Assembly: GCA_013327885.1 (NCBI GenBank)
Contig: JABUMY010000008.1
Coordinates: 209,682 to 273,681, forward strand
Reading direction: 5' to 3'
Source of the DNA: Flavisolibacter longurius
GTDB lineage: Bacteria > Bacteroidota > Bacteroidia > Chitinophagales > Chitinophagaceae
Length of the DNA: 64,000 nucleotides
Part shown: piece after piece, positions 1-64,000 of the stretch
How positions within the stretch are numbered: position 1 is the first letter of the stretch
Layout: every line of letters starts with the position of its first letter
Made by a program: the position numbers and the translations under genes
Notes under the pieces: generated by a model
The model's database searches: none
What the model was told of the DNA's origin: nothing
What the model saw: only the letters and a program-made list of their open reading frames with translations

Positions 1-349
1 GGCTAACGGCCTTGGATACCCTGCTTTGCACATTCACGGCAGCGAGGTCGGGATTGGTGCCTACTTTAAAAAATACATTAATGGCCAGCGTACCATCGTT
101 GCTGGAGGTAGAGGTCATGTAAGTCATGTTCTCTACACCGTTGATGGCTTCTTCCAGCGGGGTGGCCACAGTTCGGGCTACCACTTCGGCGTTGGCACCG
201 GGGTAGGTTGCCGTTACCTGTATGGTGGGTGGTGCAATGTCCGGGAACAAGGTAACCGGCAAGGTGAAGAGGGACAAAAGCCCGAGTAACGTCAGTATAA
301 CAGAGATGACTGTAGACAATACGGGCCTTTGGATAAATGTTTTTAACAT
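1..349 (-). CDS. RND efflux permease, HAE1/AcrB-MexB type (N-terminal 116 codons, cut by window edge)
   Basis: Inner-membrane proton-driven pump subunit of a tripartite multidrug exporter. The start codon (ATG at 349-347) opens MLKTFIQRPV followed by a hydrophobic first membrane helix and the porter-domain opening with LFPDIAPP, TYPGANAEVV and TPLEEAINGVENM, which are hallmark stretches of the AcrB/MexB family. The reading frame stays open to base 1, so the rest of the roughly 1050-residue protein lies outside the window. It follows the membrane-fusion protein gene on the same strand with a 46-base gap, the usual adaptor-pump order. Family and orientation are very secure; the substrate cannot be told from this fragment. 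Confidence 0.95.
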   Translation of the reverse strand, partial: MLKTFIQRPVLSTVISVILTLLGLLSLFTLPVTLFPDIAPPTIQVTATYPGANAEVVARTVATPLEEAINGVENMTYMTSTSSNDGTLAINVFFKVGTNPDLAAVNVQSRVSKAVS

Positions 350-395
350 ATCCGGGGTTGTTTGTGGTGATGAAAAGTTGATATGGTTGTAGCGG

Positions 396-1571
396 TTACA
401 ACGGAGAGGATTTGAGTACGCTATCGATTGACAATAGTTCGGGTTGTATCACGGCGCCATCACGCAGCCGGTCCAGGCCGGAGAATACGATCTTCGTCCC
501 GGGTTTGATGCCCTCTTTCAACAGGTAATAATTGCCTTTGCGGCCAGTGGGCTGAATGGGAACAGCCGCCACTTTGTTGCTGTCGCCAAGGGCAAAAACA
601 AAGACCTTGTCCTGCAGCTCAAACGTCGCTTCCTGCGGTACAACAAAGGAAGCCGGCAGTGCAAGCGGCAGGCGGATCTTGCCGGTGTTTCCTGAACGAA
701 GCTGTCCATCGGGATTGGCAAAAACAGCCCGGAAGGAAATAGAGCCGGCACCATCGGTAAACAGGCCGGAAACCAGCTGCACTTTTCCTTTCAGCGGGTA
801 GGTGGTGCCATCAGCCAGCACCAATTCTACGGGTGGCATTTTGGCCACTTTTTCTTCCATCGTGGCGCCTGCATATTGCTCTTTAAAGCGAAGAAAATCC
901 GTTTCGCTAAGGGAGAAATAGGCATAGACTGTTTTGAGTTCCGACAGCACCGTGAGTGCTTCGGGTGTGCCCATACCCACCAGGCTCCCGGTCTTCATCG
1001 GTATCCTTCCGATATAGCCATCGGCCGGCGCCGTAACGAGTGTATAGCCAAGGTTGATCTGTGTGTTGCGCACCACTCCCTGCGCCTGTGCTACCTGTGC
1101 CAGGGCGGCATCATAGGCTGCCTGCGTTGATTTTTGTTGCACATCGGAAACAATGTTGGCCTGCACCAGCGGTGTGATCTTCAACACGTTGATCTGCGCG
1201 GAAGCCAGGTTGGCCCTGGCCGCTGCCAGGGCGGCTTTTGCCGTGTTTACCTGTTCGCGGTAAAGCCGGTCGTTGATCTTAAAAAGCGGGTGCCCCTTGC
1301 GGACACGGGCGCCTTCATCAACGTAAATTTTTTCAATGTAGCCATCCACTTGCGGACGGATTTCTATGTCTTTGCTTCCTTCCAGCGAAGCGGAATATTC
1401 CTGGTAAATGGTGCTACCCATTTGCGTAACAGCAATCACCGGCAAAGCCGGCGGCGGCTGTACAACAGGGTTATTGGAAGCGGATGAAGAGGTGCAGGCT
1501 GCCAGTACAAATGCAGTGAGGGCAGCAAGGGCCAGTGACAAGACTGGTAAGATTGGTTTTTGGTAGTACAT
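396..1571 (-). CDS. RND efflux membrane fusion protein (AcrA/MexA family lipoprotein)
   Basis: Periplasmic adaptor that links the RND pump to an outer-membrane channel. The N-terminus has a signal peptide ending in a lipobox (FVLAAC), so it should be a lipoprotein. It then shows the first half of the biotinyl-lipoyl domain (DIEIRPQVDGYIEKIYVDEG), an Ala/Gln-rich alpha hairpin (AALAAARANLASAQ through AAYDAALAQVAQAQ), the second lipoyl half (TLVTAPADGYIGRIPMKTGSLV), and the beta-barrel and membrane-proximal domains. I chose the ATG at 1571, which places a short charged stretch before the hydrophobic core; a start six codons upstream (1589) is also open. The gene precedes the permease and lies behind a TetR-type operator at 1663-1675. 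No outer-membrane factor gene is seen on this side. Confidence 0.95.
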   Translation of the reverse strand: MYYQKPILPVLSLALAALTAFVLAACTSSSASNNPVVQPPPALPVIAVTQMGSTIYQEYSASLEGSKDIEIRPQVDGYIEKIYVDEGARVRKGHPLFKINDRLYREQVNTAKAALAAARANLASAQINVLKITPLVQANIVSDVQQKSTQAAYDAALAQVAQAQGVVRNTQINLGYTLVTAPADGYIGRIPMKTGSLVGMGTPEALTVLSELKTVYAYFSLSETDFLRFKEQYAGATMEEKVAKMPPVELVLADGTTYPLKGKVQLVSGLFTDGAGSISFRAVFANPDGQLRSGNTGKIRLPLALPASFVVPQEATFELQDKVFVFALGDSNKVAAVPIQPTGRKGNYYLLKEGIKPGTKIVFSGLDRLRDGAVIQPELLSIDSVLKSSPL

Positions 1572-1662
1572 ACTAATTTGTTTTAACACGTTTGTGCTGA
1601 ATAAATGGTCACTCCGTTTTCAGAAAGGGAAACAGTGGGATTTTCTAACGATACTATAATTA

Positions 1663-1675
1663 CTAACAGTGTTAG
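1663..1675. promoter_or_regulatory. Putative TetR operator in front of the efflux operon
   Basis: CTAACAGTGTTAG, a 13-bp near-palindrome (CTAAC/GTTAG arms) lying about 90 bases upstream of the adaptor start. It differs by one central base from the copy in front of the TetR gene at 2308-2320, which makes both the likely binding site of that repressor. Confidence 0.7.
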
Positions 1676-1697
1676 GTACAGGGGCAAAAAAAATGCT

Positions 1698-2300
1698 TTA
1701 CCCTTTTAAGTTTTTAATGAAGCCATTCACGGCATCATCCAAAACCATTTTGTTCAGTTCATCAGATACATCGGATTTGTTCATCATCTTGATCGAGATA
1801 AGGCCATGCATCACCGACCAGATGGTGTGGTATTTCAGGCAAGGATTGACGTTGGTTTTGTTGTGTTTTTTCAGCAGCAATTCAATCGGTTCGACGAGTA
1901 CGTTGCGGAAGGCAGCCTTTTCGGGCATGATCTGGCCCATTTCGCAACCGGCCATTCCCAGGCTGAACATCAGTTGATAATGCTCCTGGTTTTTGAAGGC
2001 AAAGTTCCAGTAGGCATCGGCCATGGCCCTGATCTGTTCTTCTTCCGTGGTTTGTTTTTCCTTTGCCGCCAGCAGTTTGGCTCCTAGCATGCGGAAACCT
2101 TCTTTTACAAACTCAAACAGAATGGCTTCTTTGTTTTTAAAATGGTCGTAGATCACGGGCACACTGTACTCGATCGCATCCGCGATCTTTCGAATGGAAA
2201 GCGACTGCCAGCCCTCAGCTTCGACCAGTTTCCAGGCCGTTTCCAGGATGGCTGACCGCACTTCTTCTTTTTGCCTTATTCTTCTTTCTGTGATCCCCAT
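1698..2300 (-). CDS. TetR/AcrR family transcriptional repressor
   Basis: One-component regulator, probably repressing the efflux operon just downstream and itself. The N-terminal helix-turn-helix is clear (residues about 30-55, with LSIRKIADAIEYSVPVIYDHF, the classic TetR HTH ending in YxHF), followed by an all-helical ligand-binding domain. I chose the ATG at 2300 (MGITERRI), giving about 200 residues, because a start at 2402 would add a 34-residue tail not found in the family. The matching operator sits 8 bases before this start, so bound protein would block initiation. A second operator copy lies between its stop and the adaptor gene. The inducer is unknown. Confidence 0.93.
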   Translation of the reverse strand: MGITERRIRQKEEVRSAILETAWKLVEAEGWQSLSIRKIADAIEYSVPVIYDHFKNKEAILFEFVKEGFRMLGAKLLAAKEKQTTEEEQIRAMADAYWNFAFKNQEHYQLMFSLGMAGCEMGQIMPEKAAFRNVLVEPIELLLKKHNKTNVNPCLKYHTIWSVMHGLISIKMMNKSDVSDELNKMVLDDAVNGFIKNLKG

Positions 2301-2307
2301 AAAAAAC

Positions 2308-2320
2308 CTAACAGCGTTAG
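2308..2320. promoter_or_regulatory. Putative TetR operator (autoregulation site)
   Basis: CTAACAGCGTTAG directly upstream of the TetR start at 2300. It shares 12 of 13 bases with the site at 1663-1675. The presence of the same rare near-palindrome only at the two promoters of this locus supports autoregulation plus control of the pump. Confidence 0.7.
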
Positions 2321-2456
2321 CAAATATAATATCGTTTCTTTTCCGGGAACAAATTTTTTTTTGCAACAAGGGAACAACTCGCTCTTTGCCTTTGATATTC
2401 ATTGTTTTAAGGTTCCTGACAAAAGCGCCTTTTGCAAGATGCAGTCACTTCCTAGT

Positions 2457-2657
2457 TCTGAAAGGGCGACACAAATCAGCCCGGCCTGCAAGGGCCGGGG
2501 TAGATGGATAGTTTTAAAAAAGCAGAGCCCTGAAAGGGTGTAATAACAAGAGGCATTTGGTAACCAGTTTCGCCCTTTCAGGGCTCCATATGCTACTCAT
2601 TCATTATAAACCCAGGGCTTGCACCCTGGGCTAATAAATGCCGGCCTTTCAGGCATT
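2457..2657. repeat. Cluster of REP-like GC-rich inverted repeats
   Basis: The gap between the TetR gene and the next gene is filled by short GC-rich palindromic units: CTGAAAGGGC near 2458; CCCGGCC/GGCCGGG near 2480-2500; GAGCCCTGAAAGGG at about 2525-2538 mirrored by CCCTTTCAGGGCTC at about 2573-2586; CCCAGGG-CTTGCA-CCCTGGG at about 2611-2630; and a further GGCCTTTCAGGC near 2643. The recurring core GCCCTGAAAGGGC in both orientations resembles intergenic REP elements. The rest of 2403-2800 shows no coding signal. Confidence 0.7.
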
Positions 2658-2800
2658 TACGGTCATCGCTTTTTCGGCACGTTATCTACATGGAACTTGT
2701 GTGGTAACGTAACATTCCATCGCCTTATTTCCGTAAACAAGAAAGTAAAGGGGTGTTACTAAAATGTGGTCTGTTTTCATTTTCGTTTCGGCATTACTGA

Positions 2801-3022
2801 TCACAGTCGTTCCAGTATTTCATACTTCAGGTAATAAAGCTGGTTTTTGAGTGCTGCATATTCCTTTGTGTCTTCCTGCCGGAGATGGGCAAGGGCAATA
2901 AACGTTTCCACGTCTTTTATCGCCGCTTCAATTTCCTGCAAATGGGGTTGAAGGTTTTTGCCCTGCAGAATATCCGTCAAGATGGTATTGTACCTTTCGC
3001 TATCCAGGCTCAGGTCATTCAT
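2801..3022 (-). CDS. Small hypothetical protein (73 aa, predicted helical)
   Basis: An open frame of 73 codons from MNDLSLDSERY to a C-terminal ILERL. The composition (many Glu, Leu, Ala, Lys; no hydrophobic segment) suggests a small soluble, mostly helical cytoplasmic protein. I do not recognise the family. It lies 36 bases upstream of the SanA-like gene on the same strand and may be co-transcribed with it. The amino-acid makeup looks coding rather than random, but the support is only the frame and its position. Confidence 0.55.
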   Translation of the reverse strand: MNDLSLDSERYNTILTDILQGKNLQPHLQEIEAAIKDVETFIALAHLRQEDTKEYAALKNQLYYLKYEILERL

Positions 3023-3058
3023 CTTAATCCGTTTAGTATTCTACTTTGCATGGTAAGC

Positions 3059-3700
3059 TTATGGGATACTTACTTTAGGTCCCAGGAACCTGGGTTCTGT
3101 TGCCAGCAGGTAGTCAATAAAAACCTTTACACGTGCCAGCTTTTCACGCAATTGTGTTTTAAAGCCAGCCGAAGCACTTACATCCTTCGCATTAAAACCA
3201 ATGGCCGCAATGCCTTCTTTTTGCGCAATAAACAAAGCCCTTTCGTTGTGAAATTTTTGCGAAATGACCGTAACGCATTGCTGTGAAAATATTTCACGCA
3301 ATCGTACCATCGAGTCAAAGGTTCTGAACCCGGCAAAATCCAAAAAGATCCGCGAAGAGTCGATGCCGGCAGCTACCAGGTCGGCCCGCATCATTTCGGG
3401 TTCGTTGTAGGCTTTACGGCTATTGTCGCCACTGATAACAAGATAATTGATCTTCCCATCTGCTAATAGTTTGGCCGCCGCTTCTACCCGGTATTGGTAG
3501 TAGGGATTAATGGCACCGCTGCCAAGGTATTTACCGGTTCCCAGCAGCAGCCCGACATGGTTTGCGGGCACCGCTTCAACCGCAGAAAAAAGCTTCCCCT
3601 CCCCTGCCTTGTTGGCCCTGTTGTTGCAATAAACAACAACTAAGAAAAGGCACAGCACCAGGAGGCCAAAAGAAACTAGGCGCTTTTTTCGTATCCGCAT
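3059..3700 (-). CDS. SanA/YdcF family (DUF218) membrane-anchored protein
   Basis: Single-span inner-membrane protein with a periplasmic DUF218 domain. The first 25 residues contain a basic start (MRIRKKR) and one hydrophobic helix. The DUF218 core follows with VGLLLGTGKYLGSGAINPYY, the strand LVISGDNS, a DSSRIFLD motif and the strand CVTVISQKFHNERALFIA. This arrangement matches Escherichia coli SanA, linked to envelope barrier function and vancomycin sensitivity at high temperature. The length (213 residues) is close to SanA. The exact biochemical activity of the family is not settled. No operon partner other than the 73-residue gene is evident. Confidence 0.88.
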   Translation of the reverse strand: MRIRKKRLVSFGLLVLCLFLVVVYCNNRANKAGEGKLFSAVEAVPANHVGLLLGTGKYLGSGAINPYYQYRVEAAAKLLADGKINYLVISGDNSRKAYNEPEMMRADLVAAGIDSSRIFLDFAGFRTFDSMVRLREIFSQQCVTVISQKFHNERALFIAQKEGIAAIGFNAKDVSASAGFKTQLREKLARVKVFIDYLLATEPRFLGPKVSIP

Positions 3701-3980
3701 GTTTTGGGGTTGACAGGTTGCAGCATCTGCTGTTTTACAGGCGCAGAAGCGATACGCTTGTCTTTGTGTAATTTCTGCAATTTTTCGAAAAGAAGCATGC
3801 AGTTTTTATCATCACCGAAAAAATGCAATCCCATTCTATCAATTTAAAAAGTGGCAACATTTCTCTGGTTGATAGGATGTGATTTTTATATAACAGCAAC
3901 CAAGAAGAAATAACACAGGCAGCTGCTACAAAGGCGGAGGAGATTCCGAAAGCTTTTACTTTCTTGCCATCTGTTTCGAA

Positions 3981-4421
3981 CTACTTATCTCTTTTTCCAG
4001 ACAAGGATTCCATGGCGCCTGTTCTGTCAACGCTCTTTTTATACAGAAACACAACGCCACAATACAACAGCCAAAGCACGGAAAAAACAACCAGGCCTTT
4101 GAGGTTCCATTCCAGGTCTTCAGGATCGAAACGGCCATGGATACGCTTGCGAAAAAAACGGTTGGAATATTCCTGTGCCGCTTCGATGCCGGCACCAAAA
4201 AGATAAAGCACAACAAAGATGAGAACATGCCGCACCAGCTTTGTTCCAACAAAAAGAAAGTTTAAAAAAGCGGCCGCCAGGAAATAAAACGCGGCATGCA
4301 TTTCTTTATCAACATGACGAAAAGCCGAAGGAAGCTTGAGCATAAAGCCGATCACCACAACAATAAAAAAGAAAAACACGATAAGCAGTTTTTGTGTCAT
4401 GGTCAGGCTTAGTTTTTTCAT
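3981..4421 (-). CDS. VanZ-like family membrane protein
   Basis: About 146 residues with four predicted membrane helices (around residues 11-29, 43-58, 63-82 and 108-126). The typical VanZ sequence features are present: DKEMHAAFYFLAAAFLN after helix 1 and GAGIEAAQEY..R.F...R..DPEDLEWNLKG near helix 3. VanZ-like proteins have no firmly known activity outside teicoplanin resistance loci and are common as single genes in Bacteroidota. The start at 4421 overlaps by four bases the stop of a small upstream frame (4418-4615). Confidence 0.85.
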   Translation of the reverse strand: MKKLSLTMTQKLLIVFFFFIVVVIGFMLKLPSAFRHVDKEMHAAFYFLAAAFLNFLFVGTKLVRHVLIFVVLYLFGAGIEAAQEYSNRFFRKRIHGRFDPEDLEWNLKGLVVFSVLWLLYCGVVFLYKKSVDRTGAMESLSGKRDK

Positions 4422-4615
4422 GCAGTGATTTTAGATAGCGCTTGTATCCGATAAAACGCAGCCAGCGAAAAAATATTGGATTCCAAGCCGAACAAAGCAA
4501 GTACAAAAGATAGTAAGCACCAGCAATCAGGTATGTTCTGTCTGCAGAATTTTGTTTTATAGATAAGCGATACAAGGACGATGAAGCAATCCTGATGATT
4601 AGATTTTCGCTGCAA
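4418..4615 (-). CDS. Doubtful small ORF overlapping the VanZ-like start
   Basis: A 65-codon frame whose TGA stop overlaps the ATG of the VanZ-like gene (ATGA), the geometry of translational coupling. The product would have one hydrophobic stretch but no recognisable motif. The overlap is the only reason to list it; it may be chance. Confidence 0.2.
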   Translation of the reverse strand: MQRKSNHQDCFIVLVSLIYKTKFCRQNIPDCWCLLSFVLALFGLESNIFSLAAFYRIQALSKITA

Positions 4616-4633
4616 GTCGGTTTCTCATCCTGC

Positions 4634-7075
4634 TTATTCCCGCACCCTGTTTTGCTCCTGCTGTGCACTGTTTTGGTTATGCTTCCGCAGATCGGAAATA
4701 GCTTTGCCAAAACGAAACGCAAGGGCAAGCGTAAACGTACGGGTATCGTTGGCATTGCGCCAGTTGGCCTCGGTGTTTGCCAGGTTGTTGATGATACCGC
4801 GGTTGATGCCGGTGTACAAAATATCGTTCACCGCCGCCCGTACCGTCAGTGCCGCTGAAACCTTTTTCGACACCCCTGCGTTCAGCCGTCCACGCTTTAG
4901 CAAATAAAACTGGCTTGCGTTAATATCGGTTTGGTAAACGCCGTCGATCTGTGCGGTCCAGCCCTTGGGAAAGGTGAACCGAAAATTGGGTTGCACAAAC
5001 CAGTAGGTGCCCCTTGTATCCAAAAAGCCGGTATAAAAATCGGTCTCGGAATGAATGTTTGTCACCTCCGAATAAAAGCCAACCTGCAACCATTTGCGCA
5101 GGGGAAGATCGCCTTCCAGCGTTCCGCTTAGAATAGTGGTTTTGCCAATGTTGCCTGGCCGGCTGTAATAGGTTCCGTTTACAATTTCAATGGTTTCATT
5201 GGTGTCGTCTAGCGTGGAGCTATACCGCAACCCGGCCGTGACCTTGCCCTTGTAACTGTACGAAAGCTGCACGTTATGCGTGTAGGCCGGCAGCAAAAAA
5301 GGATTGCCCACGTAGTAGGTAAACTTATCCAGCGGTGAAATAAAAGGGTTCAGGTCCTGGTAGTAAGGCCGGTTGATGCGTCTTCCGTAATCGAGGGTAA
5401 TACTGTGATGGCCGGCGCTATCCAGTTTATAATTCAGGTAGGCCGTGGGAAACAACCCCGTATACGTACGCCGGAAAGCCGAATCAGGTTTTACGGCATT
5501 GCCCAACTGCTGGCCGTCGGAAACGGTTTGCTCGGCCCGCAAGCCAAGCTGCATCGACCACCGCTTGCCTTCCCGGGCCGTATTGACATAAGCGGCATGA
5601 ATCGCTTCTTTGTAGATGAAATGATTTGTTTTGTCGTAATCGGCTTTTGTTTCATCGTTTACCGTCAAAAAATAATCAGCTACATTGTTTGTTTTTGTGT
5701 AGCTCGATTTGGCACCAGCATCCAGTTTCCAGCCGCCTGACAGGGGTTGCGAATAATCGGCTTTCAGCGAATAGATATCAATCGCTGCCGGCAGGTTTCC
5801 GTCAAGCCGGTCCTGCTGCGACAGCACATTGTTAGGCAGGTAGGTGTAGTTGTTAAACACCTGCACATTACCGGTGCCGTAATGAATATAATCGGCATCT
5901 ACCGAAAACTGCCGGCTGCTTCCCGGCATCCGTCTCCTGAAGTTCAGGTTAATGCCCTTGTTGTCGAATGTATTCTTTTGCCGGTTGTGTGCCACAACGG
6001 TTGAATCAAGTTGATACGCAGCATTGAGGATGCGACTGGTATTGTCATTGTCCCGCCGCCCGTTGCGTGTTACACCCGTCAGCACAATGCCAAACGTATT
6101 GTGTTCACTGGCATAATAATCGGCACCCAGCTTTGCCGAATACGCATCTACCGAGGGTTTGATATACGTGCTTTGTAGGAAATCATAATGGCGGCTGCCA
6201 TCGCTGTTTTTAAAATGGCGGTTGATGGTTAGGTCGGAAAAATTGGTGGCCTTGTTCTGCGTTAGCGTAGCAAACACATTGAACGCACCGCTGCGGTAAT
6301 TGAAGTTGGCGCTGTTATTTGTTTTAGCATAAACGCCTTGCGTGTAGGCCGCATTTACCGAACCGTTGAACCCTTTCACTCGTGTTCTTTTCAGGCGGAT
6401 GTTGATCACACCGCCGCCACCGGCTGCATCGTACCGGGCAGGCGGGTTGGTCATCAGCTCTACCTGGTCGACAGAGGACGCAGGAAGCGAACGCAAATAA
6501 GCCTCAAGATCAGCACCACTGAGATAGGTAGGTTTATCATCAACAAAAATTGTTACGCCGTTGTTGCCCTTCATGCTGATCACGCCGTTGTTGTCAACAG
6601 AAATACCCGGCGACCGTTCCAGCACATCCATGGCTGTTGAACCGGCGGCACTCACCATCTGGTCGGCATTGACAACGGTGCGATCGATCTTTCGTTCTAC
6701 GGGAGGCCGCTGTGCCGTCACCGTTACACCTTGCATGCTGGCAGCCTGGCTCGTGAGTTGAATGCGCCCAAGCTCAATCACCTTTTTTTCTTCGCTGATG
6801 ACGATAGCGGCATTACTGTACGTACGATAACCGGTCATGGTGACAACTAATGTATAGCTGCCCGTGCTTAATTTTTCCAGCACAAAACTTCCTGTGGCGT
6901 CTGACAAAGCGCTTTTCACCGGCTTGTTGTTGCCTGTTTGCAGCAGTACAGTAGCACCCTCCAGCGGTCGCTGAAGCGAATCGGTAATGGTGCCGGAAAC
7001 TGAGCCCCCATTTTGTGCAAACAGGGCGAGGCAATGGAACAGCAACAGGGAACAAAAGATGCCACGAAGGATCAT
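4634..7075 (-). CDS. Outer-membrane beta-barrel receptor with carboxypeptidase-regulatory N-terminus (TonB-receptor-like)
   Basis: An 813-residue protein with a signal peptide (cleavage near LFAQNGG), a CarboxypepD_reg-like domain (about 25-105: GSVSGTITDSLQRPLEGATVLL), a plug-like domain (about 120-220: VVNADQMVSAAGSTAMDVLERSPGISVDNNGVISMKG and GGGVINIRLKR), then a long barrel with alternating aromatic strands. The C-terminal strand TFTLALAFRFGKA is typical of the Bacteroidota outer-membrane beta-barrel family (OMP_b-brl type), relatives of SusC/TonB-dependent receptors. No SusD-like partner or anti-sigma pair lies next to it, so the ligand cannot be guessed. A proposed role is uptake or signalling at the outer membrane. 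Confidence 0.9.
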   Translation of the reverse strand: MILRGIFCSLLLFHCLALFAQNGGSVSGTITDSLQRPLEGATVLLQTGNNKPVKSALSDATGSFVLEKLSTGSYTLVVTMTGYRTYSNAAIVISEEKKVIELGRIQLTSQAASMQGVTVTAQRPPVERKIDRTVVNADQMVSAAGSTAMDVLERSPGISVDNNGVISMKGNNGVTIFVDDKPTYLSGADLEAYLRSLPASSVDQVELMTNPPARYDAAGGGGVINIRLKRTRVKGFNGSVNAAYTQGVYAKTNNSANFNYRSGAFNVFATLTQNKATNFSDLTINRHFKNSDGSRHYDFLQSTYIKPSVDAYSAKLGADYYASEHNTFGIVLTGVTRNGRRDNDNTSRILNAAYQLDSTVVAHNRQKNTFDNKGINLNFRRRMPGSSRQFSVDADYIHYGTGNVQVFNNYTYLPNNVLSQQDRLDGNLPAAIDIYSLKADYSQPLSGGWKLDAGAKSSYTKTNNVADYFLTVNDETKADYDKTNHFIYKEAIHAAYVNTAREGKRWSMQLGLRAEQTVSDGQQLGNAVKPDSAFRRTYTGLFPTAYLNYKLDSAGHHSITLDYGRRINRPYYQDLNPFISPLDKFTYYVGNPFLLPAYTHNVQLSYSYKGKVTAGLRYSSTLDDTNETIEIVNGTYYSRPGNIGKTTILSGTLEGDLPLRKWLQVGFYSEVTNIHSETDFYTGFLDTRGTYWFVQPNFRFTFPKGWTAQIDGVYQTDINASQFYLLKRGRLNAGVSKKVSAALTVRAAVNDILYTGINRGIINNLANTEANWRNANDTRTFTLALAFRFGKAISDLRKHNQNSAQQEQNRVRE

Positions 7076-7439
7076 AACGGTTGATATTTAAAAAACGGAT
7101 TGAAACTAAACTATAGGTCTCACTGTTGGCAGGGAGTGAGATGAGCGGCGGAATAAACAAAATGAGTGTTTGAAAACCGGGGCGTGAAGGGTTGAGATAA
7201 GTGAATTATTTTCGTTTCAAATCTGCCAAAGCATAAAAGCAAAAAATTTATCACTCGTGTTCGATGAGTCATTACCCATCTGGTATCTTGTCCTCGCTAA
7301 CACACAACACAACAAAAAGAGTCAAAACAAGTTTTTAACCTGGTTAGCAATGAACTCGCAACCGGTAGTCCGTTTCAAATTCTATCTTGCAGGGTGTTAG
7401 ACAGTAGGGCTGCACAAAAAATTTAGACACTCAAATCAC
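7076..7439. other. Intergenic region between divergent genes
   Basis: A 364-base gap between the divergently oriented barrel receptor and yccF. It must carry both promoters, but I could not place a convincing -33/-7 pair. No repeats or small genes are seen. Confidence 0.5.
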
Positions 7440-7823
7440 ATGACACCTTTCAACACACTGGGTAATATTATCTGGCTGGTCTTTGGCGGATTCATAACCG
7501 CGTTGGGTTACATTGTTGGCGGCTTTGTGCTTTGCTGTACCATCATTGGGATTCCGTTTGGCCTGCAGTGTTTTAAGCTGGCCGGTTTTATCCTTTGGCC
7601 CTTCGGCCGCATGGCCGTAAGCACCGCTTCCAGTGGCGGCTACCTGGCGCTTTTTCTGAACATTCTCTGGCTTCTTGTTGGTGGGTTTTGGATCGCCATC
7701 GGGCACCTCGTGTTCGGGCTATTCCTCTTTATTACCATCATCGGTATTCCTTTTGCCCGGCAGCATTTTAAACTGGTAGAGGTTTCGCTCATGCCTTTTG
7801 GCAAAACGATCGTTGAGAAATAA
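7440..7823 (+). CDS. yccF: YccF domain-containing inner-membrane protein
   Basis: A 127-residue integral membrane protein built of two tandem YccF repeats. Each contains the signature G-F/G-L-xIIGIPF-hydrophobic element: CTIIGIPFGLQCFKLAGFILWPFGR in the first half and ITIIGIPFARQHFKLVEVSLMPFGK in the second. Four helices are predicted. The family is widespread and its function is unproven. The ATG is the first base after an AT-rich leader; the gene appears to stand alone. Confidence 0.93.
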   Translation: MTPFNTLGNIIWLVFGGFITALGYIVGGFVLCCTIIGIPFGLQCFKLAGFILWPFGRMAVSTASSGGYLALFLNILWLLVGGFWIAIGHLVFGLFLFITIIGIPFARQHFKLVEVSLMPFGKTIVEK

Positions 7824-8101
7824 AAGGGTGGCAATTTGCGTGGAGCGCTTCGGCAACCGCAATTTGCAGAACGCGAATGATAACCTCATTGATCAGTTGA
7901 CTTCGGTAACAAAACTGGCTTCAAAAAATGCAGTCTGTATGCGTTTGTCATTGCCATCTTCTTAAACAACAAAACTACCATACTTCATAACCTCGGGTTT
8001 TGCAAGCACTTTCCAGCGCCCAAGCCGCAACTTCCAAACATCGAACTTCAAACCTCAAACATCTAAGCAGCCTAACCCTTTTTTCAAAATCTTGTTGCCA
8101 T
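7824..8101. other. Intergenic region, nothing recognised
   Basis: Non-coding sequence between two converging genes. Apart from the terminator listed at its right end I see no repeat or RNA-like structure. Confidence 0.5.
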
Positions 8102-8133
8102 AAAAAAAGCGTTGGAAACGGCCAACGCTTTTT
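8102..8133 (-). terminator. Rho-independent terminator of the large secreted-protein gene
   Basis: Perfect stem GCGTTGG (8109-8115) / CCAACGC (8122-8128) with a 6-base loop, flanked by seven As on the left and five Ts on the right. Read on the minus strand it ends in seven Us, 14 bases past the stop at 8147. It could also act in the plus direction. Confidence 0.9.
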
Positions 8134-8146
8134 CTGTTTCTTATCA

Positions 8147-10558
8147 TTAATTCACCGTCAGTGGTACTTGCTGCCCATCGCCCAGGCGCAGGAGGTAAAA
8201 GCCTGCAGGCAGTTTACCTAACGGCAATGTTTGAACTTGCTGGCTAATGGAACCCGACAGCAGGACCCGGCCGGCGGCATCCACCAGGTGATAAGGAATG
8301 TTTTTGAATACCTTGTAACCGGTATTCAAGGTTACGCTGTTCCCGTTATATGGAAGGGGATAAAGTTGTAACCGGCCGGTCGCCTTCACTACCAGGCGGC
8401 GGATGCCCAGGTCTTTCCGCTGTCCGGTTGTACTGACTTCCCAAAGACGATAATAGGTATCACCAGGCATCAATTCGCCATCCGTCCAGCAATAGCTTGC
8501 GCCACTGGCTGCGTTTTTGGAGGCCACGGTAGCCACCGGTTGAAAATTCCGGCCATCGCTGCTTTTTTCAACAACAAAATGCTGGCTTTGCTCTTCACTT
8601 CCGGTTACCCAGCACAATTGCCCCCTGCGATCATGGAGCAGGCTCGCTTCCAGCTTCACCAGGCGTACAGGCAACGAGCTACCCGCACTGCCAAGTCCAA
8701 GGGAGGTGACGTTGCCGCGCAGGCTTAGAACGGTGGCCAGGGTACCACCCGTAGTAGGAAGCTTGCGCACCTCCGATGTACCAGAACTGTTGCCATCCGA
8801 TACAACCACGTAAACGGCGTGGTTCGCTTCATCCACGATAAGATCATTGAAGTTTCGGCCCGTGACCACAGTGGTTAGCGTTTCTACCGTACCGGTAGAA
8901 AGGTTTTTCTTTTTAACCGAATACGTGTTGGGCACATCGCTGCTCGAAAACTCTGTCCAGTAAAGATGGGTTGCCGTAACCGACAGTCCTTTAATATACT
9001 CGGTGGTAGTGTATTCATCCTTTGTCTGGGTGCCATCGGTATCAGCCGATAAAATACGGTAAGCACTCAGGTCATTCGTATAATAAATGAAAAAGATCCG
9101 GTTGTTGGCGTATTCAATATCCCCGATATCACCAATATCGTCGGGGTCAAGCTGGCCAGCACCACCAATTAGGGCAACAGGGGAACTACCGTCCATACCT
9201 ACCCGAAAAACGCCTGGCGTCCAGTCGGTATAAAACAGCCGGTCAGGCCCTGCAGCAATGCCCGTGCCGTAATTCAGTCCATTGACCACGGTTTGCACGC
9301 CGCTGCCGTCTGCTTTGGCCACAGCAATCCGGTCGGCATAGGCGCCTGCAATCCAATAAACATGGCTGCCGGTAGGATGCACGGTAATATCATTGCTGGT
9401 ATAATCATCATGAATCTGGAATGCATTCACAGGATCCGTTAGTTGGCTGGTGGTGCTGTTAAGCGTTGTGCGAAAGATGGCCCTGTCTGCGGTAGACACA
9501 AACAGCGGAAGCGCACCGGTAAAAGCACTTACAGCTTCTGTTGAAACGGTACTGCTGGCAGCGCTGAAAGCAGAATTGCCGCCGGTAGTGCCAATGGCCG
9601 CATAGCTGGCATTTTCGGCCGACGTACCATCCCAAAGACGGTACGTAAAGCTGACTGTACCGGCTGCTGTGGGCACAAAACGGATCCGCACACCCGGTTG
9701 AAAACGATTATTGGTGCCATCACCGATCAGCAGCAGGGCATTCCCAGCCGATACCGGCCCGAAAGCCTGCCAGGCACCATCGCCGGCCCGGTACTGCCAG
9801 GTGCCGTTGGGAGCCGACTGCCCATAAATGGCCAGGCCGCGGGGCACACGGTTGCCGCCATTGTCGTTGGCATCAGATGCCAAGGCCTCAGTGAGTTCAA
9901 CTGAAGAGAGAAACTGGTTAATGGTAAAGCCTTCCGGATCGGTGTGGGAAGCCAGAACAGGGTTGATTTTTGGGCTCAGGCTCGTGTTCAGCACCGGCGC
10001 CTGGTTGGTGGCAATGGTAAGAAGGTAGTCTTCCGCTTCACCGGTAAAGCTGCCGCAGGCCGTGGGATAAACAGTACCTTCTGCCATGGCAATACGTACC
10101 CGCACCGTACCGCTGGTAAAAAGCGGGGGTATAATGGAAACACCTGTCCCCAAGTTGCTGTTGGCACCCACGGTACCAGCGTTGGAGGCGTTGTCCTCCA
10201 GGTGATCGTCGAAATCACCGTCATTGTTCCAGTCGACGAATACTTTTATGCGGTAATTTTTGCTGGCGCCTGCGTTGTTGGCAATTCCATACCAGATGCT
10301 GCCGCCCCAATAAGGCTTAATAATCCCGGAAGAACTTCCCAGCGTTTGGCTGTAGCCATTGTTGCCGGTTGAATAAGGCTTGCCATCCTGGATCTGCGCA
10401 CCATAATCAAACGTGAGATAAGAAAGGTAAAGGCCGGTTGATTGAACGGTTGGTATACAATACTGGGCCGAACTAACAAGAGAAAAGGCCAGCAACATGC
10501 AGCTTGTCATCAACAAGCGGGAAAGGGCACAGGAGAGTGCACCAGCAAAATTTCTCAT
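8147..10558 (-). CDS. Secreted GEVED-domain protein with beta-propeller and C-terminal sorting domain
   Basis: An 803-residue exported protein. Signal peptide to about residue 32 (LVSSAQYC). A GEVED domain at about 100-185 (KVFVDWNNDGDFDD and CGSFTGEAEDYLLTI), a beta-rich middle segment, then a YWTD/LDL-receptor-like propeller (about 350-620, with repeating HVYWIAGAYADRI, RLFYTDWTPGVFRV and HLYWTEFSSSDV). The last 80 residues (LQLYPLPYNG, YHLVDAAGRVL, LPAGFYLLRLGDG) match type IX secretion type-A sorting domains, so it is probably delivered to the cell surface or medium. The binding target is unknown. The first ATG gives a long but plausible leader; an ATG 16 codons later is also possible. 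A strong terminator follows. Confidence 0.85.
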   Translation of the reverse strand: MRNFAGALSCALSRLLMTSCMLLAFSLVSSAQYCIPTVQSTGLYLSYLTFDYGAQIQDGKPYSTGNNGYSQTLGSSSGIIKPYWGGSIWYGIANNAGASKNYRIKVFVDWNNDGDFDDHLEDNASNAGTVGANSNLGTGVSIIPPLFTSGTVRVRIAMAEGTVYPTACGSFTGEAEDYLLTIATNQAPVLNTSLSPKINPVLASHTDPEGFTINQFLSSVELTEALASDANDNGGNRVPRGLAIYGQSAPNGTWQYRAGDGAWQAFGPVSAGNALLLIGDGTNNRFQPGVRIRFVPTAAGTVSFTYRLWDGTSAENASYAAIGTTGGNSAFSAASSTVSTEAVSAFTGALPLFVSTADRAIFRTTLNSTTSQLTDPVNAFQIHDDYTSNDITVHPTGSHVYWIAGAYADRIAVAKADGSGVQTVVNGLNYGTGIAAGPDRLFYTDWTPGVFRVGMDGSSPVALIGGAGQLDPDDIGDIGDIEYANNRIFFIYYTNDLSAYRILSADTDGTQTKDEYTTTEYIKGLSVTATHLYWTEFSSSDVPNTYSVKKKNLSTGTVETLTTVVTGRNFNDLIVDEANHAVYVVVSDGNSSGTSEVRKLPTTGGTLATVLSLRGNVTSLGLGSAGSSLPVRLVKLEASLLHDRRGQLCWVTGSEEQSQHFVVEKSSDGRNFQPVATVASKNAASGASYCWTDGELMPGDTYYRLWEVSTTGQRKDLGIRRLVVKATGRLQLYPLPYNGNSVTLNTGYKVFKNIPYHLVDAAGRVLLSGSISQQVQTLPLGKLPAGFYLLRLGDGQQVPLTVN

Positions 10559-10813
10559 AGGGTTTGATTTAATAAAGCGAGCTCAAGATAGATTTCTTTT
10601 TTGAGGAATCCTATGGCAAGCACAATAAGCGGAGCCATTGGGACAAAACTGCTCAGGGAACGAAGTATCCAGCTTTGCATTCAGGTAAAAGTCAAAGGCT
10701 GCAAGCGACGCCGCTTCATCGTCCCAAATGATTTGCAATGCAGTATAGTGTTCTGGAATTGATGATTTATTTTTAGAATCGTCCGTAATGGGTCCAGACT
10801 TACTTTTAAATTA

Positions 10814-10840
10814 TGAAACCCACCTAAGAGGCGGGTTTCA
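10814..10840. terminator. Terminator-like hairpin
   Basis: TGAAACCC (10814-10821) pairs with GGGTTTCA (10833-10840) and the loop can extend the stem with CCT/AGG. No long U tract follows on either strand, though the minus-strand side runs into AT-rich sequence. It may be the terminator of a lost gene. Confidence 0.5.
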
Positions 10841-10842
10841 GA

Positions 10843-10868
10843 GCGGAGACTGAGGGATTTGTATCCTG
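10843..10868 (-). other. Possible degenerate tRNA 3' fragment (attachment-site candidate)
   Basis: The plus-strand sequence GCGGAGACTGAGGGATTTGT followed by ATCCTG looks like the reverse complement of the acceptor and T-arm of a class II tRNA (compare the common GGGATTCGAACCC T-arm signature), with mismatches in the T loop. It sits right after the terminator-like hairpin, where a tRNA terminator would be. It is too short and degraded to be a working tRNA. Confidence 0.25.
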
Positions 10869-11102
10869 TTCAGTACCCACTGAAATTCAAGTATTTAGAA
10901 ATAATAATTCCGCGAACTCACGTTTAACTCACGAATGTCTTATCAAAGAATGGTTTGAGAATTGTCATCACAAAAATAGCAAGAAAGTAGGATAAGTCCT
11001 CTTTGGGTGCATTTCAAATTTTCACTATTGCCCCTACACCCCAAGGGGAGTGTCCAATGCACAAGGCCAAAATCTGATATGCACTCGTCTTCATTACCTC
11101 TG

Positions 11103-11993
11103 TTACCAGTCTTTCGTAAACTTTAATAATAATGTATAATCAAACCTTTTATTCCAAATAGCACAATCCCTTGTTGCCCCCCATTCATTATCACTTATAA
11201 TATAAAATATATTATTATCTATTGTTAGTCCTTCTAAGTTGGTGCTATAATTTCCATCACAAGCACTAAAGTCTTTACAAAAATTTAAATTTACGTACCT
11301 AATGGCATCATTTTGTGGCTTTCCTTGAGCACTAATTTTCATTATGTCGATAGCATATTTTACCAAATTTTGAGGCAGTTCCCTTTTGAAATTTGTTTTC
11401 AAGGCATATAGAAGGTTGTCGTCGTAAACTAAGTCAGTATGCCGCGTCCACTCACCGGAATTGTAAATTTTTACAGTATCATAAATTTTTAGAACCAGAT
11501 TATCTAGAATATTGTATACATATATTTCACCCTTTTCCTCTTGTAAAACATAACAAATGGATTGAGAATTATTTATTGCAATACCTTCAAGTTTATTTCT
11601 ATTTCGTCCTAACTCTTTTTTATCAGCAATTCTTCTCAAGCTATCCTTCCCCTCCAAATCAAAAACATAAATGCCAACAGAACCTTCATCTAACAAAAAC
11701 AAATACCTGTTTTTATAAAGTGACATTCCCTCAAGACTTATTATTTTATCTTTGGGTAAATACTTTATACCTATTGTATCAAGGGTAGACTTATTAAGAA
11801 TATAAATTTTACCGCATTTTTCGGCTCCTAAAATCAAGCTGTCTCCTTTGATTACCATACTCGAAAACTGATAGGAATATTTTTCCCCTATGACTGCTTT
11901 AAGATGGTGGAGTTTCAATTCAGGATTGTACTGTCCCTTTGCTGATATTGCCAAAATGAAAAATAAATTTATCAGAATTATTGCTTTATACAT
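11103..11993 (-). CDS. Secreted beta-propeller-like protein, SdiA-regulated/phytase-like fold (tentative)
   Basis: A 296-residue protein from the ATG at 11993, which is followed by a good signal peptide (MYKAIILINLFFILAISAKGQ); an upstream start at 12101 would bury it. The body is made of repeating strands with the form DSLILGAEKCGKIYILNKSTL, RYLFLLDEGSVGIYVFDLEGK and LEGIAINNSQSICYVLQEEKG, a propeller-type pattern, and ends with TNLEGLTIDNNIFYIISDNE. The LEGI/LEGL motifs with acidic residues resemble SdiA-regulated or esterase-like phytase proteins. Exported to the periplasm or surface; the substrate is unknown. AT-rich codon use unlike the genes to the left marks the start of the accessory island. 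Confidence 0.6.
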   Translation of the reverse strand: MYKAIILINLFFILAISAKGQYNPELKLHHLKAVIGEKYSYQFSSMVIKGDSLILGAEKCGKIYILNKSTLDTIGIKYLPKDKIISLEGMSLYKNRYLFLLDEGSVGIYVFDLEGKDSLRRIADKKELGRNRNKLEGIAINNSQSICYVLQEEKGEIYVYNILDNLVLKIYDTVKIYNSGEWTRHTDLVYDDNLLYALKTNFKRELPQNLVKYAIDIMKISAQGKPQNDAIRYVNLNFCKDFSACDGNYSTNLEGLTIDNNIFYIISDNEWGATRDCAIWNKRFDYTLLLKFTKDW

Positions 11994-12276
11994 TTTAGTG
12001 TCTATTTTGAAATGCTTGTGCAATCTTCCCGTTCTTGCTGCAGTTATAAAGATAAAACTAGGTAGAAAGGTGATTTTCTTTTCCAGTACAGTGGTGTCCA
12101 TACTGACATGCGGACCATAACGGTCACTAGCATCAACTTGAATACTTTCCCTGAGTTTGAGTTACACGTACTCCTCGCAATTCGTTTGTAGAAGTGAACC
12201 AACTCAGAGGCTTCACAAGGCACACCACAGGCTAGCGAAGAACTATCGAAGCTTTTTATGTAGAAATATCACCTGT

Positions 12277-14430
12277 TTATCTAATAAAAACACTTAAGGA
12301 TCTTGGGCTTTCGCCTTCTTTAATTTTCATTAAATGGAATTTAAGTCCAAATGATAAAGCTTTAGAGGCTATCAAATCAGCAACTTCATATTCATTTTGA
12401 TTCTCGTATTTTATTGTATTTCGCTTTATATTATAGTTTTTATACAACTTAGGATCTAGTGTTCTCATAATCGCTACTATGTTCTTTTCGTCTTTCAAAA
12501 GTTGAAGAAGAGAATCTGCAATTGGTCTTTTGTTTTTAATATCTTCCTCATTATAGAAAATAGTTACCCTATACAAATCCTTTCCATATTTACTCCTGAC
12601 TGCAGCATTAAGTTTACGTTCTGTTGGAGAAAAGTTTTGGAAATTCGAAACTGAATTAACAACTTCATCTTTGGATAGAGCTTCATACTTATCTCTATAT
12701 ATATTTTTGGCAATCTCAATGGCCTGAGGATCGTTTTCCGCATCTAGAGCCTGATCTACAGATTTATCAAAATAATTGCTAGCTGCAGTGGTGTCCTCTT
12801 CTTCAAGAGCCTGATAAGCAGAATCTTTATATAATACTGGATTAAGGGGAGCATCTGCTGGCTGACTATTATCTTCCTTGTTTAAGCTGCTCTTATTTTG
12901 AGTTATTATCCAGACTGATATGAGTACAACCAAAAACCCAGCTAGAAAAATGTAATTACGTCGCCAATAATTTGTGTTAGCAACAGACGAACCATGTTTA
13001 ACGGCAAAGTTTTCGTTTGTTTGTGGCAAGTTATTTAGAATATCATTATTTCTATTCCGATCTTTTTCAATTTTATTGTGAATATGGTATATTAATTTAT
13101 CACTCACTTTTTTAATTAAGCTTATTAGAATAGCTTCTTGACCTTTTATCGATTTTGCTGTAAAAAGGTTTGTAATTTGAACTGAAATGTCCTTGATTAT
13201 ACTTTCTTGTAACAATTGTAAACAATCGGTATCAACTTGTTTTATTTCGTTGAATATCCTGTCAGAAACATATGTTACATATTCATTAAGTGGTGTACTT
13301 TTGCTAATATTTTCAACTGAGTTCGGGCTTTTTAGTGTTTGCCTAAATTTTTCATCTTTGTAAATAACTAATTGTTCTTCATTAAGAACTTGTTTGATTT
13401 CTTCATATCTAAGTGACTCTGATATAATAGCTGAGATACTTTTGAAGAGTTCCTGTATATAAAAAGAGTCTGCAATCTTCAGTAGTTTATCCCTATTTTC
13501 AATTAATAAGTGCGGATAATCCAAACGTGTTGCTATCAAAGCCGCTATAGATTGATATGCATACCCTATACCAGTTGTATCAACCGTACCACTTTTTTCT
13601 GTTACAGGAAGCTTTTCACCATAGCTATAATATGTAATATATGGAACCTTTATTAAACGTAAAAAGTCTCCTCTATCCACAGAAGTTGGAAGCCAATGAT
13701 TAAATATCTTTTCTAAACCTTGCTCAAATTTATCAAGCCATTCTTCAGTAAGTTTTTTTTCACTATTATCTAATCTAGTTGGTACAGGTAACGTTAGCAA
13801 ATTCAGCCGTTGAAAACCAAGTTCTTTTCTTGAAGCATATGCCCTTTCTGCCACTGATTTAATTCCCAAGAACCCCTGTTCTGTTGCTGTAAATAGTATA
13901 ACAAGTATATCAGGTAACTGAATAGTACAAATGCCTCCAATATCGGTAATACCAGTTCTACTATCTACTAGTATAAAGTCATAATGCTCTTTCCATTGTT
14001 GCCTTAAATCTTCAATTATTTCTTCCCCATTTTTTTCTCTGTAGAAATTTTTGACATCAAAGGTTCTTACTTTTCTATAATACTTTTCATCCCGCTTGCC
14101 AGCAGTAAGCATATCAAGTTTGTGATGGTGTCCTTGGATCGGTATGTTCACTATACAAGTTTTCCAATCTTTCAAACTTGTGGTTTGTTCTTTTTCATTA
14201 CTAACCTCTTGTATCTCATCATGAATAATATCAATGATCCCATATTGATGCTCAACATCTTCGACTTTTATATAGTCTTTGAAAAAATTTTCCAAACCAG
14301 GTGCTTCAAGATCCCAATCAATTATAAGAACCCTATGACCCCATTTAGCAAGGAGCATAGCCACGTTGGCCAAACACATAGTTCTACCGACGCCACCTTT
14401 ATACGAATAAAATGTTATGATTCGGCTCAT
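12277..14430 (-). CDS. KGGVGR-variant MinD/ParA-like ATPase with membrane anchor (conflict-system component)
   Basis: A 717-residue protein. The N-terminal 330 residues are a SIMIBI P-loop ATPase: deviant Walker A SYKGGVGRT (9-17) with Arg where MinD/ParA has Lys, Walker A' LIIDWDLEAPGLENFF (about 36-51) and a switch DFILVDSRTGITDIGG (about 151-166). A helical linker follows, then one membrane helix (about 485-505, NYIFLAGFLVVLISVWII), then about 200 residues ending in a mixed alpha/beta domain. NCBI-style KGGVGR ATPases commonly sit beside TIR-like proteins in predicted conflict systems. Here the TIR gene is only 3 bases upstream, so the two surely act together. A role as sensor or scaffold is inference. 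Confidence 0.85.
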   Translation of the reverse strand: MSRIITFYSYKGGVGRTMCLANVAMLLAKWGHRVLIIDWDLEAPGLENFFKDYIKVEDVEHQYGIIDIIHDEIQEVSNEKEQTTSLKDWKTCIVNIPIQGHHHKLDMLTAGKRDEKYYRKVRTFDVKNFYREKNGEEIIEDLRQQWKEHYDFILVDSRTGITDIGGICTIQLPDILVILFTATEQGFLGIKSVAERAYASRKELGFQRLNLLTLPVPTRLDNSEKKLTEEWLDKFEQGLEKIFNHWLPTSVDRGDFLRLIKVPYITYYSYGEKLPVTEKSGTVDTTGIGYAYQSIAALIATRLDYPHLLIENRDKLLKIADSFYIQELFKSISAIISESLRYEEIKQVLNEEQLVIYKDEKFRQTLKSPNSVENISKSTPLNEYVTYVSDRIFNEIKQVDTDCLQLLQESIIKDISVQITNLFTAKSIKGQEAILISLIKKVSDKLIYHIHNKIEKDRNRNNDILNNLPQTNENFAVKHGSSVANTNYWRRNYIFLAGFLVVLISVWIITQNKSSLNKEDNSQPADAPLNPVLYKDSAYQALEEEDTTAASNYFDKSVDQALDAENDPQAIEIAKNIYRDKYEALSKDEVVNSVSNFQNFSPTERKLNAAVRSKYGKDLYRVTIFYNEEDIKNKRPIADSLLQLLKDEKNIVAIMRTLDPKLYKNYNIKRNTIKYENQNEYEVADLIASKALSFGLKFHLMKIKEGESPRSLSVFIR

Positions 14431-14433
14431 AAT

Positions 14434-15102
14434 CTACATTTGTGGCTCTTTTTTCAATTGCCTGCAATCGATAGTTTGTAAAAACTGATTATACGGATCA
14501 TCCCACCATGCAGGATTCCGCCATTCTGGTTGCCATTTAGGAGCTTCTTGAATTGACGGAATCACACTTTCTTCTAACCAACGACGAACCTTCATTCTTA
14601 ATTGACCATATGCTTCGCTGTCGATGAAACTATTGTGAAGGTGAAAGTACTTATCCTCCTCTAAGCGCAAAGGTGTAAGATTTTCAACAAGTGCTGCCAC
14701 TCTAGGACACTTATTAGTAAGGGAGCTAACATACTTGTTAGTCTTCTGGTCAAATATCGTAAATATAACAGGGAACAATAAACCTTTAAAACTATCACTT
14801 GGATTAAGAACCTGCTTTTGCCGGTGTAATATAGCTGAAAACTCTGTGGGGCACCAAATTGACTTGCAAAAGTATGGAGCACTCAAAACTGCAATCATGC
14901 ATTTTGAAGATGTAACAGCATCTTTAAGTACTTGATCTGCTGTTGCACCGTGCGGAATATCTATAATATCTTTAAATGTTGGGTTTTCATTGTATTCTGA
15001 TATGAAGTATTTCAAAATAAGAGGGTAAAATACTTTATCTACCCATTCTTTATATTCCCCACTCCACTTATAGCTTATAAAAACATCGTATTTGTAACTC
15101 AT
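14434..15102 (-). CDS. TIR domain protein paired with the KGGVGR ATPase
   Basis: A 222-residue protein starting directly with a TIR domain: strand A box YDVFISYKWSGEYKEWV (about 5-21), a central helix region, AVLSAPYFCKSIWCPTEF (about 71-88) with Glu87 at the position of the NADase catalytic glutamate, and a later strand FPVIF. The C-terminal 60 residues are Trp-rich (WQPEWRNPAWWDDPYNQF). TIR domains in bacterial immunity cleave NAD+ or make cyclic ADP-ribose signals; this one resembles the TIR-like FxsC class in its pairing with a KGGVGR ATPase. First gene of the two-gene operon; its promoter must lie in the AT-rich leader to its right. Confidence 0.85.
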   Translation of the reverse strand: MSYKYDVFISYKWSGEYKEWVDKVFYPLILKYFISEYNENPTFKDIIDIPHGATADQVLKDAVTSSKCMIAVLSAPYFCKSIWCPTEFSAILHRQKQVLNPSDSFKGLLFPVIFTIFDQKTNKYVSSLTNKCPRVAALVENLTPLRLEEDKYFHLHNSFIDSEAYGQLRMKVRRWLEESVIPSIQEAPKWQPEWRNPAWWDDPYNQFLQTIDCRQLKKEPQM

Positions 15103-15849
15103 AAATCATCATTTTGATATTCAAAAAAAATAACAAGATGAACCACTTTGCGACAGTTACGTTATTTGAAAAAATCCGTATTAAATCTATTTGAATATGA
15201 TCTGCCATTCTGAAAAAGTAACGAGTCTGAAGTTGTGTTTATCGCTAGTAGAAGACAGTAATTTATATTTTCAAGTATAAAATAATAAAATATTCAAATT
15301 TGATAAAGCTTTCCCATACCCGAGGTGCCTTTCCCCTTTATGTCTAACGCTCTTTAGGTAAATGTGAGGAGCAAAAACACTTAGCTCACATAAGTATTAC
15401 CGCCCCAAAAACCAACATACATGAAGACGAATGCTTTTCCTTTACAACAGGCGATTACGGACACCCGACTGGACGATGTATCTTAAAAATAAGCATCTCA
15501 GAAGTGACAGTTTATAAATGGAAGAATAGAATGATAGCAAAGCATGCGAAGCAATTATATGAGTCTTGCGTAGAGGAGCTTCAGGACCAATGATTTGAGC
15601 GTGAATAATATACGCCAAGGTTGTTCATTGAATAAGAGTAACCACCGATACATTTTAAGATTACAGTTGAACGAAATAAAGCATTGGTTTAGCAGAAACA
15701 TCTGCCCCTGAAGCCAATGTATCTTATAGGAGTAGAAAAACTCTTTGCAAGATTAAAATACATGACATCAGAGACAGATTTTTATCCTATTGCAATTTCT
15801 TCTTCTCCAGCTCCTTCATATTATTCTATAAGGAGAATGCCATTTCTTT
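15103..15849. other. Gene-free AT-rich region with a possible transposase fragment
   Basis: 747 bases without an intact gene. A plus-strand stretch around 15482-15594 reads LKISISEVTVYKWKNRM and continues 20-odd residues to a stop, which looks like the helix-turn-helix of an IS3/IS66-type transposase (the motif SEVTVYKWKNR), but no other transposase part is recognised. The rest shows nothing beyond AT-rich sequence that should carry the TIR operon promoter. Confidence 0.3.
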
Positions 15850-17067
15850 CTATAGAGTAGGTTTTTGGACTATAGATTCCCTGCCACTCGATATGCCCCA
15901 GTTAAGACCTAAAGCTGATATTATGTTATTTCCTTTGGGAAAGTTTTTACCAAACGAACCGGAAATAAATAAATTATCCGATACTTGAAATTGAAGAAGG
16001 CCAACTGATCTGTACGAAGAGAAAGCATCAACGGAAGAACTCCGTTCAATATACTCATATCCAAAAGATACTCTATGAAACTGAAATTCCACTCTGCCAC
16101 CGAAATCCCAAAGGTTTGCATTGATGTAATTTTTCTGCAGATCAAGAGAGTCTTTTGAGTTGATATATCTACCAATTAAATAAAACTTTAAATAATTATC
16201 ATTACTTCCTTTCGGTGATAATGGAGCATTCAAATTAGCAGTTAACCAAAAACCGGTTCTGTTAATTCTATTACTTGAAATAGAATTATTGTCAAACGTC
16301 ATATTGGAAGCAAACGCAAAATCCAAAGAAAATAGTGGTAAGGCCTTCAAACTTTCCCGAACGCTATCAACCAAGGCTTGGGTATTCTGTTGAAATTCAT
16401 CTAACTCAGTTCTTGGAAGTGGGCCCGTGCTTGGCTGGGCGTCACTCAAACCTCTAAGCCAGGCATTATTTTTATTATAGATGTTTTTTAAGTCACTTTT
16501 TCTATAAAATTTAAGTAAGGTTGTTCTAACACCAAAACTAACATTATGATTCCCAAGAGTGCCTACATTTATACTTGTGTCTTTGTTTATTACGGCCAAG
16601 CTAAGAGAATAATATTTTGCTCGACTCCACTCTAAGTTTTTGATATTTGCCGTATCTGTAGCATCAAACCCGAAATATTTAGCAGATGTCAATTCTGGAT
16701 GCTTAGAAAACCAAAAGGGGGTTACTTCAAGGGCATAGTTTTGGGGGATACCGCTTCGTAAGTTGCTTACCACGCTCGTTGTTAATGCTCTTGTTGAAGC
16801 TGGCCTCGTTATTATAGAAGGACTAATATCCAAAAGGCTAAATGCTGGCGCATGAGAAAGTTCTAAGTTCTCCAGCTTTAGTGTGGTATCTACTTTTCGC
16901 GAAGCCCTGTCTATTTTTCTTGATGTAGCAGCCAAATTCTTTGATACTGTATCAATTTTTCTTGAAAGAGTATCTATTTTCCTTGCTAGAGGATCCCCAC
17001 TTTGGGCATTAAGTTTAATTGAGATGCTTATGAATATGAATACTGCGAATAACTTTATAGGTTTCAT
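15850..17067 (-). CDS. Putative outer-membrane beta-barrel protein with heptad-like N-terminal repeats
   Basis: A 405-residue exported protein (signal peptide to about residue 22, KLNAQSGD). Residues 27-65 hold a repeated unit RKIDTLS / RKIDTVS / RKIDRAS / RKVDTTL, likely a short coiled coil. The remainder has alternating hydrophobic/aromatic strands such as RTGFWLTANLNAPL, YLKFYLIGRYIN, RVEFQFHRVSFGYEYIERS and LLQFQVSDNLFISGSFGKNF, typical of an outer-membrane barrel. No family recognised. It is the last gene of a four- or five-gene minus-strand set (19-20 kb to here) that also encodes inner-membrane proteins, so an envelope-spanning assembly is a fair inference. Confidence 0.6.
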   Translation of the reverse strand: MKPIKLFAVFIFISISIKLNAQSGDPLARKIDTLSRKIDTVSKNLAATSRKIDRASRKVDTTLKLENLELSHAPAFSLLDISPSIITRPASTRALTTSVVSNLRSGIPQNYALEVTPFWFSKHPELTSAKYFGFDATDTANIKNLEWSRAKYYSLSLAVINKDTSINVGTLGNHNVSFGVRTTLLKFYRKSDLKNIYNKNNAWLRGLSDAQPSTGPLPRTELDEFQQNTQALVDSVRESLKALPLFSLDFAFASNMTFDNNSISSNRINRTGFWLTANLNAPLSPKGSNDNYLKFYLIGRYINSKDSLDLQKNYINANLWDFGGRVEFQFHRVSFGYEYIERSSSVDAFSSYRSVGLLQFQVSDNLFISGSFGKNFPKGNNIISALGLNWGISSGRESIVQKPTL

Positions 17068-17105
17068 AATATATATTTAAAGGCTTTGTAGCTGTTATCA
17101 ACGAT

Positions 17106-17543
17106 TTACACAAAATTTACATATTTATCTATTACGATAATCTGTCCATCAGAACTAAAACCATAATCGTCATTATCGTAATCAAAAATTTGCTCACCTA
17201 ATGGGCCTCCCCTTAGAATATAGTTTACAAAAAAGATATTTCTTAGGAACTGTGAGTCGTTTTTTAATTGCTCAAAGTCAACACCACTAACTAATCTAAA
17301 ATCCCCAATAATTTGAACGATTACATGTGTGTTTGATAGCTCAGCACCTGTTGCCAGATTAGATTCGGGAAAAACTGCTGCGCCACCTTGTATTTCCGAT
17401 CCAGCTAATACGATAAATTGGCCACTAGAGGCTGGAGGGACTGGCTTATACACTTTGGCTGTCCATCCAGCCGGTGTACCAATTTGAATTTCTAACGTTA
17501 TCAAACTACCATCTGGATTAACTGGGTAAGTACGAGCTGCCAT
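17106..17543 (-). CDS. Hypothetical 145-aa soluble protein
   Basis: Starts MAARTYPVNPDGSLIT and has a beta-rich, Gly/Pro-rich character (IQIGTPAGWTAKVYKPVPP, QFIVLAGSEIQGG, THVIVQIIGDFRL), ending in DYDNDDYGFSSDGQIIVIDKYVNFV. No signal peptide or membrane helix, so probably cytoplasmic. I do not recognise the family. It lies between the barrel gene (38-base gap) and the coiled-coil membrane protein (144-base gap) on the same strand and is likely part of the same operon. Confidence 0.6.
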   Translation of the reverse strand: MAARTYPVNPDGSLITLEIQIGTPAGWTAKVYKPVPPASSGQFIVLAGSEIQGGAAVFPESNLATGAELSNTHVIVQIIGDFRLVSGVDFEQLKNDSQFLRNIFFVNYILRGGPLGEQIFDYDNDDYGFSSDGQIIVIDKYVNFV

Positions 17544-17687
17544 ATTTCTGAATTTATTTTGCCTACTCTTAATTTTTCCGTTTTCGGCTTCCCGGCTGCT
17601 TACTCTTTTAGGATTTTCAGCATTTCTCCTTTGTAATTCACAGGTGGTGTTTTCATAAACAGATCTCGTTTAACATATGATGATGAT

Positions 17688-18695
17688 CTATGTTCTTTTT
17701 GCTGCTATTGATGCGGCAATCTGATTGGCGATGTAGGGAGTAACACCCAGGCACAAAGCAATAATTACTGCAGTCATTGCACTGAAATTAGGAGGCCTGC
17801 TAGTTCTTATATAATGATAAATGAAAAAACAACTCATACAAGTGACGAAAACAATGATGGCAAGGATAGTAATTAGGGCTATAAACCTGCTAATACTCGG
17901 CTTTGGGCTAAAATCTGTTTGATAACTATTTTCCTTTCCTACTTCTAGCCATTTTATCTTTTGCTCAATAGCTTTCAAAGCATCTAACTCCTCTTTCTTC
18001 GCTGTTTCAAGACTCTCAGCCATTTCGCTTTTATGTGTTTTTGCTTTTATTAACCTTTTCTCAGCATCATCTAATGCTTTCTTGCTTTCATTTGTAGTTA
18101 GCCTATTGTTGTTCTCTCTTGCTTGTTTTTCAACTTCTTCTGCTTTCTTATATTCTTCATCAGCTGCTGTAAAAGCCCTGAATGCCTTACTTTTTTGATC
18201 TTCTTTTGACTTACTTGTATAGATTAATTCATTCAAAGACGGCCAAGACGCTGAAACCTCTATTGTTGTTGGGAAAAGCATAGGTAGATTTTGAATACTA
18301 CCTCCTATAGTACTTATCATTGCTGCACTGTATTCGGGATTCTTGATAGTTTTTTTCGGGTGGCTGTTTTCCGATAACGCACCTTTAATATCTATTTTTC
18401 TCCCAACAGTTACTGAAACAAATAGCAACACTAGTATCATTAGAATTATTGGCACACTTACTAAAATCCATTTTAGTGTATTATCATCTAATTCATGAAA
18501 GTTTTGTGAGCTAAACTCTGCATCTTTATCCTTAAGTTCCTGAACCGCGGCCTGAAGTTTATTTGTCTGCTCTTTTAGAGCGTTGATACTTTTTATAGAG
18601 TTCTGCAACCCAGTATCAGATTTATCTATCGTAGTCTGGGCATTTCCCGAAAAGAAAAATGTGCAAAAAGTTATGAACAAAACCAATTTAGTCAT
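17688..18695 (-). CDS. Membrane protein with periplasmic leader, long coiled coil and C-terminal helices
   Basis: A 335-residue protein: signal peptide (about 1-19, FFSGNAQ), a short helix-rich segment, a membrane helix at about 73-97 (ILVSVPIILMILVLLFVSVTV), a long charged coiled coil at about 165-245 (repeats like EEVEKQARENNN, KKALDDAEKRLIKAK, ESLETAKKEELDALKAIE), then two membrane helices (about 265-290 and 303-325). No family recognised. The 9-base gap to the preceding 355-residue membrane protein implies co-translation and probable complex formation. Confidence 0.6.
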   Translation of the reverse strand: MTKLVLFITFCTFFFSGNAQTTIDKSDTGLQNSIKSINALKEQTNKLQAAVQELKDKDAEFSSQNFHELDDNTLKWILVSVPIILMILVLLFVSVTVGRKIDIKGALSENSHPKKTIKNPEYSAAMISTIGGSIQNLPMLFPTTIEVSASWPSLNELIYTSKSKEDQKSKAFRAFTAADEEYKKAEEVEKQARENNNRLTTNESKKALDDAEKRLIKAKTHKSEMAESLETAKKEELDALKAIEQKIKWLEVGKENSYQTDFSPKPSISRFIALITILAIIVFVTCMSCFFIYHYIRTSRPPNFSAMTAVIIALCLGVTPYIANQIAASIAAKRT

Positions 18696-18704
18696 ACCAC
18701 GAAT

Positions 18705-19772
18705 TTATTTATCAAGTTTAGGGTTTCTCATCTGTAATGGAAGTGGAGAAGTGGTATTTACTGTTTGGGCTCTTCCTGAAGAGTCTTGTGATGGCTTTGG
18801 CCCAGTTGTTCTCAAATTGACCAGTTTATTTAAAACATCAAACCAGAAAGGAGCACCTATGATAATTGCAAGAGTCGTTACTAACCATCCAAAAACGCGA
18901 TTGGTTGAATTATGATCATCTCCCCAGCCCCATGGCAATTCTGGATTCAAAACAATATTGGGCCTCCCGGTCAAATTAGCAACATTTATCCCTCTACTAG
19001 CCAATTCGGCAAATTCAGCTAATTCTTCCTTGTGATGATAGAAATACTTACCGATTGTTATACTATTTATATTTAGTCCAATAGTCAGAGCAATTGCTAC
19101 TATAATCGTTGCAGGCAAAGCCTTTCTTTTTAGGGTTCCAGTTAAACGATCTTGATTCAAATTATACCAATTACCCAATTTATCTCGGAAATATTCAACT
19201 TCATTCCCTAGTTGTGTCTGTGCTGAGGTTCCAGACATCTGTTGAGCAATGGCGTTTGCAGTAGCAGAAGGGCTAGTAAAACTACCTTGGCTTACTTTCG
19301 TTGCTTCTGCTTCATATGCAAACATCAAAAACACTCTTTTCAATTCAGCAGAAATAACTTCTGTTTTCTTTATTTGTTCTATATAGCCTTTGATACCTAA
19401 AGGTGGCAATACAAAATTTAGATTTTCAGAACGTTCATTTGTAATGGAAATCTTATCTAATAATGCGGTCGTAAAGTTTACATCTGATAAGTAAGAATTA
19501 GATTTACCTCTTGGGGATAGTGCAGTAACCATGCAATGATCTATTATAGCCTTCCCTACACTTATAGGCTTACCCTTTTCATCTATCATAGGCAATCCAT
19601 GCGCATCAAGTGCTTGTAAATTAAAGATAGCTTTTAACCAATTTTCAAGAATTCTTGCTCTTGTTCTTCGTACAGTTAACCATAATTCAACTGCAGAGCT
19701 GCAAACTATACTCAACAAAAAATAAATAAAGATCATTCCTATTACCAAATCAAGAATCGGAAAGACACTCAT
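18705..19772 (-). CDS. Membrane protein of an uncharacterised family (355 aa, about three helices)
   Basis: N-terminal membrane helix LVIGMIFIYFLLSIVCSSAVE (about 9-29) followed by W..R...ILENWLKAIF, a cytoplasmic region of about 190 residues, a second helix (about 218-236, PATIIVAIALTIGLNIN) and a third (about 305-325) running into GAPFWFDVLNKLVNLRTTG. The N-terminal and GAPFWFDxLNKLVNxR motifs recur in a broad uncharacterised bacterial family that I have no function for. The tail is Ser/Pro/Thr-rich. It is directly followed, 9 bases on, by the coiled-coil membrane protein. Confidence 0.65.
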   Translation of the reverse strand: MSVFPILDLVIGMIFIYFLLSIVCSSAVELWLTVRRTRARILENWLKAIFNLQALDAHGLPMIDEKGKPISVGKAIIDHCMVTALSPRGKSNSYLSDVNFTTALLDKISITNERSENLNFVLPPLGIKGYIEQIKKTEVISAELKRVFLMFAYEAEATKVSQGSFTSPSATANAIAQQMSGTSAQTQLGNEVEYFRDKLGNWYNLNQDRLTGTLKRKALPATIIVAIALTIGLNINSITIGKYFYHHKEELAEFAELASRGINVANLTGRPNIVLNPELPWGWGDDHNSTNRVFGWLVTTLAIIIGAPFWFDVLNKLVNLRTTGPKPSQDSSGRAQTVNTTSPLPLQMRNPKLDK

Positions 19773-19794
19773 TTGTATACAGTTAGTTTTATCT

Positions 19795-20013
19795 TCAGTT
19801 CAAAACATTATTAATATATTCCTGTTGCATTTTTCTAATTTGTACTACGCAAAACCTTTCCAACTCAGTAGCAAAGCAGAGTTCGGCATTTGGCAGTTGA
19901 TATAATGAAGCAGGAAATGGACTTATATTGACCGTTATCAATAGGTAGGAATTGTTGTTCAACGGTATATGAAAAGCTTCCCTTATACAATCATTAGTAA
20001 ATATATAAACCAC
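19795..20013 (-). CDS. Possible small hypothetical protein (72 aa)
   Basis: A 72-codon frame ending 22 bases before the 355-residue membrane protein gene. The product has no recognised motif, mixed hydrophobic/polar composition and a helical C-terminus (QIRKMQQEYINNVLN). Its position at the head of the operon is the main support; it may be a truncated leftover of a longer gene. Confidence 0.35.
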   Translation of the reverse strand: MVYIFTNDCIREAFHIPLNNNSYLLITVNISPFPASLYQLPNAELCFATELERFCVVQIRKMQQEYINNVLN

Positions 20014-20204
20014 ATTTAATTTTCCAAGAAAAACTTATATTTTTTCCTCAAATTTATATACCGGTCTAATACCACAGGCCGAGATAACTTTTACGGAAAG
20101 GTGTAGATGAATATTCTGGTTTTTTTAAGGATAAATTTTTGAATTATTATGAGCGAGTGTAACTTTAGGAGAAACGCTCCGGATATGGTATAATGAGTAT
20201 ACTG

Positions 20205-21245
20205 TTTCTTTGACAGAGAAGGGAAAGGAATCGTTCAGCGATGCAAAACAAAAGCACAGGCGGTGAATATGCTTATATATTGATGGCAGTAGATTAACGC
20301 TCAGAAAACCTCCATGGCAGTGAAACTTCTCGGCACTTTAAGGTCATGGATCTCTTCATAGAAGGCATCAGGAAACGCGTTCTAGAATAGGGTCATGAGC
20401 GAGTGGTATATGGAAAGAAACACACAGTGTTCAAAGAAAATAAAATTAACGGACGCGTGGGAGAGCACCTAATTGTCCTTGACTGCAGTAATTCGCCCGA
20501 AGAACACAGCACTCAAACGCTGCACCTGCCGGCTGATCACAAAATACAGCTTGGCTATGTAGAGCGTATTTCATATGACTTGTTTAGGCAGTTGCTAAAA
20601 AGCCTGGTGCTTCAGTTTATTTTGTCTGCCCTCTGGAAGAAGTGTTGGACGTCTATGAACAGCTTTATGAGAAAAGTTGTCCGGTGTTGTTTCTGGATGG
20701 ATCGCCCTATTAGATCATTAGTTAAAGCAAGCAAATCTTTACCGTTAGCAAAGGAGGGTGAAGTATGTAGATGTATGATTATTGAAGAGAGAGCATTGTG
20801 GATATTTACATAATTTGTAAGCCTAAAGCCAGCAAACGCTTCGTACAGGTAAATGACTTCGATAATTCGTAACAGTGTGTAAGGGTGATGGCTCACGTTG
20901 CCACAACCGTCTATCCACACGCCGCTTGCATTAAGCTTATATAGTAAAACTTAACGGCCTACAGGAAAGTGGATCTCTATGAAGTCTCCGAAGCGGAGAG
21001 GGCACAGAATCATTCTTCGACACTTTTAACTTGTTTATACACCGAACTACAGCTCGTGGCTAAATATGGCAAAAATTGAACTTAGTGTACTCAGCAGAGT
21101 GGCACTGGCACATAGAATAGGAAGTAAAACAAAAATCAAAAATCTAATAGATGTCTACTTAAAAGAAAAAACAATGCTGCCAAATCAACCAATTGTCAGT
21201 TCACAATCTAAAATGTCAGAACAAAACTGAAAATTCCCTACAATA
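20205..21245 (+). pseudogene. Degenerate IS630-family transposase
   Basis: Several frames together reconstruct an IS630 transposase. Recognisable pieces in order: GIRKRVLE (N-terminal HTH region, about 20370), VGEHLIVLDCSNSPEEHSTQTL and LGYVERISYDLFRQLLK (about 20460-20600), PVLFLDGSP (catalytic Asp region, about 20680), PLAKEGEVCRCDY and NIYIICKPKASKRFVQVNDF (about 20745-20860), and WLNMAKIELSVLSRVALAHRIGS (about 21056-21128). Multiple frameshifts and stops make it non-functional. The unrelated frames mean the listed limits are approximate. It lies just upstream of the TIR operon. Confidence 0.85.
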
Positions 21246-21308
21246 AACTATATCCTTGGGAGAATACTGATAGCCTTATCTAAACTTTAAAGCTAAATAA
21301 CTCAATAT

Positions 21309-21878
21309 ATGCCCGAGCGCATTTCACAACCCGCTCTTGATAAATTCCTTCGCACGGAATCGAGAAAGTTTGGGCGAGAAGAACTGGAAAGGAGAGTTGA
21401 AAACAAAAAACCATTTACACAAGGCAGACGGCCTGATAAAAGTATTTTCCTTTGTCATAGCCACTTAGATAAAACGATTGTGTTGAAAGTGGGGTTACTG
21501 TTTGACAAAGTAGACCTTGAAATTTATGTCGATTGGATGGACTCCAGCCTTCCTCCTATTACTGATAAGCAGACAGCAGCCACTATCAAAAATAAGATTG
21601 AACGCTGTAAAAAGTTTCTATTTGTCGCTACTGTCAACAGCCTCCAATCACGCTGGTGCAATTGGGAATTGGGCCTAGCTTATTCACTAAAAAAAGAATC
21701 AGAAATTGCGATTCTTCCAATCGAATCAAAAACAAAACGATGGAGGGGCTATGAATACCTGCGGCTTTTTCCAGAAATGAAAATAGAAACAGAGGACCTC
21801 GAAAACATCCACCAAGATCAGATCAAAATAAAAGGTACGCAAAATAGCTGTCAATCATTTCAACAATGGATACAATAA
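21309..21878 (+). CDS. TIR-domain protein, first gene of a TIR/membrane/TIR operon
   Basis: A 189-residue protein. After a basic helical N-terminus (about 1-42) a TIR domain begins with KSIFLCHSHLDKTIVLK (about 44-60). The alpha-C/catalytic region reads SRWCNWELGLAYSL (about 114-127), with Glu120 at the usual catalytic glutamate position. The strand AILPIE follows. TIR domains of this type act as NAD+-processing enzymes or adaptors in bacterial immunity. The next gene starts 11 bases after the stop, so the three genes 21309-23224 form one transcription unit. The ATG at 21309 is preceded by AT-rich sequence and no clear SD. Confidence 0.85.
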   Translation: MPERISQPALDKFLRTESRKFGREELERRVENKKPFTQGRRPDKSIFLCHSHLDKTIVLKVGLLFDKVDLEIYVDWMDSSLPPITDKQTAATIKNKIERCKKFLFVATVNSLQSRWCNWELGLAYSLKKESEIAILPIESKTKRWRGYEYLRLFPEMKIETEDLENIHQDQIKIKGTQNSCQSFQQWIQ

Positions 21879-21889
21879 ATTAAAATAAA

Positions 21890-22405
21890 ATGGATACTTC
21901 CCACATCGATGACAAGAAAATAAAATATTTCGAACTCCTGCAGAATATTATCACACGGATGAACAGCAATTCATTCATGATAAAAGGTTGGGCTATTACT
22001 ATTGTTTCGGCCGTTCTAGCACTATTGGCATCAACGGATAATCAATCATTCATCGCTATTACCGCTGTGCCGATTTTGGTGTTCTGGATTTCGGACAGCT
22101 TTTACCTACAGACAGAGCGTAGATTTGTGACCCTGTATAAAAAGGCAATTGTAAAGAATTCCACATTGGAAGCGTTTAGTATGGATATCAAAGCAGATGC
22201 TATTAAAAATCAACAAGGCAATAGCTATTTTGAAAGTTTCTTTTCCCGAACCATTTTGTCCTTTTACTTATCATTGTTGATTGTCGCCGTAGCCTGCATT
22301 TTTTTTATTTCTAACAAAAAGGATGATGAAAAACCGATGAAAGTTGAAGTTTCTTCCACTGATACCATAAAACTGCAAACTATTCCAGACACCATTAAAC
22401 AATAA
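21890..22405 (+). CDS. Small multi-span membrane protein between two TIR genes
   Basis: A 171-residue protein with two close helices (about 32-47 and 54-72, GWAITIVSAVLALLAS and AITAVPILVFWISDSF), a cytoplasmic middle segment and a third helix at about 127-144 (LSFYLSLLIVAVACIFFI), then a polar tail. The motifs NSFMIKGWAITI and DSFYLQTERRFVTLYKKA resemble a common Bacteroidota membrane protein family that I have seen described as RipA-like or SLATT-like; I am not certain. Its place between two TIR genes suggests it is the membrane-acting effector or signal receptor of the cassette. Confidence 0.7.
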   Translation: MDTSHIDDKKIKYFELLQNIITRMNSNSFMIKGWAITIVSAVLALLASTDNQSFIAITAVPILVFWISDSFYLQTERRFVTLYKKAIVKNSTLEAFSMDIKADAIKNQQGNSYFESFFSRTILSFYLSLLIVAVACIFFISNKKDDEKPMKVEVSSTDTIKLQTIPDTIKQ

Positions 22406-22408
22406 GCT

Positions 22409-23224
22409 ATGCACTCGGAAAATTTTGACGGCGCAATATCCTTCGCTGGTGAGCATCGCAGCCTTGCAAGGTCCATTACACGGCAACTGGCGCCTCTTGG
22501 CTATAAAATATTCTACGATAAATATTACAGCCTCTGGGGTGAATTACTGTCTGAAGCGTTTTTTGATATTTACCGGAACGTGAAAATAATTGTAATCATC
22601 GTTTCAACAGAATATAATGAAAAAATGTGGACTCGCCATGAGAGGAGGATAGCAGTCTCTAATTTTATCAACCAAGGCGGCAAACTGCTGCAAATTAAGG
22701 TGGATGGCTCCAGCCTTCCCGACATAGGAGACATGCTGGGTTATGAAACTTATACCGGTAATAACCTGCACCAACTCTGTAGTGGTATCATTTCCGCCAT
22801 TGGCAAAAAGAAACAATTAGAACTCCCTGTTCAGGATGAACTGATCACAGAAATCATGCAGGCATGTTACCGGAGGGCCATTTATACAGCAATGAATAGT
22901 GAGGTAAGTACGGAGGCAATGTTTGATTCAATTAGAGCCTGTATTGGTGAGCTTAACCGACTTATACCTAAAATTTACGACGGAGTACTATCGCAATATG
23001 TCAAAAGTATAGTAAAGGATCTGGATAGTATCGACCGGTATTCAAAGGGAGCACCGCATTATTCCTGCCTGTTCACATTGACTGAAAAGGAACAGATAGA
23101 CTCTATTAAGATAGAGATTCTTGACAAACTACATTTTCTTAATTATCAATATAATGCAAGGATGGATTTACCTGATGATATTGGTTTGGATTACGAATTA
23201 AGAGGGTATGCGTTTCCTGATTGA
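22409..23224 (+). CDS. TIR-domain protein with helical C-terminal domain
   Basis: A 271-residue protein. The N-terminal TIR domain starts DGAISFAGEHRSLARSI (about 7-23), then GYKIFYDKYYSLWGELL and EYNEKMWTRHERRIAV (about 68-83) with Glu78 as the catalytic candidate. The W-x-x-H-E-R pattern is typical of the SFAGEDR-type TIR_2 class. The C-terminal 150 residues are helical, with no recognised domain. It follows the membrane protein by 3 bases. An IS5-type element starts 5 bases after the stop, so any further operon genes may have been separated or lost. Confidence 0.85.
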   Translation: MHSENFDGAISFAGEHRSLARSITRQLAPLGYKIFYDKYYSLWGELLSEAFFDIYRNVKIIVIIVSTEYNEKMWTRHERRIAVSNFINQGGKLLQIKVDGSSLPDIGDMLGYETYTGNNLHQLCSGIISAIGKKKQLELPVQDELITEIMQACYRRAIYTAMNSEVSTEAMFDSIRACIGELNRLIPKIYDGVLSQYVKSIVKDLDSIDRYSKGAPHYSCLFTLTEKEQIDSIKIEILDKLHFLNYQYNARMDLPDDIGLDYELRGYAFPD

Positions 23225-23229
23225 TAATC

Positions 23230-24085
23230 AGAACTTATTTAAAAATAGGTTCAAATAGGTAAGGTGTTTGGTGTTGCTGTGGAAAATGTGTTGAGATGAA
23301 GCAGAAGCAGTTGGTTGATTTGTGGAGTTTGTTTGCACCAATGGTAGTGAAAAAGTATGGAAGAAAGCTGGGAACGGGACCTCCACCAGTAGATCTGAGG
23401 TGGACTTTTAAGGCAATCATCTTGATTGTAAAGACTGGTGCCCCATGGCGCTCTATTCGCGAAGATTTTATCCGTCGTATCAGAGTTGTCACCGCTACTT
23501 TCAACTTTGGATTCAGGAAGGGTTGTTTAAGAAGTTGATGCGCAAAATAAGGCGGCACCCTTTGTACTGAAAGGACATCCGGGTCAAAGAGATGTTCTAT
23601 CTGCACGGCAGCTTTGCTCCGTCTAAAAAGGGGTGCCTACCAAGGTGCTACAGAGAAGGTAAAAGGAACCAACTTCATGGTACTCGCAGATGAAAAAAGC
23701 CGTCCTATATCCCTGATCATCGCCTCTGCCTCTGCTCACGAGGTTTGGCTTCTGGAAGAAGTGATCTGACAAAGGGCCAGTAAAGCAAGGCCAAGGCGCG
23801 TCACCGCTGACAGGGTATACGACTCAGATCCGTTGGACAAAAAGTTGAAGCGAAAAGGCATTGAACTGAATGCTCCGCATCGAAAGAACCGGCGCAAACC
23901 ACCAACACAGTATGGGCGAAAGCTCAGAGCCTACAAAAGGCGCTGGAAAGTAGAGCGGCTCTTTGCCTAGCTTTTCAACTTCAGACGGTGTGCAATCAGA
24001 TACGAGTACAATACACAAAACTATAAAGCATTCCTGCTACTCGCTTCCGACATCATCCTAATCCGATAATTTTAAGACATGTTCT
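23230..24085 (+). mobile_element. Degenerate IS5-family insertion sequence
   Basis: About 856 bases with imperfect ends: the left end AGAACTTATTTAAAAATAGG at 23230 matches the reverse complement of the right end, which closes with AAGACATGTTCT at 24085 (about 14 of 20 positions agree). It encloses a frameshifted IS5-type transposase. No clear target duplication is visible, so the element is old. Confidence 0.75.
23296..24069 (+). pseudogene. IS5-family transposase, frameshifted
   Basis: The first 80 codons read MKQKQLVDLWSLFAPMVVKK and include PPPVDLRWTFKAIILIVKTGAPWRSI, the N-terminal IS5 domain. After that the frame is lost several times, but downstream pieces are recognisable: FAPSKKG, then [21 protein letters not shown] near 23826-23886 and [11 protein letters not shown] near 23935-23967, ending in the LLASDIILIR-type C-terminus near 24040-24069. 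Catalytic residues are spread over broken frames, so it is inactive. Confidence 0.85.
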
Positions 24086-24168
24086 AGTAAAAAGCACAAG
24101 CTTCCCGTTATAAGAAATTCGCAACCTTGTGGAGTTAAACTGAAATACACGGTAATTAACGCTACTAT

Positions 24169-24921
24169 TTAGTACAGGTTATCTTCGCCAAGAATGCTTG
24201 CCACAATGCGGTATGCTAGAAAATTAGAGGGATAAAGCAGATGCATTAATTTCTCTTGTTTGCCTAGGTTCAACACTTCGGCCGGTGGGGGATCTTCCCT
24301 CATAATTTCAATGCCTTGTGTATTGGAATGACGTTCGGCGAGCAAAGCTGTTGCACCACCGGTATCCGGGAGTAAAAAAATCTTTTTTTCATTTGTTTTT
24401 CGCTCTAAAAAAAGCGCGAATTCCTCCTCTACCCCCTCCATGCCACCCATGCAGACCAGCGCCGCTGGACTTTCTGCAAACATCTTTTCACGAAGCAGTC
24501 GCAAACTTTGGACGCACTGGGGCTGATTGTCTAGCGTCGGGTCATACCGCTCGCCTTCCACTGCCGGCGTCCAGATGATTTCAGCAAGGCCGGAGGTGTA
24601 CAGGCCAATGGTTTCTTGGGGTAGCACGTCTTCATAAGCTCTTGATTGGAAAACACGCACACGCGCTGGCTGAGGGAGGGTCGTGGAGCTTTCGGCCTTT
24701 TGCTCTTCGGCAAACTCGGAAGCCACTATCGCAATCAAAGGGGAAATTGAAGGATGACCACCAAAGATAAGTTGTCCGCCTTGGTAAAACACCACGCGGG
24801 CAAGGCTAATGAGAGCCTCTTCGATGAACAGCTGTGCATCAGGAACACGGTTGTATTTGTCGGCCCGACTTGTGGACGGGACACTGGCTGAAAGAAGAAG
24901 AGAAAACCTATTGGGTGACAT
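24169..24921 (-). CDS. SLOG-superfamily protein encoded next to a TIR gene
   Basis: A 250-residue protein from the ATG at 24921 (MSPNRFSLLL). I chose this start because an upstream start at 25008 would overlap the TIR gene's end. The Rossmann-like fold opens with the strand FSLLLSASVPS, then the motif QLIFGGHPSISPLI (about 50-63), typical of the SLOG/LOG-like group that binds nucleotide signals, and later strand PAALVCMGGMEGVEEEFALFLE. In Thoeris, a SLOG domain senses a cyclic ADP-ribose made by TIR. Here the SLOG gene follows the TIR gene by 2 bases and lacks any fused effector such as SIR2. Binding of a TIR-made nucleotide is inference. Confidence 0.8.
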   Translation of the reverse strand: MSPNRFSLLLSASVPSTSRADKYNRVPDAQLFIEEALISLARVVFYQGGQLIFGGHPSISPLIAIVASEFAEEQKAESSTTLPQPARVRVFQSRAYEDVLPQETIGLYTSGLAEIIWTPAVEGERYDPTLDNQPQCVQSLRLLREKMFAESPAALVCMGGMEGVEEEFALFLERKTNEKKIFLLPDTGGATALLAERHSNTQGIEIMREDPPPAEVLNLGKQEKLMHLLYPSNFLAYRIVASILGEDNLY

Positions 24922-24923
24922 AA

Positions 24924-26165
24924 TTAATATCCATTTTGAATGTGTCGAGCAAGAGGCAGAAGGGCACCTTCTTGAAAAAATGGAATGCCTACTTTGTGCG
25001 CCAGCCATTCGTTGCGTGTAGCACGGTTGGCTTCCATAAACCGAGGCCCTACGACCAACTTTTTCTCCACGGCTAAGGTACTCATATCGGTGAAATGGTA
25101 ATCTTCCAGTTCCGCAGGACGTGGTGTCGCCCAGATTTTATAAGTAGATTGTCCCCTCGCATCCGCCGTTTCAATGAGTCCGTCCACTCCCAGGTGATAA
25201 GGCAGCCCGCGTCGCTGCAAAAAGTAGTACAGGTTGGATTGTAAGTAAAGCCGTTTGCGAAACAGCGCCTTTGAATGTTGGGTTTTGATTTCTGCGATCA
25301 CATGATTGAGTGTCTGATCGTTTAACTCCGCGCCACCCGCGGTAAAATGATGCCCGTGCAAAAAATAACGATAACTATCATCGATGGAAGGAATGCGTGG
25401 GTCCCCCCAGCGGTTCAGTGCATAAAAACCAAGCCGATTTTTTTTGGCAAAGGCGATTTCCAACTTGACCCAGTCTGATTGCTGGAAGTTCGGTGACTCC
25501 AAAAACAGCACCATTGCCTTGTCTGCTAGCTCCTGATAGAGGCGGCGCTGAAAATGAATGCCTACCCCAATGGAAAAGCGGTCTAGAAAGACTTCAAATC
25601 CCTTTTTGCTGAGCCCTTCGTACAATTGTTCCGCAAGGGGTGAGGTGTCGGTTTTTTTATAGGAAATAAAAATCCTACTATCGCGATGATCCATTCCCAT
25701 AAGTCGCCAAAGTTCGGGAAGCACATCACCAACGTCGTTGGTCCAGAAAGCAGCCTGTGGAGAATTTAGCGGCGCGGGCAGTTGAATAAATTGGCCCTGT
25801 GGCTGTACTACAATCGTATGGCCTGTCCATCCCAGAATGGCAGGATTGGCAAGGTTACTTACAGCTCCATCCGTCACAACAAACAAAACAGAAGTCACTC
25901 CCGATTTCCTCAATGCCTGACAGCTGCCAAAGGCTACTGCGCTCCCTCCGCATAGTGGTGGGGATGGTTGAATGGCTGTGCCAAACTGGCCCAAACCGGT
26001 TACAAGTGCGTTTTTGAGATCCATTGCCTGCCGTTCGGAAGCGGGGCTATCAGTGAAACTAATGGCAATGTAAACTGGCTGCGGGCAAGGAAGTCCTGTG
26101 AACGCTTCACACGTGAAGCTATTGGTACCGGGGTCTTGTACCTGTAAAATCATCTCTGAAGTCAT
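24924..26165 (-). CDS. TIR protein with extended N- and C-terminal domains, partner of SLOG gene
   Basis: A 413-residue protein. Residues 1-155 form an unrecognised alpha/beta domain (strands VYIAISFTD, SVLFVVTDG, HTIVVQP). A TIR domain at about 162-260 follows: DSRIFISYKKTDTSPLAEQLYEGL, VFLDRFSIGVG, and SDWVKLEIAFAKKN with Glu236 at the catalytic position. A 150-residue C-terminal domain follows (HHFTAGGAELNDQTLNHVIAEI onward). It is the first gene of a two-gene unit with the SLOG protein, a TIR/SLOG pairing known in nucleotide-signalling conflict systems. Translation could start at Met1 or Met5. Confidence 0.85.
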   Translation of the reverse strand: MTSEMILQVQDPGTNSFTCEAFTGLPCPQPVYIAISFTDSPASERQAMDLKNALVTGLGQFGTAIQPSPPLCGGSAVAFGSCQALRKSGVTSVLFVVTDGAVSNLANPAILGWTGHTIVVQPQGQFIQLPAPLNSPQAAFWTNDVGDVLPELWRLMGMDHRDSRIFISYKKTDTSPLAEQLYEGLSKKGFEVFLDRFSIGVGIHFQRRLYQELADKAMVLFLESPNFQQSDWVKLEIAFAKKNRLGFYALNRWGDPRIPSIDDSYRYFLHGHHFTAGGAELNDQTLNHVIAEIKTQHSKALFRKRLYLQSNLYYFLQRRGLPYHLGVDGLIETADARGQSTYKIWATPRPAELEDYHFTDMSTLAVEKKLVVGPRFMEANRATRNEWLAHKVGIPFFQEGALLPLARHIQNGY

Positions 26166-26804
26166 AGCTAATATATGAGGTGGAAATATAAAATTTCAAA
26201 AAATATAAAAAACATGAAAAATACTGTTGTTTATAACTTACGAAAAAACCGCAAATTCGTCCATATCAACATTGATACAGCTTAACCAAAATAGTGCCCA
26301 ACGATCTCATACTTTTCAGATATTCCTAACAATTTGTGCTCCTTGTTCTTCGTCCACCAATGCACTGAGAAGTTCCGTCAGTCAGAAATGTTGCTTGAAG
26401 GAAAGAAATTGCCAAATCACCAATCCAGTACGGGGTGCTTCATCGCTAGCTTTCAGTTGTCTGCCCAGTATTTTCATTGCAGAATCCTTTTAAGTCGAAT
26501 CAACTCTTTTTTCCTCCTTTAAATTTCTGACCTGCAAATCTTTATTCTTGTCGTCCTGCCTTTGTATGATTAATGCAAAAAGTAATTAGATTATGATGAA
26601 CCGAAATGTGACCCAACCTGTTGCGTAAGTTTATTGAAATACTTTTAGGATCACCTGGGTCCTTTGCTGTGTTGAAAAAAGACAAAATACAACTAAGGCA
26701 GCTGTAATAAAAATTGGTATGCAAATTAAAAGGGTACTCATAAATTTCAGTCATTTTGTGGTACAGTTCATTTACGTAATTGATATTAACCCTCTATTTG
26801 TACC
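26166..26804. other. Gene-free AT-rich region
   Basis: 639 bases with no gene I can support. Frames here are short and low-complexity. It separates the SLOG/TIR operon from the metzincin gene, and should carry the promoter of the TIR gene on its left end. Confidence 0.5.
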
Positions 26805-27410
26805 TTACATTATCGGCTCATTTACCTTTAGCCTTCTTCTTATAATCCTTTCTACTAAGCTGCCGACTGTGTATGGAACATCTATTCCAAACTTCTTAGA
26901 TTGATTGTGGTAGAAGCCTCGGATATGACAATATTCATGGGCCAAATGTTTCGCATATTTTACAGAAGCAAACCATCTTTTAGTCACATCGTTTAAAAAC
27001 CAACTTCTGGTAGTAACATGAAAAGTTCCATAAGAAGAACTGCCTATCTGGTCATGCTTATCAACTAAATTCTTCGCTTTTTCTAGCAATGTAAACGGTT
27101 TAATTGTAATATTCAATGGAGTATCAGGAAATCTGGACAAAGAATCATATACACGTTGACCAGAAATATGAACATCACAGCCCGCCTGAACTTTGTTGCT
27201 CAGATTGGAACATTGAAATTTAAACCGTGCCAACGAATCTCTAAATTCCTGAGTTGATAGAATAAAACTGGCAATACGCAACGCATCTTTCGTTGTGTCT
27301 TTAAAGTTTTTTATATTACTAGTATAGCGGCCTAAACTTAATCTCACCTGTGCGCTAGCACTTGAATAAATACCCCAAAATATCAATATAAGAAAAGCAA
27401 TCTTTCTCAC
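26805..27410 (-). CDS. Exported protein with metzincin-type zinc-protease motif
   Basis: A 201-residue protein with a signal peptide (about 1-20, YSSASAQ). At residues 158-168 it carries HEYCHIRGFYH, which fits the extended zinc signature HExxHxxGxxH of metzincin metalloproteases, with Glu159 as catalytic base. Two cysteines (about 67 and 78) may form a disulfide. The body is mixed alpha/beta with no other recognised domain, so the fold is not assured, and a conserved downstream Met-turn could not be confirmed. It is exported to the periplasm or outside. Gene neighbours are a TIR/SLOG pair and an exported protein of unknown function. Confidence 0.6.
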   Translation of the reverse strand: MRKIAFLILIFWGIYSSASAQVRLSLGRYTSNIKNFKDTTKDALRIASFILSTQEFRDSLARFKFQCSNLSNKVQAGCDVHISGQRVYDSLSRFPDTPLNITIKPFTLLEKAKNLVDKHDQIGSSSYGTFHVTTRSWFLNDVTKRWFASVKYAKHLAHEYCHIRGFYHNQSKKFGIDVPYTVGSLVERIIRRRLKVNEPIM

Positions 27411-27458
27411 AAGTATATGCTGATTTAATTAGAGAAGATGTAATTATCTCTTTGCATA

Positions 27459-28352
27459 TTATTGCTTATCTGTTGTGCTCTTAGTATTAAAGAAAGAGAA
27501 ACCAATACCTACCCCCAGCCAAGGTTTGTTTCTGTAAACCCATTCTTTTTGGATTTTTCCAGACAAATAATCAATGCCAGTGAAAATTCCAATCTGAAAA
27601 TTGTCTATTTCTGTCAATACACCCGCATGCCATGTCACAGCTGCCTGATTGGTTTCATTCTCAATAAACCCTTTGGTGGTTTCTGAACTAACGGGTATTG
27701 CGGAAAGCGAAAATCCTGCAAGGTAGTTGACCGCAAACCTTCTTGTATAATTGTGCTTCAATCCAAATGATAACCCCAAGCTTATATTACCTGTAAATGA
27801 CGAATAACTTTTATTTTCACCATTCTTATCTTTTTCCCCGAAACGTACTTTTATTGGCAGAGTCATAGCGCCAAGGGAAAATTGATTTTTTGGTTGTCTT
27901 TCCTCGCACTTGGCATCAAAATCTGACCTGGCTAATAGAAAGTATCTATAGTTTTCATCCCTGGTTTTGTTATTCAAATTCCTCTCGAAATTTTTCATAT
28001 AAAGGCGCTCGTTAAGATTTGCGTTTCTTGAGCCTGCGGATTTTTCACTCAGTTTAATACCATTGCTATCTCTTACAGTTTCTACACCCCACTTGAGAAA
28101 TTTTATTACCAAGGCTCCATCGCTTCTAATATTTGTTACTCTAAACTGAAAGTTATTTTCAGCAATTTCAATGCTTGGATTTGAAATAGATTCACCAAGC
28201 TTATTCACTTCTGTAATACGTGTTGGCATTTTAAATTGCCATGTCTTAGCAAGAAGATCGTCCACAGACACTTGGGAATTTGACCACTTAGAAATGGACA
28301 GAAATATGGAAGTTAAAAACAAGAGTAGTGTTAATCTCGTACTCATGCACAC
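27459..28352 (-). CDS. Exported hypothetical protein, barrel-like C-terminus
   Basis: A 297-residue protein with a signal peptide (about 1-25, KWSNSQVS). The first half is charged and mixed; the second has alternating strands (SFTGNISLGLSFGLKHNYT, FAVNYLAGFSLSAIPV, QAAVTWHAGVLTEIDNFQIGIFTGIDYLSG) ending WLGVGIGFSFF, which reads as a small outer-membrane barrel or porin-like domain. No family recognised. It lies upstream of the metzincin gene with a 48-base gap and could be co-transcribed. Confidence 0.55.
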   Translation of the reverse strand: MCMSTRLTLLLFLTSIFLSISKWSNSQVSVDDLLAKTWQFKMPTRITEVNKLGESISNPSIEIAENNFQFRVTNIRSDGALVIKFLKWGVETVRDSNGIKLSEKSAGSRNANLNERLYMKNFERNLNNKTRDENYRYFLLARSDFDAKCEERQPKNQFSLGAMTLPIKVRFGEKDKNGENKSYSSFTGNISLGLSFGLKHNYTRRFAVNYLAGFSLSAIPVSSETTKGFIENETNQAAVTWHAGVLTEIDNFQIGIFTGIDYLSGKIQKEWVYRNKPWLGVGIGFSFFNTKSTTDKQ

Positions 28353-28725
28353 AAGTTTGAAGTTTATAAATAAGGGTTAAGCCTTAAGCATGAACTCTAT
28401 GCATCCATAAATACGGATATACTTACTTGAAGTATACGAGACTTTGTTTTCCGGGAACGCTATGCAGATATATTAAGTAAAAGAATATAAAAAATTTTAA
28501 ATTTGCAATACCGTCGATGATATTTTTTACGCCCATTGAAAAAAGTTTTGTAGCAAAAAAGTGAAGCCTGTAAAAACAGGCTTCAGCAATCAAAACTAAC
28601 TGCTTATAAGCACCATTAGAGTATAACGATTTTTGTTATATACAACCTTTCGTAGTATTTTTTTATTACATACAAACCCAATGAATTTGTTAGCATTACA
28701 ACGGCTACTGAATGTCAATCGCTAC
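28353..28725. other. Junction between accessory island and transfer operon
   Basis: 373 non-coding bases, AT-rich, containing the terminator listed at 28553-28585. No att-like repeat, tRNA or integrase fragment is seen, so this may or may not be the end of the conjugative element. Confidence 0.5.
28553..28585 (-). terminator. Rho-independent terminator of the transfer operon
   Basis: Perfect 10-bp stem TGAAGCCTGT (28562-28571) / ACAGGCTTCA (28576-28585) with a 4-base loop. On the minus strand it is followed by a run of six Us. It lies about 140 bases past the last gene of the tra cluster. Confidence 0.9.
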
Positions 28726-29001
28726 TTATAACAGCCCGGCTCCTTTCTCAAAGCCTCCCACTCTTTCTTTCAACCCATCTCTGGCAATGAAGCTGAATCT
28801 ACCTCTCTCCAGATGAAGCACCCAAATCCACCCGTCTTTCTCCGAGATGCCCGTTGGTGTTTCGTCCTGGTTTCCTGGTAAATCATCGGTCGGTGCGCTG
28901 GATAAAACGTGTTCCGTCTCCTCCGGCCCTGGTGCTGGCAGTGGATCCTTTTTACAGAAATAGAGCAGGGCCACAAGGTCCAACAGGTAAATTGTTCGCA
29001 T
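28726..29001 (-). CDS. Small hypothetical protein at the end of the tra operon
   Basis: 91 residues from the ATG at 29001 (MRTIYLLDLVALLYFC); the longer frame to 29121 adds an implausible basic tail. The N-terminus is a hydrophobic segment, then a Pro/Glu-rich linker (KKDPLPAPGPEETEH) and DGWIWVLHLERGRFSFIARDG. It may be membrane-anchored. No family recognised; its position suggests an accessory of the conjugative element. Confidence 0.5.
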   Translation of the reverse strand: MRTIYLLDLVALLYFCKKDPLPAPGPEETEHVLSSAPTDDLPGNQDETPTGISEKDGWIWVLHLERGRFSFIARDGLKERVGGFEKGAGLL

Positions 29002-29011
29002 ATAATTGGTT

Positions 29012-29239
29012 TTAATTGATGATGAAATAGGAGAGAAAACTGTTGATGGATTGTTTTTTCTTGATGTGCAACTTGCCCTGCAGAAAGGCAAGTTGTAACC
29101 GTAAGGCACGGCTTTGGTCAATCGGCCGCTTTAGTCCCTCATAGGCCGCTTTCGCTGAAGGGTAATCTTTTACCGCTCTCTCCTTAATAGCCATTCCATG
29201 CCTGTTTAAGCCTTCCTCCGCCTCTTTCATCTTTACCAT
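29012..29239 (-). CDS. Small helical hypothetical protein
   Basis: 75 residues, Lys/Glu/Leu-rich and mainly helical (VKMKEAEEGLNRHG, YPSAKAAYEGLKRP, ALRLQLAFLQGKLHI). No signal peptide or membrane helix. It overlaps the end of the broken hydrolase gene by 7 bases, so the frame may have been translationally coupled to it. No family recognised. Confidence 0.45.
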   Translation of the reverse strand: MVKMKEAEEGLNRHGMAIKERAVKDYPSAKAAYEGLKRPIDQSRALRLQLAFLQGKLHIKKKQSINSFLSYFIIN

Positions 29240-30259
29240 GCGCTTTGCCGTTGCGCTTCGTATTGCCGCCGTTCTGCTTCGCTCCGCTCAATCTGGAGCT
29301 TTATCAGCTCTATTTTTTTTGCCGTGGCCAGATCAAGGCTGCCCACATCCCGGCTCCTCAGCACAGGATTGGTCACGTGGTCAAGGCCTACGGTGGTGCC
29401 GCTCTGGGGTGCGTTGTCTTTCAGGTACTCCACAGGTAAGGCCGCCTGCAGCTTCATTTTCAGGATGGCTTTGTCCTGCACCAACTTTTGCAGGCTGTCG
29501 AAGGAAATCCCCGCAAAGGACACTTCGTGGAGGTAAAGCTTTTTGGCCGTCCGCACCGGAAGGGTCTCTATCACCCGGTCACACTGCTTGTTCAGCTTCA
29601 GAAAGCCGCCACCATTCCACAGCATCAGCTTTTCGTCGGTGGCGCTGATGGCATAGCCGGTGCCTTTCCTGCGCTGGCCTAACTGCTCCACATCGTACAC
29701 CACCTGCACCACATGGTCGGAAAGCTTCATTTCCGCTTCCACATGCTGGATGTTGGAGAAAACACGGTTGTACGAAGTCCAGAAGCCATTAGCAAAAAGT
29801 GGCTTCAGGGTGAAGGTGAGAAAGACAAACGTCAGGAAAATAAGGCTCTCCGTCTTGAAGCTGCCGGAACGGAACCGGAAGTCCGGGTTGCCGGCCATGA
29901 CACACGGATTCTTTTTGAAGGGATAAAACAGGGGCGCTCCTGCAAAGTCAGCATGTCGAAAATCAGGTGGGAACCATAGGCCCACAGGAAAATCATGGTG
30001 TAGATGTGGTCGAGGCTCCAGACCTTTTCCACCAGCGACAACACAAAAAAGAAAAGCAGGGTGTGAGTGATGGTGCGGTGCCCAAACTTCCGGTCCTGGT
30101 ATTTCGCCACCGGATAGAACATTTTGCTGGCGATGCTCCTAGTATGGTCAATGTTGGCCAGCAGGGCAAAAAAACGGCGGCACCCAAATACATCGGATGG
30201 CCGAAAATGTTCCGGTTCCACATGGACAGGTATAAGCCGGTAAAAACGATTCCGCCCAC
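29233..30259 (-). pseudogene. Metal-dependent hydrolase-like membrane protein (DUF457/YdjM type), broken by two frameshifts
   Basis: Three minus-strand frames join to one product: GGIVFTGLYLSMWNRNIFGHPMYLGAAVF from a GTG at 30259; then FALLANIDHTRSIASKMF, KFGHRTITHTLLFFF and LIFDMLTLQ; then GAPLFYPFKKNPCVM and KTESLIFLTFVFLTFTLKPL with a 150-residue C-terminus. The DIDH-type and GHRTITHT motifs are those of the LexA-binding/membrane-bound hydrolase family DUF457. Frames switch near 30185 and near 29935. Unless these are assembly errors, the gene is dead. The long intact C-terminal frame is 250 residues. It is common cargo in Bacteroidota conjugative elements. Confidence 0.7.
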
Positions 30260-30271
30260 TAGCCCTTCGCT

Positions 30272-30604
30272 TCAGCTATTCGCCCATAGATTGCCGCTGT
30301 CCTCATTATGCTGCTTTCTTTTGGCCAAGTAAACTTTACTTTTTAGTGCGGGATTAGGGCTTGGCTCGTAAACCACACAGCCAATTTCAATTAACTGCTT
30401 GAGACACTTGTGATATGTCGCACTACTCCCTATTTTCGCCAGTCGCATTACCTCTTTCCGTTTGATCAAGACTGGCGATACCCAGTGGTTTCGGCTCCAC
30501 AAAAGGTAAAGCGCCATATATAAACTTATATGGCTGCTGCCAATGGTGGCTTCCTGAACAACAGAGGCGTAAAAATGGTATAAAACTGCGGAAGGATTCA
30601 TCAA
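30272..30604 (-). CDS. Winged-helix-like DNA-binding protein (tentative)
   Basis: 110 residues: AVLYHFYASVVQEATIGSSHISLYMALYLLW, then KEVMRLAKIGSSATYHKCLKQLIEIGCVVYEPSP, which reads as a helix-turn-helix with a wing, and a Lys-rich tail. The SSATYHKCLKQLIEIG segment resembles winged-helix regulators of Bacteroidota mobile elements. It overlaps the following-upstream HTH gene by 4 bases (ATGA), so both are co-translated. Likely regulates transfer or excision. Confidence 0.6.
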   Translation of the reverse strand: MMNPSAVLYHFYASVVQEATIGSSHISLYMALYLLWSRNHWVSPVLIKRKEVMRLAKIGSSATYHKCLKQLIEIGCVVYEPSPNPALKSKVYLAKRKQHNEDSGNLWANS

Positions 30605-30879
30605 CCATGTTTATTGTTGTAGAATTGGCCAAGCAGCGCATTTATTTCTTCCTGGCTGTAATAGAAGATTCCACCCAACTTGGCGGGATGCAGCTTTCCG
30701 GTAATGCGAAGATTCTGCAACGTGTTGTAAGAAATCTTCAGAATCTTTCTCACTTCGCTGCTTTTCAACCACACTTTCTCCGGGGCTTTCCCCTTAGCAG
30801 CAAAGAGCTCCTTGATGTCATTCAGCAATTGGGCGCGAAACGCCTGTAGGTCCTCCTTCGTCAATATCTCCACATTCAT
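30601..30879 (-). CDS. MerR/excisionase-like helix-turn-helix protein
   Basis: 92 residues: a helical N-terminus (LTKEDLQAFRAQLLNDIKELF), then VWLKSSEVRKILKISYNTLQNLRITGKLHPAKLGGIFYYSQEEINALL, the HTH_17/excisionase pattern (recognition helix SYNTLQNLRITG, followed by a beta wing). Such genes are hallmark regulators/Xis factors of Bacteroidota integrative elements. Overlaps the next gene by 4 bases. No integrase is in the window. Confidence 0.85.
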   Translation of the reverse strand: MNVEILTKEDLQAFRAQLLNDIKELFAAKGKAPEKVWLKSSEVRKILKISYNTLQNLRITGKLHPAKLGGIFYYSQEEINALLGQFYNNKHG

Positions 30880-30898
30880 GTTGCGTGCTGTTTGTACT

Positions 30899-32365
30899 TT
30901 AATTAAGTTTTACGCCTTTCTTGTTTCCCGGTCCTTCCTTCTGCGGAAGCAAATCTTTTGTGTCCTTGGCTTTCCCCTTTTTGGTATCGCCTGACTGTTT
31001 GCCGTTATCTGTTGAAATGGACTTATCCACTTCCTTTTTCGCATCTTTGTCCTTTCCCACTTCTTTGCCAGCCACTTTCTCTTTTCCCTCTACCTGGTAC
31101 TTTTGCAGTTCTTCTTTTGTCACCCGTTTGAGTTCACTGTCATACAGGTTAACAGTTTTGTATTGCGGGTTAGCTTCTACGAACATCCGCACCGCACCGC
31201 CCTCCTTTTCAAAAGCAACCGCCTGCAAGTTTCCTTTCTGCAGTGATGCAAGCAGGATGTCTCTGAGATCCGGCTCTTTTATGTCCCGGATGGGAAACTT
31301 CGCCAACGCTTCTTTTAAATCATAGCCATATGCTTCATGGTATTGTTTCAGCTCGTGATTATTGCTTTTATCACGTTTACTGAAGTCAATCTGTAGCCAA
31401 GCATGATACTTCTGCCCTTCGCGGTTCTCCAGTTCCTTGTACACGACCCTGCCCTCCAGCAGGTTAAAAGCTTCTTTCGCCGTTACTCCTTTTCCTTTGT
31501 TCAGGTAAAAGGCTTGATCCTTCACGTCGCCATTGGATCTTCTCAGCGTTGCATGATAGCTGTTGAAGAAATACATATCCGTATTTTCAGATTTGCGGAA
31601 ACTTAGCACAGCCGAAAAAGCCTTTTTGTTGATTTCCACTTCAAAAGACATGTGAAAGGCTGGTGCACCAGCTTTCATCTGCTCTTTTAAAGCCTCGGCA
31701 AGGCCTTCTCCAAAGCCATTGTACTTGAGAGTATCCTTCAGATACTCAAAATTTTTCTCGTTCATAAAACTTGATTTTAATTGTTGATAAGATTGATTTG
31801 CTGTAATGATGTTTTCAGGATTAACCGAAAAATGATGTACGATCCTATGCCGGTTTTCTATGGTAGTGTAATCGGAAAAGTGCTGCCTATATCGCACTTC
31901 CGGCCAGTATTTGAACATGAGGAGCTTTGCCACCTCTTCGCCTTCCATCCAAGAAGCCAGTCGCTCCAACGCGGCATTTGTAGCTTCGATGTAACCCGTG
32001 ATGCGGTCGTATTCTTCTTTGGTTACTTTTTCGCTCCAGTTTTCGGTGAGAAAGTAGTCGTAATACTTATCTACTTCTTTTAGATTTTGTTCCAGCACCA
32101 AGGCATCAATGTCCCTGATGCAGACATTAGGTATTTCAACTCTGGTTAGTGAAAGGTCATACCCGGTAAGGGAGTAATTCCCGGCTTCACCTCTTTGAAA
32201 CGCCAAACCATACAAGAGGGTATCTTCACCAACAGAGCGGCCGTAGAAAAGATGAAAGGAAGGTGTGTCTGAGTTTCTAAATGCCTCTAATTCCCATGCT
32301 GTTCTTCCGGAAAAGCCCAGCTTTTCAAGCATTGCTTGCAACTCACGTATGTTTTCCTCGTTCAT
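30899..32365 (-). CDS. Conjugative-element protein with internally duplicated N-terminal domain
   Basis: 488 residues, cytoplasmic, very soluble. Two copies of a similar domain start at residue 1 (MNEENIRELQAMLEKLGF) and residue 201 (MNEKNFEYLKDTLKYNGF); each continues with a Phe/His-rich strand region (PSFHLFYG, PAFHMSFE). The second copy continues into DMYFFNSYHATLRR, VTAKEAFNLLEGRVVYKEL and LKQYHEAYGYDLKEALAKFPI, a segment common in Bacteroidota conjugative elements as a separate hypothetical protein. The tail is a Lys/Glu-rich low-complexity stretch. A fusion of two normally separate genes is likely. Role in transfer unknown. Confidence 0.7.
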   Translation of the reverse strand: MNEENIRELQAMLEKLGFSGRTAWELEAFRNSDTPSFHLFYGRSVGEDTLLYGLAFQRGEAGNYSLTGYDLSLTRVEIPNVCIRDIDALVLEQNLKEVDKYYDYFLTENWSEKVTKEEYDRITGYIEATNAALERLASWMEGEEVAKLLMFKYWPEVRYRQHFSDYTTIENRHRIVHHFSVNPENIITANQSYQQLKSSFMNEKNFEYLKDTLKYNGFGEGLAEALKEQMKAGAPAFHMSFEVEINKKAFSAVLSFRKSENTDMYFFNSYHATLRRSNGDVKDQAFYLNKGKGVTAKEAFNLLEGRVVYKELENREGQKYHAWLQIDFSKRDKSNNHELKQYHEAYGYDLKEALAKFPIRDIKEPDLRDILLASLQKGNLQAVAFEKEGGAVRMFVEANPQYKTVNLYDSELKRVTKEELQKYQVEGKEKVAGKEVGKDKDAKKEVDKSISTDNGKQSGDTKKGKAKDTKDLLPQKEGPGNKKGVKLN

Positions 32366-32378
32366 CGCATTGCGTTTT

Positions 32379-33227
32379 TTAATCCAGTGGCTTTGCCCGA
32401 AGGAGGTGTTTACTTTTTAACTTCAGCAGAAGGTTTCGACCGCCAGCCGCTTCCGTCATTTCTACCATTAGGTACTTTTCATTGGGGATCGTCAGTTTAG
32501 GAATAGCGATAACCAATCTTTGTGTACTGTCAGCCTTTACAAAAGCTGTCTCGCCTTCTGTAAGTAAGGGTACAATCTCCCTTTCCTGAACGGCAGTTCG
32601 CTTGCTCCCTGCTTTATCCCGCACATAAAGCCGAAACTGGTCTGTGTCGTAATTAATGTTCGAGTGGTTTTGGAGATGGAAACGAAGAAACATGGCGCTC
32701 TCCTTGACGTAGACGCCTTCAACCCTAATTGATACACCAGCTGATTTTGTGCTGAGGTGAAGGTTCTTATCGTCAGTGAGCGAGAGTTTGGCATAGTGAG
32801 CCAAGCTGCCATCGTTTAGCGTGCCTGAACCTTTTTGTTTATTCCCGTAAGTCTGTGGCTTTCCGGAAGCACTGTCTAGGTCTAAACTGATATAGGCAGG
32901 GTTGGGATTGTAGCAAACAAGAAAAGAATACAGCTTGCCGTCACTGGTGATCACACTTAGGTTGGTTTCCTCAAAGGCCTTCTGGTCCGCTTTTACTCTG
33001 AGGATGTTTTCTATACCATTGGCCTTCTGCGCCAGGATAGCTGCACTTCCCCTGTCGATGGAGACTATGGAAAAGGGAAAAATCAAATGGGTTGTTTTGT
33101 TATAAGCTACTTCCAGGCTGTAGGGCTGAAGAATGGCTGAAGAAGCAAATGGTCTTACAGTTTGCGCATTTATGTTGGCTGCCACGCACACAAGTAAAAG
33201 GGCAAACACGAACAGATTCCGATTCAT
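32379..33227 (-). CDS. traN: Conjugative transposon protein TraN (VirB9-like, DUF4138)
   Basis: Outer-membrane-associated component of the type IV secretion channel of Bacteroidota conjugative transposons. From the ATG at 33227 (MNRNLFVFALLLVCVAANINAQ, signal peptide), then the TraN body: YSLEVAYNKTTHLIFPFSIVSIDRGS, NILRVKADQKAFEETNLSVITSDGKLYSFLVCYNPNPAY, characteristic of DUF4138. A start at 33269 would precede the signal peptide by 14 residues. It follows TraM by 31 bases. Length (282) is near that of CTnDOT TraN. Confidence 0.9.
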   Translation of the reverse strand: MNRNLFVFALLLVCVAANINAQTVRPFASSAILQPYSLEVAYNKTTHLIFPFSIVSIDRGSAAILAQKANGIENILRVKADQKAFEETNLSVITSDGKLYSFLVCYNPNPAYISLDLDSASGKPQTYGNKQKGSGTLNDGSLAHYAKLSLTDDKNLHLSTKSAGVSIRVEGVYVKESAMFLRFHLQNHSNINYDTDQFRLYVRDKAGSKRTAVQEREIVPLLTEGETAFVKADSTQRLVIAIPKLTIPNEKYLMVEMTEAAGGRNLLLKLKSKHLLRAKPLD

Positions 33228-33258
33228 AACACTGGATTTGATTGTTGATGGATGGTTA

Positions 33259-34512
33259 TTACTGCCCATTTTCGTCTTTTAAAAGCACTTGATAGCCGGT
33301 TTTCAGCGTCACTTTTACCAGCTTTACTTTTTTGGAAAGCAAGCCCTTTGCAGCTTGGACGCCGGCTGCTGTTGCCTGTGCTTTGAGCGAAGGGTCAAGT
33401 GATAACAGGCCAACCGATTGAAGACTTTGTTCAGCAGTGCCCTTTGCCACGTCACGGGAAATAGAACCTGGTACACGAACGCCTTCCAGGCCATCCAAAT
33501 CATAAACATGTAGAGAAACCGGGAACAAGTTTTCTTTATACCGGATGGCCGGAATAGATACCTTTAGTCGGTCCTCTAAAAGAGCCGCCGTACCAAAGAC
33601 AAAAGTTCCTTTTGGAATGAGCGTTCCGCCCACATATACATCAGTCAACAGGCGCAATTTTATAGTAGAACCAGAGGTAACCGCCCCATCTTCCGCAATA
33701 ACTGCTGTAACAGCATTTGCTTCCCTTGTCACTTCCGCCGGTTGGCCCATTTCATCCAGGAACGTATTTTGCTGCTTCGTTCCCCCGCTTTTGACTCCAG
33801 ACCCAAGCAGCGATGCCTTGACTTCCATTTTATAGCGACTTACTGGGTAAACGCCTTTCTTGTTTTGCACCGATTGCACTTTCAGCCTTTCCTTCACCCG
33901 ATCCGGATGCTGAATGTCAAGGATGCGCTCCATCATGCCGTTAAGCTGTTCCAACTCCGGATCGCTTTCTTTTTTCTCCTTAACACTCCCCATCATGTCA
34001 GCAAGCCTGTCCACATCTTCTGTTAGGCTTTGTACTTCCTTGCGCTGACCAAAAGGCGCCTTTTCTTTCTTTGCTGAAGACGATTGGGTGCCCAGTGCTT
34101 TGTTCAACTCGTCCAGCTTTCTGTAAACCTTTATTTCAGCCGGGTCTTTGGCTGAAAAAGAGCCGGGAGGTGTTGGGTCATAGCTGTAGCCTGCCCTGTC
34201 TGAAGGAGTGGCAGAAGCTGACGGGAATGATTTCTCCGGGTGAAAAGAGGGCTCAATGGCACTGTCGGCGGCAATGTTTTCAACTTTCGCCTGTGCTTCA
34301 TAGAAGCTCAGTTTTGTTTTGTCCTTGTCATCACCCAGTTGCGCATTTGGGAGTTGAAGATTAATCCCCTCTTCTTTTTCTTTGGTCCCATCGGTTTCCG
34401 TTTTACCTCCTCCCATGGCCCAAAAAGCCATCGTCAAAAAAGGAATAACCAGCAGGGGCAGCACGAGGAGTGCCTTTCGTTTTCGCTGAAGACCATTTAG
34501 TTGACTGTTCAT
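33259..34512 (-). CDS. traM: Conjugative transposon protein TraM (VirB10-like)
   Basis: Inner-to-outer membrane bridging component. From the ATG at 34512 (MNSQLNGLQRKRKALL) a membrane helix follows (LLVLPLLVIPFLTMAFWAMGGG), then a long disordered/coiled middle (LDELNKALGTQ, DRLADMMGSVKEKKESDPELEQLNGMMERILDIQHPDRVKERL) and a C-terminal VirB10-like domain (TSGSTIKLRLLTDVYVGGTLIPKGTFVFGTA). This matches TraM of CTnDOT-like elements. Its start lies inside the 3' end of the preceding gene (110-base overlap). Confidence 0.9.
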   Translation of the reverse strand: MNSQLNGLQRKRKALLVLPLLVIPFLTMAFWAMGGGKTETDGTKEKEEGINLQLPNAQLGDDKDKTKLSFYEAQAKVENIAADSAIEPSFHPEKSFPSASATPSDRAGYSYDPTPPGSFSAKDPAEIKVYRKLDELNKALGTQSSSAKKEKAPFGQRKEVQSLTEDVDRLADMMGSVKEKKESDPELEQLNGMMERILDIQHPDRVKERLKVQSVQNKKGVYPVSRYKMEVKASLLGSGVKSGGTKQQNTFLDEMGQPAEVTREANAVTAVIAEDGAVTSGSTIKLRLLTDVYVGGTLIPKGTFVFGTAALLEDRLKVSIPAIRYKENLFPVSLHVYDLDGLEGVRVPGSISRDVAKGTAEQSLQSVGLLSLDPSLKAQATAAGVQAAKGLLSKKVKLVKVTLKTGYQVLLKDENGQ

Positions 34513-34981
34513 AGACTGACTTTTTATTTTGATTGTGATAAATGCTTTCAATCATGATTATTGTGTCCAGTAGCTTTGGGTGTTTTTGGAGTAGACTGTC
34601 AAGACGCATCTTTCCGGATTTGGTTTTGGCAAGGCTGTCGAGTGCAAGCCTTAATCTTTGAATTCGTGCGAATTCACTGCTTGTAATCGTTTTCTGCCTG
34701 CTAGGGTGTCCTTCCAGTGGCATTACCTGAATGGGTGTAATGCGGAACGGCAGCGTTTTTTCCTTTAGGCTTGTGATAATAACATAGGCACTAGAAGAGA
34801 CCAACAGCAGGCAAAAGAGGGCGAACAACAACTTTAGCTTACGTGGAGGTAGGCTATTTGACCTGCGCTGCAGGTACATGGCCCAGTGCACCAATTGATT
34901 ATTGAAGCGAGTCAACACGCTTGCAAGGAATAATGGTGTTGTCTTCGCCTCAACCACTTTATTTTTTCTTTTCCACAGCAT
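34403..34981 (-). CDS. traL: Conjugative transposon protein TraL-like
   Basis: 192 residues with one membrane helix (about 50-70, KLLFALFCLLLVSSSAYVIITSL) after a basic N-terminus, and a helical periplasmic part (SEFARIQRLRLALDSLAKTKSGKMRLDSLL). Topology and place between TraK and TraM match TraL, but typical TraL is about 100 residues. The reading frame runs 110 bases into TraM, giving an extra C-terminal tail that looks unlike a protein domain (SSAKTKGTPRAAPAGYSFF), so the original stop may have been lost. Confidence 0.7.
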   Translation of the reverse strand: MLWKRKNKVVEAKTTPLFLASVLTRFNNQLVHWAMYLQRRSNSLPPRKLKLLFALFCLLLVSSSAYVIITSLKEKTLPFRITPIQVMPLEGHPSRQKTITSSEFARIQRLRLALDSLAKTKSGKMRLDSLLQKHPKLLDTIIMIESIYHNQNKKSVYEQSTKWSSAKTKGTPRAAPAGYSFFDDGFLGHGRR

Positions 34982-34983
34982 GA

Positions 34984-35604
34984 TTAGCGTTTTTCGGTTT
35001 TGATGTCACGGTTATCGAGGATGCGCCATTTTTCAATTAAGAAGCCATGTGGATTGTTATCAGACCTCGTGATTGACCGCAGAAAGCCTTCTGTAACAAG
35101 GGAGCGGGTGGTCACGGCACTTGGCCGGGTAATCAGCTGTGTGGCCCAGCACCGGAAAGAATAAGGTACTGCGTTCAAATCAACCGAAACACTGTCCACG
35201 GTCACTTCCTGACTCACGTTGCCGGTAATGATTCCGGTGTAGTAATTGTTTTCTTTCAGGCTTTCATAGACGCTCCTGGCAGAACCATCAGCGAGATACA
35301 AGGCTTTCGTGATGGAAGCCTGAATGGCTTTTTCATCTGGCGCCAGTGTAAAGAAAGATTGATGGAAGGTGCGCACATGGTCCCTTGCTTCTACCGGAAT
35401 GTTTTCCTTTCTGTCAGCGGCAAAGGCCTCAATAGCCTTTCCGTTCGCCAGCACATAGATGTGCGACTGGAGGTTTTCTGCAAGATGATAGCTTTTGTAG
35501 GTCACAAAGCCCGCCAAACAAACAGTACATAAAATGACAACCAGAGAAAAGGTCCGCACCTGCCGAAAGGCTGTGTCCATATTTTTTGCTTTCTGAAACA
35601 TCAC
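34984..35604 (-). CDS. traK: Conjugative transposon protein TraK (VirB8-like)
   Basis: 206 residues, single membrane span near the N-terminus (RTFSLVVILCTVCLAGFVTYKSY), then a periplasmic VirB8-like domain: SHIYVLANGKAIEAFAADRKENIPVEARDHVRTFHQSFFTLAPDEKAIQ, a typical TraK sequence, ending SDNNPHGFLIEKWRILDNRDI. It overlaps the TraJ end by 4 bases and precedes TraL by 2, so the block is tightly co-translated. Confidence 0.93.
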   Translation of the reverse strand: MMFQKAKNMDTAFRQVRTFSLVVILCTVCLAGFVTYKSYHLAENLQSHIYVLANGKAIEAFAADRKENIPVEARDHVRTFHQSFFTLAPDEKAIQASITKALYLADGSARSVYESLKENNYYTGIITGNVSQEVTVDSVSVDLNAVPYSFRCWATQLITRPSAVTTRSLVTEGFLRSITRSDNNPHGFLIEKWRILDNRDIKTEKR

Positions 35605-36785
35605 TCCTTCCCTCCACTGATTTTGTTCTTGAAATAGCTGCTCACCGCACTCCCAGTTGCCATGCCGGAAGCCATCACAGCCGGCGCATTGCCATAAACA
35701 TCTTTGACCATCGAGGCACCACCCTGAACGACCGTTTGGGTTGCAGAAGAAGCCGATGAGGTGAAAACGGAGCTCACCTTGTGCAAGAGTGCATTGCCAC
35801 CACCGGCATGTACGATGTAATTGGCAACAGATGGCACGGTGAAATAGCCAATGATACCGATAATCATAAAAATGAGGTAAGCGGTATCGGCAGAGGAGAA
35901 AAAAGTGTCACCTGTGGAACCGATTTCCTGAATGTCCATGAGGATCATCTTCTCTTGTATCTTGCCGATGATAGAACCAAAAATGTTAGCCACCGGCAGC
36001 CACAAAAAAATGTTGATGTAGCGGGCTATCCAAACCGTCAGGGTGTGGCCAAATCCGTCAAAGACGGCCATCCCAAAGGCAAATGGCCCGAGAATAGCCA
36101 GGACAATCATGTAGAAGGTCCGAATGGTGTTGATGCAGAGAGCAGCAGCCATGTAAAGTATGTGCAGCACCTCGCTTAGCCATTCCTTGATGGCGTTCCG
36201 GAAGTTGTAGGAAGCTTTGGCCATGGCAAATTTTATGTCGTTGCCAATCGACTCTATCCAACCTTCGTTATCACCAGTCGGGTCATCTGGGTGGGTATAT
36301 TTGTACCACTTGTCACGGTCGCCGCTGCCAGTCTCTCCCACGTACATCTGCCATACCGTGGTTTGTTTGATGGCCTCCTCTTTCTGCTTTAGCAAGACAG
36401 CAATGGCCTTATCTGAATTAGAAACCATAGCACCCGTTGCGGTGACTGTTGGTTTCATGACGCCATTAATCAGCGCAATCACAGATGGAAAAATGATGAC
36501 AGCAAAACCAATAACAAAAGGCCGGAACAAAGGATAAAAGTCAATAGGTTCAGCTCTAGAGATATGCCCCCAGACACGGGAGGCAATGTACCAGGTAGCC
36601 GCAAAGCCAGCTATCCCTCTACCGACTCCTATTAACTGACTGCAAAGCGGCAGCATTTCGTCATAAAGCTGCTCTAACACCTTCTGAAGCCCGCCTATTT
36701 CGTTGGCTAATGCCTGTGCTTGAGACAAAAGGGGCAAAACCATTCCCGCAGCCATGCAAAGCATAGCTCTCACACTTCGTTTCAT
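35601..36785 (-). CDS. traJ: Conjugative transposon protein TraJ (VirB6-like polytopic protein)
   Basis: 394 residues with a signal-like N-terminus and several membrane helices (LIGVGRGIAGFAATWYIASRVWG, FVIGFAVIIFPSVIALINGV, LYMAAALCINTIRTFYMIVLAILGPFAFGMAVFDGF, AYLIFMIIGIIGYFTVPSVANYIV). PIDFYPLFRPF and GPFAFGMAVFDGF are conserved TraJ stretches. It is the inner-membrane channel part of the mating apparatus. The C-terminus is Ala/Ser/Gly-rich. Confidence 0.93.
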   Translation of the reverse strand: MKRSVRAMLCMAAGMVLPLLSQAQALANEIGGLQKVLEQLYDEMLPLCSQLIGVGRGIAGFAATWYIASRVWGHISRAEPIDFYPLFRPFVIGFAVIIFPSVIALINGVMKPTVTATGAMVSNSDKAIAVLLKQKEEAIKQTTVWQMYVGETGSGDRDKWYKYTHPDDPTGDNEGWIESIGNDIKFAMAKASYNFRNAIKEWLSEVLHILYMAAALCINTIRTFYMIVLAILGPFAFGMAVFDGFGHTLTVWIARYINIFLWLPVANIFGSIIGKIQEKMILMDIQEIGSTGDTFFSSADTAYLIFMIIGIIGYFTVPSVANYIVHAGGGNALLHKVSSVFTSSASSATQTVVQGGASMVKDVYGNAPAVMASGMATGSAVSSYFKNKISGGKE

Positions 36786-36794
36786 ATGATTTAC

Positions 36795-37430
36795 TTACTT
36801 TTTAATAGAGAAAAGGCTCTTTTGCGACTGGGCATCTGCTGAGGCTTTTGCCCGATGTAATGCCAGCAGTTTTGTATCCTGGTTAAAATGGCGAATAAAA
36901 GTCAACTGGTCAGAAGCTTCTTTCCAGATAGCATCTATTGCGGTCAAACGCTCGTCATCGGACATCCGAAGTTTCCCAGCTGTGACTACCATCGTTAGTG
37001 CTTCTATGTTCTTGATACTTTGGTTGAAGAGGTTTTCTGAAACAGATTTTATGTATTTCAACTCTTCAGGCGAGAAAAAGCTGCTGCTCACAAATCTTCT
37101 ATAGCCTGCCTTGCACTCTTTGACCAAGCTGATTTGAGCACGAACAATATCGGTAATACGCCGGTAGTTCCGTACTGTTGGACTGACTTGCAACAGCCCA
37201 TCCAAAAAGACGTCATGGAGACTGAAATTTCCTTCTGATAAATCTTTAATTGTAGAGTACCCTTTTGAGACAATTTCATAACCCTTTTTCAGGTCTTCCA
37301 AAATATTTTTCAGTTGCGCCAACTTCTCTACGTTGAGAAGAAGCTGTTGCACTTCCTGGCCCTGTCCCTGTACTTTTTGGGAAATGAGCATAATAGCCAT
37401 AGCAGATAAACCAAAAACCCACTTTTTCAT
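36795..37430 (-). CDS. traI: TraI-like conjugal transfer protein, copy 1 (adjacent to TraJ)
   Basis: 211 residues, signal peptide to about residue 22 (SQKVQGQ), all-helical body: LAQLKNILEDLKKGYEIVSKGYSTI, DIVRAQISLVKECKAGYRRF, FFSPEELKYIKSVSENLFNQSIKNIEALTMV and KLRMSDDERLTAIDAIW. The (Y-x-x-I-x-x-G)/(S-P-E-E-x-x-Y-I) pattern occurs in TraI (DUF4141-like) proteins of Bacteroidota elements. Followed by TraJ with a 9-base gap. Two diverged paralogs lie directly upstream. Confidence 0.8.
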   Translation of the reverse strand: MKKWVFGLSAMAIMLISQKVQGQGQEVQQLLLNVEKLAQLKNILEDLKKGYEIVSKGYSTIKDLSEGNFSLHDVFLDGLLQVSPTVRNYRRITDIVRAQISLVKECKAGYRRFVSSSFFSPEELKYIKSVSENLFNQSIKNIEALTMVVTAGKLRMSDDERLTAIDAIWKEASDQLTFIRHFNQDTKLLALHRAKASADAQSQKSLFSIKK

Positions 37431-37449
37431 ACATCACGTTTTTATGCGC

Positions 37450-38082
37450 TTAATAGAGCGACCTCATTTTCACTGCCTCTTTCCGCTCATTCAAACGGTT
37501 CAGGGCAGCCATCGAAATATTGTTTGCAAAATGTCTTACAAAAACATACAATTCCTCCATGTTTTGGTAAAGCGATTGAAGCCTTTTCAATCTTTCATCA
37601 TCTGTCATTTGATAATGCCCATCCGATGTGAGTAAAACTGCCTCATCCCCTACCGCTTTACTTTCCGTAGAGATATTTCCCAGCACCTTGGAGAAGTAAT
37701 CTCTTTCGGCCGAAGAAAACTCATCCATCCTCAAGCGCTTCTTTTTACACTCGTTAACCACTTTCTGAATAGCTGCCTGTAATGTAGCCATTCGCTGAAC
37801 GAGTTTACTACCCTTTACACCCTCCCGAACCTGAAGCAAGGAAGTAAAGCGGTCCCGGTGAATGATCAAATCACTTTCCTTCAAATGACCGATGTTTTTC
37901 AACCCGGCATCAATCAGGTCATATCCTTTTTTCACGGTAGCACCATAAACCCTGAGGGCAGATATTTGTTCCACTAAATATTTGATTTGCGTCTTTTTTT
38001 GACGAAACCACTCATCCCAGGTCTGTGCACTTACATTGAGGACAAGACATAACATGACCAGGACGGCAACTATCCTTTTCAT
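37450..38082 (-). CDS. TraI-like conjugal transfer protein, copy 2
   Basis: 210 residues, signal peptide (about 1-19, LNVSAQTW), helical body with the same pattern as its neighbours: IKYLVEQISALRVYGATVKKGYDLIDAGL, EFSSAERDYFSKVLGNI, YQMTDDERLKRLQSLYQNME. The TDDERL motif at about 158-163 is shared with copy 1 (SDDERL). Exported to the periplasm. It starts 27 bases after the stop of copy 3. Confidence 0.75.
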   Translation of the reverse strand: MKRIVAVLVMLCLVLNVSAQTWDEWFRQKKTQIKYLVEQISALRVYGATVKKGYDLIDAGLKNIGHLKESDLIIHRDRFTSLLQVREGVKGSKLVQRMATLQAAIQKVVNECKKKRLRMDEFSSAERDYFSKVLGNISTESKAVGDEAVLLTSDGHYQMTDDERLKRLQSLYQNMEELYVFVRHFANNISMAALNRLNERKEAVKMRSLY

Positions 38083-38108
38083 TTTTACTCTATTTTATAG
38101 ATGAATCA

Positions 38109-38792
38109 CTACATTCCGTAAAGCTTTCGAACGACAGCTATTTCATGAACGTTTTTGGACCGTTGCAGGGAAAGTTGAACATTTTGATTGTTGAAAGCTT
38201 TGATGTCATTGTAATTCTGTTGCATCGCATCGGCCGCAGCATTAATCAACTCCAACCGTTTTGAATCGGTAACTTGAAGCGAGAACGATTGAATCACTAC
38301 GATCACCTGTTCCAGGTTTCTCAAGCTTTCCTCCATAATACCAGCGTAGACCTTTTCCATGTAGGAAACCTCCTCCGGTGTGAAGTGCTTGTCCTGCTGT
38401 ATGCCATTCCAGGCTCTTTTATATTCCTTTACCAATAAAATTTGGCGGCTGGCAATGTCCCTGACCTTGTGGTAGTAACCAACCAGATCTTTTACTTTCC
38501 AGAGTTCGTCAAAGTAATCTTGATAAAGACTACGCTGCTTTTCCACCCAATCTGATATTTCATCCAAACGAAGTTTCGACACCGTATTCTCCACAACCTT
38601 CTGCGCATTCTGCAGCCAAATTACCTGGTTTTGCAGACGCTGAATTTTCAAGTCAACAGCAACAATCGCTTTCTTGATTCCCTGCTGAATGATAACTGTA
38701 ATTGGGTCTTGCGCTTTCAAATGGCTTTGAGGCAACGCTACAATGAATACCACGACACACAAAATCAATCTCACCTTTTTCATAGTAAACAT
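38109..38792 (-). CDS. TraI-like conjugal transfer protein, copy 3
   Basis: 227 residues (or 224 from the second Met at 38783), signal peptide to about residue 27 (QSHLKAQD), helical body: KKAIVAVDLKIQRLQNQVIWLQNAQKVVENTV, KVRDIASRQILLVKEYKRAWNGIQ, HFTPEEVSYMEKVYAGIMEESLRNLEQV, TDSKRLELINAAADAMQQNY. The order of helices and motifs parallels copies 1 and 2, so these are paralogs. It is the closest of the three to the usual TraI in the WLQNAQK region. Precedes the lipoprotein gene's end by only a few bases. Confidence 0.75.
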   Translation of the reverse strand: MFTMKKVRLILCVVVFIVALPQSHLKAQDPITVIIQQGIKKAIVAVDLKIQRLQNQVIWLQNAQKVVENTVSKLRLDEISDWVEKQRSLYQDYFDELWKVKDLVGYYHKVRDIASRQILLVKEYKRAWNGIQQDKHFTPEEVSYMEKVYAGIMEESLRNLEQVIVVIQSFSLQVTDSKRLELINAAADAMQQNYNDIKAFNNQNVQLSLQRSKNVHEIAVVRKLYGM

Positions 38793-38797
38793 TTTCT

Positions 38798-39184
38798 TTA
38801 TTCTTCAGCGACCTTTTTATAGATCGATGAACCAATTGAAAGCTGGTTTCCATCTGCTGAGAGGGAGTAGATCCTGCCGTGTTTTTGCTCCTTTAACTGA
38901 CTGGTGCCCGCTTCCCAAATTGCGGTGGCCGTCTCTTGTTTGAGTTCTTTTGCTTTGACACCCTTCTCCGTAATTCTTTGAAAGCCGACACTTCGCTTCA
39001 AGGAAAACAAGTCATTCTGGCCCAGGACAGGCGTAATGGCAAGTGTATCCTCTGCCAAGCTAAATTCACTTTTAGACTGCATCACGTAGGTTCCTTCAAC
39101 TGTTTCACTGGAGCCCTGGCTGTTTGAGTTTGCACATGACAGCACTACCGGAATAACCAGAAAAGGCAAAAAATTCAGTTTCAT
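38798..39184 (-). CDS. Small lipoprotein in the tra operon
   Basis: 128 residues with a lipoprotein signal (VIPVVLSCANSNSQG; lipidated Cys at about 17), then a beta-rich domain (ETVEGTYVMQSKSEFSLAEDTLAITPV, HGRIYSLSADGNQLSIGSSIYKKV). No enzyme motif. Such lipoproteins occur between traG and traI in several Bacteroidota elements, perhaps as an exclusion or channel factor; the function is unknown. Confidence 0.7.
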   Translation of the reverse strand: MKLNFLPFLVIPVVLSCANSNSQGSSETVEGTYVMQSKSEFSLAEDTLAITPVLGQNDLFSLKRSVGFQRITEKGVKAKELKQETATAIWEAGTSQLKEQKHGRIYSLSADGNQLSIGSSIYKKVAEE

Positions 39185-39208
39185 AGATTTTGCTTTTATG
39201 TGATGGAA

Positions 39209-41677
39209 TTATGATTTTGAACTTCTCATTTCTTCAGCGAGAACAGTGATCCCTTTTTGTATACTTCCCCATTTTTTTGCGTAGGCAGCGACTTTAATTT
39301 TCTCTTTTTCTTCCGTTGTATACGTCAAATATTCTTCCAAAGAGACCTCCGTTCGATACACTTTCGAAAGAACGCCACCAAGGGAAATGAACACTTCTTT
39401 GTACCGTTTTGAAGGATCGTTTGCCTTGTTTACAGAGAGCACCAATGCTTTTTCTTTTTCGGTTAATCCGAGTAATTCCTGGATTTGGTCAAACTTGTTC
39501 TGGTACTTGTTTTGGTTCAGCAGGATCTTGCAATCGGCATTGTTGATGATGGCCTGCTTTACCACCGGCGAGGAAATAATATCTTCCACTTCCTGGGTCA
39601 CCACAATGGCTTCACCATAGAACTTCCGGACCGTTTTAAACAGGTACTTGATGTATTCGGCCATTCCTTCCTTGGCAATGGCTTTCCAGGCCTCTTCAAT
39701 CAGAATCATCTTCCTGATTCCTTTTAGCTTGCGCATTTTGGAAATAAAGACTTCCATAATGATGATGGTCACGACCGGAAAAAGAATGGGATGGTCCTTG
39801 ATGTTGTCTAATTCGAAGACAATAAAAGGCTGCCCCAGAAGGTCCAGATTGGTAGTCGCATTCAGGAGGTAGTCAAACTCACCGCCCTTATAGTACGGCC
39901 GTAAAACATATAAAAAATTCGAAATGTCAAAATCCTTGTCCTTGACCTTGTCCGCTTTCAATACTTCTACAAATTGGGTTTGCAGAAATTCGTAGAACGT
40001 ATTGAAGTTGGGAAAAATATCTTTCGCTTTCTCCAAGTGTTCATAATATAGTTGTAGGGCATTAGACAAGGCTACATATTCGCTCCGGTTATAGGTTTCA
40101 GCCTCTTTTTTCCAAAGCGCCAGGAGCAACGTTTTAATGCTTTCTTTTTTCTCGGTGTCCAGCACATCCCCCTCTCCAATGTAAAATGGGTTGAACCGGA
40201 TGGGATTCTTTTCATCGTAGGTGAAAAAATAGCCGCCAACCAGGTCACACAGTCCTTTGTAAGAATGACCAACATCCACCAGAACGACATGGGTTCCCTG
40301 CTCGTAATACGAGCGGACCATGTGATTGGTGAAAAAGGATTTTCCACTCCCGCTGGGTCCTAAAATGAATTTATTGCGGTTAGTACAAATGCCTTTCTGC
40401 ATCGGCTCATCCGATAAATCAACGTGTACAGGTTTACCGGTCAACCGGTCCCCCAGTCGGAGTCCAACGGGAGAAAGCGAGGACTGATATGCCGTTTCCA
40501 TATTGAGAAAGCAGCAGGCCTGCTCCACGAATGTGTCGAAGGTGTCATTCATCGGGAAGTCCCCTTCATTACCTGGCAGGCCGGCCCAGTGGATTTGTGC
40601 TGCTCCATCCACCTCCTTTTTTAATACAGCATCCATCTGGGCCATGGCACTACCTACCAGGTTTCTCAGCTCCTTCAACTCTTCCTTCCTCTCTGTCCAA
40701 ACCATCACGTTGAAGTGTGCCCTTACCGGCAGCCGTTGCTGAGAAATAGCTTCATTTAAAAATTCGTTGGTGGCTTCTTTTACAATGGCATTCTCTCTTG
40801 AATAGGCAGCAAGCGACTGAAGCCGTAGCCGCTTGCTTTCAAACCGACTGAGTGTTTTTGCCGCATCCTCCACAAAAATGTATTGGTTGAAGATGTGATT
40901 ACACGGCAGCAGTTGACCTAACGGAGAAGCAAAACCTACAGAAAATTTTGTGCGGTCTGTAGAATACCGGTCGTAGTTGATACGGGAACCACAAAAAGCC
41001 GGCAGTTCCCCAGCATCAGAAAGGGTAAAGAGCTGTACCTGCTGATCACCGATTCTAATGTCCTCCTTAAACTGGACGTCTTTGATAAGAGGGTTTTCAT
41101 CTTCTTCCAGCAAAAAGCAATACTTCTCAATGATACCCGCTTTTTTACCGACGCTGATCAGCTCTTCGTCCCGCAGTTGTTGCAGCTTAACAAAGCCACT
41201 GTCTTCCAGTATTTGTTGAAATTGTCCACACACGTCTCCAAAATCTGAAAGTGCCTGTGGCCTGGTAGCCTGTTCCGGTACAATACTCCTTCTCAGCAAA
41301 TTGGAAAAAAGTGAGCTGGAGGCTTTTCTGCCGCCCGGCTTTTTAGTCAGGAATAAATAACAAGAGTGCTGTAGAAAAGGACGCTCGTTAAAGAACCGCT
41401 CACTACTCAGGGAAAGAAAGCTTGTGTCATCTTTTAGAAACTGGGGTTGGTATTTCGATTGAATGAACCAGTCCTGCTTATGAAAGACACTATACTTCGG
41501 CAGCATCTTAACGGCTTTTACCCACGCCTGATGAAACGCCTCATATTCTTTATCCGATAAGGTAAATAGCTCCGGTAAACTAACCTTGTAGGCAAGCGTA
41601 ATGTCACCTTGTTTTGATAGGATGGCGCCATACGCAACTTCCATGATGGGAAGCATTTCTTCCAACTTTCTTTCCAT
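39209..41677 (-). CDS. traG: Conjugative transposon ATPase TraG (VirB4-like)
   Basis: 822-residue cytoplasmic ATPase that powers the type IV secretion channel. N-terminal VirB4-type region (LEEMLPIMEVAYGAILSKQGDI), Walker A ILGPSGSGKSFF at about residue 438-449, Walker B LIEEAW near 660 (MILIEEAWKAI), followed by VTQEVEDIISS and ILLNQNK motifs typical of the TraG/VirB4 family. The order lipoprotein-TraG-TraF-TraE upstream is that of CTnDOT. Very secure. Confidence 0.96.
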   Translation of the reverse strand: MERKLEEMLPIMEVAYGAILSKQGDITLAYKVSLPELFTLSDKEYEAFHQAWVKAVKMLPKYSVFHKQDWFIQSKYQPQFLKDDTSFLSLSSERFFNERPFLQHSCYLFLTKKPGGRKASSSLFSNLLRRSIVPEQATRPQALSDFGDVCGQFQQILEDSGFVKLQQLRDEELISVGKKAGIIEKYCFLLEEDENPLIKDVQFKEDIRIGDQQVQLFTLSDAGELPAFCGSRINYDRYSTDRTKFSVGFASPLGQLLPCNHIFNQYIFVEDAAKTLSRFESKRLRLQSLAAYSRENAIVKEATNEFLNEAISQQRLPVRAHFNVMVWTERKEELKELRNLVGSAMAQMDAVLKKEVDGAAQIHWAGLPGNEGDFPMNDTFDTFVEQACCFLNMETAYQSSLSPVGLRLGDRLTGKPVHVDLSDEPMQKGICTNRNKFILGPSGSGKSFFTNHMVRSYYEQGTHVVLVDVGHSYKGLCDLVGGYFFTYDEKNPIRFNPFYIGEGDVLDTEKKESIKTLLLALWKKEAETYNRSEYVALSNALQLYYEHLEKAKDIFPNFNTFYEFLQTQFVEVLKADKVKDKDFDISNFLYVLRPYYKGGEFDYLLNATTNLDLLGQPFIVFELDNIKDHPILFPVVTIIIMEVFISKMRKLKGIRKMILIEEAWKAIAKEGMAEYIKYLFKTVRKFYGEAIVVTQEVEDIISSPVVKQAIINNADCKILLNQNKYQNKFDQIQELLGLTEKEKALVLSVNKANDPSKRYKEVFISLGGVLSKVYRTEVSLEEYLTYTTEEKEKIKVAAYAKKWGSIQKGITVLAEEMRSSKS

Positions 41678-41695
41678 AACCCTGAATTGAACGAT

Positions 41696-42013
41696 TTACT
41701 TTGAAATCCTGAGAAAGCACCTTCTGCTATAAACCTTTAAAACTTGGGGAACAGCTTTTCGGGCAGCTCTTTTCATCATTCCGTATTCACCGTATTTGTG
41801 ACTCAACCGGTAGATGTAGAGGAATAAACCTGCTCCTAAAAACAGTATCAAACCCAAACAAAGGAACGGATGAACACCACAGATGTACAGCACGGCGAAA
41901 AGAATCAAAAGCAGGAGCACGCCACCTCCCAGATACCAGATGTACTGTGCTTTGAGTCCCTTGAACTCGACCGGTTTGTTGATGTTTTTGTTAATGGTAT
42001 AAACAGAAGCCAT
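41696..42013 (-). CDS. traF: TraF-like membrane protein (DUF4133)
   Basis: 105 residues from the ATG at 42013 (MASVYTINKNINKPVEFKGL), the start that fits the DUF4133 consensus; an ATG two codons before is also possible. Two membrane helices (about 27-45 and 49-66), then a conserved tail YRLSHKYGEYGMMKRAARKAVP. VirB3-like component of the mating apparatus. It is followed by TraG after an 18-base gap and lies just after TraE. Confidence 0.92.
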   Translation of the reverse strand: MASVYTINKNINKPVEFKGLKAQYIWYLGGGVLLLLILFAVLYICGVHPFLCLGLILFLGAGLFLYIYRLSHKYGEYGMMKRAARKAVPQVLKVYSRRCFLRISK

Positions 42014-42023
42014 CGCCATTTCT

Positions 42024-42362
42024 TTACACGCCAAAAAAGCTTCTGATCACCGTGGCCACCACCACCAGGAACACACAACTTCCAAACCAGGCCGCCGCCA
42101 CTTTGCCGGTATCATGATCACCGCTGTTCCATTTCTGATAAACTTTCACGGCACCAATAAGTCCTACAATGGCACCAATGGCATACATCAGGTTCGTGCC
42201 GGAAGCGAAATAAGACCGCACCCGTTGATTCGCTTCGTTGATACCGGCATTGCCATCTTGTGCGTAAAGAGCCACACTCATAAGAAAAAAGGCACCCGAC
42301 AAAGCACACTTCTGTAACCTGCTGTTTTTCAAGAACTCCATCTTCACACTTTTCATATTCAC
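42024..42362 (-). CDS. traE: TraE-like membrane protein (DUF4134)
   Basis: 112 residues with a signal-type N-terminus, GINEANQRVRSYFASGTNLMYAIGAIVGLIGAVKVYQKWNSGDHDTGKVAAAWFGSCVFLVV, the classic DUF4134 sequence with two membrane helices and the GDxDTGK loop. VirB2-like pilin candidate. It starts from an ATG at 42362 (MNMKSVKMEF); later Met codons are possible. First recognisable tra gene in the operon. Confidence 0.93.
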   Translation of the reverse strand: MNMKSVKMEFLKNSRLQKCALSGAFFLMSVALYAQDGNAGINEANQRVRSYFASGTNLMYAIGAIVGLIGAVKVYQKWNSGDHDTGKVAAAWFGSCVFLVVVATVIRSFFGV

Positions 42363-42411
42363 ACGTTTTGATAAATGACAGACCTAACAACTCCCTAAAC
42401 TCCCTTTAGTG

Positions 42412-42428
42412 GCCCCGCCTTACGGGGC
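42412..42428. other. GC hairpin in the tra operon leader
   Basis: GCCCCG (42412-42417) / CGGGGC (42423-42428) with a 5-base loop, in the 87-base gap before traE. No U tract follows, so an attenuator or processing site is more likely than a full terminator. Confidence 0.35.
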
Positions 42429-42449
42429 AGGGCCGGGAGTCGCTCCTAT

Positions 42450-42944
42450 TCACCAATCAACCCACATACGTACCACATCTTCAGCACTAAGGTGAACGGA
42501 GCAATTATACTCGCATTGATTGACGATTACATTGGTAACAGACTCTTTGTATTCCGAATCTGCAACGGTGGGGTACTTACGGAGAATTGTGTTCAATGCA
42601 AACAGCATTTCTTCTTTGACGCATTTGCTCCTTCTTGCCTCTTCCAGATAAGCGTTCACTTCATCCATACACACATAGACGGTGCTTTCGATGGTATTCT
42701 TTGCAGGAGGCTGAAATTCTCCGGAACTGTCAAACAGCGTAGGCTGTTCAATGGTAATGGGCTGAATAGCCCCACTGTCGGAATTCAGGGACCTGAAAGG
42801 ACTTTCAATTTTTGGTGCTGTACCTTTTTTCCATTCGATGGAGAAGTCCTTTCTGAAGTAGAGGAGGTAAATAATCAGGTAATAACCTGCTGATAAAAGG
42901 GCAATAGTTATCCAGTAGCCTTGCCAGCTAATATTGTTGAACAT
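42450..42944 (-). CDS. Single-span membrane protein upstream of traE
   Basis: 164 residues, N-terminal helix (WITIALLSAGYYLIIYLLYF), then a Pro/Ser-rich linker (FRSLNSDSGAIQPITIEQP) and a helical domain with conserved-looking Cys (CVKEEMLFALNTILRKYPTVADSEYKESVTNVIVNQCEYNC). A related hypothetical protein usually precedes DUF4134 in Bacteroidota elements. Role unknown, probably in mating-pair formation. Confidence 0.65.
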   Translation of the reverse strand: MFNNISWQGYWITIALLSAGYYLIIYLLYFRKDFSIEWKKGTAPKIESPFRSLNSDSGAIQPITIEQPTLFDSSGEFQPPAKNTIESTVYVCMDEVNAYLEEARRSKCVKEEMLFALNTILRKYPTVADSEYKESVTNVIVNQCEYNCSVHLSAEDVVRMWVDW

Positions 42945-42993
42945 AACACACGATTTTCAAACTACACAAACAATATCTAAAGTGCAAAACCTG

Positions 42994-43425
42994 CTACACT
43001 TTACTTAAGATGCCTTGCCTGGTGTCGCTTTTTAAGTGAGGTTGCCAAAAGTTCCCAATCAAAAAACACAGGGCAATGAAACCAGTAAAAAAGAGGGTAG
43101 CCAGCGGAATGGATTCATAAAATGTTCCCCAGTTGTAATGTTGTTTATCATTCATGAAAAACAAGTAAAGTGATACAAACAACAACCCTACCCCTGTTAC
43201 GTTTAAGATCTGCCGGAGCGGGGAGGTTCTGGACCAAGCGGAATGATGTGTTGCTGCCAACACAATCATTCCCAGAAAACCAAGTACCGAATGAACAACG
43301 CCATGTGTCAGGCCAAGAAATATATACATGACATAGAAGCCGCCCAGATGCTGTCCACTGATTAAAATGAACAGGAAAGAGAGAATTAATGTATAAGGAT
43401 GCGATAGAATTTTAAATAGTTTCAT
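42994..43425 (-). CDS. Four-helix membrane protein, hypothetical
   Basis: 143 residues with about four membrane helices (around 13-29, 43-60, 75-90, 107-124). Contains HGVVHSVLGFLGMIVLAATHHSAWSR between helices and a polar C-terminus. I do not recognise it. It lies at the head of the tra operon, 18 bases downstream of the lipoprotein gene, so it may belong to that unit rather than to conjugation. Confidence 0.55.
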   Translation of the reverse strand: MKLFKILSHPYTLILSFLFILISGQHLGGFYVMYIFLGLTHGVVHSVLGFLGMIVLAATHHSAWSRTSPLRQILNVTGVGLLFVSLYLFFMNDKQHYNWGTFYESIPLATLFFTGFIALCFLIGNFWQPHLKSDTRQGILSKV

Positions 43426-43443
43426 AGAAATAAATTTACTGAA

Positions 43444-44781
43444 TTAATTACAAGGACCATTACTTCCGCCAGCATAACCTTTTATGATCCCAATGGTTAT
43501 GTTGCCTTTCTCCGGATGGGTACTGGCCATCATTTGCTGCAGTTTGTGATAGATCCCTTGGGGTGTTCTTGATCCCTGGGTCATCGGACTATCCGGAATA
43601 CCGTACATGGGTATATCCAGTTTATTGGTACGTACGCTGTTGAATATATCCAGCGCCCAATCTGCACAATTATAGCTATCTACATCATAGTTGATATTGG
43701 AAAGCTGCTGCATCCGCACAAGCACAGTTGCCAGTTGCGCTGGTGTGATATTCATAAATAACGAAGCATTAAATTCATGTTTGGCATTGTCAACCAACTT
43801 ACCTGCCGTCGGTGCATATGTCATTGCTTTATAACCTGATTTGGGGTAAAACCCAATGTTCTGACTTACATATTTCGCCCCGTTTTTCTTTGTAATGGTG
43901 ATAAATGCATGACCAGGTGATCCCGTACTGAAATTGTAAAATGCATTGGGATTGTCATCCACAGGTATGTCAGTTGAGATTTCAATAGAACAACTGGAAC
44001 CTGCGTCTGGAATGCTGCTGAAGCAGGCAACATATTTATTTATGTCTATTCCCTCTCGCAAATCCTGTGTTTCCATGTCCACTCGAATGACTGGATCATT
44101 GTAGCTACCGCCCGTTGAACCATCACCGTAACTTCCGCCACCGCCAGAAGAACCTCCGCCAGAGAAATCACTATAGTAGCCGCCCCCTCCGCCAGATCCA
44201 CCATTTGCATCTGCAGCAAGAAAGCTATGGAACATAAACCAGGGAGACCAGTACATATCGCCACCACCTGATGGTTTGAAATACGTGATAATTACCTCCG
44301 GCATCATTTCTCCTTGCGGTTCCTGTGTTGCAACTCGGAATCGATTTGTCTGATGAAGAGCAGTGATATACCCATTTTCGATTTTAGATTCAAAAACCTT
44401 TTGCCGATCCAGCGAAGCTGATGAGATAGTTCCATTCCAGCTAACCACCTTTTGCTCTGCATCACCCGTCGTATGGATTTTGCCCTGAAGATGAATGATT
44501 CTTCCACTTTCAATTATACCGGCTTTGTTTGTTTTCACCAGCACAAAGTCTACATTGGACTTTTTTCCCCTGAATGGAACCCGCAAAAAATAAACACCTA
44601 CGCTGTCTACACGGGAACGAGCAGCCTTCGAAAAATCCAATAACTGAAAATCAGCCGTATGCAAACTATCTTGTAAGCTTTTGCTGACTGTTTTTACATA
44701 ATCACTATAAATTGGACCCAAATCTTTTTGACAACCAATGAATAGCAAAGCTGCAAGAGAAAGGAATAAAATTTGTTTCAT
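43444..44781 (-). CDS. Lipoprotein with possible circularly permuted NlpC/P60-like (papain-fold) domain
   Basis: 445 residues with a lipobox (LLFIGC, Cys17). Residues about 195-235 are a low-complexity Gly/Ser linker (GGSGGGGGYYSDFSGGG). The C-terminal domain has SPGHAFITITK (His291) before YNCADWALDIFN (Cys372). His before Cys is the order seen in circularly permuted papain-like peptidases (YaeF/LRAT type), so it may be a cysteine peptidase or amidase acting on the envelope. Assignment rests on two motifs only. Being surface anchored, it might act at the cell wall or on competitors. Confidence 0.5.
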   Translation of the reverse strand: MKQILFLSLAALLFIGCQKDLGPIYSDYVKTVSKSLQDSLHTADFQLLDFSKAARSRVDSVGVYFLRVPFRGKKSNVDFVLVKTNKAGIIESGRIIHLQGKIHTTGDAEQKVVSWNGTISSASLDRQKVFESKIENGYITALHQTNRFRVATQEPQGEMMPEVIITYFKPSGGGDMYWSPWFMFHSFLAADANGGSGGGGGYYSDFSGGGSSGGGGSYGDGSTGGSYNDPVIRVDMETQDLREGIDINKYVACFSSIPDAGSSCSIEISTDIPVDDNPNAFYNFSTGSPGHAFITITKKNGAKYVSQNIGFYPKSGYKAMTYAPTAGKLVDNAKHEFNASLFMNITPAQLATVLVRMQQLSNINYDVDSYNCADWALDIFNSVRTNKLDIPMYGIPDSPMTQGSRTPQGIYHKLQQMMASTHPEKGNITIGIIKGYAGGSNGPCN

Positions 44782-44857
44782 GGTGTGGGTGTTTTTCTGT
44801 TACTGATGTAAAAATAGATTGACAAACAGGCGATTAGAATTAAAAATGGCTAAGAAA

Positions 44858-45421
44858 TCAGGCCCGTCCCTTTATTTTGCTCATGGTAACCTCAGTTATA
44901 CCCAGGTAAGATGCCAGGTGTTTTGCCGGCACCCGCAAAACCAGTTCACTGTGATTTTCCATTAAGTATTCGTATCGCTCCTGTGAACGTTGCATCCGTA
45001 AAGAATAAAGCCGCTGCTCACTTAACGTATAATACTTTTCCAGCAGCACACGACCTATAAAATTGAATTCGGGAAAATGTCGATAGATATACTGAAGTTC
45101 TTCGTAAGTAATATAGTAGATCAGGCAATCTTCCAGCGCTTGTATGGATTCATAACTTTCCCGCTGGCTGAAAAATGATTCCACGGAAACGATCACGTCA
45201 CCCTCTTTCATAAACCAACTGCTGATCTCGTGTTCATCCTTAATATAAAAACATCGCAGCAGCCCTTGGGCAATAAAACAGATTTTCCGGGAAACCTGGC
45301 CAGCTTTAAGTAGGTAATCTTTGCGGAGTAGCTTTTTTTCTTTCAGGGTAGCAGCAAGGTGCTCTTTCAATCCATCACTCATTGGATGTATGGACTGGAG
45401 AAAGTTAAATAACTCCATCAT
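44858..45421 (-). CDS. Crp/Fnr family transcriptional regulator
   Basis: 187 residues. An N-terminal cyclic-nucleotide-binding-like beta roll (LLKAGQVSRKICFIAQGLLRCFYI, EISSWFMKEGDVIVSVESFF) and a C-terminal winged helix (RVPAKHLASYLGITEVTMSKIKGR), typical of Bacteroidota Crp-like regulators. No canonical cAMP-contact residues are evident. It lies 76 bases upstream of the lipoprotein gene on the same strand, and may regulate it. Confidence 0.9.
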   Translation of the reverse strand: MMELFNFLQSIHPMSDGLKEHLAATLKEKKLLRKDYLLKAGQVSRKICFIAQGLLRCFYIKDEHEISSWFMKEGDVIVSVESFFSQRESYESIQALEDCLIYYITYEELQYIYRHFPEFNFIGRVLLEKYYTLSEQRLYSLRMQRSQERYEYLMENHSELVLRVPAKHLASYLGITEVTMSKIKGRA

Positions 45422-46172
45422 AGGTTTCGCTTTTGGTGTGAAACGTATAGGTTAAAGGGTTCAACCTGTTGAAACAAACTGAATGTGTGTTGTCACATTA
45501 GGGTAGCAGCTCTTTGGGATCCACATCCGACGTGGTGGCAATTTATTGAGGTAGGATATGCTTAAGGCCACTTTACCGAGTTCCATTCGGTTCACATGGC
45601 TTGTAGCCATACCACAATCCGTTGCCAATCAACAATTGAAATCGCTCCTATTTTCTTGCCACTCTTACCAGTTGATTAACCCGCCTGTTAAAGGCATCAT
45701 CTGAAGAATATTTCCAGGAAGAAAGGTCCTTCCTATTACAAATTAAAACAATGCAAGCAGCTAAAAAAGAAGAATTCTCCTAATCATACATTTCTTATCC
45801 AATTTTAATGCTCTTGAAAAGGAATACTGGGAAGTAACCCTTCAGAGCGCCTGCGTTCCTTGCTGTGAAAGAATAACCAGCTCATGAAAGCGTTGGCGTG
45901 CGGACAGCGCTGCTTTGTAGCAAACTGTTTGAAAACCCTAAAAGAACAGTTCTACCATGTAACCGGAGTGGCTATATTCCTACGCGACTTTCGGTAAGGA
46001 AAATGCCATCAGCTTTGGGAGGCGTATCACTAATTCCTCCTTTGTTTTCAGATTGCAGGCAGTGCTTTTCGTGACCTGATTTCATTTATCAGCCCAGCTA
46101 TGACAATCTTCTAGGAAATTATTCCATTTTTTATAGAATTTTTTCCATAATTTTATAACAACAACAAAGCCT
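45422..46172. other. Intergenic region between Crp/Fnr gene and TA operon
   Basis: 751 bases without a gene I can support. It has no obvious transposase fragment or repeat besides the direct repeat listed at 46122-46160. The minus-strand promoter of the regulator lies at its left end. Confidence 0.5.
46122..46160. promoter_or_regulatory. Direct-repeat operator candidate upstream of RES-Xre operon
   Basis: TTCCAT at 46122-46127 and again at 46143-46148, each followed by a T-rich/TATA sequence (TTTTTTATA and AATTTTATA), spaced exactly 21 bases, two helical turns. It lies 25 bases before the antitoxin start, the place where an Xre-type antitoxin would bind. Confidence 0.45.
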
Positions 46173-46613
46173 ATGGCAACAGCAATTGCAAGTAAGAAAG
46201 ATTTCAATAAAGTGCTCACGAAATACGAGCCTTATTTCCGAAATGATATTGCCCTGCTTTTCCAGGCAAAGAAGGGCTTGAAACCACAGGCCATCTTTGA
46301 CTTTGTTGGCTTATCCGAACTTCCGCACCCGTTGGTAGAAGAGGTTTTTCATAAGAGTATGAAGACGTTTCAAAACTATCTGACGAAAAATACATTACTG
46401 GATGCCTCCACGAGTGAGAAACTCTTAAAGCTATTTGCCCTGTACGGGAAGGGTGCTGCGGTTTTCGGATCCATTGAGGAGTTTGCAGAATGGCTCACGA
46501 AACCAGCCTATGGCCTTGGCAATGTGGTGCCCCAGACCATTCTCGACACGGCAACGGGCATTGACTTGATCAATGAGGAGTTGATACGGATTGAATATGG
46601 CGATTTGGCTTGA
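46173..46613 (+). CDS. Xre/MbcA/ParS-type antitoxin (DUF2384)
   Basis: 146 residues. Helical N-terminus, then KTFQNYLTKNTLLDASTSEKLLKLFALYGKGAAVFGSIEEFAEWLTKPAYGLGNVVPQTILDTATGIDLINEELIRIEYG, the DUF2384 toxin-binding domain with the conserved L-x-x-P-x-x-x-L-x-T-x-x-G pattern and the C-terminal E-L-x-R-I-E-x-G. Antitoxin of the RES-Xre class; it overlaps the toxin gene by 4 bases. Likely autoregulates through the operator described just upstream. Confidence 0.93.
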   Translation: MATAIASKKDFNKVLTKYEPYFRNDIALLFQAKKGLKPQAIFDFVGLSELPHPLVEEVFHKSMKTFQNYLTKNTLLDASTSEKLLKLFALYGKGAAVFGSIEEFAEWLTKPAYGLGNVVPQTILDTATGIDLINEELIRIEYGDLA

Positions 46614-47065
46614 ATATGCAGGTATACCGTATCACGCTGGCCAGGTACGCAGGTTCGTTGCATGCTTCAGGCAACACTGCCCGTTGGAACGCAAAGGATG
46701 TAAAAATGATTTACACGGCTTCCAGCAGAGCTCTAGCCTGTCTGGAAAACGTAGTTCACCGAAGTGGTATTGGATTGAAAGAAGCTTTCCGGACCATGAT
46801 TATTCAGGTCCCGGATGGTTTACCCATTACACGTATCGATAAGTCAAGCCTGTTACCCGATTGGCACGCGTTCATCAATTATCCTTATACACAAAGTTTG
46901 GGAAATGCCTGGATAGATGAGAGCGACACGGCCGTCCTGCGGGTTCCCTCTGCGATCATACCTGAGGAATTTAATTACCTTTTGAATCCTCTACATCCTG
47001 ATTTTATGCAAATACAGGTAGTCAGCACGGAACCGTTTGCGTTTGATCCAAGGATCAAGGAATAA
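46610..47065 (+). CDS. RES-domain toxin
   Basis: 151 residues. RES domain of the NAD+-degrading toxin family: VYRITLARYAGSLHASGNTARWNAKDVKMIYTASSRALACLENVVH, containing the conserved R (R7), G.ARW motif and S-R-A-L-A-x-L-E motif, with a further S-F-like ending FNYLLNPLHPDFMQIQ. RES toxins deplete NAD+, causing stasis, and are neutralised by the DUF2384 antitoxin. Could act as an independent addiction module or a phage-defence component. Confidence 0.93.
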   Translation: MNMQVYRITLARYAGSLHASGNTARWNAKDVKMIYTASSRALACLENVVHRSGIGLKEAFRTMIIQVPDGLPITRIDKSSLLPDWHAFINYPYTQSLGNAWIDESDTAVLRVPSAIIPEEFNYLLNPLHPDFMQIQVVSTEPFAFDPRIKE

Positions 47066-47066
47066 C

Positions 47067-47575
47067 AGTTTTGGCGAGACAACTCAAGGCCTCTTCCCCA
47101 TCTTTGCACTTGGTAATGATTTGCAGGTTGTGCCCCTCAGGAAACTGAAGGATATAGCTCCAGCAATTGGTCAACAACTTGTTGACGAAATTGACCAACA
47201 ACCTGTTGGATAATTTCTCCGTTTGCAACAGAGGATTGTGAAACGGGATCAGCTACCCCATTTCCAATGTTTTGGAATTGGACAACAGCCTGTTGCCCAA
47301 TTCGGGCATGGTAAAAAGATACCAGCGCTGGATATATTTCAGATTCGTGTGGAAAAATCATTTTACTTCCAGGAACTCGCTGCTTAAATCTTTTGAAAAC
47401 TGATGGAGCCATTTGTCACCCCTGACTACGGTTTTCTCCTTTTGCAGCAATTCAGCACCCTATGCGCAAGAAAAGTGGAAACCAGCTCCACGTTTACTTT
47501 CAACGTAGCTTTTACCTGGGCAGCGCAGATCCGCTGTTTGAGGGATTCCTGCCACTGTTTGTATTCGGGAGTCAT
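47067..47575 (-). pseudogene. DUF1016 (YhcG-type PDDEXK nuclease) N-terminal relic
   Basis: From an ATG at 47575 the minus strand reads MTPEYKQWQESLKQRICAAQVKATLKVNVELVSTFL, the DUF1016 N-terminus, then after a frameshift near 47450 continues LHQFSKDLSSEFLEVK (stop) FFHTNLKYIQRWYLF, and finally FPEGHNLQIITKCKDGEEALSCLAKT near the 3' end. Each matches consecutive parts of the family (SKDL..EFP..KGFS..NLKYMRQ, PWGHN..I). Stops and a frameshift make it inactive and the PDDEXK half is missing. The middle (47150-47285) is a tangle of CAACA/TGTTG inverted units. Confidence 0.8.
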
Positions 47576-47789
47576 CACGGCAATTTATGGGTAAACAGGC
47601 CATCTATACAATTTTAAATGCCTGTATTTATTATGCGATCCTGCATCGCAACTCTTTTTCTATTTACCGAAAATAACAGATTGCATAACAGGTATTTCCC
47701 AAAACATCTTTCCGTTTGGAAGCCGAAAAGTCTCGCACCTCGTTGATAGCATCTTTTTTCCTATTTTTCCTGCACTTTACTACCTGCGC
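47576..47789. other. Intergenic region before the Wadjet-like operon
   Basis: Non-coding, AT-rich, carries the promoter of the jetABCD-like operon. A T-rich stretch (CATCTTTTTTCCTATTTTTCC) precedes the first start by about 25 bases. No strong SD is present. Confidence 0.4.
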
Positions 47790-48977
47790 ATGCCTCATTT
47801 TCATTCTATAAAAGAACTGCTAAACACCTTGTCCCGTTCCAAAGAACTGCTGGCGGAAATGTTTGAAAAGCGCAAGACATTTCAATACAAATACGAACAA
47901 GCCGCCCTGTTGATGGAAGAAGAACAGCTGGAGATACTGAAGCACAAAGGCATTTTGCGGCAAAGTGGACCTTACTTGGAAATTGATGATCAGTTTCTGC
48001 AGTTTTTTGAACAGGTGCTGGCGGTCAATGAACAAATCAACACCGCCTACATCAACGAAAACATCCAGGAGGTAAAGCAACAAATGGCTTATTACCTGCA
48101 GGAGAACAACGAAGCCCGCCGCTACCCTTATTTAAAGACTATCAAATCGCTGTTGCGTAAAACCGGCCGCGCCACCCTTCGCAACATCATTGACCTGAAC
48201 CGCAACATTGAGAATGTTTTTAAAACAGAGCCGAATTACCGGATAAAAACTGCCCGCCTCAAAGATTACGACCAAAAGCAGCAGGCGATTCAAGCCCTGG
48301 TCGAACAAACTGACAAATTAATCACTGATGACGAGCAAACCTTTTTCCGCTCGGCCATGGATGAGGAGTTGCAACAGGTGCTTATTCAGTTACGGCAGCA
48401 GCTTTACGAAGCTCGACACAACTTGATTGAAACGCAAAAACAAATCATCGAATACCTGAACCAGGTAAAATACCAAAGCCGCGTCATTGAGCAAATCAGG
48501 CAGGTAAAGTACCTGAAAGACCAGTTTGAACTAAAGGCAAAAACCAACTTTCTGCAAGTGCTGCATGCGGACAATGCTTTGCTGTTTGAACCAAAGCCCT
48601 CTTATCCGCTGAAGCTTTCGCTGGATCGCCTGCAAACCGATGAAGCCAGGACCTGTATTGAAAAGGCAGCCGGCAAGTTGAAGACCGGCGCTAAACCAAA
48701 GCTCCCGGTGGCAGAGGTGGTTGCCGGCGAATCCCTGCAAACGGCCGAAGAGGAGGAAATCTACATCAACCCGGACGAACTCCAGAATGGCTTCCGGGCC
48801 TCGGGTCATCACCTTTTCCGGTTTATTATGCAATACCGCTTTCCCAAAGAACTTTCTCGGGAAGAAAAGGTCACCCTCTTTTGCCAGATGGTTTCGATGT
48901 ATGAACAAGAGCTGAACATCACCGGTGAGTACCATCAAGACGGCCAAATTGACTACGCCTTGGTTTATCCCAAATAA
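47790..48977 (+). CDS. jetA: Wadjet JetA-like / MukF-type kleisin-like protein
   Basis: 395 residues, first gene of a four-gene operon. The N-terminus (SIKELLNTLSRSKELLAEMFEKRKTFQYKYEQAALLM) looks like a winged-helix/kleisin N-terminal domain; a helical coiled-coil middle follows (VEQTDKLITDDEQTFFRSAMDEELQQVLIQLRQQLYEARHNLI); the C-terminus (HHLFRFIMQYRFPKELSREEKVTLFCQMVSMY) is globular. Assigned by position and architecture to JetA/MukF of Wadjet-type condensins, not by a clear motif. Kleisins bridge the SMC heads. Ends 8 bases before the next gene. Confidence 0.7.
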   Translation: MPHFHSIKELLNTLSRSKELLAEMFEKRKTFQYKYEQAALLMEEEQLEILKHKGILRQSGPYLEIDDQFLQFFEQVLAVNEQINTAYINENIQEVKQQMAYYLQENNEARRYPYLKTIKSLLRKTGRATLRNIIDLNRNIENVFKTEPNYRIKTARLKDYDQKQQAIQALVEQTDKLITDDEQTFFRSAMDEELQQVLIQLRQQLYEARHNLIETQKQIIEYLNQVKYQSRVIEQIRQVKYLKDQFELKAKTNFLQVLHADNALLFEPKPSYPLKLSLDRLQTDEARTCIEKAAGKLKTGAKPKLPVAEVVAGESLQTAEEEEIYINPDELQNGFRASGHHLFRFIMQYRFPKELSREEKVTLFCQMVSMYEQELNITGEYHQDGQIDYALVYPK

Positions 48978-48984
48978 TTTTTGC

Positions 48985-49551
48985 ATGACCATTCCCCGAC
49001 AAACAAAAGACACCTTTGAGCTGCTTAGCAAGGGGCAATTTATCTGCTCCAACAGTGTTGACGACAACATCCGCAAGCTTTACAACATCATCGAAGAAAA
49101 TTATGAAGACCTGTATACCTATTTTTCCGCCATCGGTTTTGCGCTGGAAAAGGGCGATGAGTTCTTTTATTTTTCCCGCCACGAAACAAAAACAGAGCTG
49201 GAGCGTAAGATAGAAGCTGCCTACCGCTGGATTGATCTGGTGGATTTTTGCAAGACTTTCGATAACGCCTTCGGCTCCGGTTACCGGTTTACCGCTTCGC
49301 AAATGGAAGTGCAGTTGCGGATGGATGCCCTGCTGAAAGACAAACTGGAAGGACTGAAACGCCACACAGGCGAAGGCTCGTTTCCCGAACGGATAAAAAA
49401 GTTGATAGAAATGCTTTACAGCTATGGCGTTGTTGAAATGGACAATAACATCCATCAGCAATACAAAGTGCTTTCCTCCTTTACCTATTTGGAGCAACTA
49501 ATCCTGCAAATTCATATACCCGAAGAAACCCAGCATGAGATACCTCAATAA
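48985..49551 (+). CDS. jetB: Wadjet JetB-like / MukE-type protein
   Basis: 188 residues from the ATG at 48985 (MTIPRQTKDTFELL); a longer frame to 48925 would overlap the previous gene. Two winged-helix-like regions are visible: DTFELLSKGQFICSNSVDDNIRKLYNIIEENYEDLYTYFSAIGF and IKKLIEMLYSYGVVEMDNNIHQQYKVLSSFTYLEQLI. In MukBEF and Wadjet, MukE/JetB is the small KITE partner that binds the kleisin. Overlaps jetC by 17 bases. Confidence 0.75.
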   Translation: MTIPRQTKDTFELLSKGQFICSNSVDDNIRKLYNIIEENYEDLYTYFSAIGFALEKGDEFFYFSRHETKTELERKIEAAYRWIDLVDFCKTFDNAFGSGYRFTASQMEVQLRMDALLKDKLEGLKRHTGEGSFPERIKKLIEMLYSYGVVEMDNNIHQQYKVLSSFTYLEQLILQIHIPEETQHEIPQ

Positions 49552-52500
49552 AATTGTGTTCATCAACAGCGCCACCATCCGGTATGCCGATGTTCGTTTA
49601 GACGGTAATGTGCACCTGATTGGAACGCAAGGCGTGGGCAAAAGTACCCTGCTCCGGGCTATCCTGTTTTTCTACAATGGCGATACCCTGCGGCTGGGCA
49701 TACCCAGGGAGAAGAAAAGTTTTGCTGACTACTATTTCCCCTTCCAAAATGCTTACCTGGTGTATGAAGTGATGCGGGAGACAGGTCCGTATTGCGTTCT
49801 CCTTTTCAAATCACAGGGCAGGGTTTGTTTTCGTTTTGTGGATGCCGCTTACGATCAACAGTACTTTCTGTCACCGGAGGGAAAGGCTTACGAAAGCTGG
49901 GAAGACACCCGGCGCCTGTTGGATGAAGACGGCATTCATTACAGCCGCAAGGTGGATCGCTATGACGAATACCGTGACATTCTGTATGGCAGCAACGAAG
50001 GCAAAAAAGAGTTCCGCAAATATGCGCTGCTCGAAAGCCGGCAGTACCAGAACATTCCCCGCACGATTCAAAATGTATTCCTCAACTCAAAGCTGGAGGC
50101 GGAGTTTATCAAGCAAACCATCATCCTTTCGCTCAACGAGGAGGACCTTGCCATCAACCTGCAGAATTATGCTCACCACCTGAAAAGCTTTGAAGCACAA
50201 CTTACCGACATCAACCGCTTTAAGCAGCCGGCGGTAGCCAAACAAGGGGCTGAAGTGGTGAACCTTTACGCCGCTGTTGGCTATCTACAAAAAGAAAAAG
50301 AAGGGTTGGCCCGGCAACTGGCCGCTGCTTTTGACTTTGTTCAACGTACAGCGCCAAAGCTGCTGGAGAAAAAAGAGCGGGAAGAGGAAGCAAAGAAAAC
50401 TTTAAAGGAAAGGCTCGGGGAGGCAGAAAAGCGGTTCCAGAACCGTATCCAAAAGTTAAGGGAAGACATCAGCGTCGTGAACGACAAGCTAGCCACCATC
50501 AAACAAAAAACTGCCTATTACGAGGGGCTGAACATTGAGCAGGTGGTGCAAAGGGTGGCAAAGAAAAGTGACCTTGAAGCAGAAGAAAAAAAGCTGCTGA
50601 AAGAAAAAGCGCTTCTCTCCGCACAGTTTACCGAAGTCACCCGGAAATACGAAGCCTTGTTCCTTTCGTTGGAAGAAAGCCACCGTGCGTTTGCCCTGAA
50701 CAAAGAGGGGCAGCGGCTGCAACTACGGGAAGAATTTCTACGTGCAAAAGACGAAGCCCGAATGGAGCTGGACGAATTGTTAGCAGCTATCCGGCAACAA
50801 CACCAGCAAACGATGGCTACCGCCACTCAGGAAACAGAAGAAAAAGGGGCCGCCCTGCAGGAATGGAAGCTAAAAAAGGAAGCAACTAGACACCAGCGGT
50901 TTTACGAAACAGAAATAGCGGAAGCCGAAAAAGAGCTTAGCCGCCTGACGCTGGCCATTCAGCAAGGTCAGAATGCCATGGCACATGCCAATGAAATCAT
51001 GGAAACGTTGCAGAAGCAATGGCAGTTGGACGAAGCGGCAATGCTTCAAAAAGCCGAAGCGGAAGAAAAAGACCTTCGCCGTGATGTGGCGGTGGAGCGT
51101 GAAGCACTTTCCGCCCTTGAACAAAAGCTTCAAAAAACAGAGCAGTCCTTTTACGGCTGGCTAAACCAGCATTATCCCGGCTGGGAAGCTACCATTGGCA
51201 AAGTCTGCGACGAACAACTTCTTTTCCGTGATGACCTTTCACCGCTGCTGCAGGAGGCCAGCAGGAGCTTGTACGGCGTGCAGATCCAGTTATCCGGCAT
51301 CGAAAAAGAGGTCAAAACCGTGGCGGAATATGAAACAGAAAAAGAAGCAGTGCACAAACAGATGCTGGCAACAAACGAACAGTTGAACGCCTTACAGGAG
51401 AAAAAGCGGATCGGGCGGGAAAGCCTGAAAAACAAATACGGTCCTAAGCTAATCGAGCAAAAAGAAACGGTGCGGGAACATCGGTATCACCTTGAACAAA
51501 ATCAGCAGAAACAGAAACAAACAGCGTTACACTTGCTGGACCTGCAACAGAAGGCTGCCACAGAAAAACAACAAACGCTGGCGGCAATGGATGAGGGCAT
51601 CGCGGCGGCGGCTGAAGCCCTCTTACAGGCCCAACAGGCCCTGGCTACTATCAGGAACGAAGAAGAAAAACAGGTGCGAAAGCAGCAAACGGCGCACCAG
51701 AAAAAGCTCGAAGAAGCCGAACAGCGGCTAAAAGAAGCGTACAAGAAAATTGACGTTGAAATTAAAACCAACGAGCAGGAATATCAACTTCAGAAAGGGG
51801 ACATCAGTCGCCGGCAGGAGGCAGAACTGGCCGGTAAAGGCGCTGACACCCGGCGCCTGCATAAAGTGGAAACCTTATTACAAGGTCTTCAACAGGAGCT
51901 GGCATTTATTGAAGAAAACCGGGAGGTGGTGGCCGTGTATAAACGAGATAAGGTAGAGTTGCTGGATAGAGCCGGTGAACTTAAAAATGGAAAAGCGCTG
52001 CTGGAGCAGGAGGTGCTGAACGAAGAAACAAAGTATCGCCAGAAAAAAGGAAACCTGGAGGAAAATCTGCAAAAGCTGGAGGAGGCTATCCGGCTCCTTG
52101 CCATCCGGCTTCAACAGGCGGAAGAAGACCAGCAAGCGTTTGAACGCTTTCAGGTGACAGAAACCTTTCTCAATATCAGCACAGAAATCTGGAATAGCAA
52201 AGAAGGAGCCCAAACAGAAAAACGCTGCAAAACCCTGATTGAAGAATTGCACCAGTGTGATAACAAGAGCATCAGGCGTGTAGACGATTTAAAAGATGCA
52301 GTAAACCGATTTTTGGGCCATTTTTCCCCAGACAATATTTTTCATTTTCCTACCAACCTGCCCGACAAAGAAGCGTACTTCCGTTTTGCCCGAAGCCTCG
52401 ACGACTTCCTGGCTGATCGGAAAATGGACGAATACGAACGCCGGGTGAATGAGCGGTTCTCCTTTATCATTCACTTAATTCGTAAAGAAACGGGCAACCT

Positions 52501-53182
52501 GCTGGCGAAGAGCGGGGATATCTTAAAAGTAATCAACCAAATCAACCGGGACTTTGAGCGGAAGAACTTTGTGGGCGCCATCAAAAAAATCGAATTGCGG
52601 TTAAGTGAAAGCCAGGATGCAGTGGTCCTCCTCCTGCAGGCCATCAAGACATTCGGTGACGAAAATGACTATGACCTTGGTGGTGCCAACCTGTTCGCCA
52701 CCCAAGACCAGGAAGCCAAGAACAAAAAAGCTATCAGTCTGCTGCTGCAGTTGGTGAAGCTCATTGGCGAAGCCAAACGGGAAAGCATCACGTTGTCCGA
52801 TTCGTTTGAACTTGAGTTTCGCATCCAGGAAAACCAGAACGATACCGGTTGGGTGGAAAAGCTCTCGCATGTGGGCTCCGAAGGCACCGACGTGCTGGTG
52901 AAGGCCATGGTAAACATTATGCTGCTGAATGTATTTAAGGAAGGGGTTTCCAAAAAGTTTGCGAATTTTCGCCTGCATTGTATGATGGATGAAATCGGCA
53001 AGCTCCACCCCAACAACGTGAAAGGCATTTTGCAGTTTGCCAACGACCGGGATATTTACCTGATCAACGGTTCGCCAACTGAAAGCAATGCCCTTTCGTA
53101 CAAACACATTTACAAGCTGGAAAAAGACGAGAAAAGCTTCACCCGGGTGAAACGCATTGTCACCAACAAAGCCCTTGTATGA
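49535..53182 (+). CDS. jetC: Wadjet JetC-like SMC/MukB-type ATPase
   Basis: 1215 residues. N-terminal ABC-type head: VHLIGTQGVGKSTLLRAILFFYNGD (Walker A, GTQGVGKST at about 30-38), GIPREKKSFADYYFPF, then long coiled-coil arms (about 250-960, Glu/Lys/Gln/Arg-rich), a hinge region mid-way, and a C-terminal head half (LSHVGSEGTDVLVKAMVNIMLLNVF, signature; FRLHCMMDEIGKLHPNN, Walker B MMDEIG). This is the SMC-like subunit of Wadjet/MksB/EptC-type DNA-loop extruders that eliminate plasmids. Overlaps jetB and jetD (4 bases). Confidence 0.9.
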   Translation: MRYLNKIVFINSATIRYADVRLDGNVHLIGTQGVGKSTLLRAILFFYNGDTLRLGIPREKKSFADYYFPFQNAYLVYEVMRETGPYCVLLFKSQGRVCFRFVDAAYDQQYFLSPEGKAYESWEDTRRLLDEDGIHYSRKVDRYDEYRDILYGSNEGKKEFRKYALLESRQYQNIPRTIQNVFLNSKLEAEFIKQTIILSLNEEDLAINLQNYAHHLKSFEAQLTDINRFKQPAVAKQGAEVVNLYAAVGYLQKEKEGLARQLAAAFDFVQRTAPKLLEKKEREEEAKKTLKERLGEAEKRFQNRIQKLREDISVVNDKLATIKQKTAYYEGLNIEQVVQRVAKKSDLEAEEKKLLKEKALLSAQFTEVTRKYEALFLSLEESHRAFALNKEGQRLQLREEFLRAKDEARMELDELLAAIRQQHQQTMATATQETEEKGAALQEWKLKKEATRHQRFYETEIAEAEKELSRLTLAIQQGQNAMAHANEIMETLQKQWQLDEAAMLQKAEAEEKDLRRDVAVEREALSALEQKLQKTEQSFYGWLNQHYPGWEATIGKVCDEQLLFRDDLSPLLQEASRSLYGVQIQLSGIEKEVKTVAEYETEKEAVHKQMLATNEQLNALQEKKRIGRESLKNKYGPKLIEQKETVREHRYHLEQNQQKQKQTALHLLDLQQKAATEKQQTLAAMDEGIAAAAEALLQAQQALATIRNEEEKQVRKQQTAHQKKLEEAEQRLKEAYKKIDVEIKTNEQEYQLQKGDISRRQEAELAGKGADTRRLHKVETLLQGLQQELAFIEENREVVAVYKRDKVELLDRAGELKNGKALLEQEVLNEETKYRQKKGNLEENLQKLEEAIRLLAIRLQQAEEDQQAFERFQVTETFLNISTEIWNSKEGAQTEKRCKTLIEELHQCDNKSIRRVDDLKDAVNRFLGHFSPDNIFHFPTNLPDKEAYFRFARSLDDFLADRKMDEYERRVNERFSFIIHLIRKETGNLLAKSGDILKVINQINRDFERKNFVGAIKKIELRLSESQDAVVLLLQAIKTFGDENDYDLGGANLFATQDQEAKNKKAISLLLQLVKLIGEAKRESITLSDSFELEFRIQENQNDTGWVEKLSHVGSEGTDVLVKAMVNIMLLNVFKEGVSKKFANFRLHCMMDEIGKLHPNNVKGILQFANDRDIYLINGSPTESNALSYKHIYKLEKDEKSFTRVKRIVTNKALV

Positions 53183-54033
53183 AGTTACCGCTTCACATAG
53201 CCCACTACCTGCAAAAGATGCTGGAGGGTGCGGAAGTGCCTTCCAGCAAAATGCGCCATGCTGTCACAAAAAAGATGCAGGACGACGGCATCTTGCAGGC
53301 AAAACAAATAGGCCGTACCCAATCTACACTCCTGCTTCGCAACAAAGCTGCTCTTGCCGCTTATTTGCACAATCAGTTCGGCATCAGTGATCTTTCCACT
53401 TACATTAAAAAATATGAAAGTCCCGGACTAACCAGAGCCGAAGCAGTGGAGATTGCTTCCAATTCAAAGCTTCGATCTATCCGCACCTTCAAAGGTTTTT
53501 TGGTGAACTGTTACGATCCGGTGCAGGCGGTACTTCACAACAAGTCGATTACCTTGTTGCCAGCAGTGGGTACCTTCACGTTTATCCATGATTATGAAGC
53601 TTTTTTGCCGGGAAAAGAAATCACCATTGTGGGCATCGAAAACCCAGAGAACTTCCGGTGGATAGAAAGACAAAAACATTGGTTTACCCTCCTTCAGCCC
53701 TTGTTTGTAAGCCGGTATCCTCAAAGCGGCGATCTTGTGCAATGGCTACAGAATATCTCCAACCCTTATCTCCACTTCGGTGATTTTGATTTGGAAGGCA
53801 TCAATATCTATTTATCAGAATACAAAAAACATCTTGGCGACCGGGCTTCTTTTTTTATACCGGAAGGGATAGAAGAATTGATAAAGAAGAAAGGCAACCG
53901 GGATTTGTACAACAAACAATTTCACCGACTATCGCAGGCGGAAGGCATTACTGAACAACCGTTGTTGGAATTACTGGAGATAATCCACCGATATAAAAAA
54001 GTGCTGGAACAGGAATACTTAATCGTAGCATAG
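53179..54033 (+). CDS. jetD: Wadjet JetD-like topoisomerase-type nuclease (Toprim fold)
   Basis: 284 residues. An N-terminal winged-helix-like part (HYLQKMLEGAEVPSSKMRHAVTKKMQDDGIL) and a C-terminal Toprim domain: ITIVGIENPENFRWIE with Glu154 as metal-binding residue and LHFGDFDLEGINIY with Asp202/Asp204 (D-x-D). JetD is the nuclease subunit that cleaves circular plasmid DNA after loop extrusion by JetABC. Shorter than usual type I JetD (about 350-400 aa), so it may belong to a less studied Wadjet class. Ends convergently 21 bases from the next gene. Confidence 0.85.
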   Translation: MKLPLHIAHYLQKMLEGAEVPSSKMRHAVTKKMQDDGILQAKQIGRTQSTLLLRNKAALAAYLHNQFGISDLSTYIKKYESPGLTRAEAVEIASNSKLRSIRTFKGFLVNCYDPVQAVLHNKSITLLPAVGTFTFIHDYEAFLPGKEITIVGIENPENFRWIERQKHWFTLLQPLFVSRYPQSGDLVQWLQNISNPYLHFGDFDLEGINIYLSEYKKHLGDRASFFIPEGIEELIKKKGNRDLYNKQFHRLSQAEGITEQPLLELLEIIHRYKKVLEQEYLIVA

Positions 54034-54054
54034 CTATTAATCACGAGCCTATCT

Positions 54055-55569
54055 TTATACGTTTTGAAGCTCAAAAACTTTCCACCCCCAGGACTTTTTT
54101 TCGCTGTTGTAGGATCTGATGATTCTGCCTTTTACGGACTGCTGATTCCTTAGATTGTACTTTTTGACCAAAGAGGGGTGAATAAAAGAATCCTGAACAA
54201 AGCCGAACGGTTTTCCTTCTGCAATTCTTACCTCGCCGCTTACAGGCTTTATAAACTGACTGCGGAAATTTTCATCATTCGCCTTCTCCAGCGTAAAGAG
54301 TTTGAAGTGGCCTTCACTCCCCTTGCCGTCAAAGCGCACCTTGAGCGTATCACCGACTTTTAAGGTGTCAATAAACCGGTCATACTTAAAGAAGCCGAAT
54401 TTTTGTTCGGATGCAATAAAGTTGGCGATTTTCTTATCGGTGTTTACAAATTCAATCAGTACCGTTTCTTCAGGAATGTCGGTGTAAAGCAGATTGTCGG
54501 CGATGGAAAAATACTTTTTATAAAAGTCGAAATTTGAGTTTTTTAGCGTTGCAGCCTTATACCAGGGTTGTGCCATCCAATTCTGCACTTCGGCTGGCAG
54601 TTTCCATTCGTTCGCCTGCCTGGCTTTGATAATCCGGTCTATTTCTGTTTTTGCCTCGTTGAACATATTGTGGCTGATAAACCAGCGTGCCATTTTCTGG
54701 CGAATGTTGATCAGGAAATCATCGGAGGTTTTACAGGTCAAGGCCTTGCAATAACAGGCCAGCCTCTTTTGCTCATCATCCGGAAATGCTTCGCTCATGA
54801 CGTCCCATACCCAAAAATTGTTTCGCTTCTTTTTGGCAAAGGGCAGCAGTGCGGAAAGCATATTCTCCTGGTCGCCCAAGGCCAAGAGCAACTTTGCCTT
54901 AAAATAAGGCGGATACTGGTATTCCGGGTGTGCCTCAATGACCCCATCTAGTAAGGGAAGAAAATCCGTTGCTTTCTCCCTGTCAAAAATGACTTCTCCA
55001 TGAAATGAGGTGCGGGGTAGCAGATGCTTGCAATAGGCAATGATGGCCTGTTCTGCTGTTGCCATCACCTCTTTGCCGTTTGGCAGTTTTTCCTTTTGGT
55101 AATCTTCTGCCTTGAAATTGTTGAAGTCCCACCAGTTGGCAAATTCTGTATAGGTCGTTCCTTCTTTGAAGGCTTTGTGAAAGGCCTTAAAAAGGAAGCT
55201 ATAAGCATCAGATGGCTTTGTCAGGTGGAACTGCCTGCAAAACTGATAAAGGGGGTGAATTTTATTCTGATCAACGGGTTGTTCCTTCAGCAACAGAAAA
55301 ACCATTTTGCCGAGCTGCCAGGAGAGCTGGTCAAAGAGCATTTTTTCATCTTCCGGTAGCTGCAGGGCAACGATTTGCTCTACATAGTGTTTGAACGTAT
55401 CGTAACTGGCTACAGCGGTATTTTGCTTCACGAAATCATACAACACCCAGCTTAGGTTTCGTTTTGTCCAAATATTATCCGGCTCAGCCTCGCATTCTGC
55501 TTTGGCCATTGCATAGGCTTCCTGCAGCTTACCACATTGTCGTAGTTCTTTGATTTCTTTAGCCGGCAT
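54055..55569 (-). CDS. TPR and OB-fold protein, last gene of the retron operon
   Basis: 504 residues. N-terminal 330 residues are helical repeats of TPR type (AYAMAKAECEAEPDNIWTKRNLSWVLYDF, then repeats through WFISHNMFNEAKTEIDRII). The C-terminus has a cold-shock/OB-like domain (FGFFKYDRFIDTLKVGDTLKVRFDGKG, about 410-440) and a second OB-like segment (GKPFGFVQDSFIHPSLVKKYNL..SVKGRIIRSY). Likely binds RNA or single-stranded DNA. Its start overlaps the helicase stop by 11 bases, so the pair is co-translated. This fold combination is known from predicted prokaryotic conflict proteins, but I cannot name a family. Confidence 0.65.
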   Translation of the reverse strand: MPAKEIKELRQCGKLQEAYAMAKAECEAEPDNIWTKRNLSWVLYDFVKQNTAVASYDTFKHYVEQIVALQLPEDEKMLFDQLSWQLGKMVFLLLKEQPVDQNKIHPLYQFCRQFHLTKPSDAYSFLFKAFHKAFKEGTTYTEFANWWDFNNFKAEDYQKEKLPNGKEVMATAEQAIIAYCKHLLPRTSFHGEVIFDREKATDFLPLLDGVIEAHPEYQYPPYFKAKLLLALGDQENMLSALLPFAKKKRNNFWVWDVMSEAFPDDEQKRLACYCKALTCKTSDDFLINIRQKMARWFISHNMFNEAKTEIDRIIKARQANEWKLPAEVQNWMAQPWYKAATLKNSNFDFYKKYFSIADNLLYTDIPEETVLIEFVNTDKKIANFIASEQKFGFFKYDRFIDTLKVGDTLKVRFDGKGSEGHFKLFTLEKANDENFRSQFIKPVSGEVRIAEGKPFGFVQDSFIHPSLVKKYNLRNQQSVKGRIIRSYNSEKKSWGWKVFELQNV

Positions 55570-57745
55570 ATTCTGCTTGTTTGAAGGTTTGTAAGGTGGT
55601 TTGAATATCGTGCAACAGCGTTGTACTGTTCGTTCTCCTTAACGGCACCACCCTTCCAAAAAAGCCATTCGCATTGTACTCAAAATCAATCACTGCCGTT
55701 TCCGCTCCCCGTTTGAAGGTATAGCGCTCCCGATAGGCCTGGTGCTCCAGTTCATCAACCACAATACCGGCTCCTGCCAACGCAGCGGTAAGGTCATCAA
55801 AGAGGTTCTTGGTAAAGGGGAACTTTTCCTCCAATTGCAGGTCAAACACTATTTTCGTCAGAATGGTTTCCGTCGTGTTTCTCTTTATCGAGACATTGGG
55901 CAGCATTCTCACCAAACTCTCAACTGCTTTTAGCAGGCTGTCGCTATTGGTGGCAGAGGCAATTGGCTGGTATCGTTCGTTGAACACCAGGTCTTTGTTC
56001 ACCCATGTCTTCAGGGCCGCCGTTTCTCCCTCTCTGCCAAAGAAGTAAAACACCTCCGCGTTTTTCTTCTGCCAGCCTGTGATCTCAATGTACTGCCCTC
56101 TTACACTGTGCCGCATTTTGATAAAATGGTCCTGGAGCTGAACGGGCTGCTCCAAAAGTCCAAACTGCCGAAGCTGTTGCAGCAGGTCATCATCCAGGCT
56201 GATCTCTTCTGCCGCAATTTGGCCTGCCGTCAGGTTGTTCAAGGCATCCACCACAACCGCATCCAGGAAGGTCATGGAAGAATAGGAGTTAAAATAGGGG
56301 GGGTTGAGCGCAAACAGCTTTCCGGAGGCACGGGTAACGGCCGTATAGGCCCAACGATAAAAATCCTCATTAGTTTTCCCGCTTCTTCGCTGCGCATCCT
56401 GAAAACAGTCGAAGCCATTGGTACTATCATGGTCCCAGACGGTAAATACATTTTCCCACTCGCCACCCTGCGCTTTGTGACAAGTTACTGCATAGCCAAA
56501 CTTCAGCAGCAGGCAGTTGAAATATTCATCTTTTATGATGGCCTGTTTGAATTCGTCCGTTCCCGGTTTTAAATCTTTGTGGCGCATGCAGAAGTCTACA
56601 TACAAAGCCTGGGTTTCTGCCGGCTGAAGGAAATTATCGCCATACAGAAAATTCTCCAGCATTTTGCCGCTTACAATTTTGTTGTTGTTTTCGGCATCCG
56701 GAAAAAGCAGTTCAACGCTACGCCATGTCAAGGTTACAGGTGGTTGTCCCCGCAAGCCGATGGTTCTTGTTGTGGCAATGGCGGCAGCGTCATTTACCAC
56801 CGCAAACTCCCCATTGAAGATCCCCTTGCGGTAGTTGTTGCCACCCATAATGATGGTGTCGCCTTTTTGCACCGGCAGGTTCAGGTCACCGTATTTCCTT
56901 TGCCTTATCTGCAGGTTCAGGTCAAGTGCCGTTTTGTTCTTGTAGGTTACGATGATTTTAGGGCTGGCGGCCTGCTCCCACGTATGAAGAAAGCTCTCAT
57001 AGGAAGGATTAAAAATGTCTTTGCCGTTTCCGGTGAGATTGAAGTCGTTGAAAAAACCTGCGGAAATGCTTTTTCTTATCCTCACTGCCGCGTTCAAGAT
57101 TCCGCTGTCGCCGCCCTGCCGCTTTACTTCTTTCATTTCCGCCTCCTCTACGGAAACCCCAAACTTCTCCTGCAGGTAAGCGGTGTCAAATGCTTTGGAG
57201 CTGTTGTCGTTTACCGGGGGCAACTGGCAGGGATCGCCAACAAAAATGATTTTGGTGTTGGCTGTTCCGGCTTTGATCCTGGTGTAGGTGAAAAGATCTG
57301 TTAGCAGATAACCGGTGCCAAAGCGAAAAAACTCACCCTCGCTTTTTGCATCTGACAACATGGATGCTTCATCCACGATAAAGATCTTGTTGTGTACATC
57401 GTCGTTGTTCCGGATCTTAAAATAGTAATAAAAGGATTCGCCATTCTTTACCTCCACCAAATCTTCGTAGCTGTAGATGCCTTTATGAACGGTATAGGCT
57501 TCTTTGCCTGTTTTTTCCCGAATAACCTTTGCGGCCCTTCCGGTAGGGGCCATGAGCATATACTCTTTTTCTATGGAGGAAAGATATTCAACCAAGCCTT
57601 TCAGGATGGTGGTTTTACCACTACCTGCGTAACCTTTCAACTGAAATATTTGTGCGGGACTGATAATAAAGTCTTGCAGCTTTTGGAGAGACGATTGCTG
57701 TTCGGCTGTAAGTGCAATATGTTGAAAGAAGGCAAAAATACTCAT
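55559..57745 (-). CDS. RecD-like SF1B helicase
   Basis: 728 residues. Motif I GYAGSGKTT (38-46), motif Ia MAPTGRAA (about 65-72), motif II IVDEAS (123-128), motif III FVGDPCQLPPV (about 175-185), later motif V/VI region VTCHKAQGGEW (about 420-431) and AYTAVTRAS, all typical of RecD/TraA-type 5'-3' DNA helicases. The C-terminal 230 residues (about 500-728) are family-specific and contain no nuclease motif that I can see. It follows the 648-residue receiver gene by 9 bases and overlaps the TPR/OB gene, so the four are one operon with the retron RT. Confidence 0.9.
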   Translation of the reverse strand: MSIFAFFQHIALTAEQQSSLQKLQDFIISPAQIFQLKGYAGSGKTTILKGLVEYLSSIEKEYMLMAPTGRAAKVIREKTGKEAYTVHKGIYSYEDLVEVKNGESFYYYFKIRNNDDVHNKIFIVDEASMLSDAKSEGEFFRFGTGYLLTDLFTYTRIKAGTANTKIIFVGDPCQLPPVNDNSSKAFDTAYLQEKFGVSVEEAEMKEVKRQGGDSGILNAAVRIRKSISAGFFNDFNLTGNGKDIFNPSYESFLHTWEQAASPKIIVTYKNKTALDLNLQIRQRKYGDLNLPVQKGDTIIMGGNNYRKGIFNGEFAVVNDAAAIATTRTIGLRGQPPVTLTWRSVELLFPDAENNNKIVSGKMLENFLYGDNFLQPAETQALYVDFCMRHKDLKPGTDEFKQAIIKDEYFNCLLLKFGYAVTCHKAQGGEWENVFTVWDHDSTNGFDCFQDAQRRSGKTNEDFYRWAYTAVTRASGKLFALNPPYFNSYSSMTFLDAVVVDALNNLTAGQIAAEEISLDDDLLQQLRQFGLLEQPVQLQDHFIKMRHSVRGQYIEITGWQKKNAEVFYFFGREGETAALKTWVNKDLVFNERYQPIASATNSDSLLKAVESLVRMLPNVSIKRNTTETILTKIVFDLQLEEKFPFTKNLFDDLTAALAGAGIVVDELEHQAYRERYTFKRGAETAVIDFEYNANGFFGRVVPLRRTNSTTLLHDIQTTLQTFKQAEYAG

Positions 57746-57754
57746 GACGTATTA

Positions 57755-59701
57755 CTAAATTTTTGAGTCATCTCCTGTTAGAAGGAAAAAAATCAATCTA
57801 AATAAGTCCCATGTTGCGTTACTGGGTAATGATTTGTCTTTTTCGAGTTGACTATGAAAGAATGAATTGCTTTCTTCGCCATGAGTAATATAAAGCCTGT
57901 TCCGCTGATCGTTTGCATTCTTCAATATCTTCAAGTACTCCTCCTGCTTACTTGAAACCGATAATTGTTGCTTCTCAAGTAATAAAAACGCAATTTGAAA
58001 GCTTAGCTTTTGCTCTGGAAATGAGACGAATGTTTTCAAGTAGTTCCCAAGACTATCCCTGGTTGAGTAGTGTGGTGCCCTGTTCGAATTATAAGATAAA
58101 TAACAATTAACATCAGAATCTATTAGATAATCACCGTTTGAATCTACTCTGAAACCACCGGAGCTTTTTGTTCTTATTGAGATATTTATGCGCTCAAAGT
58201 AGATATCTTGTGGTTGTCCTTTCACATGCCATTTCTGTAAATACTTGTAGTTGATTCGATTCCTTCTATCTGAAGGATCTGACTTTGTTAGCGGAGTATA
58301 AGTTTTGCTTCTATAATCCCATATAATATCTAGTGTTGTATATTGTTTCGTAAAGTAACACTCTTGAACCTCATTCAAAATACTCCATAAAGTCATAAAC
58401 GATAAAACATCAGATGAAAAGTGAAACTTATCTGTATTGTAGGCAAATTCCTCATACCTTTTTTTCATTAGCCCATAAAACATCTCGAGCCTTTCGATGA
58501 TCCTGCTTTTCAACTGACAATTTGCTGTATCTACCACCTCAGGTAGGAGTGAGTTTTTAATTTGAACTATCGCAACCCAATACTGCTTTAATACTTCTGC
58601 TTTTTCTAGTTGAAAATTTATTTCCGAAATGAAATCATAGTAGTTATCCAAAGAGTCGGTTTGACTGCTCTCTGGAGAGTCCTTGACATACATCGCATCA
58701 GCACCCAAGTTCAGGATTTTATCGAGCGTGTGAGCCCGTTGAGATGCAGTGAAAACGATCAAGGGTATATGAAGTGAACTTTCATCATTTTTTATTTTCT
58801 CAATAAGCTTGAATCCATTCTTGATATCGATTTGAGCTCTTTGCTGGTCTTGCGGTAAACGTAAATCAAGGAATATAATGTTGTACTCGGAGAAGTCGGT
58901 TATATCATTTGCATCTTCAAAGTTCACTTTCACATCAATAATTGCCTCAGAAAAAACTATTCCTAAAGCAAACTGCCATCCCTTCTTCCCATTATCATCG
59001 ATTAGAAGAATCTTTTTGCATTTTGAAATGCTGATTGCAAACTTCTTTCGCTCCTTTTCCAGTTCCGCTCTATTGAAATATTTAGTATAATTAATGACAG
59101 AACTATCAGTGATTTCGTACTCTTTAAGCTTTTGCTTGAAGTATACCGTTTTCGGCAACTCAAATACCCTCTCAATTTCGCCAAGTGTTAATCCATGATT
59201 ATACAATAGTTTCACTGTTCCCCATTCGTTTGTTGCCTGATGCCTGTCAACAACTAACAACTTTCTAAAAAGATCCTTATAATTATTATAGTCAAAATTT
59301 AATTGAAACTGAGATCGAATAATCCTTTGATTTTCTTCATCATCTATTGCTTCAAGAAGTTTCTTTTTAGTTATGATCTGTATTCCCTTCGTTCGAAATA
59401 GTCCAACATCTTCAAAACCGTGAACACTTGACTCGTACTCCGAAAAATATACGATTGTGCCACCATTAGATGAAAGTATATGATGCCCAACTAAAAATTT
59501 GTCGCAAATAGACATATCAAAATCTATTGCAATTAAGGAATGTTCTGTGGTTAAACTTGAAGAGATAACATGTGGTACATATTCTTGAGAATATAACTCC
59601 CATGTTTCAGGACATTCTTTAATATAGCTTTTACAATCAATGACCCTAACAGCAGTTTTAAGTCCAGTAAATCGTTCCGGCTTATCGGTTATAATTATCA
59701 T
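57755..59701 (-). CDS. Large protein with canonical receiver (REC) domain in its middle
   Basis: 648 residues. N-terminal 130 residues: an alpha/beta receiver-like domain without phospho-acceptor (SLIAIDFDMSICDKF, GTIVYFSEYES). Then a helical link with a helix-turn-helix-like stretch (GTVKLLYNHGLTLGEIERVFELPKTVYF). A complete REC at about 228-345: acid pair Asp235/Asp236 (ILLIDDN), acceptor Asp279 (IIFLDLRLP), Thr318 (IVFTAS) and Lys340 (MYVKD). The C-terminal 300 residues are helical and then beta-rich, no family recognised. It begins 7 bases after the small receiver-like gene. Probable response regulator or output of the RT operon. Confidence 0.75.
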   Translation of the reverse strand: MIIITDKPERFTGLKTAVRVIDCKSYIKECPETWELYSQEYVPHVISSSLTTEHSLIAIDFDMSICDKFLVGHHILSSNGGTIVYFSEYESSVHGFEDVGLFRTKGIQIITKKKLLEAIDDEENQRIIRSQFQLNFDYNNYKDLFRKLLVVDRHQATNEWGTVKLLYNHGLTLGEIERVFELPKTVYFKQKLKEYEITDSSVINYTKYFNRAELEKERKKFAISISKCKKILLIDDNGKKGWQFALGIVFSEAIIDVKVNFEDANDITDFSEYNIIFLDLRLPQDQQRAQIDIKNGFKLIEKIKNDESSLHIPLIVFTASQRAHTLDKILNLGADAMYVKDSPESSQTDSLDNYYDFISEINFQLEKAEVLKQYWVAIVQIKNSLLPEVVDTANCQLKSRIIERLEMFYGLMKKRYEEFAYNTDKFHFSSDVLSFMTLWSILNEVQECYFTKQYTTLDIIWDYRSKTYTPLTKSDPSDRRNRINYKYLQKWHVKGQPQDIYFERINISIRTKSSGGFRVDSNGDYLIDSDVNCYLSYNSNRAPHYSTRDSLGNYLKTFVSFPEQKLSFQIAFLLLEKQQLSVSSKQEEYLKILKNANDQRNRLYITHGEESNSFFHSQLEKDKSLPSNATWDLFRLIFFLLTGDDSKI

Positions 59702-59708
59702 GTTTGAT

Positions 59709-60353
59709 CTATAATTTTCTAAGTTCGTCGATCAAGTCAGGCCCATTCGCATTTGTTATACGTTTGAAGGTAGCCGTGTCATTTCCAACGCATTTTAGTT
59801 TTAGGAATTGAATAAACTCTTTTGAATTCGTGATTTGATGGTGGGTATAGTCGTTATCCTGCATTTCAACAATCCGCCCGACAAGTCGCTTTTCATAGTC
59901 AAAAAATAACACCTCAAGCAGCCACTCATTGACTAAAACAGACTTTTTTAAAAATTCACTAAAACGATCCCATAATTTAGGTCGTGTGATACTCCTATAT
60001 ATATAAGGCGGATATTCTGTATTCAAGAAGCTTTCCTTAATATTTCCACTGAATAGTATCAATCTATCTTGCAGTTTTATCTTGATCAAATCAATGATAT
60101 TGGAAGGAAAATAGCTGTCACCTTGTTGACTGTGATGAATGAACACATAACTGTATTTTGAAGCTTCGAATAACAACTCACAGGCATTCCCAGCTATGTC
60201 CCACTCAAAGTACTTGTCAGCTGATTTGGCTACTTCTACTAAGTGGCTGTATTCACCAACTCTATCTTTTAGCCATTTAACAGTCATTGGACTAGCATCT
60301 CCAGAAACAGGGTCTACATAATTTTTATCGTCAATAATCAATAACTTCTGCAT
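59709..60353 (-). CDS. Degenerate receiver-like protein, second gene of the retron operon
   Basis: 214 residues from the ATG at 60353 (MQKLLIIDDKNY), which follows the RT stop by 4 bases; the longer frame to 60395 would overlap the RT gene. Receiver-type fold: acid pair Asp8/Asp9 in LLIIDDK, but the acceptor strand is YSYVFIHHSQQG, with His73/His74 where Asp should be, then RLILFSGN (Ser102) and a basic YIYRSITRP. It therefore keeps the Mg pocket but not the classic phosphorylation site. Remaining 90 residues are mixed. Possible adaptor that senses the RT's C-terminal domain. Confidence 0.65.
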   Translation of the reverse strand: MQKLLIIDDKNYVDPVSGDASPMTVKWLKDRVGEYSHLVEVAKSADKYFEWDIAGNACELLFEASKYSYVFIHHSQQGDSYFPSNIIDLIKIKLQDRLILFSGNIKESFLNTEYPPYIYRSITRPKLWDRFSEFLKKSVLVNEWLLEVLFFDYEKRLVGRIVEMQDNDYTHHQITNSKEFIQFLKLKCVGNDTATFKRITNANGPDLIDELRKL

Positions 60354-60357
60354 AATA

Positions 60358-62679
60358 TCAATCGTAAAAAGTAAACACATAGTTGAATCCACCAACAGAA
60401 TTTTCTATCGGCATTACCTGCTCCGAGAAAGGCAAAATGCTGCATTCATAGCTTTCGCCTTCTAAAGTTTGAAATTGTACTCTGAAATCACAAAGCCCTA
60501 CTAGGACACTGAAAAAATCTCTGCGTAAATCTTTTAGCACATGATTTAAAGTCCCCAAGAAGACGGATCCTTTATCCAAAATCGAAAATTCAATTTTGAT
60601 AACATCACCATCCAAAAACCTTTTTAGTTGAAATATTATATTCTTGTCTTGCGAAAGGAAGTTTCTGTTTCCTTGAACGTTTGAATGTTTTAATATGCCA
60701 TCAAAAATTATTGTCAAAGCAATCTTTACACTAGGAACCCAAGAAAAAAAATTTGCTTTGGCCTGGAATTTTTCCAGATCAGGATAAAAAATCAGTTGTT
60801 CAATATTAAACAAAGGGGAAGTAGCCGTATTCCCAAATGAAAAAACAATACCTTTTTCCTGATCCGTAAACGTTCGCCGTTTAGCAATATTTGTAATCAT
60901 TTCAGAAAGAATAGAAGATTCACTTCTTTCGTTTCCAAACCGATAGTTCCTTTTGAATTCCTGTATTACAGCTCCAATTTCTTTGTTTTCTAATGGATGA
61001 AGCCCAGTCTTTTCAAAGTACTGCAGTCCTTTTGTGCTAAGTTTTCCAAAGAAATGTTGCACATCCTCGATCAGGTATTTAGGTAACTTTACCTTCCTTG
61101 TATTGGAATGAAGAATATCGAGAAACTCTTTATTTGCTCTTCTCAGCACTTTTAAATAATCAGTCCTATTATCACCTACCGGCAAATGGACTAAATCCTT
61201 GAAAGAATATTTATCGTCGTATTTGAACGATTTTAAAAAATCGACCGTAATTGCTGGCTTGTGAAAAGTCTGAGTTGTTTTTGAGGTTTCAAATGTTTGA
61301 AAAACAAAATTAGTTTTCGGCTTTAAATTATCAAAACGTTCTTTCAATGTCAAGTAAGCCCTGCTACCACCTTGCACCATTCTTAAATAGTCCAACTTAC
61401 CAGAAATAACTTTTGCCATTTCTGGTTTTCCCTTATAAGGTCCTTTGTCAACTATATATTGCTGAAGAAAAAAGGAAGAGGCTCTCTCATAGCCATATTG
61501 CTCCCAATAGTACAACCACATACGAAGCTGCTTTTTATAATGCTTCTGAACATTCACTCTCTCGTTGACCACAAGGCCAGTCACTTCTTGGCGAAAACCC
61601 TCTTTCTGCAGCCTTGTTTTACTTTCCTTTATATGAAAACCCTGCTGTTTAATTATTCTTTGTAATTCTTTGACAAATTCACTTCCATTCTGATATACGT
61701 TGTGCATTGAACTGAAGGTGATATCGTCTGCATAACGGCTATATCTTAATCCAAACCTTTTCGTAACACCGGAAAGTAAAAAATCGAGCTTTTGACAGAC
61801 TATATTTGTCACAACGGGAGAAGTTGGCGCTCCCTGAGGAAGAACGTTACGCTTTACCTTTACCCATTCTTCCTGCTCATTTTTCCGCTCCACCTCCATT
61901 TCTGTACAGCAGATGGCAGCAATAACGTTAGCAAGTTTTGACCTGTCAGCTTCTTCTAAAAGCTTTGTGTATTTTTCTTTAATTAAAAGTGTCAGTGAAT
62001 CTGCTATGATCTTTTGCGCCGGAATAGCGTGTTCTTCAGCAATCTGCTCTACTCTTTCGATCCAAGCCTTATAATCACCCTTGTTTTTTAATAGCTGAAC
62101 CTTGTTTCGGTCTTGATCAATTTTGTAAAAGATCACCTCACCTTTTGAAGTGGTGACAGAGCCAATTCCCGGATGGATCAACTGAAACCACTGGCGATCC
62201 TTTCTTTGTTGATTATTCAGGTTCAGGGGTGGCAACTGTAGGCATTTCCAAACTCTTGCCTGGTCGACAGAAGGAAAAAAGTCTTTCAGATCTATGTTAT
62301 AGATGTATTTCTGCCCCTCATGCAAGCGGGCATTGTCGACAATTGATCTATCCCTGACAAACCCCATGGCAGCTTTGTGCGGTTCGTGCACGCATTGCAG
62401 AATGTAAGCCAGTGTTTTCTGGATGGCTTTTAACCCTTCGACAGGCGCATGAATTGTTCTTTCGCTACCGGACTTTTTTTTGATGCTAAAAGTTGAGTAC
62501 CGCCTGCTGTTGATCTTTGGATTTGCATACCAGGTAAGCTGCTTTAATTCAAACGGCACCGTTTTCGATTCATATGCAAGTGGTTTAGCATAATTGAGAA
62601 GGGCCAACAAATCTTCCTTTGTCAGCATTTGTGACCAGGCTTCTCTGATATAAGCAGTATGTTTCTCGTCTGGCTTCAT
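60358..62679 (-). CDS. Retron-type reverse transcriptase with C-terminal extension (possible degenerate histidine-kinase-like ATPase fold)
   Basis: 773 residues; retron RTs are usually 300-400. RT motifs in order: TFSIKKKSGSERTIHAP (about 63-79), catalytic NIDLKDFFPSV (128-138), LPQGAPTSPVVTNI (about 290-303), SRYADDITFSS (314-324; active-site Asp318/Asp319), and QEVTGLVVN (about 364-372), where VTG is the retron-specific region Y. Between motif A and LPQG is an unusual insertion of about 130 residues (150-285). The C-terminal 400 residues are extra; the last 125 (about 648-773) contain FDGILKHSN, VIKIEFSILDKGS and QFQTLEGESYECSILPF, which read like a GHKL/HATPase fold lacking the N-box Asn and the second Gly of the G1 box. 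Preceded 9 bases upstream by the retron ncRNA. Confidence 0.85.
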   Translation of the reverse strand: MKPDEKHTAYIREAWSQMLTKEDLLALLNYAKPLAYESKTVPFELKQLTWYANPKINSRRYSTFSIKKKSGSERTIHAPVEGLKAIQKTLAYILQCVHEPHKAAMGFVRDRSIVDNARLHEGQKYIYNIDLKDFFPSVDQARVWKCLQLPPLNLNNQQRKDRQWFQLIHPGIGSVTTSKGEVIFYKIDQDRNKVQLLKNKGDYKAWIERVEQIAEEHAIPAQKIIADSLTLLIKEKYTKLLEEADRSKLANVIAAICCTEMEVERKNEQEEWVKVKRNVLPQGAPTSPVVTNIVCQKLDFLLSGVTKRFGLRYSRYADDITFSSMHNVYQNGSEFVKELQRIIKQQGFHIKESKTRLQKEGFRQEVTGLVVNERVNVQKHYKKQLRMWLYYWEQYGYERASSFFLQQYIVDKGPYKGKPEMAKVISGKLDYLRMVQGGSRAYLTLKERFDNLKPKTNFVFQTFETSKTTQTFHKPAITVDFLKSFKYDDKYSFKDLVHLPVGDNRTDYLKVLRRANKEFLDILHSNTRKVKLPKYLIEDVQHFFGKLSTKGLQYFEKTGLHPLENKEIGAVIQEFKRNYRFGNERSESSILSEMITNIAKRRTFTDQEKGIVFSFGNTATSPLFNIEQLIFYPDLEKFQAKANFFSWVPSVKIALTIIFDGILKHSNVQGNRNFLSQDKNIIFQLKRFLDGDVIKIEFSILDKGSVFLGTLNHVLKDLRRDFFSVLVGLCDFRVQFQTLEGESYECSILPFSEQVMPIENSVGGFNYVFTFYD

Positions 62680-62688
62680 AAAGTAGAT

Positions 62689-62935
62689 GTTCTTTGAAGC
62701 CTGCTACGATATTCTTTGTTTATGAATTCATATATATATCAATAATAAATAAATAATATTTCCGGGATAAAACAATTAGCGGGAGTTGACAGGTAAAAGG
62801 ACAAGATTCCAATACCGCACAACCACAATAACCAGGAAACATTCATTCTCCGAAAAGCCGGAGAACACCAACCGATCTGAAGCCGGAGCTTCCAGTTGGC
62901 ACGAATCAATATGTTGCAGCAGGCTTTCAAAGAAC
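62689..62935 (-). ncRNA. Putative retron ncRNA (msr-msd) with a1/a2 inverted repeats
   Basis: On the minus strand the 5' end GTTCTTTGAAAGCCTGCT (62935-62918) pairs with AGCAGGCTTCAAAGAAC (62705-62689), 17 base pairs with one bulged A: the a1/a2 stem that defines retron RNAs. Inside are stem-loop 1 (CCAAC/GTTGG outer pairs at 62868-62899 with inner GAAGC/GCTTC), stem-loop 2 (TTCTCCG/CGGAGAA, 62846-62865), and a longer stem formed by 62832-62842 with 62756-62766 (10 of 11 positions pair, one G-U) closing a 65-base loop, a candidate msd hairpin. Total 247 nt, ending 9 bases before the RT start. The branching guanosine could not be assigned. Confidence 0.8.
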
Positions 62936-62940
62936 AGGCA

Positions 62941-62976
62941 CAAACTAAAACCGTTTCTGTGCAGTGTAACTGCACA
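62941..62976. promoter_or_regulatory. Retron ncRNA promoter element and palindromic operator
   Basis: On the minus strand TAGTTTG (62947-62941) resembles the Bacteroidota -7 box TAnnTTTG (one base short) and would start transcription at the first base of the a1 repeat (about 62935). Just upstream lies the perfect palindrome TGTGCAGT-GTA-ACTGCACA (62958-62976), about 50 bases before the WYL start on the other strand. Likely operator for the WYL protein controlling both sides. Confidence 0.6.
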
Positions 62977-63025
62977 ATAATAATTATTTTCATCCGGAAT
63001 TTCCAAGCCACCGTAAAAGTTCTAA

Positions 63026-64000
63026 ATGGCTACCAATAAAAACGCCCTTATCCGCTATAAAGTGCTCGACAGCTGCTTCCGCAACCCGGCCAAGAAATAC
63101 TTTATTGATACACTCATAGAGGAATGTAACAAGGTGCTGGCGGAAATTGACCCAGATACAAACGGCATTAGCCGTAGGCAGGTCTTTGATGACATTGCCT
63201 TTATGGAAAGCCCCGAAGGGTGGAGCATTGACCTCCTCAAACTTCGGGACGGAAAACGGGTCTACTATCGCTATGCCGATCCGGCTTTTTCCATCAACAA
63301 TATGCCGCTGAATGAGGTTGAAGTGGCGCAGCTTCAATCGGCGGTGGATATCTTGTCGCAGTTCAAAGGAATGCCGCAGTTTGAGTGGATCAACGAGTTG
63401 CTACCGAAATTGAAACAGGGTATGGCCTCTGATACAAAGACAGATGCCATTATTGAATTTGACAGCAACCAATACCTGAAGGGCATTGAACATCTTGGCA
63501 CCCTGCATAATGCAATCTTCTATAAAAAGGTACTGCACATCAGCTACCAGCCTTTTGAAAACGAAGCGCCGTTCGCCGTTATTCTCCACCCCTACTTTTT
63601 AAAACAATACAACAACCGGTGGTTTCTTTTTGGCTACAATCCGGAAAAAGAAAAGTACGACTGGAACCTGGCGATTGACCGGATTGTTGATATTGGGGAA
63701 AGCAAAGGTAAATACCACAAAAACACCCGAATTAACTGGCAGGAGTACTTTGATGACGTTATTGGTGTGACCAAGCCGGCAGATGCGCAAGTGGAAACGA
63801 TTATCCTGCACTTTTATGGTAGGACCGGCAACTACATGGAATCAAAGCCGATCCATGGCTCACAAAAGTCGAAATGGCTGGACGGAGAAACTCTGGAAGT
63901 CAGACTGGAACTGATCATTAATTACGAACTAGAACGGCTGATTCTTTCATATGCCGACAGTGCAAAGGTTGTCCATCCGTCCCGTTTAGCCACTAACATT
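63026..64000 (+). CDS. WYL-domain transcriptional regulator (cut by window edge)
   Basis: 325 codons to the window end. N-terminal winged helix (LIRYKVLDSCFRNPAKKYFIDTLIEECNKVL and GISRRQVFDDIAFMES), central segment (VEVAQLQSAVDILSQF), and WYL domain (FYKKVLHISYQPFENEAPFAVILHPYFLKQYNNRWFLFGYNPEK, about 168-215). WYL proteins bind nucleic acids or nucleotides and regulate many anti-phage systems. The start ATG at 63026 is the first in frame. It is divergent from the retron ncRNA and separated by the palindrome at 62958-62976. Confidence 0.9.
   Translation, partial: MATNKNALIRYKVLDSCFRNPAKKYFIDTLIEECNKVLAEIDPDTNGISRRQVFDDIAFMESPEGWSIDLLKLRDGKRVYYRYADPAFSINNMPLNEVEVAQLQSAVDILSQFKGMPQFEWINELLPKLKQGMASDTKTDAIIEFDSNQYLKGIEHLGTLHNAIFYKKVLHISYQPFENEAPFAVILHPYFLKQYNNRWFLFGYNPEKEKYDWNLAIDRIVDIGESKGKYHKNTRINWQEYFDDVIGVTKPADAQVETIILHFYGRTGNYMESKPIHGSQKSKWLDGETLEVRLELIINYELERLILSYADSAKVVHPSRLATNI

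What the first reader, a model, noticed from the sequence alone, without database searches (positions are those of the whole stretch)
54055..62935. Retron operon coupled to two-component-like receiver proteins and a RecD-like helicase
Seen: a retron-type RT (YADD at 316-319, VTG at 366-368) preceded by an a1/a2-flanked RNA region, followed with gaps of 4, 7 and 9 bases by a degenerate receiver protein, a receiver protein with full Asp/Asp/Asp/Thr/Lys set, and a RecD-like helicase that overlaps a TPR/OB gene. The RT ends in a region that reads as a degenerate GHKL/HATPase fold. Known: retrons pair an RT and ncRNA with a toxic effector; classes described to my knowledge (ATPase/HNH, nucleoside transferase, PRTase, TM, cold-shock, DUF3800) do not contain receiver domains. 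Inference: msDNA state controls a phosphorelay-like or conformational receiver that releases an effector.
Basis: partly seen in the sequence, partly recalled or inferred. Interest (0 to 1): 0.95.

Follow-up and report, generated by a model that had tools for sequence, protein, structure and literature searches.

The report
Retron wired to receiver-type killer protein
A bacterial reverse transcriptase with its own conserved, likely template RNA is fused to a worn-down histidine-kinase-like domain and lies in one tight gene row with two receiver-type signalling proteins and a helicase pair; it is predicted to be an antivirus alarm in which the receiver protein would release a likely RNA-cutting domain, a wiring not found in the papers searched.

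Summary
Window 54055-62938 (minus strand) carries a retron by sequence: a covarying a1/a2 + msr RNA, an RT (NAxxH, YADD, VTG) fused to a Pfam HisKin-conflict domain, a pseudo-receiver, a receiver protein with the full phosphorylation set, and a RecD-like helicase/TPR-OB pair of the TOTE / PDC-M16 families. The link is not chance: in a class-wide sample all 5 HisKin-conflict genes (4 besides the window's) are fused to or beside a related RT and followed by a receiver gene. The N-box Asn is lost in 80 of 88 of these kinase-like domains, while a Lys-x3-His pair is kept, so ordinary ATP-driven phosphorelay is unlikely. And the receiver protein carries an invariant RNx5H motif near its end, which suggests a HEPN RNase effector; profile searches did not confirm that fold. 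Best reading: a retron whose HEPN-like effector is gated by a degenerate two-component module, with the TOTE pair as a frequent, exchangeable partner. New variant of a known kind; the papers searched do not link retrons to this module, but two key papers are not held. All function is predicted.

The parts
62686..62938 (-). retron ncRNA region (msr-msd): a1 62916-62935, two msr hairpins about 62844-62902, a2 62689-62707; a2 ends 9 bases before the RT start codon
   Evidence: Fold -82.4 kcal/mol; 32 consensus pairs, 15 with double changes in 7 loci; model R1 finds the msr just upstream of RT genes in six loci not used to build it, four at E 4e-12 to 0.0016 and two weakly at E 0.3 and 0.51
62959..62975 (.). 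palindrome GTGCAGN5CTGCAC between the divergent WYL gene and the ncRNA, likely WYL regulator operator
   Evidence: Only match in the window with up to 1 mismatch, 0.10 expected, 9 of 100 shuffles had one; exact in 6 of 15 RT loci, 1-2 mismatches in 3 more (the window has 5 sites with up to 2 mismatches)
60358..62679 (-). retron-type reverse transcriptase fused to HisKin-conflict domain (773 aa)
   Evidence: Pfam RVT_1 and HisKin-conflict; PADLOC retron RT models up to 314 bits; alignment A2
60364..61269 (-). kinase-like domain (aa 471-772): conserved K494 and H498, N-box Asn lost, G1 box partly kept (DKGSV)
   Evidence: Pfam PF22561 E 2.3e-26; K494 and H498 in 87 of 88 domains, the other a gap
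59709..60353 (-). small pseudo-receiver (214 aa from ATG 60353): DDK kept, phospho-Asp replaced by His
   Evidence: Alignment A3; model pLDDT 87.1; 9 of 9 loci show H-x-S at the Asp place; fold
57755..59701 (-). receiver protein (648 aa): N-terminal part in the place of iREC of relatives, REC aa 229-367, likely HEPN effector domain aa 372-648
57881..57904 (-). RNRLYITH (aa 600-607), RNx5H motif of the likely HEPN active site
   Evidence: R600, N601, H607 invariant in the 52 sequences aligned; RN-x(3-5)-H in 8 of 9 receiver effectors, the ninth cut by a contig end
55559..57745 (-). RecD-like SF1 helicase with TBP-TOTE domains (PDC-M16A)
   Evidence: Pfam TBP-TOTE E 1.1e-33; PADLOC PDC-M16A E 3e-269
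54055..55569 (-). TPR / DUF7017 / S1-CSD protein (PDC-M16B)
   Evidence: Pfam DUF7017, S1CSD-TOTE-1 and -2; PADLOC PDC-M16B E 1.5e-225
63026..64000 (+). divergent WYL-domain regulator, cut by the end of the window
   Evidence: Pfam WYL E 6.8e-10; 64-69% identical divergent gene in Pontibacter and Rufibacter loci

Best explanation
This is a retron by sequence, whose RT is fused to a degenerate histidine-kinase-like domain; it is predicted to hold a receiver protein with a likely HEPN RNase end in an inactive state until infection disturbs the msDNA complex. Shown by sequence: the ncRNA, the RT motifs, the fused kinase-like domain, the pseudo-receiver, the complete receiver, the invariant RN...H in the receiver's C-terminal domain, and repeated co-occurrence of these parts. 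Inferred: (1) RT makes msDNA from the ncRNA and stays bound to it; (2) the kinase-like domain, together with the pseudo-receiver, docks the receiver protein; (3) a phage factor or nucleic-acid damage alters the msDNA, perhaps through the RecD/TBP helicase and TPR-OB pair; (4) the receiver is freed, or is phosphorylated by small-molecule phosphate donors or a host kinase; (5) the HEPN-like ends pair up and cut RNA, stopping growth before phages are made. A WYL regulator likely sets the operon's level through the GTGCAGN5CTGCAC palindrome.
For: Retron identity. Kinase-like domain; fused (4) or adjacent (5) in 9 loci, each with a receiver gene downstream. Search started from the kinase-like family rather than the RT: 5 of 395 class genomes carry it and all 5, the window's included, have it fused to or beside a related RT and followed by a receiver. 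RT and receiver families share longest-contig lengths in 12 of the 20 best receiver relatives, the window included. Full receiver set invariant in 52. RN-x(3-5)-H in 8 of 9 effectors; shuffles of each give a hit of this kind in 1.5-9.6% (the proteins are related, so these do not multiply). Weak HEPN-type Pfam hits fall on this motif in two relatives: HEPN_RiboL-PSP E 0.041 in the G379 effector, DUF4145 E 0.01 in the L033 effector (that DUF4145 is HEPN-like is recalled). A HEPN tRNase held by a retron complex is reported for type IX retron-Kva2 (PMC13405049: abstract and passages seen).
Against: The HEPN fold was not confirmed: the C-terminal profile found no solved structure, its 10 members gave no HEPN family in Pfam, and neither did the effectors of L031, L032 and L036, L078, G150 and L079, G578 and G581. 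Profile comparison with RiboL-PSP-HEPN sequences gave probability 0.3%, no better than a TPR control at 0.2%. The fold search tested only the receiver part, because receivers fill the list. Model residues 601-620 are less certain (pLDDT 65-69). G379 and G578 carry the RT and kinase-like domain without the TOTE pair, so its role is optional or independent. The window's own G1 box still reads DxG, so residual nucleotide binding is not excluded. Nothing shows that msDNA is made or that the genes act against phage. The receiver's phosphorylation set is invariant, which a purely conformational gate would not need.
Confidence: 0.55

Rival explanations
1. A true phosphotransfer system: the RT-borne domain works like the degenerate kinases Spo0B or ChpT (recalled), with H498 passing phosphate to D279 of the receiver, and msDNA state setting the flow.
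For: K494 and H498 are present in 87 of 88 kinase-like domains, the other being a gap; the receiver phosphorylation set is invariant in the 52 sequences aligned; 8 of 88 domains keep the N-box Asn, so the domain likely descends from a working kinase.
Against: ATP-binding motifs are mostly lost, no other kinase gene is among the operon's Pfam hits, and H498 has not been placed on a dimerisation helix by any structure here.
Confidence: 0.25
2. The TOTE helicase/TPR-OB pair is the real effector or sensor-effector, and the receiver protein is only a regulator without nuclease activity.
For: The pair is present in 5 of the 7 kinase-bearing loci where the contig lets one tell, and in two loci without HisKin-conflict, L033 and L061; TOTE is described as a family of conflict systems (PMC12458937 passages).
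Against: G379 and G578 have the retron, kinase-like domain and receiver-effector without it; the candidate effector motif is conserved in both groups.
Confidence: 0.15
3. Two independent defence systems lie side by side: a retron with a two-component-like effector, and a PDC-M16 (TOTE) pair that merely hitch-hikes in the same island. This is compatible with the best explanation except for the helicase's part in it.
For: 11 of 13 genomes with TBP-TOTE in the phylum sample show no RT in the stretch fetched, 4.4 to 16 kb, some cut by contig ends; PADLOC treats PDC-M16 as a separate candidate.
Against: Same order and strand in window, L031, L032 and L034 with gaps of 9, 76, 125 and 76 bases, in G581 with two small reading frames between, and behind other cassettes in L033 and L061.
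Confidence: 0.3
4. An ordinary known retron type (XI, XII, XIII or IX) with nothing new but sequence divergence.
For: Best RT profile matches are types XI, XII and XIII; type IX also uses a HEPN effector.
Against: The C-terminus matches HisKin-conflict and no protease, TIR or Toprim family; the first RT_IX model ranks 24th at E 2e-48.
Confidence: 0.08

Closest known systems
Retron types XI (RT-protease), XII (RT-TIR) and I-C (RT-Toprim, Ec67)
   Same: Retron RT with a second domain fused at the C-terminus; among the nearest RT profiles, and Ec67 is the nearest solved RT by sequence
   Different: The fused domain is a degenerate HATPase and the likely effector lies in a separate receiver gene
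Type IX retron-Kva2
   Same: Retron whose toxic part is a HEPN RNase held in check by the RT-msDNA complex (PMC13405049, abstract and passages)
   Different: Kva2 has a stand-alone HEPN and a winged-helix protein; 'kinase' and 'response regulator' do not occur in that paper's main text; here the likely HEPN is the output domain of a response-regulator-like protein
AbiA
   Same: A defence RT coupled to a HEPN domain (PMC8934634 passages)
   Different: AbiA's HEPN is fused to the RT; that paper's main text has no HATPase, histidine kinase or receiver
TOTE conflict systems / PADLOC PDC-M16
   Same: Helicase with TBP-like domains plus TPR and S1/CSD protein; TOTE stands for TPR, OB, TBP, Effector (PMC12458937 passages)
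   Different: Mostly found without an RT nearby (2 of 13 genomes had one); here attached to a retron
HisKin-conflict / iREC families in Pfam
   Same: HisKin-conflict over its cut-off in the window; iREC over its cut-off in L032, L036, G379, G578 and G581, not in the window
   Different: Pfam names them from conflict contexts; our searches found no text that links them to retrons, but a likely source, the TOTE review, is not held
Degenerate phosphotransferases Spo0B and ChpT (recalled)
   Same: HATPase-type protein that lost ATP binding, conserved His, partner receiver
   Different: Fused to a reverse transcriptase; phosphotransfer untested

Membership tests
Retron | RT with YADD, NAxxH and VTG motifs (that the last two mark retrons is recalled) | tested here: met
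   N116 A117 H120, Y316-D319 and V366-G368 invariant in the 36 sequences aligned
Retron | ncRNA next to the RT with a1/a2 inverted repeats and msr hairpins | tested here: met
Retron | Production of msDNA | not testable with these tools
   Needs nucleic-acid extraction
Retron type XI / XII / I-C | Fused protease, TIR or Toprim domain | tested here: not met
   Best stretches end at profile positions 264-386 of 475-568, and Pfam finds only RVT_1 and HisKin-conflict
Retron type IX | HEPN plus winged-helix gene | tested here: inconclusive
   No winged-helix family hit in Pfam for the operon proteins; HEPN only by motif
HisKin-conflict (PF22561) | Profile over curated cut-off | tested here: met
   93.6 bits, cut-off 27, full profile 1-303
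Active histidine kinase | N-box Asn and G1 DxGxG | tested here: not met
   Gly at the Asn place in the window; Asn in 8 of 88; the window's G1 reads DKGSV, first Gly kept, second lost
Response-regulator receiver (large protein) | Acid pair, phospho-Asp, Thr/Ser, Lys and receiver fold | tested here: met
Active receiver (small protein) | Phospho-Asp and conserved Lys | tested here: not met
   His86 in place of Asp and no invariant Lys after the FSG motif in the 8 sequences of A3; His also in 9 of 9 loci
HEPN RNase | R-x4-6-H motif (recalled) | tested here: met
   RNRLYITH 600-607; R, N and H invariant in 52
HEPN RNase | HEPN profile or fold | tested here: inconclusive
   No profile match for the window's domain; fold of this part not searched alone
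TOTE / PDC-M16 | TBP-TOTE helicase next to TPR with S1CSD-TOTE domains | tested here: met

The most novel reading that the evidence does not exclude
A retron in which reverse-transcribed DNA is read out through two-component parts: an RT-fused kinase relic with a conserved His, a pseudo-receiver in which the phospho-Asp has become a conserved His, and a receiver whose output is a HEPN toxin. Phosphate or conformation passes from the RT complex to the toxin, so msDNA state would be transduced by a signalling relay rather than by simple sequestration.
Probability: 0.3. Interest if true: 0.9.

Novelty: new variant of a known kind. Interest (0 to 1): 0.75.

Why it matters
Retrons are known to sequester toxins, but how msDNA state is turned into toxin release is open for most types. 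Here a small, well-understood signalling part, the receiver, lies between RT and likely toxin, and its phosphorylation residues are kept in every sequence aligned. This makes the coupling step testable by single substitutions. It would also show that defence systems reuse worn two-component parts as a switch, and that one retron core can be combined with interchangeable cassettes (kinase-like/receiver/HEPN-like, TmtA-like HATPase with a DUF4145-like protein, TOTE or DpdF-like helicase).

Tried and rejected
HEPN by homology: profile of 10 C-terminal domains against PDB (0 matches), its members against Pfam (no HEPN), profile comparison with eight reading frames taken automatically from RiboL-PSP-HEPN loci, two of which lacked the motif (0.3%; a TPR control gave 0.2%). 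So HEPN rests on the motif, the helical surroundings in the model and weak hits in two relatives. HEPN chains did not appear in the fold lists, but those lists are filled by the receiver domain and say nothing on this point.

Rfam: no retron family matched the ncRNA at gathering level, and at E up to 10 only two chance-level matches. This says the RNA was not matched by Rfam, not that it is absent. Promoter-like sites were at shuffle level (21 against 19.9) and terminator-like sites near it (11 against 8.2), and were not used.

I considered an ordinary type XI retron and rejected it because the protease part is missing. I considered the TOTE pair as the core of the system and rejected it because two loci lack it. 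No tree was built: 'related RT' means a phmmer or tblastn match.

Papers: searches. 'retron' with 'HATPase' gave one paper, PMC13092281, in whose passages the HATPase and receiver domains stand in a figure legend on untested predicted systems, not tied to retrons. 'PDC-M16' and 'TOTE conflict systems' gave none. Passages only were seen of PMC7159879, PMC12458937, PMC12548924, PMC13092281 and PMC8934634; of PMC13405049 the outline, abstract and passages; the rest were listings. That no text links retrons to this module holds for these searches only. The retron classification paper (PMC7736814) and the TOTE review are not held; what I say of retron types beyond PADLOC's labels is recalled.

Selection effects: loci L031-L036 were fetched with the RT as query, so RT presence there is by construction; the test free of this is the kinase-family search, whose two samples overlap. 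For one search I aligned 52 of the 119 receiver matches, and for 36 of the 80 listed RTs that carry PF22561; one search lists 120 of 5523 matches, and the 80 of 120 (window included) was counted by eye from that list. One search used 26 of the 120 RT contig lengths and 24 of the 119 receiver ones, so 12 of 20 is a lower bound. L033 and L035 are two copies on one contig and count once. L036 is cut inside the receiver protein and is the one miss in the 8 of 9 motif count.
Full report
What is there. On the minus strand the window carries, in order, a structured non-coding region (62938-62686), an RT gene (62679-60358), a small receiver-like gene (60353-59709), a large receiver gene (59701-57755), a RecD-like helicase (57745-55559) and a TPR/OB gene (55569-54055). 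There are 9 bases between a2 and the RT start, then gaps of 4, 7 and 9 bases and an 11-base overlap. A divergent WYL-domain gene starts at 63026 and runs to the window's end. The window ends at base 273681 of contig C51 and the contig listed for its RT is 273681 bases long, so this gene is likely cut by the contig end.

The retron. PADLOC's retron RT models match at up to 314 bits, types XI, XII and XIII first, and the nearest solved structures by sequence are retron RTs, Ec67 first. The RNA upstream folds with an a1/a2 stem and two msr hairpins. Across seven loci 15 of 32 pairs show changes on both sides, against 4.6 on average in shuffles (none of 500 reached it), and sliding the partner by 1-3 columns drops paired cells from 92% to under 48%. 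The sequences are related and the structure was derived from them, so these controls favour it somewhat. A model built from the msr of six loci finds it just upstream of the RT in six loci outside the training set: L074, L078, L149 and L075 at E 4e-12, 1.8e-8, 1.5e-4 and 0.0016, and L148 and L073 only weakly at E 0.3 and 0.51. It finds nothing in the six TOTE-only loci searched, nor at L036, L076, L077, L079, L080 or L147 (L036 starts 188 bases before its RT and L147 cuts it).

The kinase-like domain. Residues 471-772 of the RT match Pfam HisKin-conflict over the whole profile (93.6 bits). The same domain is fused in 80 of the best 120 RT matches listed, the window included, and is a separate gene next to the RT in five loci (L032, L036, G578, G581, G423). 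In 88 domains aligned, K494 and H498 are present in 87, the other being a gap; the N-box Asn is present in 8, the G1 Asp in 53, and a Ser three places later in 87. The window's own domain has lost the Asn but its G1 box still reads DKGSV. So the domain has mostly lost ATP-binding motifs but kept a Lys-x3-His pair whose role is unknown.

The effector. The large protein's C-terminal domain holds invariant R600, N601 and H607. An RN-x(3-5)-H motif lies in the last 150 residues of the receiver protein in 8 of 9 loci, and the ninth (L036) is cut by its contig end. Small proteins that take this place in loci without HisKin-conflict have a similar R[N/D]-x3-H in 3 of 5 (L033, G169, L078; the last is matched by 17% of its shuffles), while in G150 and L079 a shorter RN-x2-H can be read. 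Weak Pfam hits to HEPN-type families fall on the motif in two relatives; the other relatives scanned gave none. Direct tests for HEPN in the window's domain were negative or could not see it. I take HEPN as likely, not shown.

The TOTE pair. The helicase carries TBP-TOTE domains and the partner DUF7017 and both S1CSD-TOTE domains, and both match PADLOC PDC-M16 models almost end to end. In a phylum sample 13 of 395 genomes have TBP-TOTE, and 2 of these 13 (the window's and G169) have an RT next to it in the stretch fetched. Among nine kinase-bearing loci the pair is present in five (window, L031, L032, L034, G581), absent in two (G379, G578) and untestable in two at contig ends (L036, G423). 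It also follows RTs without HisKin-conflict in L033 and L061. In a viral contig (L078) a DpdF-like helicase takes a similar place.

Is the coupling real? The kinase family was searched without reference to RT: 2 of 395 phylum genomes and 5 of 395 class genomes carry it, the samples overlapping, and in all five class genomes it is fused to or beside a related RT and followed by a receiver gene.

How it most likely works. Reported for another retron: type IX retron-Kva2 holds a HEPN tRNase that is freed when a phage protein engages the msDNA (PMC13405049, abstract and passages). By analogy, I propose that here the RT's kinase relic and the pseudo-receiver hold the receiver-HEPN protein, and that infection frees or activates it. 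Whether phosphate is involved is open: the receiver's invariant set argues for it, the degraded ATP site against ATP-driven transfer from this domain. The WYL gene and its palindrome (exact in 6 of 15 loci) likely control dose.

Comparison and novelty. It meets the sequence criteria of a retron but not the fused-domain criteria of types XI, XII or I-C; the type IX criterion is inconclusive. The parts belong to named families or resemble them; the combination, and a receiver as the link between retron and likely toxin, was not found in the papers searched (listed in Tried and rejected). Since Pfam already names HisKin-conflict, iREC and TOTE domains, their authors may have seen such loci; the TOTE review is not held. 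I therefore call it a new variant of a known kind.

Noticed in passing
window 47790-54033 (+): Wadjet-like condensin operon: MksE-like gene at 48925 (PF21980 E 4e-39), DUF3584/JetC-like SMC at 49535, JetD-like at 53179, ending 21 bases from the convergent TPR/OB gene. PADLOC Jet models match only weakly.
   Followed up: partly
window 39209-41677 (-): TraG-type conjugation ATPase (PF19044 E 1e-233) in a run of same-strand reading frames from about 30.9 to 41.7 kb, so the defence genes may be cargo of a conjugative element.
   Followed up: no
window 62959-62975; L031-L034, L061: Palindrome GTGCAGN5CTGCAC between WYL gene and ncRNA, present twice, 87-88 bases apart, in the Pontibacter and Rufibacter loci L031-L034.
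   Followed up: partly
L033 11190-14638: Same RT, WYL and TOTE frame but a TmtA-like HATPase (PADLOC E 2e-110) and a DUF4145-like 274-aa protein in place of kinase-like domain and receivers: another HATPase plus possible HEPN.
   Followed up: partly
L033 and L035 (Pontibacter arcticus NZ_QMDV01000006.1): Two copies of the same locus, with the same gene coordinates in both fetched stretches, on one 139-kb contig, about 74 kb apart; a recent duplication or an assembly artefact.
   Followed up: no
L078 7295-16275 (viral contig): WYL, RT, 241-aa RNESSH protein and a 1455-aa DpdF-like helicase: the retron core joined to a different helicase.
   Followed up: partly
window RT aa about 155-245: Insertion of roughly 90 residues between RT motifs, present in some relatives (P0004, P0010, P0022) and absent in others (P0002).
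   Followed up: no
small receiver His86 of alignment A3 (window 59709-60353): A receiver-like protein in which the phospho-Asp is replaced by His in all nine kinase-bearing loci; whether this His is a phosphate carrier is unknown.
   Followed up: partly
window 2611-2656 (+) and 17597-17631 (-): Rfam matches Acido-Lenti-1 and DUF805b RNAs over their gathering scores.
   Followed up: no
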